From Candidatus Woesearchaeota archaeon CG10_big_fil_rev_8_21_14_0_10_32_9 (lineage in GTDB: Archaea; Nanobdellota; Nanobdellia; Woesearchaeales; 21-14-0-10-32-9), in the NCBI GenBank assembly GCA_002762915.1, contig PCYF01000029.1, positions 1 to 39,941 of the forward strand: 39,941 nucleotides of DNA, in the 5' to 3' direction. Under the pieces are notes generated by a model. The model ran no database searches. It saw only the letters and a list, made by a program, of their open reading frames with translations, and had not been told where the DNA came from. The position numbers were made by a program, and so were the translations under genes. This document shows, piece after piece, positions 1 through 39,941 of this stretch (its first letter is position 1; every line of letters starts with the position of its first letter).

Positions 1-1
1 T

Positions 2-646
2 GAGCAAGAGTATTTTGGTTGTCCTACTTGTGCAAATGCAAATGAAGATCCTGATAAAGACAGATATACAAATGCAGAAGAATGTAAAAGCGGAACTGAT
101 CCTCTTGATAAAAATAGCGTCCCTACTTTCGAAAAATTAAATATGGTTGCAATAATTTTATTAGCATTAGGCGGACTCTTATTTTTAGGAGGAATTGGAA
201 TTTTGATCTACTCTTACTTGAAAGATAAAGATTTTTCTCAAGTATTTTCTGGAAGTAATAGTTCATCAAAAGAATCTAAAGATTTGGAAGATTTTGCAAT
301 AGATGAAACTATGCCTAGACCAGAATCGATAGTAAATATACGAAAAAATCTAACTCCAGAAGAATTACAAATTAGAGAACAGAAAATGCAATCATCATCC
401 AAATCCAAGAAAATAGATAGAAAAAAATTATTTGAAGAGTTTGGTAACTCAACATCTTATAAATCTCCTGTGAAAGAAGCTCCAAGAGAAGTTAAAATAC
501 AAAAAGAAGCTACAAAAGAAAAACCAGATCCTATCATAAAAAAAGAATATGTTGAAGTAAACGCCGTCGGCAAAAATAAACCTGAAGAAGATATATTCAA
601 AAAATTAGCAAAGGTAAATAAAGCCAAATCTAAGTCTAAAAAGTAA
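2..646 (+). CDS. 5'-truncated surface protein: Tsp3/EF-hand-like Ca-binding segment, C-terminal TM anchor, Lys-rich tail
   Basis: Frame is open from base 2 (EQEYFGCPTCANANEDPDKDRYTNAEECKSGTDPLDKNS...), upstream of the ATG at 143, so 143 is probably not the real start. DPDKDRYTNAEE resembles a thrombospondin-3/dockerin-like Ca loop; one TM (MVAIILLALGGLLFLGGIGILIYSY). Confidence 0.65.
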   Translation, partial: EQEYFGCPTCANANEDPDKDRYTNAEECKSGTDPLDKNSVPTFEKLNMVAIILLALGGLLFLGGIGILIYSYLKDKDFSQVFSGSNSSSKESKDLEDFAIDETMPRPESIVNIRKNLTPEELQIREQKMQSSSKSKKIDRKKLFEEFGNSTSYKSPVKEAPREVKIQKEATKEKPDPIIKKEYVEVNAVGKNKPEEDIFKKLAKVNKAKSKSKK

Positions 647-747
647 ACTTACAAAATAATATATATTATAAATTATGTGTGACTATATTACAAAAATTAA
701 CTATCTATGATGCATAAATTCGATAGATGAACTAACAAGATGATAAA

Positions 748-1221
748 ATGAAAAAAGCACAAACTCAACAAGTATTCATATACATAATGGTAATTTTAGT
801 TGTTGGAGCAATATTATTATTGGGCTACAAATCTATAAACGATATAATGAACAAGTCTTGCGCTGTGGATGAAGCAACATTCAAAAATGATTTTAGTCAA
901 TTATTAGAAAGAAATTCTGGCTATGGCGATATATATAGAACTCCGTTGGGAGTGCCTTGTGATGTTGACGCAATATGTTTTGTGAATAAAACAGTTACAA
1001 ATCCGGAAACAAAAATTACAAATCCTTTAATACTACAGTCATATCAAGCAGGAGCAAAAGACAACGTTTTTGTAGTAAAAGGGACAACAATAAAACCCTT
1101 ATTGACTAAAGATAATTTGGAAGTAAAAGATCAATTCTTTTGTGTAAATAATACTGCGGGTAAATTTAGCATAGTCTTAGAAGGAATTGGAAAAGGAATA
1201 GTTCAAGTAAGTAAATCTTGA
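748..1221 (+). CDS. pilin-like single-TM protein
   Basis: N-terminus MKKAQTQQVFIYIMVILVVGAILLLGYK: basic residues, A/Q junction, then a hydrophobic helix. Confidence 0.7.
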   Translation: MKKAQTQQVFIYIMVILVVGAILLLGYKSINDIMNKSCAVDEATFKNDFSQLLERNSGYGDIYRTPLGVPCDVDAICFVNKTVTNPETKITNPLILQSYQAGAKDNVFVVKGTTIKPLLTKDNLEVKDQFFCVNNTAGKFSIVLEGIGKGIVQVSKS

Positions 1222-1268
1222 ATTGAATTTATAAAAAGATAATAAGATAACAATTATAGGCAAAAAAG

Positions 1269-2321
1269 ATGCGCCCAAAAAAACAAGATAACAAAGGTCA
1301 ACTCCAAATAAGTTTCAATTGGATATTTGTCCTCATTGTGGGCGCAATAATATTATTATTCTTTATAACTTCTTTAACAAAAGAAACTGACTCTTCTAAA
1401 ACTCAACTTGCGCAAAAAGCGAGTGCAAGATTAGACGCAGTTTTCGCAGTAATACAACAAAATCCAGATTCAGTACAAATTCACGACGCACCAAATTATG
1501 AACTAGATTTTTACTGCACCGAAGAAGGACATTACTACGCTCTTAAAGACAGTTCAACAAAAAACTACCTAGAAAACGAACACATCTTCGCACCAGAAAC
1601 GATAGGCAAAGCAAAATTAGTAAGTTGGACGAAAACTTTTTCAGCACCATTTCCAGTATCTTCCATACTATATCTTTCTGATGAAAAAAATCAGTATGTT
1701 TTCATAACTGCAGATCCAAAAATTGAAAAACTCTATGAAGATTTTCCAGATAAATTTTCCAAAAAAAATGTAACGTCCAGCCAGGACATAATTGATGAAG
1801 GGTTTAGAAAATATATTATAATAACTGATGCATTGCCTGTAGCATCAAACATAAACAATGAAGTTAGAAAAAAAACTCAAGCAATAATAGTTGTATCTAG
1901 TGAGACTGCTTCTGATGTGTATGGATATGGAAACTTAAAATATTATGAGGAAGGATCATCTACATCAATAAATAAACCATATGTAGGTCAAGAACTTTTA
2001 TTTGCAGGAATCGTTTCCGGAAATTCAGAATTATATTCGTGCGGACTAAGTAAAGTTCTGGAAAAGACAAAAATAGTTGCGCAAACTAACTTACTAAGAA
2101 CACAAGCATTGAAAGACCAATACGATTTAACATACACCGGAAGATGTTCAACGTTCTACGGTTTAGTGACCCAAGGATATATTCAAAATCTCACAGAATC
2201 AGCAAGCAACTTTGAGACTTCAGATACAACTAAGAACTACAAGAAATTTTACGATTCAATGACTGATTTACAAAGAGTAAACGAAAATATATTGAGAAGT
2301 GATTGTACATTATTATACTGA
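1269..2321 (+). CDS. pilin-like (class III signal) membrane protein
   Basis: N-terminus KKQDNKGQLQISFNWIFVLIVGAIILLFF. Confidence 0.7.
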   Translation: MRPKKQDNKGQLQISFNWIFVLIVGAIILLFFITSLTKETDSSKTQLAQKASARLDAVFAVIQQNPDSVQIHDAPNYELDFYCTEEGHYYALKDSSTKNYLENEHIFAPETIGKAKLVSWTKTFSAPFPVSSILYLSDEKNQYVFITADPKIEKLYEDFPDKFSKKNVTSSQDIIDEGFRKYIIITDALPVASNINNEVRKKTQAIIVVSSETASDVYGYGNLKYYEEGSSTSINKPYVGQELLFAGIVSGNSELYSCGLSKVLEKTKIVAQTNLLRTQALKDQYDLTYTGRCSTFYGLVTQGYIQNLTESASNFETSDTTKNYKKFYDSMTDLQRVNENILRSDCTLLY

Positions 2322-2350
2322 ATCAGATTAAATAATATTTGAATAAATAA

Positions 2351-2863
2351 TTGAGATTGATTAAATTGAATATAAGTAAAAAAGGACAAATACAAAGCGG
2401 AGAAACCGTAACAGTAGTTATAATTCTAATAATTTTAATAGTGCTCGGAATAGTTTACGCAGCGAATTCAAAGATAGCGGGATTACAAAAAGACAACGAA
2501 AAACAAAAAGAAATAGATGGAATGAAAATCGCAGTACTTGCTGCAGGAATGGACGAATTAAAATGCTCAGTATATTCTGCTAAAGTAAGTACTTGTCTAG
2601 ATTTGTACAGACTTTCCGCATTCAGTGAAACTGTGAGTCAGAATTTATATTCCTCAAAAGAATATTATTTCAACACATTTAGAAACTCGAAGATAGAAGT
2701 AAACATAATAGTAAACGATACGTATGTAGAGAACATAGTGTTATACGACTTTAATAATTCTGAAAATAAATCCTCTTCTCCAATATTTTTCCCATTAACA
2801 GTATCGGATCCAGTTTCAAAGATAAATTATTTTTCAATAATGGAAGTAAGAACATACAACTAA
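2351..2863 (+). CDS. pilin-like membrane protein
   Basis: ISKKGQIQSGETVTVVIILIILIVLGIVYAAN; TTG start, with an alternative in-frame TTG at 2366. Confidence 0.65.
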   Translation: MRLIKLNISKKGQIQSGETVTVVIILIILIVLGIVYAANSKIAGLQKDNEKQKEIDGMKIAVLAAGMDELKCSVYSAKVSTCLDLYRLSAFSETVSQNLYSSKEYYFNTFRNSKIEVNIIVNDTYVENIVLYDFNNSENKSSSPIFFPLTVSDPVSKINYFSIMEVRTYN

Positions 2864-2880
2864 AATAACTAAAAACAAAA

Positions 2881-3378
2881 ATGAACGAAAAACAAATAAG
2901 AAAAAAAGGACAAATAGAAATAATGGGATTGCTTGTAATAGTAATACTCATAAGTTTAGTTATTTTCTTTTCTCTTTCATTTAACTTAAAAAATTCTGTA
3001 AATGAAGCACCAGTAAAACAAGATTTCAAAGATGCACAAACCACAGGAAATTTCGGAACTACTCTTTTGGAAACAACAACAAATTGTTCAAGATCTATCA
3101 GAGACCTTTTGAGCGACTGTGCATTTACACAAGAAGTAAATTGTGCAGGCCAAACTTCTTGCCAGCTTGCAAATAATTCAATAAACCGAATTTTAGAAGA
3201 GACGCTAGATAAGTGGAACTACAACTATACCTTACAAATCTCAAGTGATTCTGAACTTGTAACAGATTTTAACAAAACTGGCTGTGACCCTGCTAAAACT
3301 AAAAGTGTAACTACAGATATAACTCCCTTTGGAACAACCTTTAGTTCAATGAAATTGACTCTAAAAATCTGTAGATAA
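2881..3378 (+). CDS. pilin-like membrane protein
   Basis: RKKGQIEIMGLLVIVILISLVIFFSLSF. Confidence 0.7.
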   Translation: MNEKQIRKKGQIEIMGLLVIVILISLVIFFSLSFNLKNSVNEAPVKQDFKDAQTTGNFGTTLLETTTNCSRSIRDLLSDCAFTQEVNCAGQTSCQLANNSINRILEETLDKWNYNYTLQISSDSELVTDFNKTGCDPAKTKSVTTDITPFGTTFSSMKLTLKICR

Positions 3379-3399
3379 ATCCTTAAATTCTTAGAAAGA

Positions 3400-3407
3400 T
3401 TTATATA
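3400..3407 (+). promoter_or_regulatory. TATA-like box upstream of the six-Cys pilin-like genes
   Basis: tttatata about 45 nt upstream of the ATG at 3452. Confidence 0.5.
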
Positions 3408-3451
3408 GGCCTTTCGATGATATAAGAAAATACTCTTAAGAGGTGTTACTG

Positions 3452-3712
3452 ATGAAAAAAGGAGAATTAAGCGTTAACATAATAATCGTGGCCGCAATAG
3501 CACTTATTATACTAGTTATTTTAGCAGTATTATTATTTAAAACAGGAAATGACCTGAGATTGGGAACTTCTTGTCAAGGATTACAAGGAATTTGTCAACC
3601 ACAAGAACTAGGATGCTCAGATTTAAATGATCCTGATGGCGGAATAACTTATATACAACACATGACTGCAAAATGTACATCAAATTCAGATGTTTGTTGT
3701 ATTAAACAATAA
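3452..3712 (+). CDS. small pilin-like protein with six-Cys C-terminal microdomain
   Basis: MKKGELSVNIIIVAAIALIILVILAVLLF; SD-like aggtg at 3441 favours ATG 3452 over the GTG 3443 in the ORF track; C..C..C..C..CC pattern. Confidence 0.7.
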   Translation: MKKGELSVNIIIVAAIALIILVILAVLLFKTGNDLRLGTSCQGLQGICQPQELGCSDLNDPDGGITYIQHMTAKCTSNSDVCCIKQ

Positions 3713-3730
3713 ATTTAGAGGTGTAAACTC

Positions 3731-3982
3731 ATGAAGAAAGGAGAATTAAGCGTTAACATACTGATTGTAGCGGCTTTAGCCCTTTTAATTTTAATAATAC
3801 TTGTAGTGTTATTAGGAAAGAGCACAAAGAACCTAGATACAGGACTTGATTGTGTACAAAAAGGCGGAAAATGTGTTCCAAGTTTGACTTGTCCAGTAGG
3901 ACAAAATATTCCTGAAGGGGTATGTGCACAAAGCTCATCTGCAACATACGAGTGTTGTAAACTTCTAGCAACAGGAGAATAA
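3731..3982 (+). CDS. small pilin-like protein with six-Cys microdomain, paralogue of the preceding gene
   Basis: MKKGELSVNILIVAALALLILIILVVLL; gaggtg SD; same cysteine pattern. Confidence 0.75.
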   Translation: MKKGELSVNILIVAALALLILIILVVLLGKSTKNLDTGLDCVQKGGKCVPSLTCPVGQNIPEGVCAQSSSATYECCKLLATGE

Positions 3983-3985
3983 ATA

Positions 3986-4738
3986 ATGAATAGAAGGGGA
4001 ATGGGTTGGGAAACAATACTTTCTATAACTATTTTAATTGCAATTATAGTAATAACATTCGGAATTCTTACGAATACTTATGCTGGTTGGAAACTAGTAA
4101 AAGACGACTGTAAAGGCACTTGTAGAATCTCTACTACTTGTGAAGTCGGAGAAACAAAAATGAGCGAAACTTGTTACAAGGCCGGAAAAAAACAGGATGG
4201 AATTTGCTGTTTATCTTTGGACGATCTTCAGAACAAGAATTCTTCAAATTCTACAAACTCTGCATCTAATAGTAATTCTAACGGCAATTCAAATAGCAAC
4301 TCTAATGGCAACTCAAATGGTGCCTCTAATTCTGGAGGAACAACTACGACTGGTCAAGGAACTCCAATTATAGAAATTAGAAAAGGTCAAGATGATGTAA
4401 CCAAAATACTTGGAGGAACAACTCAAACTTTAACAGCGGGTCAAACATACAATTACAGAGTATGGGCAGCTCAACAAGATCATCTGTATTGCACAATAAA
4501 AATGCTAAATTCTTCAAATTCTGAATTAACTCAAGTACAAGGAATGAGTCTTCAAATGATAGATGCACCATGTTCAGATGCTGCAAATTCAAATTCTAAA
4601 CAACAACAAATAGCTTTAACTCCTCAATTTATTTCTGGAGATCAAAACGTCTACAAAATGACTGTTGTTGTTCATAACTTGACTGGCGGAACTGTCGCTT
4701 CAACATCAGTTAACTTCCTGGTGCAACAAACCTCTTAA
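3986..4738 (+). CDS. pilin-like protein: six-Cys domain, Asn/Ser-rich linker, predicted beta-rich C-terminal domain
   Basis: MNRRGMGWETILSITILIAIIVITFGI; CKGTCRISTTCEVGETKMSETCYKAGKKQDGICC; NSNSNGNSNSNSNGNSNGASNSGG. Confidence 0.7.
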   Translation: MNRRGMGWETILSITILIAIIVITFGILTNTYAGWKLVKDDCKGTCRISTTCEVGETKMSETCYKAGKKQDGICCLSLDDLQNKNSSNSTNSASNSNSNGNSNSNSNGNSNGASNSGGTTTTGQGTPIIEIRKGQDDVTKILGGTTQTLTAGQTYNYRVWAAQQDHLYCTIKMLNSSNSELTQVQGMSLQMIDAPCSDAANSNSKQQQIALTPQFISGDQNVYKMTVVVHNLTGGTVASTSVNFLVQQTS

Positions 4739-4799
4739 ATTTCTTGAAATTGTATCCTGCTCTAATAAACCCAAGTTATTCTCAGAAGTTTACAAAACT

Positions 4800-4807
4800 T
4801 TTATATA
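4800..4807 (+). promoter_or_regulatory. TATA-like box
   Basis: aaacttttatatactc about 32 nt upstream of the ATG at 4839. Confidence 0.55.
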
Positions 4808-4838
4808 CTCGTGAAGACAAGAGGAACATAGAGGACAA

Positions 4839-4937
4839 ATGAGCATATCTTTAAAAGTACTGTCGGGATTGATCATAGCAGGAATTCTGATAACTTTACT
4901 TGTGCTAATAACTCTTAAGATGGTGGGAAATGTCTAA
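4839..4937 (+). CDS. 32-aa single-TM microprotein
   Basis: MSISLKVLSGLIIAGILITLLVLITLKMVGNV*, not in the ORF track because of length; preceded by a TATA box; its end overlaps the next ATG (4930) by 8 nt. Confidence 0.6.
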   Translation: MSISLKVLSGLIIAGILITLLVLITLKMVGNV

Positions 4938-6378
4938 ATCTATTAATAAAAAAGGGGAATCAGCGTCTGCACCTGAAGTTCCTGTGGAATTACTACTTTG
5001 GATTGCAGGATTTCTAATAATCTTATCTGTAATATATATAATAATAAACTCAGGCTCTACCGCGGCTCAAGAATCAGTGTGTAGAGATAGTGTAATAATA
5101 AAAGGAAAAGCAAATCTGGTAATAAATAACATAGAAGTCTTTTCTAAAGCCACGCCTCTGATTTGCGAACCAATAGATAAAGGAAATCTTGATTCAGACA
5201 GAGAAACAATAAAAAGACAAATAGCTGACATGGCTGCTCAATGTTGGTGGATGTATGCTGAAGGAGGAATAACTGATCTTTTTGACAGTACTCAAAATCA
5301 AAAAGGATGCGGGGTATGTTATTTTTTCTCAATAAGAGATAATTTGGATGAAGGTCAAAAAAATAAAACATTCTTTCAAGAACCTGCGCGAAGTCCAAAG
5401 TTTATTTCTTCTCAAGAACTATACAACTACATGATGGGAAATAATTACAATGCAAAACTATTGTCAGGGGGAGGAACCATAAATTATGTAGGAGATATTT
5501 ATGAATTTGAACATGAAATTGTTTTGCCTCCATCTGTTCAAGAAGTAAGATTAAGTCAAATTCAATATATTTCTGGAGACTACTTAGAAGATTTTTCAGG
5601 AGTAATATCTCAAGAAACAAAAAACAAAGTAAGAGAAATAGGAAATCATTTACTGGAGAAAGATGCAGGAAGTCTTCTTGTTCTAGTTGCGGACAAATTT
5701 GATTCGCTTGACAAATCGAGAGCAAGAAGATTCATAGAAAACATAGGCCTTAACACGGAAAAAGACAAATATGATGCGCTTCTTGTTTTAATAGATTTAG
5801 ATTCAAGCAAAATACGAATACAAATGGGTGCGGACTTAGAAAAATATGTTAATGAATACGACCTAAGTAATATGATGAGCCAAGCATTTGCAGGAGAAAT
5901 AGTTTCAAATGAAGATCTAAATAATAGAATAGTAGAATTACTTAAAAAAATAGAGGATAAATTGGCTGGTGAATATGATTATTTAGCACATCTAGGTATT
6001 GACAGCAGATCATACTATGCATACATTTCAAATAGAGGAACAACTTTTTCAATTGTTGATCACATAGTTTCAGAGAAAAAATATGTTGTTGCATATATGA
6101 GTAGTAGCAGTCAAACAACTTGGTTAGACGGTATATTAGCAAATCCCGGATCAACTGCGGCGGCCACAGGAGTTGCAGCATTAAGTGCTGCAATAATTTA
6201 TTTTACGGGCGGAACAACGACAAAGTTTGTTCTAGCTGCGGATGTAATTGCATTTGGAAGTTCAGAAACTCTGGGAGATGGTTTAAATGCAATATTAGGA
6301 AATGTTAAAACAGATAGACCAAATTATATACTAGTAACAAGAGCATCAGAAGTATCAAGTAACTGCAAAGTTGATTAG
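4930..6378 (+). CDS. class III-signal-like membrane protein with TPM (DUF477-like) domain
   Basis: INKKGESASAPEVPVELLLWIAGFLIILSVIYIIINSG, then a TPM-like segment GDYLEDFSGVISQETKNKVREIGNHLLEKDAGSLLVLVAD...DKYDALLVLIDLDSSKIRIQMGADLEKYVNEYDLSNMM; second hydrophobic stretch near the C-terminus. Confidence 0.75.
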   Translation: MSKSINKKGESASAPEVPVELLLWIAGFLIILSVIYIIINSGSTAAQESVCRDSVIIKGKANLVINNIEVFSKATPLICEPIDKGNLDSDRETIKRQIADMAAQCWWMYAEGGITDLFDSTQNQKGCGVCYFFSIRDNLDEGQKNKTFFQEPARSPKFISSQELYNYMMGNNYNAKLLSGGGTINYVGDIYEFEHEIVLPPSVQEVRLSQIQYISGDYLEDFSGVISQETKNKVREIGNHLLEKDAGSLLVLVADKFDSLDKSRARRFIENIGLNTEKDKYDALLVLIDLDSSKIRIQMGADLEKYVNEYDLSNMMSQAFAGEIVSNEDLNNRIVELLKKIEDKLAGEYDYLAHLGIDSRSYYAYISNRGTTFSIVDHIVSEKKYVVAYMSSSSQTTWLDGILANPGSTAAATGVAALSAAIIYFTGGTTTKFVLAADVIAFGSSETLGDGLNAILGNVKTDRPNYILVTRASEVSSNCKVD

Positions 6379-6444
6379 TTAACGACTCGCTGCGCATTTA
6401 AATTAAATTAAATAAAAAATAAAAGAAATGAATGAGGACAAAAA

Positions 6445-6567
6445 ATGGACGTACCAATGCTTGCAATTTGGATAATAATTATAGCAATAGTTTTGGTAAT
6501 AATGTTTGGATTCATATTTCCAAACATTGTGAAAGAAATGACAGGATACCTAGGCGTATTATTTTGA
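6445..6567 (+). CDS. 40-aa single-TM microprotein
   Basis: MDVPMLAIWIIIIAIVLVIMFGFIFPNIVKEMTGYLGVLF*, not in the ORF track; ends 2 nt before the next ATG at 6570. Confidence 0.6.
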   Translation: MDVPMLAIWIIIIAIVLVIMFGFIFPNIVKEMTGYLGVLF

Positions 6568-6569
6568 AA

Positions 6570-7475
6570 ATGAACAAAAAAGGAATATTCGGTTTAGTCT
6601 TAAGTGTAGTTGGAGCACTATTAGTTTTTTTTCTAATATATGCTGCATTTTTACGACCTGAAATATATACTGATATGTGGGATTCAATATCTAACACATT
6701 CTCTCTACCCGAACAAGATCCATATCCTTGGGAAATAAACATAAATGCACAACGAGCACAAGCTATGGAATCATTTCAAGATATTGTAAAACAATTCAAC
6801 AGAACTGCGGAAAATCGCGCAGCATATGTTCCAGAAGATATACCTATTAGTGATACGAAAGGAAATTGTTTCGGAGGCTTTTCAGCTCTGCCCACATCAT
6901 TTTTTGATAATAAATTTTCAATAAGAATAAGAAAAGAGTCTACTGGGATGTCTTTACAACTAATGGAAACAAGAGAACTTGCTGATCAAGATCCAACAAA
7001 AAATAAAGTTGTAACAAGATTGCCTGCGAGCTCAAAGTATTACATCTCAAATTATTCTCCGTGCGTAATATATGATGCGAGTGCAGAAATATTACTAGAC
7101 CGGGCAGTAGTCAATTCAGATCTAGAAGGAATAATAGATAAATTTGGATTTCAACAAAATGTTGAAGGAATAAATCTTTATGAACCTGACAAAATAACCT
7201 TTTTTCTCAAACCAGACGGAACTCAAGATTACACAGTTGATTTCAAACCCGGAGAAGATAGATACACTTATTATATTTTCAAAGTACTTGATGATCATGG
7301 AAACTCATTATGTTTAATTCCAACAAGTGATAATTCTGTCTGTAATGTTGAAAACAAAGCAATAACTGAAGGATGCCTTGATAAAGAATCATCTAATGGA
7401 AATTTGTACAGTGCATTAACCGGAGATTTAAAAGGAGCAATATGTAGAGGGTACTCCTCTGCAGATTTGATATGA
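6570..7475 (+). CDS. pilin-like membrane protein
   Basis: MNKKGIFGLVLSVVGALLVFFLIYAAF; the ORF-track start at 6432 adds a low-hydrophobicity extension that is out of frame over the 6445-6567 microprotein. Confidence 0.75.
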   Translation: MNKKGIFGLVLSVVGALLVFFLIYAAFLRPEIYTDMWDSISNTFSLPEQDPYPWEININAQRAQAMESFQDIVKQFNRTAENRAAYVPEDIPISDTKGNCFGGFSALPTSFFDNKFSIRIRKESTGMSLQLMETRELADQDPTKNKVVTRLPASSKYYISNYSPCVIYDASAEILLDRAVVNSDLEGIIDKFGFQQNVEGINLYEPDKITFFLKPDGTQDYTVDFKPGEDRYTYYIFKVLDDHGNSLCLIPTSDNSVCNVENKAITEGCLDKESSNGNLYSALTGDLKGAICRGYSSADLI

Positions 7476-7543
7476 TCGAAAAGTATATGTGTATTTGTGA
7501 AAAAATAAAAATATGAAAATATGAAACTAATAAAGGTGATAAA

Positions 7544-7927
7544 ATGAATAAAAAAGGCGGAATGTGGAACATAGTGATTGGCGCATTTGCGGCGGTGCTT
7601 ATAATAATAATATATTTTACAATTGTGGGAAAAACAGACACAAACACAATAACTGATGCAAGTAACTCAATAACTGTAAATTCTGATGGAGATGAATTCA
7701 ACAACATGATAGATCCATGTCCGTGCGGTTCTCCTCCAAATCAAAATAATAAAAAAATATCTGTAGATGGTTACTTGTATTGCCAATCAGGATTTAGCGA
7801 AGAACAATGCAATAAAATAATAACTGAACAGAAGTTTGCAGGATTTGAAGTAAAAGAATATCGTGGAGAAAAATTATGCATTTACAAAAAGACGTCCGAA
7901 ATGAATAGTAAATGTCCTACAGTTTAA
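7544..7927 (+). CDS. pilin-like membrane protein
   Basis: MNKKGGMWNIVIGAFAAVLIIIIYFTIVG; SD-like aaggtgat upstream. Confidence 0.75.
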   Translation: MNKKGGMWNIVIGAFAAVLIIIIYFTIVGKTDTNTITDASNSITVNSDGDEFNNMIDPCPCGSPPNQNNKKISVDGYLYCQSGFSEEQCNKIITEQKFAGFEVKEYRGEKLCIYKKTSEMNSKCPTV

Positions 7928-7952
7928 GTGTCAAGAAATTTAGAGAATTACT

Positions 7953-8813
7953 ATGAGTAAAATTAATGAAAGAGGAAGAGTCAAAATAATTGGAAATAAA
8001 AGAGGAGGGTTGTACAATTCTTTAACTTCTCTAATTATATTTGGAATAATGTTGGCGGCAACCATTTTCTTGATAATAAACATATTTTCACAGAACAACA
8101 ACCAAAGCGATGAAAGTTTAAAATTACTAAAAACTACAATAGAAACTGTTTCTGAAACATCACTAAGTGAAAAATTCATAAGTATAGATATAGATAAAGA
8201 AACCGCGCTAATAGGCTTTAATCCTGGAGCTGATGCAAATTTTCAATACACTTTTCAGGGATTTACTCCCGAAGAAAAAAATGTATTCTTCATGAAAGGA
8301 TTCTTTATGGATAAACCTGACAAATGCAACATAGACAAAGCTTGCCTGTGCTTGTGCCGAGGATACAATTATATGACTAAAGCAGATTATCCTCAAATGA
8401 CTGTCCAAGATGCACACATAGTTTGTGAAAAAGAACTAGTATGTACAAGTCTTGAAGATGTGGAATTTAGAGATATGAAAATGCCAGATGTGTTTGATGA
8501 TAATATGGGCAGAACAGCAAATCTTCCTGATGGTGTGACTGAGAGAAAAGATCACTACTGGACAAATGGATTTATTATACTAAGATCTGATAAAATAGAC
8601 AACACTAAATATGAACAGTACATAATATCTACAACTACGAATGGTGGAAGAGGTGGAGGCGTTTCTCAAGTAAAAGTAAGTCATCCTCTTGTTGTTTCAG
8701 GATATATGGACTATTCTCCGTTACGATTCATAGATGCAGTAGTATACTCTGATGCTAACGGAAAAATAGGTGTTTGTTTAAAATCAAATTGTAATATTAC
8801 ATTATTTACATAA
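7953..8813 (+). CDS. pilin-like membrane protein, Cys-rich ectodomain
   Basis: GNKRGGLYNSLTSLIIFGIMLAATIFLIINIF; CNIDKACLCLCRGYNY. Confidence 0.7.
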   Translation: MSKINERGRVKIIGNKRGGLYNSLTSLIIFGIMLAATIFLIINIFSQNNNQSDESLKLLKTTIETVSETSLSEKFISIDIDKETALIGFNPGADANFQYTFQGFTPEEKNVFFMKGFFMDKPDKCNIDKACLCLCRGYNYMTKADYPQMTVQDAHIVCEKELVCTSLEDVEFRDMKMPDVFDDNMGRTANLPDGVTERKDHYWTNGFIILRSDKIDNTKYEQYIISTTTNGGRGGGVSQVKVSHPLVVSGYMDYSPLRFIDAVVYSDANGKIGVCLKSNCNITLFT

Positions 8814-8852
8814 GAAATATTCACATAAAAAATAAAAGAAAGTGGGGAAAGT

Positions 8853-9755
8853 ATGCGTTTAAACAAAAAAGGATCTGCAGATGTAGACAACACTTTACAG
8901 AAGAATCTTTTCATATTTGCAGAATTGGCTGTTTCAATGATTATCTTGATTGCTGCAGGATCAGTTGCAATAAATAAAATGCAAGATGCAGAAAATATGG
9001 TTTTAGCTAAAGATGTAGCATTTCTAATAGAGACAATAAGCGCATCACCTTACAAGTTATACTATTCTTATCCTGTTAATTTGGAAACAAAAACAATAAA
9101 TGTGGATGAAGGAAGTGTAACAATCTCCTCGACAAAAAATACGGTGACTGAAAAATTCATGCCCATGAGAGGAGTAAGTGTTCCCAGCTCAAAAATAAGA
9201 AACACTGTATCCGTAATGTTCTTTTTCTACGAAAACATGTTAACAATAGGAGAAGGTGGCGCATCGAGTGATGAAGAATATTGCAATTCACTTCCAATTC
9301 CTAACAAAGAAGATTTAGTTTTTGCAATAACATATTCTAGTGGTTCTACTGAAAAATACTTAGAAAAAATAAAAGAAACAATGGTTCTTTCAAATAAACC
9401 TGAAGATCATTTCTTTATAGGTGAAAAAAATAATGCGGACTTCATAATAAATTTAAAATTTAATGAAAATGCAGAAAATAATAATTTAACCATAAAGTAT
9501 GATGTGACAAAGACAGGATTGTCAAGAATAGTTTGTTATCTTAACTCAGGATTTGAAGGAAATCAAAACTTCAATGAGAAAGAAAAAATTAATGATGCTC
9601 AACAAGATAAAACCCTGGCTATGTTATTTGGATCTTTGGATAAATTAAAAGAACAAATGAATCAATCAGAACCTATAGATCCACAAGTGTACACTGAAAT
9701 GGAAAAATATGGTATAATAATATCTGATGCTCTAAAAAAAGGTGTTAAAAATTGA
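8853..9755 (+). CDS. pilin-like membrane protein
   Basis: LNKKGSADVDNTLQKNLFIFAELAVSMIILIAAG. Confidence 0.7.
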   Translation: MRLNKKGSADVDNTLQKNLFIFAELAVSMIILIAAGSVAINKMQDAENMVLAKDVAFLIETISASPYKLYYSYPVNLETKTINVDEGSVTISSTKNTVTEKFMPMRGVSVPSSKIRNTVSVMFFFYENMLTIGEGGASSDEEYCNSLPIPNKEDLVFAITYSSGSTEKYLEKIKETMVLSNKPEDHFFIGEKNNADFIINLKFNENAENNNLTIKYDVTKTGLSRIVCYLNSGFEGNQNFNEKEKINDAQQDKTLAMLFGSLDKLKEQMNQSEPIDPQVYTEMEKYGIIISDALKKGVKN

Positions 9756-10258
9756 ACAGAAAAAACAAATTCAAACACAAACTAAGTAAAAAAGGAGGAG
9801 ATACTGAAACAGATACTCAATTCTTCTGGACGTTCTTTGTAGTTCCAGCAATCATAATATTTTTAGCATTATCTATATATGTAATAAGTCTTCTATTAAC
9901 TAGCAAAGTCACAATTATAGAGGGGGTTAAAGACTCCGCATATGAATCAAGAGTTCTTGGTTCTCCAAATTGTTTTACGTATCAGGATGAAATAAGTGGA
10001 AGAACATACAATGGCTACATTGATTTAAAAAAATTTAATGACGAAAGATTTAGAGAATGTTTTAGTACAAAAGAAACTGGACAAAGAGGAATAATTTTGC
10101 TTTTAAATTATGAAAATGATGAAATAGAGTTGACTACTGATAATATAAAATCAAAAATCAGCTCAACACAAAAAACAACAAAACTTCTACCAGTTCACGT
10201 CGTAGAAAAAAATGGAACAATTGCTCAAGGATTGATAAGTATAATTTATTGGTATTAA
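9752..10258 (+). CDS. pilin-like membrane protein
   Basis: TTG start overlapping the upstream TGA (ttga); LSKKGGDTETDTQFFWTFFVVPAIIIFLALSIYVISLLL. Confidence 0.7.
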   Translation: MNRKNKFKHKLSKKGGDTETDTQFFWTFFVVPAIIIFLALSIYVISLLLTSKVTIIEGVKDSAYESRVLGSPNCFTYQDEISGRTYNGYIDLKKFNDERFRECFSTKETGQRGIILLLNYENDEIELTTDNIKSKISSTQKTTKLLPVHVVEKNGTIAQGLISIIYWY

Positions 10259-10259
10259 T

Positions 10260-10808
10260 ATGAAACAAGAACTAAAGATTGTTGGAAAAAAAGGAACAAT
10301 GGATGATTTTGGGGAATTATTAGTTGGAGGAATCATGATAACTGTTCTTTTAGTTGTATTAATAATCTTAATAGCAGCTAATACCGATCAAAAGAAAATT
10401 CAAACAGATTTCGATTTGAAAATGCAAGAAACTGTGAAAATTACTAGACTTATGTTGGATCAAGAAACAGAAACCGGAGAAAAAATATTTGAGATAATAA
10501 TCAAACAAGAAGATACTAGAGACTACAAGCCTGCGGGTATTGCACTCAACAAAACACTTGACAAACTTTATGGAGCATCAAAAGGAACTTGGGTCTTAAT
10601 AATAAAGGATCCAAAAATAGAATATTGGGAATACTTAAAGAGTGATCCTTCTGTAAAAATTCCCAATGGTTTAACAAATCTTCCGGGAGTAAGTATTCCT
10701 GATGGAAATGGAGATATAATTAATGTAACAATAAAAAAAATAGACAAAACTGATGATTTTTTGCAGAACGTAAATTGGAATTTAGCGCTAAGCAGAGGAA
10801 TTCAATAA
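10260..10808 (+). CDS. pilin-like membrane protein
   Basis: VGKKGTMDDFGELLVGGIMITVLLVVLIILIAAN. Confidence 0.7.
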   Translation: MKQELKIVGKKGTMDDFGELLVGGIMITVLLVVLIILIAANTDQKKIQTDFDLKMQETVKITRLMLDQETETGEKIFEIIIKQEDTRDYKPAGIALNKTLDKLYGASKGTWVLIIKDPKIEYWEYLKSDPSVKIPNGLTNLPGVSIPDGNGDIINVTIKKIDKTDDFLQNVNWNLALSRGIQ

Positions 10809-10837
10809 ACTGATAATAAATATTTGGTAGTCAAAAC

Positions 10838-13800
10838 TTGAAAATGAAAAAAATAATAAACGGAAAAAAAGGTGCAATATTCTTCTACTTCTTAGCTTTA
10901 ATACTATTATTTATGATCGGATACTCAATAATATTCATGAATAAAAATGTCTCTAATCTTGATTACGTTGGTTCCTCTCAAAAAAAAATAATTGATGCCT
11001 ATGAGCTAGCAGAAAGATCTATGCTATATTTAGATATAAATGTAAAACTATCTGCGGATAGAGCAATAATAACTTCAAATCAAAAAGGAGGATTTACGGC
11101 CGGACAAGATGAAGATACAAAAAAAGAATATCCTTGCGGAATAATAGTATATCCTCTTATTAATGATGGACAAGAATTAGACAAATGTGCTCCTTCATAT
11201 TATGAATCGCTAAAAGAAGAATTCCTAAATGAATTCAAAAAAGCAACTTACGTATATCCAGAATTGCCTTTGTATTCCTACTCTTATGATGCGCTAGTAA
11301 GCAAAAATTCTGAAGATTTGCAATTAAAAATATTTTCCATATCGCCATTGAAAATTCCAATTTACTCTGAAACTGCGGCATACTATGATCCTCAACAAAT
11401 AGCACAAAAAACAGCATCTAATATACTTCCAGGAACATTTGTGGACACGCCCGAAGGATACAAAAAAACATCAGGATATTCAAGTTTATCTAGAGGATCA
11501 TCAGTTATTGATACGATAGTTATACATTATACTGCAGGATCGACAGTGCAATCCGCACTTGATACACTATCAAGTGCAGGTTTGAGTTATCACTTTATTA
11601 TCGATAAAGATGGAACAATATATCAGTTAGTTGAAGAAGATGAATCCGCACAACATGCAGGTTGTTATAGGAACGGTGTTAAAAAGAAAGGCTGTATAGA
11701 TGGTTACAACTCAAGATCAATAGGAATAAGTTTTGTCAACTTAGGATGGGATACTAAAAATAAAAATGTTCAATGCACTGACATTGCTGAAAAGTGTTGG
11801 GAAGTATATACGGACCAACAAATGAATGCTCTGGCAAAATTACTGATAGAAATACAAGAAAGACAAATTCAAAAAAGAAATAATCTAGAATTAAATGATG
11901 CAACAATAATATATCATTCAGACATAAGTCCGGATAAGCAAGATCCTGGTCCGGCGTTCGATAAACAAAAATTATTGAATTTGATACAAACACTAAAACA
12001 AAACGCAGGACAACCTACTTCTGCACCTAATTTAGCCACAAATACTAATACTCCGCAAACACAATCAACCAATTTTATAAAAGATCAAAAAGTAACAGAA
12101 CAAGAAGCAGCACAATTGCACGCATCAGTTAATTACGAGGACATAAAAAATAAAAAACCAACTTTCTCTGTTGTGCCAACTGTTTATTATACTGCAGTTT
12201 ATGAAGATACACAAAATTGGTGTTCTCCAACAAAAGGAGATTGTTTTACAAGCAAGTCGCAAATAGGCGATTTTTACAAAGACGCTTCCTCAAAACAATC
12301 ATGTTTGGCTGCGGGCGGAGGATTCTGTTGTATTAATAGAGCAGATAGAGGATTTTATGAGGACACACTATGTCAAGGGAGCGGAATATATGCAACCCAA
12401 CTTTACAAATACAATACTATTGAACCAACTCAAACCGCGAGCAAATCAATTAAGGGATACGTTCGTGGCCAAACTTCGTCAGGAACAGATCCTATAAGAC
12501 AATGGACTGTAGCTGTAAACACTGATCCTAAATCAAATTGTTATGTTCCAGAGAATACACTAATGTATGTATACTTTGGAGAAGGAAATTCTTGGAATGG
12601 AGTTTACAGAGCAGAAGATACAGGAGCTGCTTTTACAGGACAATGTAAAATGGATTTCTATGGTGGTGTTGGAGTTACACAATTAAATGATGCCATGAAA
12701 TATGTAGATCCTGCTAAATCTGCCCAAGTATTTTTCCTTGATCAAAATCTAAATTATGTTCCTTCAGGAGCTTTATCATCTAACGGAGTGTCTGCACAAA
12801 CAGGAGAAATAACAGTTCCATATACCTTTACATATTTGTTAAAAGGCGCATCAGAAATATATGATTTAACTCAAAAATTTGTAAAAGATACAATTTCTGA
12901 ATGTTCAAAAAAATCATATGATCAAAAACAAGAATGTCTAGATGATCAAATAAATGCAACTAAAACAACCAACTTAAAGGTTGATAGACTTTGTTTAGAA
13001 CCAGGCTTTTTACCAGCAATAAATTTAACTGATTTAGAAAAAACATATACTTCTTGGAATACAATAATTAAAGTTGCTGGACAAATAGATAGAAAAGATC
13101 CTCAGCAAACAACTACTACAACCTCAACAAGTAAGAAAGAAGGAGCAGTTGAATTTACAACGTCAGGCTATTTATATTTAACACAAATTCCGTCTAATGA
13201 GCCTATAGTTCTGAAATTCTTAGATGAAGATGCGTTGCCAGAAAACTTTAACTGGGCAGAATTTATTGCGCAAGATTACGTAGAATTTTCATATGTAAGA
13301 GTATTAAGTGTAGATAAAACAAAAAATGAAATAACAGTAAAAGCGTTTGATCCTCTAAAAGATAAGGACAAACAAGCAGAAGATATAAAGATAAATCCAG
13401 GGTATTTCCTTCGAGAAATAGTTAAAAGTACAGCTCTTGATCTTGCAGAGTGTTCAACATCAAAACAAGATGAATGTAAATGTAATATAACAATATGGGG
13501 CTTGTTTGAGAATGTGAGTTTTGCTGATGGCAAAATGTCTTTCACAAACATGAGTGAAGGTAATTATGTAGAATTATCCTTAAAGATATATGAACAAAAT
13601 GAAACGATATCAAACAACATTACAAATTCAAGTAATGTGGCGTTCACAAAGAAGCTGAAATATACTGAATTAAGATTTAAGAAAAATAAAGATGGAAGTT
13701 TCACATATATCAACGAAGATTATGAACCAAATCTTGCAACGTGTGTTCCAGAGAATAGATATTATTTGATGTGTATGGCTGAAAATAAAACATCTGCAAA

Positions 13801-13870
13801 GTCTGCAACTGCTCAAGCAGGAGTCGCAGTAATAGACGACGAAGCACTAAGATTTTCAATCAAAATATAA
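10838..13870 (+). CDS. large pilin-like-anchored protein with N-acetylmuramoyl-L-alanine amidase (Amidase_2/PGRP) and 3D-like (MltA C-terminal-like) domains
   Basis: NGKKGAIFFYFLALILLFMIGYSIIF; IDTIVIHYTAGS...SYHFIIDKDGTIYQLVEEDESAQHAG...SRSIGISFVN...IIYHSDISPDKQDPGPAFD; WTVAVNTDPKSNCYVPENTLMYVYFG...VYRAEDTGAAFTGQCKMDFYGGVG. Confidence 0.85.
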   Translation: MKMKKIINGKKGAIFFYFLALILLFMIGYSIIFMNKNVSNLDYVGSSQKKIIDAYELAERSMLYLDINVKLSADRAIITSNQKGGFTAGQDEDTKKEYPCGIIVYPLINDGQELDKCAPSYYESLKEEFLNEFKKATYVYPELPLYSYSYDALVSKNSEDLQLKIFSISPLKIPIYSETAAYYDPQQIAQKTASNILPGTFVDTPEGYKKTSGYSSLSRGSSVIDTIVIHYTAGSTVQSALDTLSSAGLSYHFIIDKDGTIYQLVEEDESAQHAGCYRNGVKKKGCIDGYNSRSIGISFVNLGWDTKNKNVQCTDIAEKCWEVYTDQQMNALAKLLIEIQERQIQKRNNLELNDATIIYHSDISPDKQDPGPAFDKQKLLNLIQTLKQNAGQPTSAPNLATNTNTPQTQSTNFIKDQKVTEQEAAQLHASVNYEDIKNKKPTFSVVPTVYYTAVYEDTQNWCSPTKGDCFTSKSQIGDFYKDASSKQSCLAAGGGFCCINRADRGFYEDTLCQGSGIYATQLYKYNTIEPTQTASKSIKGYVRGQTSSGTDPIRQWTVAVNTDPKSNCYVPENTLMYVYFGEGNSWNGVYRAEDTGAAFTGQCKMDFYGGVGVTQLNDAMKYVDPAKSAQVFFLDQNLNYVPSGALSSNGVSAQTGEITVPYTFTYLLKGASEIYDLTQKFVKDTISECSKKSYDQKQECLDDQINATKTTNLKVDRLCLEPGFLPAINLTDLEKTYTSWNTIIKVAGQIDRKDPQQTTTTTSTSKKEGAVEFTTSGYLYLTQIPSNEPIVLKFLDEDALPENFNWAEFIAQDYVEFSYVRVLSVDKTKNEITVKAFDPLKDKDKQAEDIKINPGYFLREIVKSTALDLAECSTSKQDECKCNITIWGLFENVSFADGKMSFTNMSEGNYVELSLKIYEQNETISNNITNSSNVAFTKKLKYTELRFKKNKDGSFTYINEDYEPNLATCVPENRYYLMCMAENKTSAKSATAQAGVAVIDDEALRFSIKI

Positions 13871-13887
13871 ACTAAATTACAGTAAAC

Positions 13888-13895
13888 TATATAAA
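13888..13895 (+). promoter_or_regulatory. TATA-like box for the RPA-like gene
   Basis: tatataaa about 43-50 nt upstream of the ATG at 13938. Confidence 0.5.
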
Positions 13896-13937
13896 TCAAG
13901 AGTCAGGCCTTAGCCTTTAGGGGGATTAAAAATTAAC

Positions 13938-15080
13938 ATGATAAATGTGCCGCTAGAAGTAATAATAGAAAAAATAACTGAAAAAACAAATCTTTCTAAA
14001 CAAGAAATAGAGGCCAAAATAAAATCAAAGCTTGAACAACTTTCAGGACTTATAAGTAAAGAAGGAGCAGCGCACATAATTGCAAATGAGCTTGGAGTTA
14101 ATTTAGCACAAACTCAAGGAATAATTTCTATTAAAGATTTACTTGCAGGAATGAGAGATTTAGAAATAGCAGGTAAAGTCATAAAAAAATACGAACTTAG
14201 AACATTCGATACAGGAAAAAGAAAAGGACAACTTGCTAAATTCTTATTTGCTGATAAAACCGGAACAACAATAGTTGTGATGTGGAATGATCAAGCAGAA
14301 TTAATAAACACATTCAAGGAAGGAGACATTTTAAAGATTGCGGGAGCCACAGCCAGAAGTAATAATGGTAAGAATGAACTGCATCTATCTGAATCATCTA
14401 CAATAGAGACAAATCCTGCGGGAATAAAAATAGAAACGCAAGAAACTTCTTCAACGTATCAATCAAACTATAATAAACCTGTTTCTAAAAAAATATCAGA
14501 ATTAAATGAACAGGATTCAAATGTTGAAATATTTGCAACAATAGTACAAGTATTTGATCCAAAGTTTTTTAGAGTTGATTCAGAAACCGGAAAAAGAATA
14601 AAAGAAGAAGACTCTAAAGATTCAAGTAAAGAAACTTTCAACTACGTTTTAAATATATTTGTGGACGACGGTTCTGATAATGTAAGAACAGTTTTGTGGA
14701 AAAACCAAATAATAAACTTATTAGGTCAAACAGATCAAGAAATATTGAAATATAAAGATCATCCAGAAGAATTCGAAAAAATAAAAACAGATTTGTTAGG
14801 AATGATGGTTAAATTTATAGGAAGAGTATCAAAAAACGAATTATTTGGAAGATTAGAATTTGTTGCTAATGTTGTAATAAAAGATGTAAAACCAGAAGAC
14901 GAAATAAAAAAATTAGATTCTAGCGCTTCGGAAAAAAAAGAAACAGTAGAAGCTTCAAAACCCGAACAGAAAAAAGAAGTAAAAAAAGAAACGCCTAAAA
15001 AAGAAGAATCCAAAAAAGACGATTTAGATGATGATTTACTTTCTCTCGAGGATATAGAAGATTTAGAAGAAGATCTTTAG
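13938..15080 (+). CDS. archaeal RPA-like single-stranded DNA-binding protein with OB folds
   Basis: AGMRDLEIAGKVIKKYELRTFDTGKRKGQLAKFLFADKTGTTIVVMWNDQAELINTFKEGDILKIAGA is a typical archaeal RPA OB-fold; acidic C-terminal tail. Confidence 0.8.
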   Translation: MINVPLEVIIEKITEKTNLSKQEIEAKIKSKLEQLSGLISKEGAAHIIANELGVNLAQTQGIISIKDLLAGMRDLEIAGKVIKKYELRTFDTGKRKGQLAKFLFADKTGTTIVVMWNDQAELINTFKEGDILKIAGATARSNNGKNELHLSESSTIETNPAGIKIETQETSSTYQSNYNKPVSKKISELNEQDSNVEIFATIVQVFDPKFFRVDSETGKRIKEEDSKDSSKETFNYVLNIFVDDGSDNVRTVLWKNQIINLLGQTDQEILKYKDHPEEFEKIKTDLLGMMVKFIGRVSKNELFGRLEFVANVVIKDVKPEDEIKKLDSSASEKKETVEASKPEQKKEVKKETPKKEESKKDDLDDDLLSLEDIEDLEEDL

Positions 15081-15126
15081 AAGGATATTTAATAAGGACG
15101 ACCTTAGTAAGTTAGTAAATTGTTGT

Positions 15127-17100
15127 TTACTTCTGAGTATATTTCTCCAAGAATTTAATTGCACTTATTCTTGACTTTCTTTTTACTTTTCTTGCAAGAT
15201 AAGGTTCTCTTAAATCGTTCTTTAACCAATTAGCGAAAACATTATTTGGTTTTGTAAATGTTTTATAATCTGCATCATCAATATTTCTCAAAGCATCCAA
15301 AAGATCAAGAAGATTTCTAACTACCACATTTTTGCTCTCCAATCTTAAGTATTGTTCTTCAGGAACATTAATTATGGCTAGTCCAGATTTCTTCTTTCCT
15401 CCACCAATTCTGCTTGCCGAATTAATCTTTCTAATAATTATAGTTATTGCAACAAGCACTATTGAAATACCTGCCAGAATAATCATTTCTAAGTAAAGCT
15501 TCTCAAAAGAAGAATTAAACAACATAGCTTTTCTAATTCCTTCAGAGGCAATAACATAAGGATTGTATTTAGCAATACTCTGAATGCCATGAGATAAAGT
15601 TTCTAAAGGTAAAATAAGATTTGAAAGAAAAATCAGAATAGAACCTATTCCTATAGACGTCATAGTCATACCTTCCGAGGTGCTGAAAATATTTCCAATT
15701 AGCATTCCTAAAGCTACAGACATAGTTATTCCCAAGAATAACATTGCTGCACTAATTCCAAGATTCGAAAGTACAGGAACCTTCAAAGCAAAATAAGCTA
15801 ATACTAAAATTGTGATTGTTTGAATTAAGATTATAATTAATGCAGTTAGATATGTTGAAAAAATAAATAATCCATCTCTTGTAGGTGTTGTGAAATTTCT
15901 AAACATAGCTCTTGAATCCTTTTCAATAAAAACAAGGGTACTAGAAAGCATCATTCCAACAAAAAGAATAACTAACATTAACAAATAAGGAAATGCATAA
16001 GTTGTTTTATTATTCTTTGAGGATAAAGTTTCTACTTTTGTGCTAACTGGATTAGAAATACTTCCAGATGTTGTGAAGTTAAATGCATTGATTTTGTTCA
16101 TTACATTTTCTTGTCTGGTTTTAATGTTTGCAAGATTAGTGTGAATAGTATTAAGATTAGAAGACATGGAAGAAACACTTGACAATACTGAAGATTTTAC
16201 ATCACGAGCATCACTTAATTTATCTTGTAAATCTTTTACTCCATCCTCAGCATCTTGTATGGTGCTCAAAAGAGTTGTTAAATTTGAACTAGTGTTAGTA
16301 ACAAGAAGTAATGTTTCATTTAGTGCATCTAATTTGGTTACAAAAGAATCTTTTTCAGCTAGTACAAATCCTTTGGACTCAATCTCGTCAACCAAATTAT
16401 ATCCTTGAGTGAGAGTGGCCTGAGCATCTGCTTTTAAGCTTGTGAAATCATCATCAACAGAATTACCAATATCAGTAACTCCATCAAGATTAAAATCATC
16501 TTCACTCACATCCAAATTATTTAAAGAAGATTTAGAGGAATCAGAAAGACTTTTTGAGGACTCTGCTAACGATTTCGCTTCATCAGCAAGTCTTAAACTT
16601 TCCGAAACTTCAAGTGAAGAAACAGAAACAATCGTAAGAAGATCACTAGTTAATTCATCACTAACTTCCTGACTCTCATTGCCAAGATTTAAAGTCAAAT
16701 CAGCAATTAACTGATAAACAAAATTTGTTCTAGAATTATCAACATAAAATCTAATTTCATTTGTTTTATTATTTTCCAACACAAAATTATCCGGAAAAAC
16801 TATGCAAGTTACAGTCAAACCATCTTTAATAGAATTAATACAAGAATCATTGGTATCGAAATAGATAAGATTATTTTCAGTGGTGTTTAATTGTTCTAAG
16901 TATCTTTGTGTTAAAAGATTAGATTCAGAAACCTTTACACCTATGTTTAGGGTATTTTGAGTATCATCTGTGAAACTTACACCAATTATTAAAACAATTA
17001 AAAGAGGCGCAAATAGTACTACTACTGCAGATCCTTTAGATCTTATTAGCAATTTAAAATTTTTAATTAGTGTTCTGAATAACTTCATCTTTAGCACCAT
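15127..17100 (-). CDS. ABC-2-type transporter permease with long extracytoplasmic coiled-coil
   Basis: N-terminal TM after MKLFRTLIKNFKLLIRSKGSAVVVLFAPLLIVLIIG, C-terminal cluster of TMs, Ser/Leu-rich helical loop between; start may be the second Met (MKLFRTL). Confidence 0.8.
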   Translation of the reverse strand: MVLKMKLFRTLIKNFKLLIRSKGSAVVVLFAPLLIVLIIGVSFTDDTQNTLNIGVKVSESNLLTQRYLEQLNTTENNLIYFDTNDSCINSIKDGLTVTCIVFPDNFVLENNKTNEIRFYVDNSRTNFVYQLIADLTLNLGNESQEVSDELTSDLLTIVSVSSLEVSESLRLADEAKSLAESSKSLSDSSKSSLNNLDVSEDDFNLDGVTDIGNSVDDDFTSLKADAQATLTQGYNLVDEIESKGFVLAEKDSFVTKLDALNETLLLVTNTSSNLTTLLSTIQDAEDGVKDLQDKLSDARDVKSSVLSSVSSMSSNLNTIHTNLANIKTRQENVMNKINAFNFTTSGSISNPVSTKVETLSSKNNKTTYAFPYLLMLVILFVGMMLSSTLVFIEKDSRAMFRNFTTPTRDGLFIFSTYLTALIIILIQTITILVLAYFALKVPVLSNLGISAAMLFLGITMSVALGMLIGNIFSTSEGMTMTSIGIGSILIFLSNLILPLETLSHGIQSIAKYNPYVIASEGIRKAMLFNSSFEKLYLEMIILAGISIVLVAITIIIRKINSASRIGGGKKKSGLAIINVPEEQYLRLESKNVVVRNLLDLLDALRNIDDADYKTFTKPNNVFANWLKNDLREPYLARKVKRKSRISAIKFLEKYTQK

Positions 17101-18202
17101 CTTCTTTTGTGTCTGCTTTGTTTTTCTTATTATCTTCTTCGGGTTCTTTATCTTGCTTTGTTAAATTAGAGGGTTGTGATACGTTTTTCTGTTGATCTTT
17201 TTGTTTTGAATCTGAATTTTTATAATCGTTTTTCTTGTCGTTTAATGAAATAAATAACTGATCTAAACTAGGTTTAACAATTTTAATTTCTAGAACTTTT
17301 TCATTTCTTTTTTCAAGTTTACTCATAACGTTGCTAATTATCTTCTCAGGTTCTTTACACGTTAAAACTAATCGTCCACCAGTAACTTTGTGTTCAAGTA
17401 TATTCTTTTTGAAACATCGTTTCAAATAAGCGCCAGAAGATTCATAATTTGTAGGATACGTTTCAATAACTAATTCTTGATTTTTCAAATACTTACTCTT
17501 AAGTTCTTCAGGAGTCCCCTTATCAAAAACCATGCCGTCCTTAATTATAGCAATTCTAGTACAAAGAGTTTCAAGCTCATTCAAATGATGACTAGATAAT
17601 ATTACCGTAGTTCCTTTTTCATTAATTTGTTTCAACAAATCCCAGATATTATTTCTTAAAATAGGATCAAGATCTGCAGTAGGCTCGTCAAGAATAAGCA
17701 CTTGAGGATTATGAACCATGGCACAAGCAATGTCAAGTCGTCTTTCCATGCCTCCAGATAAATTCTTTCCCAAAATATAAGATGCATTATTAAGATTCAT
17801 TAATCTTAAGAGTGTTTGAACATTAGTTTGAAGAGTATCTAAAGAAAGATCATAAAGAGCTCCAAAATATGTTATGTTCTCTTTTACAGTAAGTTTCTCA
17901 TAAAAACTAGGAACTTGTGCTGCAAATCCGTAAACTCGTTTGAATTTTCTTTGTTGTCTGTAAACAGATTTGTAAATAACTTTATCAGTTCCTACCAATG
18001 CCGGTTCTTTAAACAAAACATCGCCAGAGTCAGACTTAATAAATCCTACAATACTATTAAGCAGAGTGGTCTTACCTGAACCACTGGAACCAATTATTCC
18101 AATTATCTCACCAGGATAAACATCTAACGAAATATCTCTTAGAACTTGCTTTCTACCATAGCTTTTAGAGACAGAATCAATCTTAAGTATAGGTGCTTCC
18201 AT
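17063..18202 (-). CDS. ABC transporter ATP-binding protein
   Basis: Walker A GSSGSGKTT, signature LSGGMERRLDIA, Walker B VLILDEPTADLDP, H-loop LSSHH. Confidence 0.93.
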   Translation of the reverse strand: MEAPILKIDSVSKSYGRKQVLRDISLDVYPGEIIGIIGSSGSGKTTLLNSIVGFIKSDSGDVLFKEPALVGTDKVIYKSVYRQQRKFKRVYGFAAQVPSFYEKLTVKENITYFGALYDLSLDTLQTNVQTLLRLMNLNNASYILGKNLSGGMERRLDIACAMVHNPQVLILDEPTADLDPILRNNIWDLLKQINEKGTTVILSSHHLNELETLCTRIAIIKDGMVFDKGTPEELKSKYLKNQELVIETYPTNYESSGAYLKRCFKKNILEHKVTGGRLVLTCKEPEKIISNVMSKLEKRNEKVLEIKIVKPSLDQLFISLNDKKNDYKNSDSKQKDQQKNVSQPSNLTKQDKEPEEDNKKNKADTKEDGAKDEVIQNTN

Positions 18203-18292
18203 GAAAAAAATAGAAATCTAGGAGTTTTTAAACTTTGTTCTTTGTGCAGCTATAGAAATTCTTTCCGTCAATCTCCTTTAATCACTTCTGAA

Positions 18293-18928
18293 TTATTTCT
18301 TAGGTTTCTTTTTACTTTTCGCAAAATCAAATGCCGACAAAAGAATAAGTAAAAGAAGTCCTCCTAGAAATATCCATAATGCCACATAAGGTTGATGCGT
18401 AACTATTTCTGGGGCTGCGTTTGCAGTTTGTGCTACTGCAGAAGGCCCAGTAAGTTTAGCTTCATATGTTATAACATCAAAAGCTCCGTTCATACTTGTA
18501 GACAAAAAACTTCTAGAAATATACTCATAAATAGCAACTAAACCAGAAAATGCTGTAAAAATAATTGCTACTGGTAAAAAAGATTTAAGTCTGTCTAAAA
18601 CAGACTCATCTTCTTCTTGAGAAATGATTATAAATTTGTTAGCAAGTTTATAGTGAATAACCTCTTTACCTTTTTCAGAGTAATGATACTCATCGCGACT
18701 AACTAATTTACTGTCTGCAAGCTGTTGAATGTTGTAATGAACTGTACTCAAAGGAAGATTAAGATTTTTAGAAATTTCAGTCTCAGTGGCACCGTCTTTT
18801 TTAGATAAATGATCAAGAATCTTTCTACAAGTATCGTTGCTTAGAACTTTAGTTAAATTCTTAGATTTATTATCTTTTAGAGAAACTAATACAAACGATT
18901 TATCAGACATGCACTCTGAAAATAACAA
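18293..18928 (-). CDS. ArsR-like winged-HTH regulator with C-terminal TM segments
   Basis: DTCRKILDHLSKKDGATETEISKNLNLPLSTVHYNIQQLADSKLVSRDEYHYSEKGKEVIHYKL, then two hydrophobic segments; start may be the internal MSDKSF. Confidence 0.8.
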   Translation of the reverse strand: MLFSECMSDKSFVLVSLKDNKSKNLTKVLSNDTCRKILDHLSKKDGATETEISKNLNLPLSTVHYNIQQLADSKLVSRDEYHYSEKGKEVIHYKLANKFIIISQEEDESVLDRLKSFLPVAIIFTAFSGLVAIYEYISRSFLSTSMNGAFDVITYEAKLTGPSAVAQTANAAPEIVTHQPYVALWIFLGGLLLLILLSAFDFAKSKKKPKK

Positions 18929-19066
18929 GAAATATATAAATATTCACAAGACTTTAATACAAATAGAAGTTATGCTTTTTTATTGATTATTCATAGAGAA
19001 GTTATAGAGAATTATTCAAAAGATTTAAAATCTACCCAACAAATCTTATAAGGGGAGTAAACAAGA

Positions 19067-20140
19067 ATGCAAAACTACAAAAAATATCTGGTGTTGATTT
19101 TAATGCTTGTAATACTTCTAAATCTAACTATTATTTCTTATGTTCGTGCAGAAACTACTGATTCTGATCAAGATGGAGTCACAGATAGTCAAGATTCCTG
19201 TCTGAACACGCCTGTTGGAGAAATACTTCCTCTTTCAACAACAAATCCAGAATACATAGGATGTTCTTGTACTCAAATAATTACAAAACTCGGAAATGAA
19301 CAATGCTTTGATATATATTGTGTGGAAGGAAAACCTTTATCAGTTAGCGAAAGAATATATTCCAAAGACAAAATATCTTGTACGCAAGATTATTGTATAG
19401 ATTCGTTATTATATGATTTTCCAGATCCTCAAAATGCTCTTTGCAGAGATGGATTTCCTCAGGAAATACCTTGCGAACCAACAATGAGAAGAAACTCCGC
19501 AGCTTGTGTTTCTGGAGAAATTCCTCAATATGATGATGTTCAAAGACTAAAAGAAGAACAACAGAAAAGTGAACAAACGCAGCAACCAGAAATTAAACAA
19601 ACTGAACTTAAAGATGAAGTGTATTCAATTCTGTTGGAAAATTTGAAACTAAAAACTTCTCTTGGAATAATAAACAGAGAAGATTATCAAAATAAAATAA
19701 TTTCAAATGATATTATTACTAAGCAACAAAAAATAACAGTTATAAGCATTAGTAATTCTTCAAATGCAAGCATAACCGAGAACGCAATAAAAATTAAACC
19801 AAGGCAAGGAACGACACTAAAAGATGTAATAGTTTTAGAAAGACTAAACTTGCAAAATGGTTTGACAAAAGAAGACTTCATATTTCAAGAAAAACCAGAA
19901 ACACTATCTTCAGATCCATGGATAGTTTATTGGAAAATAGATGAAATAAACTCAGAAAAAATAATTAATTATAGAATAAGAGAACAAACACAATTTGAGC
20001 CTGATTTGTTGCTTTTAGCTCAAGTAAAAACTCCTAGTGTTTTCTGGCAAATAATACCAATTGTTCTAATAGTATTTGTAGTAATCTTGATGTACGTTTG
20101 GTTCAAAAGAAACCTCACTCAAAGAAAGATATTCAAATAA
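19067..20140 (+). CDS. secreted, C-terminally TM-anchored Cys-rich protein with Tsp3-like Ca loop
   Basis: N-terminal signal-like helix (YLVLILMLVILLNLTIISYVRA), DSDQDGVTDSQDSC, C-terminal TM IIPIVLIVFVVILMYVWF. Confidence 0.75.
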   Translation: MQNYKKYLVLILMLVILLNLTIISYVRAETTDSDQDGVTDSQDSCLNTPVGEILPLSTTNPEYIGCSCTQIITKLGNEQCFDIYCVEGKPLSVSERIYSKDKISCTQDYCIDSLLYDFPDPQNALCRDGFPQEIPCEPTMRRNSAACVSGEIPQYDDVQRLKEEQQKSEQTQQPEIKQTELKDEVYSILLENLKLKTSLGIINREDYQNKIISNDIITKQQKITVISISNSSNASITENAIKIKPRQGTTLKDVIVLERLNLQNGLTKEDFIFQEKPETLSSDPWIVYWKIDEINSEKIINYRIREQTQFEPDLLLLAQVKTPSVFWQIIPIVLIVFVVILMYVWFKRNLTQRKIFK

Positions 20141-20176
20141 TAAACTATTTAAATTAGGTCTTTTGTAGCTTCTATA

Positions 20177-21787
20177 ATGATTGTTAAGAAGGGTCAGGCT
20201 GCGTTGGAGTTTCTTACGACGTATGGTTGGGCGTTTCTTGTGGTTCTTGTTATGATTGGTGCTTTATCCTCTTTCGGTGTTTTCGGAAATGTCGGTGTTG
20301 ATAAATGTGTTTCTGAACAAGGCTTTACTTGCGAATCTTCTTTGATTACTGATACAACTCAGAAATTTAAGTTTAAGAATACTTTAGGAGAGGATGTTAG
20401 TATTTCTAATGCTACAATGATTGTTAAATCTACTGGAGAAGTCGTTGATTGTAATGTTCCTTCAGAAAGTATTAATGATGGAAATAGTTTCGAAATTAGT
20501 TGTGAAGGAGATGGTCTTAGTATAGGTAAGCGTGAAAACCTAGATGTTAGATTTAATTATTATCCTGCTACAAGTAGTGCTCAGTATTCAAAGTCTGTTT
20601 ATGCTGATATTAGTGATAGTGTTGAAAGTTTAGAAGAGTTTGAGAATGTAGGAGGAGTCTCTGATCTTGGAGGTAGTGGTGAAAGTGCGGGTTCTCAGTC
20701 GGTTTTGGTTTTTGATACGCAGTATGGATCAAGTGTTGATCTAAGCTTAACTGGTAGTGGCGAGTTAGTTGTTGATTGGGGTGATGGTTCTACAAGTAAC
20801 AGAAGCGGTTCCGGCACTTTAAGTCACATTTATTCAGAAGTACAACAATATGTTGTTACAATAAATGGAGACTTATCAGATATGGGCTTCAGAATAACAA
20901 GTGATATTAGTTCGTTGGTTGAGATAAGAGACTGGCCTAGAACTATAACTGATATGTCAAGTATGTTTGTAGCAGGTTCATTTAATTATGCAGACAATCT
21001 TGTAAGTGTTCCAAATTATCTGCCACCAAATGTAACAACCTTAAAAAGAATGTTTTTCGGCGCATCCACGTTTAATCAAGATTTATCAGCCTGGAATACA
21101 AACAAGGTAACAGATATGACTCTCATGTTTTACGATGCTTCTAATTTCAATGGCGATGTTTCTACGTGGGATACAAGTAATGTGAATACTATAGAAGAAA
21201 TGTTTAGATTTGCTTCTAGTTTTAATCAGGATATTTCTAGTTGGAATGTTGGAAATGTAACAAATATGAAAGCAGTATTTCAAGGAGCGTCTAGTTTTAA
21301 TCAGGATATTAGTTCTTGGGATACAAGTAAAGTAACAAATTTTGCAAGTATGTTCGCAGGAACTAGCTTTAATCAAAATATAGGATCATGGAATATAGGT
21401 AGCGCTACATCTATAGGTGCTATGTTTACAGGTAATTCTGTTTTCAATCAAGATATTTCTAATTGGAACACGGAAAATGTGACAATAATGTACTACTTGT
21501 TTGATGGTGCTTCTAGTTTTAATCAGGATATTAGTTCTTGGGATACAAGTAAAGTAACAACACTTTCAGAAATGTTCGATGGTGCTTCTAGTTTTAATCA
21601 GGATATTTCTAGTTGGAATGTTGGAAATGTAACAAATATGGGTGCCATGTTTAGATCAGCGTCTACTTTTAATCAAGACTTGTCCAATTGGTGTGTAATA
21701 AAAATATCAAGCAAACCTAACTATTTTGATACAAGTGCATCTTCATGGACGCTAAGCAGACCAATATGGGGAACATGTTCATCATAA
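20177..21787 (+). CDS. class III-signal surface protein with DUF285/BspA-like repeats
   Basis: VKKGQAALEFLTTYGWAFLVVLVMIGAL; PKD-like VVDWGDGSTSNRSGSGTLSHIYSE; repeats of FNQDISSWNVGNVTNMxxMFxGASS. Confidence 0.88.
   Translation: MIVKKGQAALEFLTTYGWAFLVVLVMIGALSSFGVFGNVGVDKCVSEQGFTCESSLITDTTQKFKFKNTLGEDVSISNATMIVKSTGEVVDCNVPSESINDGNSFEISCEGDGLSIGKRENLDVRFNYYPATSSAQYSKSVYADISDSVESLEEFENVGGVSDLGGSGESAGSQSVLVFDTQYGSSVDLSLTGSGELVVDWGDGSTSNRSGSGTLSHIYSEVQQYVVTINGDLSDMGFRITSDISSLVEIRDWPRTITDMSSMFVAGSFNYADNLVSVPNYLPPNVTTLKRMFFGASTFNQDLSAWNTNKVTDMTLMFYDASNFNGDVSTWDTSNVNTIEEMFRFASSFNQDISSWNVGNVTNMKAVFQGASSFNQDISSWDTSKVTNFASMFAGTSFNQNIGSWNIGSATSIGAMFTGNSVFNQDISNWNTENVTIMYYLFDGASSFNQDISSWDTSKVTTLSEMFDGASSFNQDISSWNVGNVTNMGAMFRSASTFNQDLSNWCVIKISSKPNYFDTSASSWTLSRPIWGTCSS
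21211..21640 (+). repeat. internal exact DNA repeats within the DUF285-type array
   Basis: 58-nt identical pair 21211-21268 and 21583-21640; 49-nt identical pair 21290-21338 and 21512-21560. Confidence 0.9.
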
Positions 21788-21846
21788 GTAATGTATCTGA
21801 ACTTTTTTAGATAAACAATATAAACACAAAAACAATTCTAACTCTC

Positions 21847-22148
21847 GTAGAGCAGGGAATGACTATCCATAACAGGAGGAAAGTCCGCCCACTACGGTAA
21901 TCACTTGTGTTATGCAAGGTTCAGAAATGGACGGCAACCACTCAGAAAAGAGACCCCCTATATCCGGAATGATAGGCAGAACGTTCGGGTGACCGAATAA
22001 ACTAACTCCTTGACTATGTTTATAGGAATGGATGAAACTGTGAGTCCTGATTTGTGCAACTCCATTTGGAGGCTTAGTAGAATGTCATAATCGGCCCATC
22101 CGACTGAAAAGTTTGGGGCTGACAGAAGGCGGCTTACACCTGCTCTAC
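21847..22148 (+). ncRNA. rnpB: RNase P RNA
   Basis: 5' GTAGAGCAGG pairs perfectly with 3' CCTGCTCTAC (P1); conserved GGAGGAAAGTCCGCC near the 5' end and GACAGAAGGCGGCTTAC near the 3' end. Confidence 0.95.
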
Positions 22149-22149
22149 C

Positions 22150-22159
22150 ATTTTTTTCT
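22150..22159 (+). terminator. T-rich terminator after RNase P RNA
   Basis: attttttt run immediately after the P1 3' strand. Confidence 0.5.
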
Positions 22160-22216
22160 ATAAAAAAGCTACTGTTTTCCGACTGCAGTGAACAGAATTC
22201 TGATTAATCTCGTGTA

Positions 22217-22516
22217 TTAGTTTTTTGATTTACAGTAAGAAACAGTGCCACCACATCCAAATCCGCAAGTATATTCCTCACGAGCAATATAGCAATAATT
22301 AGAATGTTGTAAACAACCAGAACTATCACAGGAACCACAAGAATCAGGACCACATTTAGCGGGGTTCACATTATTTCTTGCTTCAATAACCCAATCAGGT
22401 TCATAAACACGATCAGAAGGAGGAATAAAGGTTTTAACAAATAAAAGCACAACTGCAAATACCACAAGAATGCTGGAAAGCATAATAATCATTTTAGTTA
22501 AATTGAACTCAGTCAT
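22217..22516 (-). CDS. small TM-anchored eight-Cys protein
   Basis: N-terminal TM MIIMLSSILVVFAVVLLFVKTF; ectodomain with 8 Cys (AKCGPDSCGSCDSSGC...YC...TCGFGC...YC). Confidence 0.65.
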   Translation of the reverse strand: MTEFNLTKMIIMLSSILVVFAVVLLFVKTFIPPSDRVYEPDWVIEARNNVNPAKCGPDSCGSCDSSGCLQHSNYCYIAREEYTCGFGCGGTVSYCKSKN

Positions 22517-22570
22517 AGAAATTTTGTGTTAAAATTTAATATATAAATTTTTTCAAAGTTTAGAAAACTT

Positions 22571-22578
22571 TTTATACT
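22571..22578 (+). promoter_or_regulatory. TATA-like box
   Basis: tttatact about 28 nt upstream of the GTG start at 22599. Confidence 0.5.
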
Positions 22579-22598
22579 ATAACTGGGGAGTTAGGGTT

Positions 22599-24089
22599 GT
22601 GAATAAAAGAGGACAAGGCGCATTAGAGTTTCTAACCACATATGGTTGGGCGTTTCTCATTGTGCTTGTTATGATTGGAGCTTTGTCCAGTTTTGGAGTG
22701 TTTGGAAATGCAGGTGTAGATAAATGCATTTCCGGCCAGGGATTTACTTGTGATGGATCTATGATTACAGATCAAACACAGAAATTTAAGTTTAAGAACA
22801 CTTTAGGAGAAGATGTTTTTATTACAAATGCTACTGCAACAATTAGGTCTACTGGTGAGCAGGTTAATTGTAGTGTTTCTGGAGGAAGCGTGTTCGAGGG
22901 AGATAGTTTTGAGGTGGTTTGTGGAGGAGAATTAAGCTCCGGTAAACGTGAAAATGTAGATGTTCAATTTAATTATTACTCTGCAGAAAGCACTGTAGCA
23001 TATGCTAAACCTTCTTACGTAGAAGTAAGTGGTAAAGTAGAAAACTATCAAAATGTTGTGGATTCAGGTCAGCAAACAAGTCAAACCTCGCAAGAATGTG
23101 CAACATTAAGTGTTCCAAACACAAGATACGAATTAAGTTCGGATCTTCACACTACTGGAAATTGTTTTACTATAACTGCGGATGATGTAACTTTAGATTG
23201 TGCAGGACATACAATAACTGGAAGTATAACTTTAGATTATTTTTATAATAGACTAAGTGATGCAATCACTATTCAAGGTGCGGATAGAGCAACTATTACT
23301 AACTGCATGTTACAGAACTTTTCTCAAGGAGTATATGTTATAGATTCATTAGATTCAATAATTACAAATAATCAGATAAAGGATTCTTTTCATGGAGTTC
23401 ACACGTTGAACGGTGAAAGAATAATTGTTAAGGAAAATGTGTTCTATAATGTAACCAAATATAATATTATATTTGAACTAGGTCAAGAGCACAAAGCATA
23501 TTCAAATAGTTTTGATGCGCCTGTTCTTCAAGGAAATTCTAGAGGTGTGGCCTTGACATCTACTAATACTGAAGTTTATAATAATGACATAAATAAAATG
23601 GGTTATGCGCTCTGGACATGTTGCGGCCTTGCCCAAAATGATTATTTTCATGATAATAATATAGTTTCTACAACATTTGGAATACTTGCCGCTGGAGGAA
23701 TCAATAACAGATTTGAAAATAACAACATACAAGATGCAAAGTATGGATTATATGTGTGGGACATGGATGATAGCAATTTTACCAATAATAATCTGCAAAT
23801 AAAGTCAGGCACAACATATGGAATATATTTCAGACCAGATGCTAATCAAAATGATAATAGATTTACAAATACTGTAATTACAGGAACACCAAAATACGGG
23901 GTTTACATAAATCAGAATCCTAATATGGGTGTTTTCTCTAAAAACAATTTATTCCTAGGAACATCAGTAACTGGTGCAACAACATACAAAGAATACATAA
24001 AACAATATGACGTTTCTCAGAGTGCATGGTACACAATAAGTTCGAACGAATTCGTGAACGACGTTGTGTATAATAATACCTTTCAATAA
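22599..24089 (+). CDS. class III-signal surface protein with parallel beta-helix (NosD/pectate-lyase-like) C-terminus
   Basis: NKRGQGALEFLTTYGWAFLIVLVMIGAL paralogous to the 20177 gene; CATLSVPNTRYELSSDLHTTGNCFTITADDVTLDCAGHTITGS and repeated N..I......G rungs. Confidence 0.85.
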   Translation: MNKRGQGALEFLTTYGWAFLIVLVMIGALSSFGVFGNAGVDKCISGQGFTCDGSMITDQTQKFKFKNTLGEDVFITNATATIRSTGEQVNCSVSGGSVFEGDSFEVVCGGELSSGKRENVDVQFNYYSAESTVAYAKPSYVEVSGKVENYQNVVDSGQQTSQTSQECATLSVPNTRYELSSDLHTTGNCFTITADDVTLDCAGHTITGSITLDYFYNRLSDAITIQGADRATITNCMLQNFSQGVYVIDSLDSIITNNQIKDSFHGVHTLNGERIIVKENVFYNVTKYNIIFELGQEHKAYSNSFDAPVLQGNSRGVALTSTNTEVYNNDINKMGYALWTCCGLAQNDYFHDNNIVSTTFGILAAGGINNRFENNNIQDAKYGLYVWDMDDSNFTNNNLQIKSGTTYGIYFRPDANQNDNRFTNTVITGTPKYGVYINQNPNMGVFSKNNLFLGTSVTGATTYKEYIKQYDVSQSAWYTISSNEFVNDVVYNNTFQ

Positions 24090-24166
24090 ATAAAGTAGTA
24101 AATAAGATTGTTTGCGCATCTAATAATTTCAAAACATATATAAAAAGAACAATCTTTCTTTAACAA

Positions 24167-24322
24167 ATGGCAAAAGACAATAGAATAAATTTACCATCTT
24201 CTGGAGCAGGAATAACAAGGTATTTCGATAGCGAAAAATCAAAAATAATGATTCCTCCGCAGATAGCAATATTTGCAATTTTAGCGATGGTAGTAGTAAT
24301 TCTGCTTTTAACAGGTGTTTAA
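24167..24322 (+). CDS. secG: preprotein translocase subunit Sec61beta/SecG (archaeal)
   Basis: 51 aa: MAKDNRINLPSSGAGITRYFDSEKSKIMIPPQIAIFAILAMVVVILLLTGV*; typical LPSSGAGI..YF + P-x-x + single TM; absent from the ORF track because of length. Confidence 0.85.
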   Translation: MAKDNRINLPSSGAGITRYFDSEKSKIMIPPQIAIFAILAMVVVILLLTGV

Positions 24323-24346
24323 ACAAAAGTACTAGAGGTGTAAACT

Positions 24347-24688
24347 TTGTTCCCAGGTATTAATCCAAAACAGATGAAACAAGCAATGAAACAGCTTGGA
24401 ATAAAACAAGAAGATTTAGATGTAAAAGAAGTTATAATAAAACTTCAAGATCGAGAACTAGTTTTTTCTGAACCATCCGTACAAAAAGTAAACATGCAAG
24501 GACAGGTAACTTTTCAACTGGCGGGAGAATTTGAAGAAAGAAGTCTAGGTTCTACTCCTGAAATAACAACAGAAGATATAGAGACGGTTGTCGCTCAAGT
24601 TGGTTGTACTAAGGAAGAAGCAGAAGAAGCACTAGATTCTACTGATGGAAATCTTGCAGAAGCAATACTTTTGTTAAAAAAAGATTGA
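24347..24688 (+). CDS. nac: nascent polypeptide-associated complex alpha
   Basis: FPGINPKQMKQAMKQLGI, central NAC domain, C-terminal UBA (EDIETVVAQVGCTKEEAEEALDSTDGNLAEAILLL); TTG start. Confidence 0.93.
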   Translation: MFPGINPKQMKQAMKQLGIKQEDLDVKEVIIKLQDRELVFSEPSVQKVNMQGQVTFQLAGEFEERSLGSTPEITTEDIETVVAQVGCTKEEAEEALDSTDGNLAEAILLLKKD

Positions 24689-24738
24689 ATAATTTTGTAT
24701 TATGCAAATTATTTTAGTTGTGAATTTTTATAGGTAGA

Positions 24739-24746
24739 TTTATATA
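24739..24746 (+). promoter_or_regulatory. TATA-like box for the 24770 operon
   Basis: tttatata 24-31 nt upstream of the ATG. Confidence 0.6.
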
Positions 24747-24769
24747 TTTCTTTTCCATATCTATTTTGG

Positions 24770-25255
24770 ATGGAACAGTATCAAGAACTAAGAGAAAAAG
24801 CACGAAGGAACGTTCAAGTTGCGGATCACATGTTAACAATGAGTTATCCGATGCTTAAAGATCCGAAAATTCTTGTTTCGGTCGCAACAAATTTATTGCA
24901 AGCTTCTGAAAATGCAATCACCGCAATATTAGAATACGAAAGACTTTTCAAAAGAATTCCCGCTTATCATGATACATTTCAAGGAAAAATAGATGTGTTT
25001 AGAGACAAAGTCATGAAGTCGTACGGTTTTGATTCAAAAGGACTAAGACTTGCGACAGATTTGAAAGAAATAATTGGGGCACACAAAGAAAGTCCGGTAG
25101 AATTCGCGAGAAAAGATAAATTTGTAATCGCAAGTGATAATTATGAAATTAGAACATTATCTGTTTCTGATTTAAAAAAATACATTGAAGAAACTAAAAC
25201 ATTTATCGATCAAATATATAGGGTGACTCAAAAAAATGATGGAATCTTTAGATGA
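24770..25255 (+). CDS. all-helical HEPN-like protein
   Basis: Helical ARRNVQVADHMLTMSYPMLKDPKILVSVATNLLQASENAITAILEYE; family name tentative. Confidence 0.55.
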   Translation: MEQYQELREKARRNVQVADHMLTMSYPMLKDPKILVSVATNLLQASENAITAILEYERLFKRIPAYHDTFQGKIDVFRDKVMKSYGFDSKGLRLATDLKEIIGAHKESPVEFARKDKFVIASDNYEIRTLSVSDLKKYIEETKTFIDQIYRVTQKNDGIFR

Positions 25256-25697
25256 TGCAAAAGAAGAGCTTAAGCGAGTAGATCATTTAATTTATGTGAG
25301 CTTAAAGTATACCAGAACAATTGATGTATTTTTAAACGCGATAAACAGAATGATTGATGCATATGATGCAATGTTCACAGCGTTGCTAAAACAAGCTGTG
25401 GAAAATAAAAAATTAGAAGAAGTTCCAAAATCTCCGATAGAAAGAGGCAATCAATTAAAAGAATTATATGCTGAGGATCAACAAGTAATAGACAACGTGG
25501 AACTATTTTTTTTACTACGAAAATTACATAGGGCATCAGGTCAAACCAGGGAACAAGAATACAGAAGACACGTAACTATGCGAACTATAATTGACGGAAA
25601 AGAAGAAATAGTCAACATAGATATAATGACGAGTTATTACCACTTCCAAATGGAATTCTTCAAAAAAGTAAAGAAAATAATCCTCGGAGAAGAATAA
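25236..25697 (+). CDS. all-helical HEPN-like protein, probable paralogue of the upstream gene
   Basis: Same size and helical architecture; 20-nt overlap with the upstream ORF (translational coupling). Confidence 0.55.
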   Translation: MMESLDDAKEELKRVDHLIYVSLKYTRTIDVFLNAINRMIDAYDAMFTALLKQAVENKKLEEVPKSPIERGNQLKELYAEDQQVIDNVELFFLLRKLHRASGQTREQEYRRHVTMRTIIDGKEEIVNIDIMTSYYHFQMEFFKKVKKIILGEE

Positions 25698-25760
25698 TTT
25701 TAAATACTAATAAACAAAAAATTAGTTTAATTAAATAATTAGTGAGTGATTTAGCATAAA

Positions 25761-26471
25761 ATGACCAAATTTATAACGATTTTAAGCGGAAAAGGCGGTG
25801 TTGGAAAAACAACTACTGCAATAAATCTAGGATTAGCGTTACATCAACTAGGCGTAGATGTTGTGGTTATGGATGGAAATTTAAGCTCGCCTAATTTGTC
25901 TGTTCATTTGGGAACATCTCGGTTTCCAATAACAATACACGATGTTATGTGTAGAAATGAACCAGTACAAAAAGCAATTTATATTCATCCAGAAACAGGA
26001 TTAAAAATAATTCCTGCAGATCTAGCAATATCAAGTATGAAATTAATAGACTTCGACTTATTAAAGAGAAACGTACAAGATTTACATTTAATGTCTGATT
26101 ACGTTATAGTTGATGGATCTCCTGGTTTGGGAAGAGAGACAGAAAAACTAATGAACTTGTCTGACGAAGTAATTGTTGTAACAAATCCAGATAGAGCTTC
26201 AATAATGGACGCAAAAAGATTAATAGAATTCACGAAATATTTTAACAAAACAATAGCAGGATTACTCGTTTCTAAGTTTGAAAAGAAAGACCACAAATTA
26301 TCTATTGAAGAGATAGAAAAATACCTTAATATGCCGGTTACTACTATAATTCCACAAGATGAAAGATTTGAAAAATCAGTACATGAAAAGAAACCATATT
26401 TACACATGTATCCAAATAGACAAGCCGCGAAGAATTATTTAGATATGGCTAGAAAAATAGCAAATAAATAA
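25761..26471 (+). CDS. minD: MinD/ParA-family P-loop ATPase
   Basis: LSGKGGVGKTTTAINLGLAL deviant Walker A; VVVMDGNLSSPNLSVHLG; YVIVDGSPGL. Confidence 0.92.
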   Translation: MTKFITILSGKGGVGKTTTAINLGLALHQLGVDVVVMDGNLSSPNLSVHLGTSRFPITIHDVMCRNEPVQKAIYIHPETGLKIIPADLAISSMKLIDFDLLKRNVQDLHLMSDYVIVDGSPGLGRETEKLMNLSDEVIVVTNPDRASIMDAKRLIEFTKYFNKTIAGLLVSKFEKKDHKLSIEEIEKYLNMPVTTIIPQDERFEKSVHEKKPYLHMYPNRQAAKNYLDMARKIANK

Positions 26472-26511
26472 TAATAATTGTATCATAAGGATTACTCAGG
26501 AGAACTAAACA

Positions 26512-26784
26512 GTGGATATAGGAAATTATGTTGACAAATACTTTATACTTGTTCCAGAAGAAAAAATTCTTAGCGAATTGCCAAAATTAAACCATAACTC
26601 TGCTAATCAAAGTTATGACGTTCTTCTGAATTTAGCTAAAGTTGAACAAATAACTACAAGTAGTCTTATACAAATTATGAAATATAAAGAGCAAGGAAAA
26701 GTGTTTGTTTTTAATGTTAATGCAGCAATTCATGCCAAACTAGAACTAACAAGAATGTATCGTTTATTAGATTATGTACAATAG
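26512..26784 (+). CDS. STAS-like domain protein
   Basis: SYDVLLNLAKVEQITTSSLIQIMKYKEQGKVFVFNVNAAIHAKLELTRMYRLLDYV matches the STAS pattern; GTG start with upstream aggag. Confidence 0.55.
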   Translation: MDIGNYVDKYFILVPEEKILSELPKLNHNSANQSYDVLLNLAKVEQITTSSLIQIMKYKEQGKVFVFNVNAAIHAKLELTRMYRLLDYVQ

Positions 26785-26847
26785 TTATTAAAAAGACGAT
26801 TAGCTTTGTTAGATAAATTTTATAAGTCTGATTAATGTTTCTTAAGT

Positions 26848-27252
26848 ATGATAATAAAAAATCCTAGACCTGGAAGTGCAGTAATAGTAGTTCATGAAGG
26901 AAAAATTCTTCTTGGAAAAAGAAATAAAGTAAATGCTAATAACAAATGGGTGCTGCCCGGGGGAGGAATAGATTGGGGAGAAACCTCAAAAGATGCAGCA
27001 AAACGAGAAGCTCTTGAAGAAACAGGTTTAGAAGTAGAACTAGAAAAACTAGTATGTATTAAAGAAATTATAGCTATACATGCAGATTATCACGCAATAG
27101 TCTTCTTTTACCTTGCAAAACCCAAAAACACAGATATAACTGTAAGCGATGATCTCTCAGAAGCTAAATTCTTCACAATAGACGAAATAAAGGCTTTAGA
27201 CTGTGTTACGAGCGTGGAAGAGGTTCTAAAAGAGGCAAAACTCTGGTCTTAA
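26848..27252 (+). CDS. NUDIX hydrolase
   Basis: GGGIDWGETSKDAAKREALEETGLEV = Nudix box GX5EX7REUXEEXGU. Confidence 0.93.
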   Translation: MIIKNPRPGSAVIVVHEGKILLGKRNKVNANNKWVLPGGGIDWGETSKDAAKREALEETGLEVELEKLVCIKEIIAIHADYHAIVFFYLAKPKNTDITVSDDLSEAKFFTIDEIKALDCVTSVEEVLKEAKLWS

Positions 27253-27260
27253 ACAAAAGG

Positions 27261-27268
27261 TTTATATA
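27261..27268 (+). promoter_or_regulatory. TATA-like box for the PRC-barrel gene
   Basis: tttatata upstream of 27320; SD-like aaggtggtg. Confidence 0.5.
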
Positions 27269-27319
27269 GTAATAATGCCTTTTTTTTAACATTAATAACT
27301 ATGTGAAGGTGGTGTTTAA

Positions 27320-27586
27320 ATGCTTAAAATGAAAAGAATAGGAGAAACCTACGATATGAGAGTATTCACAGACACAGGAGAGTACTTCGGTGATGTTGAA
27401 GAAGTTATAGTAACAAATACAAAAATATTCGGCTGGAAAGTAAGAGCAACTAAGAATTCATTCTTAATAAAAGTCCTAGGCTCTGCAAAAGGCGTTATAG
27501 TTCCTCATCAATTGGTTAAGAACATAGGGGATATAATGATAATCAGCAAATCAGCAGTACCTAGTTACAACGCTGACGAAGAGTAA
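27320..27586 (+). CDS. PRC-barrel domain protein
   Basis: GETYDMRVFTDTGEYFGDVEEVIVTNTKIFGWKV...IVPHQLVKNIGDIMIIS. Confidence 0.75.
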   Translation: MLKMKRIGETYDMRVFTDTGEYFGDVEEVIVTNTKIFGWKVRATKNSFLIKVLGSAKGVIVPHQLVKNIGDIMIISKSAVPSYNADEE

Positions 27587-27642
27587 TTTTTCACTTTTTT
27601 CCATTATCTTTTTAAAATCTTCTTCTTTACGGCTTCTAACAC

Positions 27643-29148
27643 ATGAAGTCAACTTCGAAAATATGGTTAATAGTAATATTTTTGCTCATTTTTGGAACAA
27701 GAATATTTCTAGCAATGCAAATACCTTCTTTAGATTATGAAGCTTACTCAGTTGTAAGACAAGTAGAAAATATAAAACACACAGGCTTACCTTTATTTGA
27801 AGATGATATCAGCTATTCTGGAAGAACACACATATTTAGTCCCGTGTATCATTATTTCTTAGCCATATTCAGTTTTATTATGCCTTTAGAATTAGTTGCA
27901 AAAATAATTCCGAATCTTTTAGCTGCACTGACTCTTGTAGTTGTATTTTTTATAGTAAAGAGTTTGACTGAAGATGAAACAATAGCACTACTAACTGCAG
28001 GAATATCGGGAATAATTCCAATTTTCTTTAATAACACAATCAATAATGCATCAGTATATTCGGCAGTAGTTCCATTGTTTTTTCTAACAATATACTATTT
28101 CATAAACACGTTAAAAGATGAAACCAATGTAATTAAATTGTTAATAACTATGATTCTTATAACTGTGATACATCCTGCTTCATTTATACTTGTGTTAAGC
28201 TTATTGTTGTATATATTGCTTGTGAAAATACAAGGATTTAGAGAAAGTAGACGTGCGACAGAATTAGTTCTTTTCTTTTTGTTCTTTGTATTTTGGGTAA
28301 ACATGATAATATACAAAAATGCATTCTTATTTCACAAAGAATCAATAATATGGCAAAACATGCCTACATTGTTATTGAGTCAATCATTTGCAGAAGTAAC
28401 TTTCTTGGAAAGCATATTGAGTATTGGCGCAATTCCTCTGATATTCGGTTTAATAAGCATTTATTTGACATTGTTTACAACAAAAAGAAAAACACTTACA
28501 TTGCTATTGAGCGTTTGTGCAGCAATTTTCCTATTAATTTGGTTACAATATTTGGACTTATTTACAGGATTAACTTTTTTGGGAGTTGCATTGTGTATAA
28601 TGTCTGCAGAAGCCTTCAAAAGACTTTACGATTCTTCCAAAATATTAAAATTAAAACATGCTTCCAAATATTTTTTAATAATAATAAGTGTGCTTGCACT
28701 AGTTGCATTTATACCAAATATAAATTACTTTTTAACAAATACTGATGTGAGGCCGTCACAAGAAGATATTCAAGCATTTGTTTGGTTGGGACAAAACATT
28801 CCAAAAAATTCAACTGTATTAGCATATCCTAATGAGGGTGGAGTAATGAGTTTTTTCTCACAAAGAAAAAATGTTATAGATGAGGATTTCTTGCTTATTC
28901 CGAATATAAATACAAGATATAAAGATACAACCGATATCTATAAGCAAAGATTCTTAACAAGCGCACTTGAAACTCTAAATTACTATGGTGTCGATTATAT
29001 CATTTTGACAACTCAGATTCAAAATAGATTAAATCTTACTGACTTAATGTTTGTTGATCAAACTTGTTTCACAAAGCTTTATCCTAAAAATAATCAAACT
29101 CAAGAACCAATAATTTACAAAGTAAATTGTGTGTTGAACTCGGTATAA
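27643..29148 (+). CDS. multi-TM GT-C-type (STT3/PMT-like) glycosyltransferase-like protein
   Basis: Many TMs; first loop PSLDYEAYSVVRQVENIKHTGLPLFEDDISYSGRTHIFSPVYHY. Confidence 0.65.
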   Translation: MKSTSKIWLIVIFLLIFGTRIFLAMQIPSLDYEAYSVVRQVENIKHTGLPLFEDDISYSGRTHIFSPVYHYFLAIFSFIMPLELVAKIIPNLLAALTLVVVFFIVKSLTEDETIALLTAGISGIIPIFFNNTINNASVYSAVVPLFFLTIYYFINTLKDETNVIKLLITMILITVIHPASFILVLSLLLYILLVKIQGFRESRRATELVLFFLFFVFWVNMIIYKNAFLFHKESIIWQNMPTLLLSQSFAEVTFLESILSIGAIPLIFGLISIYLTLFTTKRKTLTLLLSVCAAIFLLIWLQYLDLFTGLTFLGVALCIMSAEAFKRLYDSSKILKLKHASKYFLIIISVLALVAFIPNINYFLTNTDVRPSQEDIQAFVWLGQNIPKNSTVLAYPNEGGVMSFFSQRKNVIDEDFLLIPNINTRYKDTTDIYKQRFLTSALETLNYYGVDYIILTTQIQNRLNLTDLMFVDQTCFTKLYPKNNQTQEPIIYKVNCVLNSV

Positions 29149-29150
29149 AC

Positions 29151-30572
29151 ATGAAAAAAACTCAAACTAAAAATAAGTATAATTTGTTACTCATTTTAGT
29201 AATATTAGTTCTGATAAGTGTTCCAATTCTAATTAAAACAACTACTTCACAGAAGACTTATCTCTCAGAAGAAACTTATTACCATGAGCGAATCATTCAA
29301 CAAATAAGAGACACAGGAAAATTAACCACGGATCTTGTACAAGAACAACGAATTCCTACAAACTTATTTTATGTTCTATTTGCGTATACATATATTCCTA
29401 CAAATATTCTAATAGTTATAATTCCAATAATTTTTGCAGCATTATCTCTTTTTATGCTCTTTAAAATATTAAAGGAATTGAAAATCAATGAAGAAGTTAT
29501 AAGATATGGGGTGATTGTTGCGGTAATTTCACCAGCAATATTGTATGTCTTTACTGTGTTTTCTCCAAAAGATCTCATTTATTTTTTGATATTAACAACA
29601 ATATTCTTAGCGCTAAAAAATAATAAACTTACTGTTCTTACTCTAATATTATTGACCTGGTCAAATGCTATAATAGGAGGAATAACTCTTTTATTACTAG
29701 TTGTGGGGGCTCTGTTAAATTATATGAAAGATAGAAAACAAATGTATAGCAACATAGTTGCATACGTTTTAACATTAATCTTATTATTTGTATTTTCTAG
29801 AGTAAATTTAATTCTAGATTTTACTCCAACGATACTAGGGTTTGGAGAACTATTCAGTGAATTCGGTTCGTTGCAAGGATACACAATAATGATTCTAGGT
29901 TTAGCAATAATCGGAATAGCTTCTTGGTGGATAAAAACTACAGAGAGAACGACAATGATCCTAACAATAAGCGCATTATTTGTTATATCCATCATATATC
30001 CGACTATTAAACTTATGACTTTGACTTTGTTTGCAATATATGCTGGATTTGCAATTGATTATTTAATAACAAGAGTATGGAGATTAGAAATTCTAAAAAA
30101 TATAACTTTATTGCTCATAATATGTAGTTTAATATTTTCAATGGTTGTATTTAATACTACAATTCTAAAAACTGTTAGTTATGATAAAGTTATTGGTGCA
30201 GCACAATTAACTGCGACAGATAAGGGAGACATTATTTTAAGTTCGGAAAAAAACGGATTCATTATACAAAATCTTGCGGGCAGAAAAACATATCTTGATG
30301 GGGTATCATATAAATATAATGAATACTCAAACAAAAGCACTTTATCTGAGCAGATTTATTATTCAAAAAATCTAGAGACTCTTGAAAAAGATTTACAAAA
30401 CAACTCAATAAGATATATATTTATTGATTCAGAAATGAAACAAAATATTTGGAATAATAAAGAAGAAGGATTAATGTTCTTTCTCATTAATGCAAAAGAG
30501 TTCGTAAAAGTGTATGAAAATAATGAAATAGAGATATATAGATATTTAGGCGAGATTCATAATGAAAATTAA
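29151..30572 (+). CDS. multi-TM GT-C-like membrane protein
   Basis: Related layout (YLSEETYYHERIIQQIRDTGKLTTD... in first loop, many TMs); ATG 29151 preferred over 29127, which overlaps the upstream gene. Confidence 0.6.
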   Translation: MKKTQTKNKYNLLLILVILVLISVPILIKTTTSQKTYLSEETYYHERIIQQIRDTGKLTTDLVQEQRIPTNLFYVLFAYTYIPTNILIVIIPIIFAALSLFMLFKILKELKINEEVIRYGVIVAVISPAILYVFTVFSPKDLIYFLILTTIFLALKNNKLTVLTLILLTWSNAIIGGITLLLLVVGALLNYMKDRKQMYSNIVAYVLTLILLFVFSRVNLILDFTPTILGFGELFSEFGSLQGYTIMILGLAIIGIASWWIKTTERTTMILTISALFVISIIYPTIKLMTLTLFAIYAGFAIDYLITRVWRLEILKNITLLLIICSLIFSMVVFNTTILKTVSYDKVIGAAQLTATDKGDIILSSEKNGFIIQNLAGRKTYLDGVSYKYNEYSNKSTLSEQIYYSKNLETLEKDLQNNSIRYIFIDSEMKQNIWNNKEEGLMFFLINAKEFVKVYENNEIEIYRYLGEIHNEN

Positions 30573-30601
30573 CGTGAATATAGCGTTAGAGTATAAATAA
30601 A

Positions 30602-31870
30602 ATGTTGGGACCGATAGAAATAATACAAAGTGTAATATATTTTGTTTCATTGTATTATGTAGTTTTCTGGTTACTGGTTTTATTTGATGCCCCTGAAAAA
30701 GATGAAAAAAGAAAAAACAAAGAATGGCCTGAAATAAGTATCTTGGTTCCGGCTTATAATGAGGAAAGAAATATAGTTGCCACATTGAAAGCAACGCATG
30801 ATTTGGATTATCCAAGAGATAAAGTAAAATTATTTTTTATAGACGATGGTTCTAGTGACAAAACTCTTGAAAAAGGAACAAAATATCTGAATACATTAAT
30901 AGAAAAAAAAGAATATTCTGATATAAGAATAATAACTCAAAAAAATGGCGGAAAATATTCTGCATTAAATAATGCGTTGAAATACGTTGATACTGAACTC
31001 TTTGCAACATTAGATGCTGATTCTATGCCTGAAACTGATGCTTTAAAAAAAATTGTTGAAAAATTTGATGATCCCGAGATTGGCGCAGTTTCTCCGGTGC
31101 TGAAAGTATACAATCCTAAAAATTATTTACAAAAAATACAATGGTTTGAATATGCTGTAAATCATTTCTATAAGAGCATTATTTGCAAATTAAATGCAAT
31201 ACATGTTACTCCAGGACCATTATCAACATACAGAACAAAAGTTGTTAGACGAATTGGTTACTTCAGAGAAGCACATAAAACTGAAGATATGGAGATGGCG
31301 ATGAGAATACAAAAGGCGCATTATAGGATAATACAAGCGAATGATGCATTTGTTTATACAAAAGCACCAAACACAATAAAAGCACTATACAAACAAAGAC
31401 ATAGATGGAATTTAGGCACCTTCAAGAATCTAATAGATTATAGAAAAATGATGTTTAACAGAAAATATGGAGATTTCGGTTTATTCCAACTTCCGGTAAT
31501 ACTTATATCAGGATTATTAGGGGTTGTTGTAATATCTTTAGTTGTAAATGAGCTGTGGAAATCACTTAGACACACTTATAATATGTTGAAATTATTCAAT
31601 TTTAATATTTTAGACTATATGCGTACTCTGAAGTTTGATATAATGTTATACGATGTTGATTTAAGAACTACTGCAACATTTGTAATATTTTTAGCATTAA
31701 GCATACTTGTAATTTGGTTATCTTTGAAAGTATATAGAGAAAGATTCTTGATAAAAAGGATTATTTCTTTTGTATTGTATTTCTTCTTGTACTATTTATT
31801 TTTAGGAATAGTTTGGCTAGGAGTATTCAAAGATGTCATGCTTGGGAGAGGAAGCGACTGGAAAAAATAA
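30602..31870 (+). CDS. family 2 glycosyltransferase, membrane-anchored
   Basis: EISILVPAYNEERNIVATL, FFIDDGSSDKT, LFATLDADSMPE, KTEDMEMAMR, KQRHRWNLGT; C-terminal TMs. Confidence 0.92.
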   Translation: MLGPIEIIQSVIYFVSLYYVVFWLLVLFDAPEKDEKRKNKEWPEISILVPAYNEERNIVATLKATHDLDYPRDKVKLFFIDDGSSDKTLEKGTKYLNTLIEKKEYSDIRIITQKNGGKYSALNNALKYVDTELFATLDADSMPETDALKKIVEKFDDPEIGAVSPVLKVYNPKNYLQKIQWFEYAVNHFYKSIICKLNAIHVTPGPLSTYRTKVVRRIGYFREAHKTEDMEMAMRIQKAHYRIIQANDAFVYTKAPNTIKALYKQRHRWNLGTFKNLIDYRKMMFNRKYGDFGLFQLPVILISGLLGVVVISLVVNELWKSLRHTYNMLKLFNFNILDYMRTLKFDIMLYDVDLRTTATFVIFLALSILVIWLSLKVYRERFLIKRIISFVLYFFLYYLFLGIVWLGVFKDVMLGRGSDWKK

Positions 31871-31905
31871 GAAACCTTATAAATTAAAAAACGGTACTAA
31901 TAAAA

Positions 31906-32610
31906 ATGAGAAAGTTTGAGAAAAGAAAATATGTTATAGCTTTTATAATTACTTTAGCAATATTTTTACTAGGATTCTTTTTAGGATTTGTAATGGACTT
32001 ACAAAGAGTGAATTACTTTCAAGAAATAACCGATAAACAAAAATTGGACTTAACCAGTTTGCAATTACAATATGAATTGGCTCAAGAAGAACCATTCTCA
32101 GAAAGTTGTGGCGCATTTGAAGTTTTATTTCAAAGATTTATGATCGATTTGGAAGACAATAGAATAAGAATAGATAATTATTATGAACAGGCCGATGTGA
32201 AGAAAGAAGATTTTCAAAATCTAAAAAGAGAGTATATGATATCTCAGATTAAGTTTTGGCAAATATCAAGAAACTTAAAAAAATTCTGTCCACAAAATTA
32301 TGACTTCGTGACTGTAATTTATTTCTACTCGGACGATTCATCTTGTGCAGATTGCTCTTCACAAGCAAATGTATTAGATTATTATAAACGAGTTCTAAAA
32401 GATAACATATTGATATTTTCTATTGATGAAACTTTTAAGGATAGAGAACCAATCATAGAGTTGTTCAAAGCAACATATAATATTACACAATATCCCACTT
32501 TAATAATTAATGACAAAGCATACAGTCCTCTAATGGACAAAACTCAATTAAAAGAAATACTTTGCCGAGAATATTCATCCCCTGATGTAAAACAACAACT
32601 GTGTGAATAG
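31906..32610 (+). CDS. membrane-anchored thioredoxin-fold-like protein
   Basis: N-terminal TM; TVIYFYSDDSSCADCSSQANVLDYYKR...YNITQYPTLIINDKAY (CxxC plus cis-Pro-like QYPTLI). Confidence 0.7.
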   Translation: MRKFEKRKYVIAFIITLAIFLLGFFLGFVMDLQRVNYFQEITDKQKLDLTSLQLQYELAQEEPFSESCGAFEVLFQRFMIDLEDNRIRIDNYYEQADVKKEDFQNLKREYMISQIKFWQISRNLKKFCPQNYDFVTVIYFYSDDSSCADCSSQANVLDYYKRVLKDNILIFSIDETFKDREPIIELFKATYNITQYPTLIINDKAYSPLMDKTQLKEILCREYSSPDVKQQLCE

Positions 32611-32628
32611 TTTTATTCTAGTTTATAC

Positions 32629-34050
32629 TTATTTGTATGAGTAAATGTATATTGTGTATATGTTTTTTAAGAAAGTAAATCTTTCATTTTCTTCCAACCA
32701 TTCTAATGGCGGCTCTTCCGATCGCTCTTTGTAATAAATAAATAGGCCCGGGTCTGTCATGTAATTTTCGTAAAAAGTGTAAAAATCAGAATTTCTAGCA
32801 TATATTGGAGAAACTTTTAATCCTGTGTAGTATGCGAGGACTGGAAATTCGCTGTTGCTGTAAATTAAATTAGCGGTGTTGTTAGAAGATTTAATGAATT
32901 CAGCAATAGTTATTTCTAGCGTAGGATGTGTGTTAATTAAAGGTTGATTTATCCTGACAAAAGATGCTTGAAAAGAATATATTGAAATTAATAAAATTAA
33001 AACTACAAGTGAATATTTTCCAAACTGTTTGAAAAATACATTTCTTTTATTTATGTGTCTATGTTGTTTATTTTTTGAAGAAAATAGGTTTCTTAACAAA
33101 TTTCTTAGTTCATAACTTGTCAGAATAATTAAAGGAGGCAACAGAGGAAGCATGTATCTTACCTCTTTGTGCGGAGTCAAAGTTATGTAGAGTAAATATA
33201 TAAAAAACCAAACGATTAGAAATTTCTCAATTAATGAGTATTTGGGTTTTTTGAAACTCTTGTAGATTATTAAAAGTAACCCTGCGATTAATAGAGGAGG
33301 AAAATAAGTGAATAATGATATAAAATAAAAAAAGAAAGGTTCATTGTAATCAGAAACTACAACATTTGCACGAATGATTGTGAATAGAAAAAAATTGTAT
33401 TTAACCTGGACCCAAATCAAATAAGGTGCAAGCACCGCCAGAATGTAAACTCCCCAAATAAGAAGTCTCTCTTTAATAAACTTAAAAGTCCTATTGTTCA
33501 TTAAAGCATATAAAACAAAAATCCCTGCAATAATAATTGAAGTAAATCTCATTAAAATTGCTAATCCTATGAACAACGCGGAGAGAAATAAATTGTAATT
33601 ATTTCTGAAATCAGATTTAATAAAAAAATATATTCCTCCAATTAAAAGACTTAGGGCTGGAGCCTCAGTCATAATCCAATGACCTGATTCAACAAGAACG
33701 GGGGAAAAACTGTATATTGCTGCTGCAATTAATGCAACATCTTCATCATAAATACGCTTACTTAGTAAATATATGAAAAAAATTCCAAGACTTCCTAAAA
33801 GTGCAGTTAAAATTCCTGCAGAAAAAGTATTATGATAAAAAATAAACATGCCTGCAATTAATAAAGATAGCAAAGGAGGTCTTATTTGGAATTCATCATA
33901 ATTAGAACTACCTGAGAAGATTACTTCTGCATTTTGCAAATAAGAAGTTTCATCCCACCAGTGTGCAACTTGAATAGGCCAAAGTCTCAGAATAATTCCT
34001 AGTAAAATAATAAGTACTAACAATAAAATCGTGTAATTGCGCGAGTTCAT
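32629..34050 (-). CDS. family 39/PMT-like membrane glycosyltransferase
   Basis: AHWWDETSYLQNAEVIFSGSSNYDEFQIRPPLLSLLIAGMF; about 10 TMs. Confidence 0.8.
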   Translation of the reverse strand: MNSRNYTILLLVLIILLGIILRLWPIQVAHWWDETSYLQNAEVIFSGSSNYDEFQIRPPLLSLLIAGMFIFYHNTFSAGILTALLGSLGIFFIYLLSKRIYDEDVALIAAAIYSFSPVLVESGHWIMTEAPALSLLIGGIYFFIKSDFRNNYNLFLSALFIGLAILMRFTSIIIAGIFVLYALMNNRTFKFIKERLLIWGVYILAVLAPYLIWVQVKYNFFLFTIIRANVVVSDYNEPFFFYFISLFTYFPPLLIAGLLLIIYKSFKKPKYSLIEKFLIVWFFIYLLYITLTPHKEVRYMLPLLPPLIILTSYELRNLLRNLFSSKNKQHRHINKRNVFFKQFGKYSLVVLILLISIYSFQASFVRINQPLINTHPTLEITIAEFIKSSNNTANLIYSNSEFPVLAYYTGLKVSPIYARNSDFYTFYENYMTDPGLFIYYKERSEEPPLEWLEENERFTFLKNIYTIYIYSYK

Positions 34051-34511
34051 TTTTTCTTGAATTTTATTAAATCTCCAATTGTTAAAGGTCCGCGAGTAGT
34101 TTCAGTAGAAGATTCAGCAATAACAGGCTCTCTGTAAACTTCAATTAATTTTATTTTGAGTTGTTTTTCTATTTTTTCAGCTAGAACTATGCTAGGCTCC
34201 AGTTTTCCAGATTCAAGATGTTGAATGGCAGATTCCTTCTCTTGAAGAAGCTTAGCAAATTCATCTTGCTTGAGACCTCTTTTTTCTCTTGACTTTTTAA
34301 TCAAAGAAGCATAATTACTAACAATAATATTAACAGGTTTGGATTCTTCCTCCTTTTTTTTAGTCTCAACATACTTGGAAACATACTTCTCTTCGGCATG
34401 TTTTCTAAGAACTGTTCCAAATTTAGTACAAGATGTACAAACCACTAAAACACTACCTTCTACGTCTGCGTCAAATAATTGTCCTTCTCTACCACACATG
34501 TCACAATTCAA
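34047..34511 (-). CDS. mbf1: archaeal MBF1-like transcription factor (zinc ribbon + HTH_XRE)
   Basis: MNCDMCGREG...VVCTSCTKFG; REKRGLKQDEFAKLLQEKESAIQHLESGKLEPSIVLAEKIEKQLKIKL. Confidence 0.9.
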   Translation of the reverse strand: MNCDMCGREGQLFDADVEGSVLVVCTSCTKFGTVLRKHAEEKYVSKYVETKKKEEESKPVNIIVSNYASLIKKSREKRGLKQDEFAKLLQEKESAIQHLESGKLEPSIVLAEKIEKQLKIKLIEVYREPVIAESSTETTRGPLTIGDLIKFKKK

Positions 34512-34538
34512 GTAAATCCCCTCCGTAATGCTATTCTA

Positions 34539-35708
34539 TTACTTTTTACTTGGGTTATTTAACTTTTTTGCTTGTTTCCTTTCAAATAGACAGAAATAGA
34601 AATTTTGTTTACCTTGCCAAACTTCACTTTTCTTAGTTAGACTAAAACCAAATCCTTCACTAAGTTCCACAAAAAAATCAGGATTTCTAAAAATAAATGC
34701 CATTCGTCCTTTTTTATTAAGAATTTCATCAGTATTTCTCAACAAATGAGTATATACGGATTTACAAACGTGATCAGGCACACTTTTTGAAGGCTCGATT
34801 ATTTTCGACGCAATTAAATCAACATCTTTCTCAAAAAACTTCAAATCAAGATCTTCAACGTTTTTTCTTGAAAATGAGATAAATTTCTCAACACCACCTA
34901 TCTTAGCATTCTTTTTTTGAGCAGAAGTATTATTAAAAGAAGAATCTGAACTGAAAATAGTTGGAGAAGAGGTGGTTATTGCTTTGGAGTCAAGTTTTTT
35001 TAGAATATCAGAAAAATCTTTTTCAAATATGTCTTTAGAAAATGCAAAATTCTTTGTGTAATAATTTAAAGGAAGACTAGATGTGAAATTTGCCGCCTCA
35101 ATACAAATAGTTCCTGCTAGAGAGAAAGGATCTAATAAAACATCTTTCTTTGTGTAATCTGCAAATAACAGAAGATCAAACGCCAAAGTTCCCTTTATGT
35201 TGTTTGGATTATTAAATAAAAGATACTGTCTTTTGCTTAAATCTCTGCCGCCAAAGTCAATTCCGAAAATAAACGACTCATCTAACACTTGAATAAAAAA
35301 AGAGGCATCAGGATTTGCAAGATTTACTTCAGCGTTAGTTTTATCTTTCAATAATCTGCTTAATTCTTGCTCAACGTTCACGCTATTAAACTCGTGTTCT
35401 CCTATTCTTTCACATTCAACTCTAAATGAAGAGAATTTAATAAAATCTAATGAAAAATTTTCTAAGTCTGAGAACACTTTTTCTAGTAATGTTTCAAATT
35501 CTTCGAAACTACCTGATGAAATCTTGAGTAGAACACGTTTGATGCTTTGGGCCGAATAACAAATTTCTACAGCTTTTTCCAATTCTGCTTTAAATGTCAC
35601 AAATCCTTTTTCGATTTTGGACTTGGTTGAAAATCTAGCGCTTAGTTCCTTTGAAGAAAACTCTTCACAACCTCTTTCTTGAGTTATGCAAAATTCATAA
35701 TTAACCAT
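34539..35708 (-). CDS. THUMP-domain RNA methyltransferase-like protein, possibly catalytically degenerate
   Basis: THUMP-like N-terminus, GIDFGGRDLSKRQY, KGTLAFDLLLFADYTKKDVLLDPFSLAGTICIEAA; no recognisable NPPY motif. Confidence 0.75.
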   Translation of the reverse strand: MVNYEFCITQERGCEEFSSKELSARFSTKSKIEKGFVTFKAELEKAVEICYSAQSIKRVLLKISSGSFEEFETLLEKVFSDLENFSLDFIKFSSFRVECERIGEHEFNSVNVEQELSRLLKDKTNAEVNLANPDASFFIQVLDESFIFGIDFGGRDLSKRQYLLFNNPNNIKGTLAFDLLLFADYTKKDVLLDPFSLAGTICIEAANFTSSLPLNYYTKNFAFSKDIFEKDFSDILKKLDSKAITTSSPTIFSSDSSFNNTSAQKKNAKIGGVEKFISFSRKNVEDLDLKFFEKDVDLIASKIIEPSKSVPDHVCKSVYTHLLRNTDEILNKKGRMAFIFRNPDFFVELSEGFGFSLTKKSEVWQGKQNFYFCLFERKQAKKLNNPSKK

Positions 35709-35820
35709 ACTTGAAGAAAACAGCCATTATTTATAAGATTGATTGAAGAAACTAGCCAAAAAATTTAAATACTCAATTCAATAAAAAGTTCATATAAATC
35801 ACATTTAAAGAAGAGGTGTT

Positions 35821-36084
35821 ATGAAAATGGGATTGGAAACGGTAATACTTGCAATAATAATAGGAACATTATTCGCAATAGTCTACAGCTTAAGAGTTCT
35901 AGTATTAATGGAAAGAAGAATAGCAAGAATAGATGTTCACATCGAAGCTCTAGTTCACAGAGTAATTTCTGAGGAACATAGAATAGAAACAGAAGAAAAA
36001 GATATAGAAAGAATGTTTTCTTCAAGAAAAAAAGCTACAAAAACAGTAGCAAAGAAAAAAGCAAGAAAAGTTAAAAGAAAATAA
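35821..36084 (+). CDS. small TM protein with helical segment and Lys/Arg-rich tail
   Basis: LETVILAIIIGTLFAIVYSLRVLVLMERRIARIDVHIEALVHRVISEE...KKATKTVAKKKARKVKRK; gaggtg SD. Confidence 0.65.
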   Translation: MKMGLETVILAIIIGTLFAIVYSLRVLVLMERRIARIDVHIEALVHRVISEEHRIETEEKDIERMFSSRKKATKTVAKKKARKVKRK

Positions 36085-36120
36085 GTACTTTTTTATACTA
36101 TTTCTTTTCACTATTTTTTT

Positions 36121-36729
36121 ATGATTCTTAATACTTCTTTAATGCATGGCGCACAGTATCACTTTAGATTGCATAAAGAGAAGCTTACTGATCTGTGTTC
36201 TGATGGATTTCAGCAATTAGAGGATTATCTTTTGGTTGTTATGAAAAATTGTCCTTCAATATATTTTCAAGAAGGGCCGAGAAGTTCAGTTCTAAAATTT
36301 TCAGTTGGTGAAGATTTGGAAGAATTAGAACACGAAGTTAGTTTACTTGCAAGAATGGGACTAGAAAGCAATTACTATGATAATGCGCACATGAACGTGC
36401 AAATGTTTATGCTTTCTTATGACAATAAAACAATTGGAATAGAAATTCCTATATGGTTGCACAAAGAAGAATTCGCGAATTTTGAAAATTTGTTGAAATC
36501 TGAATTGCCATTATCCGGACACATAGATCTTGTGCGAATAGAGAATGGAAAAATTTGGATCTGGGATTACAAACCAAATGCGCATAGAGAAAAACATGCT
36601 GCAACACAAACATATTTCTATGCAATAATGCTCTCAAAAAGAACAGGAATACCTCTAGAAAATTTTAGATGCGGATACTTTGACGATAAACATAGCTATG
36701 TTTTTGATCCGAATGCAATTAAAATATGA
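36121..36729 (+). CDS. PD-(D/E)XK nuclease-superfamily protein (RecB/Cas4-like core)
   Basis: LSGHIDLVRIENGKIWIWDYKPNAHREKHAATQTYFYAIMLSKRTGIPLENFRCGYFD: D...DYK...Q..Y motif. Confidence 0.75.
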   Translation: MILNTSLMHGAQYHFRLHKEKLTDLCSDGFQQLEDYLLVVMKNCPSIYFQEGPRSSVLKFSVGEDLEELEHEVSLLARMGLESNYYDNAHMNVQMFMLSYDNKTIGIEIPIWLHKEEFANFENLLKSELPLSGHIDLVRIENGKIWIWDYKPNAHREKHAATQTYFYAIMLSKRTGIPLENFRCGYFDDKHSYVFDPNAIKI

Positions 36730-36730
36730 T

Positions 36731-37609
36731 TCATTTTTTATAAGTTATATCTCGTCTAATTAGAGCGCCTGATGTTAAATGCTCAGGTTTTGTGATTTTT
36801 ATGTCAAAAGGATAGTATGAATTTACATGTATGTCTTTTGCACTATACTCGTCTGTTGCTGCGAAAACTGTTCTGTTTGGGCCGGCCCACTTTTTAATGC
36901 TGTCTGCAAAAGAATATTTTCCGCCACTACAGGCATCTAGAAATATTGTTGCGTTAGGGTTTAATAATTCTAGATATTTTTTAGTTTCTGAGTTTTTTTG
37001 TGATAAATATATTTCATCTAATTCTGTGTCTATTTTTTTCTTAAGTTGATTTATTTTTGCATTACGTATTGAATCTTCCCTAAATCCTTCTTTTCTAATT
37101 ATCGGATCATTATTGAGGATCTTTTCTAAATTTTTGTTGAAACTATAATTTGTGAATATATCATTTAATTCAGAAAATTGTTTTAGTGGAAATGTTCCAA
37201 ATGTGGCGCTAAATCCGTCTCCATGCCCTCCTATGCCTAATAAATCTATATTGGGAGTATTTAATATGGCATCATAAAGTTCACGTCTTCTACTGATTAT
37301 TTTTATTTTTGTATCATAATTCTTTTTTAGATTATTGTAGAATTCAATTGATTCTTTGGAAGTATATGCTCCAAGGTCATCTTCTTTAGGAATAAGATAT
37401 AAAGCGTTAGGTTTATCTGTATCAACAAAGTCATCCGCGTATTTTTTTATGATGTTGATTTTTGCTTCAGTTGTCATCTGAACCGTTTCTTTTTTTCTAA
37501 TTGAATCTTTTAGTGGTTCATCTATTTTTTTGCAACTTGTAACGCCTAGAGTGAAGCCTATGCTTGACGCAACAATAAGTGTTGAGTAGAGTATTTTTTT
37601 AAGATTCAT
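36731..37609 (-). CDS. putative lipoprotein with caspase-like (clan CD) fold
   Basis: MNLKKILYSTLIVASSIGFTLGVTSC (lipobox VTSC); LLGIGGHGDG and ATIFLDACSGGK His/Cys dyad motifs. Confidence 0.65.
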   Translation of the reverse strand: MNLKKILYSTLIVASSIGFTLGVTSCKKIDEPLKDSIRKKETVQMTTEAKINIIKKYADDFVDTDKPNALYLIPKEDDLGAYTSKESIEFYNNLKKNYDTKIKIISRRRELYDAILNTPNIDLLGIGGHGDGFSATFGTFPLKQFSELNDIFTNYSFNKNLEKILNNDPIIRKEGFREDSIRNAKINQLKKKIDTELDEIYLSQKNSETKKYLELLNPNATIFLDACSGGKYSFADSIKKWAGPNRTVFAATDEYSAKDIHVNSYYPFDIKITKPEHLTSGALIRRDITYKK

Positions 37610-37680
37610 AAGGTGTATGTTGAAGATTTAGTATTTAAATGTTTCGAATTATTACTACTCGGCAGTACTAAATTTAAGAT

Positions 37681-38688
37681 CTAATTAATATTTTTATATA
37701 TTAAAAATGGCTTGTTTTCTCTTATTAAATGTAGAGTTTCTTTAATTGTGTCTGCTTTCATTTGAAGAGAACAATCATACGTTTTAATGTAAGAATCTTT
37801 AATTATTTCAAATGCTTGTATAAACTTTTCTGCAACTATTTTGTCAGAATATACTGATAGTAATTTAGGATGAATTGTTAAAATATTATTCTTTAATATT
37901 TTTTGTACTTCAAGTAGTGCTACATTAGGATCTCCGCTTTTGAGCGAGGCATTATATATTGCTTGTTGCGCAGGACCAATAGATTTAATCATAGTTGAAA
38001 TTAAATCTTGATTTATTTGTTCATATGTAAGAGCTTTTTTCATGACTAATTCAGGCAAAGGATTTTCTTCTATGAAATCTTCGGCGTGTCTTTGCTCATC
38101 TACATCATTGCCCATATTTCTTAATTCATCCAGAAAATCATCCGGAATTAAAGGAAATAACACAGGTATTGTAAGATCAGTGAATTTAGTTGGCATTTTC
38201 TGATCAATCCAAGAAGCATATTTTTTTGTTATCCAATCTTTTCCAACTGCTGCAAATTCAAGTTTACTTGCAAAATAGTGATTTCCCAAAGATAATTGTT
38301 CTCCTCGTTCGTGTAGTGCGACATATTGTTCGAATTCAGTTGGAATCATATCTGTAACTACAAAAAGAGTCCAATCTCCTCGTTGTATTCCATCAAACAT
38401 GTTATATTGACAGTGTGCAAATCCTGGACCTGTAACATCAACAATGTGTTTTACTTCAGCATATTTTACTGCGGCATAAGTGAATTTGAAATCGTGTTTG
38501 TTAAAGTTCTTCCAACTATTTCTATTATTTACTTTTCTTATAAGTCCCTTCATGAAATCCTCTACCTCAAGATACAATTCAAGACTAACTTTTTGACTTA
38601 GTTTTTGATTTAATTCTACTTTTTGCTCTATTTTTTGTTCAAGTTTTTGTTGTTGAGATAATTCTTGACGCAGTTGTAAGGATAACAT
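37681..38688 (-). CDS. uncharacterised protein with Gln/Lys-rich coiled-coil N-terminus
   Basis: 335-aa ORF; LRQELSQQQKLEQKIEQKVELNQKLSQKVSLEL; YVALHERGEQLSLGNHYFASKLEF. Confidence 0.6.
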   Translation of the reverse strand: MLSLQLRQELSQQQKLEQKIEQKVELNQKLSQKVSLELYLEVEDFMKGLIRKVNNRNSWKNFNKHDFKFTYAAVKYAEVKHIVDVTGPGFAHCQYNMFDGIQRGDWTLFVVTDMIPTEFEQYVALHERGEQLSLGNHYFASKLEFAAVGKDWITKKYASWIDQKMPTKFTDLTIPVLFPLIPDDFLDELRNMGNDVDEQRHAEDFIEENPLPELVMKKALTYEQINQDLISTMIKSIGPAQQAIYNASLKSGDPNVALLEVQKILKNNILTIHPKLLSVYSDKIVAEKFIQAFEIIKDSYIKTYDCSLQMKADTIKETLHLIRENKPFLIYKNIN

Positions 38689-38766
38689 TTATTTCACCTG
38701 AGAGCTTGAAGAACACTCTCGAATTTATAAATATTTCTAGAAGTTACTACTTGGAAGTGAATGTGA

Positions 38767-39156
38767 TCAGGATTTGATTAGTTCTTCGAAAGAAAAACCT
38801 CTTCTTTCTACTACTTCTTGTGTGGCGCAAAAACTACCTTTACTCTGAACAAGATCTTCAATGGGAAGAAATTTCCAAGGTTTTCTAAAGAAACGAATAG
38901 CAACCCAAGGTTCAGCACCAAATTTCTCAGAGAAGTCTTTTAATTCAAGTATTTCTTTAGCTGTAAAATACTTTCTAGATTCAGTTGTGATCTTCGCCTC
39001 AATGGCGAGCTTTCTAAGATTATTTCCTGCAATTAAGTCCGGAGAAGGAAAACTAGTGGATCCTGAGCCTGCAGCACGAAAACAAGCCCATCCAACTTCC
39101 CAGAACTTGTGAACGAGATCACGTTCGGCATTGGTTCCTCTACTCTTTAAAGACAT
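38767..39156 (-). CDS. hjc: Holliday junction resolvase Hjc
   Basis: MSLKSRGTNAERDLVHKFWEVGWACFRAAGSGSTSFPSPDLIAGNNLRKLAIEAKIT. Confidence 0.93.
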   Translation of the reverse strand: MSLKSRGTNAERDLVHKFWEVGWACFRAAGSGSTSFPSPDLIAGNNLRKLAIEAKITTESRKYFTAKEILELKDFSEKFGAEPWVAIRFFRKPWKFLPIEDLVQSKGSFCATQEVVERRGFSFEELIKS

Positions 39157-39255
39157 GCTAAAAACAACTCTTGCTCCTTTTTATAGTTTCTTAAATTTGC
39201 CAAAAAAACCCTGATTTTAAATTAAAGGCCGAAATAGGTTTCGTTTTTCATAATA

Positions 39256-39263
39256 TTTATAAA
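39256..39263 (+). promoter_or_regulatory. TATA-like box for the histone gene
   Basis: tttataaa about 37 nt upstream of the ATG, with strong SD ggaggggg at about 39286. Confidence 0.55.
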
Positions 39264-39299
39264 TTAGGATTCTTTCGTAATATTTGGAGGGGGAATGAT

Positions 39300-39521
39300 A
39301 TGGCTAACAAAAAAGGAATACCTTTAGCTGCAATGGAAAGATTACTTAAAGATGCAGGAGCATATAGGGTTGCTGAACAAGCAAAAGTTGCACTAAAAGA
39401 AGCTTTAGAAACATACGCACTAAAAATAGGAGAAAGTGCAGTAAAATATTCAAATCATGCAGGAAGAAAAACAATAAAATCAGAAGACATAAAACTTGCA
39501 ACAAAGGTACAAGGTGATTAA
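39300..39521 (+). CDS. archaeal histone
   Basis: [63 protein letters not shown]. Confidence 0.95.
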
Positions 39522-39523
39522 AA

Positions 39524-39941
39524 ATGATTGAATGGATAATATTAGGGGTTGTGGTGTTAGTAGCATTATTGATTATAATCTTATACAATTCATTAATTGG
39601 ACTAAGAAATCAAGTAGAAAATGCTTGGGCACAAATAGATGTACAATTAAAAAGAAGAAACGATTTGATTCCAAATTTAATTGAAACTGTAAAAGGATAC
39701 GCAAAACATGAAAAAAGTGTATTCACTGATGTAACCAAAGCAAGAACTGCTGTAATGAATGCTGGAACAAAAGAAGGAAAAGCAAAAGCATCAGGAGCAT
39801 TAACAGAAACCTTGAAAAGTTTATTTGCTGTCGCTGAAAATTATCCTCAACTAAAAGCAAATGAAAATTTCTTACAATTACAAGAAGAACTATCAGGAAC
39901 AGAAAACAAAATTGCTTACTCAAGACAATTTTACAATGACA
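39524..39941 (+). CDS. lemA: LemA family protein, truncated by window end
   Basis: [74 protein letters not shown]; not in the ORF track because it has no stop in the window. Confidence 0.93.

What the first reader, a model, noticed from the sequence alone, without database searches (positions are those of the whole stretch)
11500..12720. Peptidoglycan-amidase plus 3D-like domain on a pilin-like archaeal surface protein
The 1010-aa ORF contains a well-conserved Amidase_2/PGRP segment (about 11500-11965: IVIHYTAG, SYHFIIDKDGTIYQLV, HAG, SIGISFVN, HSDISPDKQDPGPAFD), keeping the candidate zinc ligands. A second stretch (about 12490-12720: AVNT..YVPENTLMYVYFG..AEDTGAAFTGQCKMDFY) resembles the 3D domain of MltA/Rpf-like lytic enzymes. 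Archaea lack murein, so two wall-hydrolase-type domains anchored by a pilin-like helix suggest an outward enzyme acting on bacterial walls (predation, competition or host contact). The alternative is a pseudomurein-like or non-catalytic glycan-binding role.
Basis: partly seen in the sequence, partly recalled or inferred. Interest (0 to 1): 0.88.

Follow-up and report, generated by a model that had tools for sequence, protein, structure and literature searches.

The report
Archaeal pilin-like bacterial-wall-cutting protein
A woesearchaeal (tiny archaeon) surface protein carries two enzymes that should cut the bacterial cell wall, and it sits in a fixed place in a pilus-like gene cluster where related archaea carry many other, unrelated bacterial-wall-cutting enzymes, so these archaea probably use it on bacteria they live on, feed on or compete with.

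Summary
ORF 10838-13870 (1010 aa; likely start ATG 10844) has a strong Amidase_2 domain (aa 223-372, Pfam E=2.6e-26) with zinc ligands H230, H360, D369 plus K367 and Y251. Its 3D segment is below the Pfam cut-off alone (E=0.01), but the family profile and an AlphaFold model (pLDDT 94.5) both find only MltA lytic transglycosylases at the top; MltA Asp308 corresponds to D606. The genome is a Candidatus Woesearchaeota archaeon.

The larger result is the context. The ORF is the last gene of a conserved pilin-like cluster just before an RPA gene. Its ~190-aa N-terminal domain occurs in 292 of 359 genomes of the order. In 133 fetched loci the attached module varies: SLT, M23, Amidase_2, NlpC/P60, VanY/M15, 3D, M74, YkuD, Amidase_3, GH25 and others: unrelated folds acting on one substrate, murein, often a peptide cutter paired with a glycan cutter.

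Best reading: a pilin-anchored enzyme pair that opens bacterial peptidoglycan on contact. Archaeal murein hydrolases are known; this cluster and slot I did not find described. Activity, filament assembly and target are untested.

The parts
10838..13870 (+). Slot gene: 1010-aa pilin-like protein with amidase and MltA/3D modules; TTG 10838 is the mechanical start, ATG 10844 is more likely
10865..10939 (+). Class-III-type signal motif KKG (aa 10-12) and hydrophobic helix (aa 13-34)
   Evidence: sequence; the same motif type in 128 of 132 slot proteins; helix aa 10-38 in the model
10844..11410 (+). Conserved N-terminal domain of the slot protein (aa ~3-191)
   Evidence: profile A1: 292/359 genomes of the order, 106/234 of the class sample; no solved-structure match
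11504..11953 (+). Amidase_2 domain (aa 223-372); H230, H360, D369 zinc ligands; K367, Y251 catalytic candidates; S298 where AmpD has Glu
12143..12772 (+). MltA-type 3D domain (aa 436-645); D594 and D606 align with E. coli MltA D297 and D308
12818..13867 (+). C-terminal part (aa 661-1010) of unknown fold, shared only with the nearest relatives
748..10808 (+). Upstream pilin-like gene cluster (ORFs at 748, 1269, 2351, 2881, 3443, 3731, 3986, 4930, 6432, 7544, 7953, 8853, 9752, 10260), most with K/R-K-G/A plus a hydrophobic helix
   Evidence: synteny in relatives
4930..6378 (+). Cluster gene with TPM domain
   Evidence: Pfam E=4.9e-10
13938..15080 (+). RPA (replication factor A) gene, the conserved downstream marker of the slot
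15127..18202 (-). ABC transporter permease and ATPase, convergent with the cluster in this family

Best explanation
The protein is the effector subunit of a pilin-like surface apparatus. Its N-terminus is processed or anchored like a type IV pilin, which leaves about 970 residues outside the cell. The zinc amidase cuts the bond between N-acetylmuramic acid and the stem peptide, and the MltA-type domain cuts the glycan strand, so together they open bacterial peptidoglycan where the archaeon touches a bacterium. Shown here: both domains, their catalytic residues, the pilin-type N-terminus, the conserved cluster, and the exchange of murein enzymes in the same slot. Inferred: secretion, incorporation into a filament or its tip, enzymatic activity, and purpose (feeding on or attaching to bacteria, or killing competitors).
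For: Domains and residues. Same slot, many unrelated murein enzymes: Pfam tallies over 73 long slot modules give SLT 26, M23 24, Amidase_2 12, NlpC/P60 8, 3D 4, M74 2, VanY 2 and single cases of others, and over 99 short slot and downstream ORFs VanY 10, Amidase_2 7, SLT 6, 3D 6, M23 4, GH25 1 and others. Per locus at least 91 of 133: 71 by four local HMMs and 20 more by single Pfam scans. Enzyme hits fall in the slot ORF in 64 of 133 loci against 3 of 1120 other ORFs of the same loci. Catalytic residues kept in SLT (Glu 31/32) and M23 (His 28/31, Asp 29/31, second His 28/29) modules. Peptide cutter plus glycan cutter in one module in 19 loci by the four HMMs alone. Prepilin peptidase, pilus ATPase and two platform proteins in the genome. 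No Mur ligase in this genome.
Against: No activity or localisation data. The pilus genes lie on another contig (C52), not in this cluster. The globular N-terminal domain has no pilin match. 62 of 133 slot loci were missed by the four HMMs and about 40 of these remain without an assigned murein domain (some are truncated by contig ends, and not all were scanned singly). M23 and SLT genes also occur elsewhere in these genomes. A few slot amidases have lost ligands.
Confidence: 0.75

Rival explanations
1. Scavenging enzyme: a surface-bound hydrolase that digests peptidoglycan debris of dead bacteria for sugars and amino acids, with no attack on live cells.
For: The same domains would serve; Strock et al. 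(PMC12352652) leave scavenging open for archaeal peptidoglycan hydrolases; an ABC transporter pair lies next to the cluster in this family.
Against: An anchored, pilin-like presentation in a long conserved cluster is more than debris digestion needs; free secretion would do. The transporter pair is of the ABC-2 permease family, usually export (own knowledge), not a peptide importer.
Confidence: 0.3
2. Non-catalytic or weakly catalytic adhesin: the enzyme folds are kept to bind peptidoglycan during attachment to a bacterial host.
For: Castelle et al. (PMC8204110) propose attachment for large woesearchaeal murein-transglycosylase proteins; some slot amidase-like domains (L020, L059, L071, L080) have lost ligands.
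Against: Zinc ligands, Lys and MltA Asp are kept here; catalytic residues are kept in nearly all SLT and M23 slots.
Confidence: 0.15
3. The enzymes remodel a murein- or pseudomurein-like wall of the archaeon itself, for example to let a pilus through, as specialised transglycosylases do in bacteria.
For: In bacteria, secretion machines and pili use dedicated wall hydrolases (own knowledge); 44 of 119 genomes of the order have some Mur-ligase-family hit.
Against: This genome and the other two sampled from its family (G003, G007) have no hit; the archaeal classes known to make pseudomurein are Methanobacteria and Methanopyri (PMC12352652); VanY, M74 and SLT families act on murein bonds (own knowledge).
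Confidence: 0.05
4. Contamination, or a viral lysin or entry enzyme captured by the bin.
For: Amidase_2 and SLT are common phage endolysin domains (Amidase_2).
Against: Same gene order with RPA in dozens of genomes from many families; N-terminal domain in 81% of genomes of the order; no phage genes in the window ORFs scanned.
Confidence: 0.02

Closest known systems
AmpDh2 / AmiD type zinc N-acetylmuramoyl-L-alanine amidases (Amidase_2)
   Same: Same domain over its whole length, same zinc ligands and catalytic Lys
   Different: Archaeal; fused to a pilin-like N-terminus and an MltA-type domain; has Ser instead of the AmpD-type catalytic Glu and instead keeps the Tyr used by T7 lysozyme and PGRPs (residue roles from own knowledge)
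MltA lytic transglycosylase and short 3D proteins such as YuiC
   Same: Profile and fold matches, both conserved Asp
   Different: Shorter, Cys-rich, fused behind an amidase; TM-score to MltA only 0.33-0.51 (query-normalised)
Modular pilins of Streptococcus sanguinis type 4 pili (PilB, PilC)
   Same: A large functional module grafted onto a class III signal/pilin-type N-terminus, thought to be shown at the filament tip (PMC9934059)
   Different: Those modules are adhesins, not wall-cutting enzymes; no filament has been shown here
Archaeal modular peptidoglycan hydrolases (Woldo, Danwoldo; Strock et al. 2025)
   Same: Archaeal murein hydrolases predicted to act on bacteria
   Different: Those are free Tat-secreted enzymes with a known wall-binding domain; this one has none and is pilin-anchored (PMC12352652)
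Large murein-like lytic transglycosylase proteins of Woesearchaeota and Pacearchaeota (fam00969, Castelle et al. 2021)
   Same: Same organisms, same proposed target; some slot proteins with SLT may belong to it
   Different: The window protein has no SLT; the paper passages read do not describe the cluster, the shared N-terminal domain or the exchange of enzymes

Membership tests
Amidase_2 zinc amidase (AmiD/AmpDh2 type) | Family HMM score above the curated cut-off | tested here: met
   92.9 bits, cut-off 26
Amidase_2 zinc amidase (AmiD/AmpDh2 type) | Two His and one Asp/Cys zinc ligands plus catalytic Lys | tested here: met
   H230, H360, D369, K367 aligned with AmpDh2 and AmiD and invariant in ten relatives
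Amidase_2 zinc amidase (AmiD/AmpDh2 type) | AmpD-type catalytic Glu in the SIGIE motif | tested here: not met
   SIGIS (S298); Y251 of SYHF present instead, as in T7 lysozyme/PGRP (sequence; roles from own knowledge)
Amidase_2 zinc amidase (AmiD/AmpDh2 type) | Amidase activity on murein | not testable with these tools
   needs purified protein
MltA-type lytic transglycosylase (3D domain) | 3D HMM above the curated cut-off | tested here: not met
   window protein 16.5 bits, cut-off 23.8; related slot proteins 25.2 and 44.4 bits
MltA-type lytic transglycosylase (3D domain) | Relationship to MltA by profile and by fold | tested here: met
   eight best PDB profile hits are MltA, best 4e-4; fold search ranks 1-14 MltA-type, best 6.6e-6
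MltA-type lytic transglycosylase (3D domain) | Catalytic Asp (D308 of E. coli MltA) | tested here: met
   D606 via the profile alignment
MltA-type lytic transglycosylase (3D domain) | Complete two-domain MltA architecture | tested here: inconclusive
   alignment spans ~260 columns but at high rmsd; no MltA Pfam hit
Type IV pilin-like protein | Class III signal motif before a hydrophobic helix | tested here: met
   GKKG/AIFFYFLALILL; 128/132 slot proteins
Type IV pilin-like protein | Prepilin peptidase, assembly ATPase and platform protein in the genome | tested here: met
   Peptidase_A24, T2SSE, two T2SSF, on other contigs
Type IV pilin-like protein | Pilin fold of the globular domain | tested here: not met
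   no PDB match at E<=0.001; a pilin (PilJ) only at E=6.9; model confidence moderate
Type IV pilin-like protein | Assembly into a filament | not testable with these tools
   needs microscopy or biochemistry
Archaeal modular peptidoglycan hydrolase sensu Strock 2025 | Catalytic domain plus a known cell-wall-binding domain | tested here: not met
   Pfam finds only Amidase_2 and weak 3D

The most novel reading that the evidence does not exclude
An order-wide archaeal wall-breaching machine: a conserved pilin-like cluster, present in most Woesearchaeales and in related orders, with a dedicated effector position where sets of murein enzymes (a peptide cutter and a glycan cutter) are swapped in and out, implying that bacteria are the usual partners or prey of these archaea.
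Probability: 0.45. Interest if true: 0.92.

Novelty: new variant of a known kind. Interest (0 to 1): 0.82.

Why it matters
Whom Woesearchaeota live on is an open question, because they are mostly uncultured and the DPANN hosts known from culture are largely archaea (own knowledge). A surface position that is refilled again and again with unrelated enzymes for one bacterial-only polymer is genome-level evidence that bacteria are the target in most of the order. It turns the question into simple tests: does the slot protein cut sacculi, and which bacteria does each variant prefer. It also gives a marker (the N-terminal domain plus RPA) for finding new wall-cutting enzymes in archaea that a search requiring known wall-binding domains misses.

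Tried and rejected
Bacterial contamination or virus: rejected by synteny with RPA across families. Own-wall remodelling: disfavoured, no Mur ligase in this genome. Recent transfer of the amidase from bacteria: the tree puts the 20 woesearchaeal and 71 bacterial domains on two sides of one branch (SH-aLRT 85), unrooted, with several very long branches, so it gives neither donor nor direction; nearest bacterial matches are Bacteroidales at 36-39% identity. A search for a solved relative of the N-terminal domain found nothing. The exclusivity idea (hydrolases only in the slot) failed: M23 and SLT also occur elsewhere in the genomes. The idea that the fn3-bearing downstream genes carry hydrolases was not supported; the VanY is in the slot gene itself.

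Full report
Observation. The 1010-aa ORF at 10838-13870 carries Amidase_2 at 11504-11953. Its best solved relatives are AmpDh2 and AmiD. The zinc ligands H230, H360 and D369, and K367, are invariant in ten diverse woesearchaeal relatives. At the position of the AmpD catalytic Glu it has Ser (SIGIS), but the Tyr of SYHF is present; that is the pattern of T7 lysozyme and PGRPs (residue roles from my own knowledge). The second stretch scores only E=0.01 against Pfam 3D. Two further tests nevertheless place it with MltA: the alignment profile A5 and the fold of a high-confidence model, pLDDT 94.5, pTM 0.90. E. coli MltA D297 and D308 align with D594 and D606. That D308 is the catalytic Asp of MltA is my own knowledge; the D308A mutant structures appear.

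Organism. Close relatives of the amidase are recorded as Candidatus Woesearchaeota archaeon, mostly from CSSed/CSBr MAGs (that these are soda-lake samples is my own knowledge). RPA and Hjc in the window are archaeal. That the order is Woesearchaeales is inferred from these names; the genome handles themselves carry none.

Anatomy around it. Window 748-13870 is a run of about 15 co-directional genes; most begin with K/R-K-G/A followed by a hydrophobic helix. One has a TPM domain. The cluster ends 71 bp before RPA and, in this family, faces an ABC transporter pair. In the family, the amidase and 3D parts are one gene in the window genome and in G002 (L020), and two adjacent genes in G004, G005, G006, G007, G009 and G010 (in G004 no amidase was recognised in the first gene).

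The slot. The N-terminal ~190 aa recur at the same place in relatives with different C-terminal parts. A 32-row profile of it hits 292 of 359 genomes of the order. I fetched DNA for 148 loci; 133 contain the slot gene, and 86 show RPA downstream on the same strand within the fetched piece. Pfam tallies of the modules show SLT, M23, Amidase_2, NlpC/P60, VanY/M15, 3D, M74, CHAP, YkuD, Amidase_3, Glucosaminidase, GH25, VgrG3-like muramidase and polysaccharide deacetylase. Single-protein scans give combinations: Amidase_2+SLT, M23+3D; NlpC/P60+VgrG3-like, NlpC/P60+glucosaminidase, NlpC/P60+YkuD+deacetylase; Amidase_3+M74; VanY in eight short slots (two of them, L102 and L132, just under the VanY cut-off) and YkuD in one. 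By four local HMMs 71 of 133 loci have a murein enzyme and single Pfam scans add 20, so at least 91 (68%). Of the 71, 19 combine a peptide cutter with a glycan cutter.

Control. In the same 133 loci, the four HMMs hit 64 of 133 slot ORFs but 3 of 1120 ORFs outside the modules (Fisher p about 1e-65). The HMMs were trained on slot members and the loci were chosen by the slot domain, so the p-value overstates the case; the first loci were in addition found through similarity to the window protein, which favours amidase and 3D. The Pfam tallies do not depend on my HMMs. Genome-wide, M23 is found in 155/359 and SLT in 178/350 genomes, many at other loci, so the slot is a preferred but not the only site. 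Catalytic residues are kept in nearly all SLT and M23 modules.

Outside the order. In a class-wide sample the slot domain occurs in genomes of other orders, but mostly as a short protein, about 240-300 aa in the best matches. I looked at 11 such loci; most keep the cluster and RPA, and in four of them a different pilin-like gene just upstream carries the enzyme: 3D, SLT, M23, and Amidase_2+SLT. So the enzymes follow the cluster, not just one protein.

Machinery. The window's genome has a prepilin-type peptidase on C19 and a T2SSE ATPase with two T2SSF proteins in a row on C52. They are not linked to the cluster. The globular N-terminal domain has no solved-structure match, so pilin-like refers to the signal and helix only.

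Interpretation. Unrelated folds that cut different bonds of one polymer, exchanged in a fixed genetic position, point to murein as the substrate more strongly than any single domain does. The archaeon itself lacks Mur ligases by this search (the genome is 86% complete). An outward action on bacteria is therefore most likely. Whether it serves attachment, predation, competition or scavenging is open. Functionally it works like a modular pilin (PMC9934059) with wall-cutting modules; membership in the pilin family is not established.

Prior art. Castelle et al. 2021 (PMC8204110), Vigneron et al. 2022 (PMC9723730) and Strock et al. 2025 (PMC12352652) report murein hydrolases in DPANN and other archaea, some in Woesearchaeota. 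In the passages read and in seven searches of an open-access library I found no description of this cluster, its shared N-terminal domain or the exchange of enzymes; subscription journals and preprints were not searched.

Noticed in passing
L020:7244-10114 (G002), L059, L071, L080: Slot proteins with amidase-like domains that have lost metal ligands, next to a second enzyme domain (3D, M23 or SLT); possibly turned into a binding domain.
   Followed up: partly
G230:C2:14106-17854 and G230:C7:27559-28149: A genome of the same order with three Mur-ligase-family hits, two of them on the same contig stretch as an M23 hit; could be part of a murein-type pathway in an archaeon or an unrelated ligase family.
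   Followed up: no
window 20177-21787: 536-aa protein dominated by DUF285 repeats (E=1.3e-121), a repeat named from Mycoplasma proteins.
   Followed up: no
window 22599-24089: Right-handed beta-helix/NosD-like protein of 496 aa near the ABC transporter, probably a surface protein.
   Followed up: no
L136:1561-3534: Slot module with a GDSL lipase/esterase and no recognised murein hydrolase; a possible peptidoglycan O-acetyl esterase.
   Followed up: no
L091, L096, L107, L126, L132 (downstream of the slot): A second gene with fn3 domains between the slot (VanY-bearing in four of these five) and RPA in several genomes; possibly a partner or adhesin.
   Followed up: partly
G000 (own genome; position not listed): An SLT-family hit at E=1.9e-5 elsewhere in the window's own genome.
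   Followed up: no
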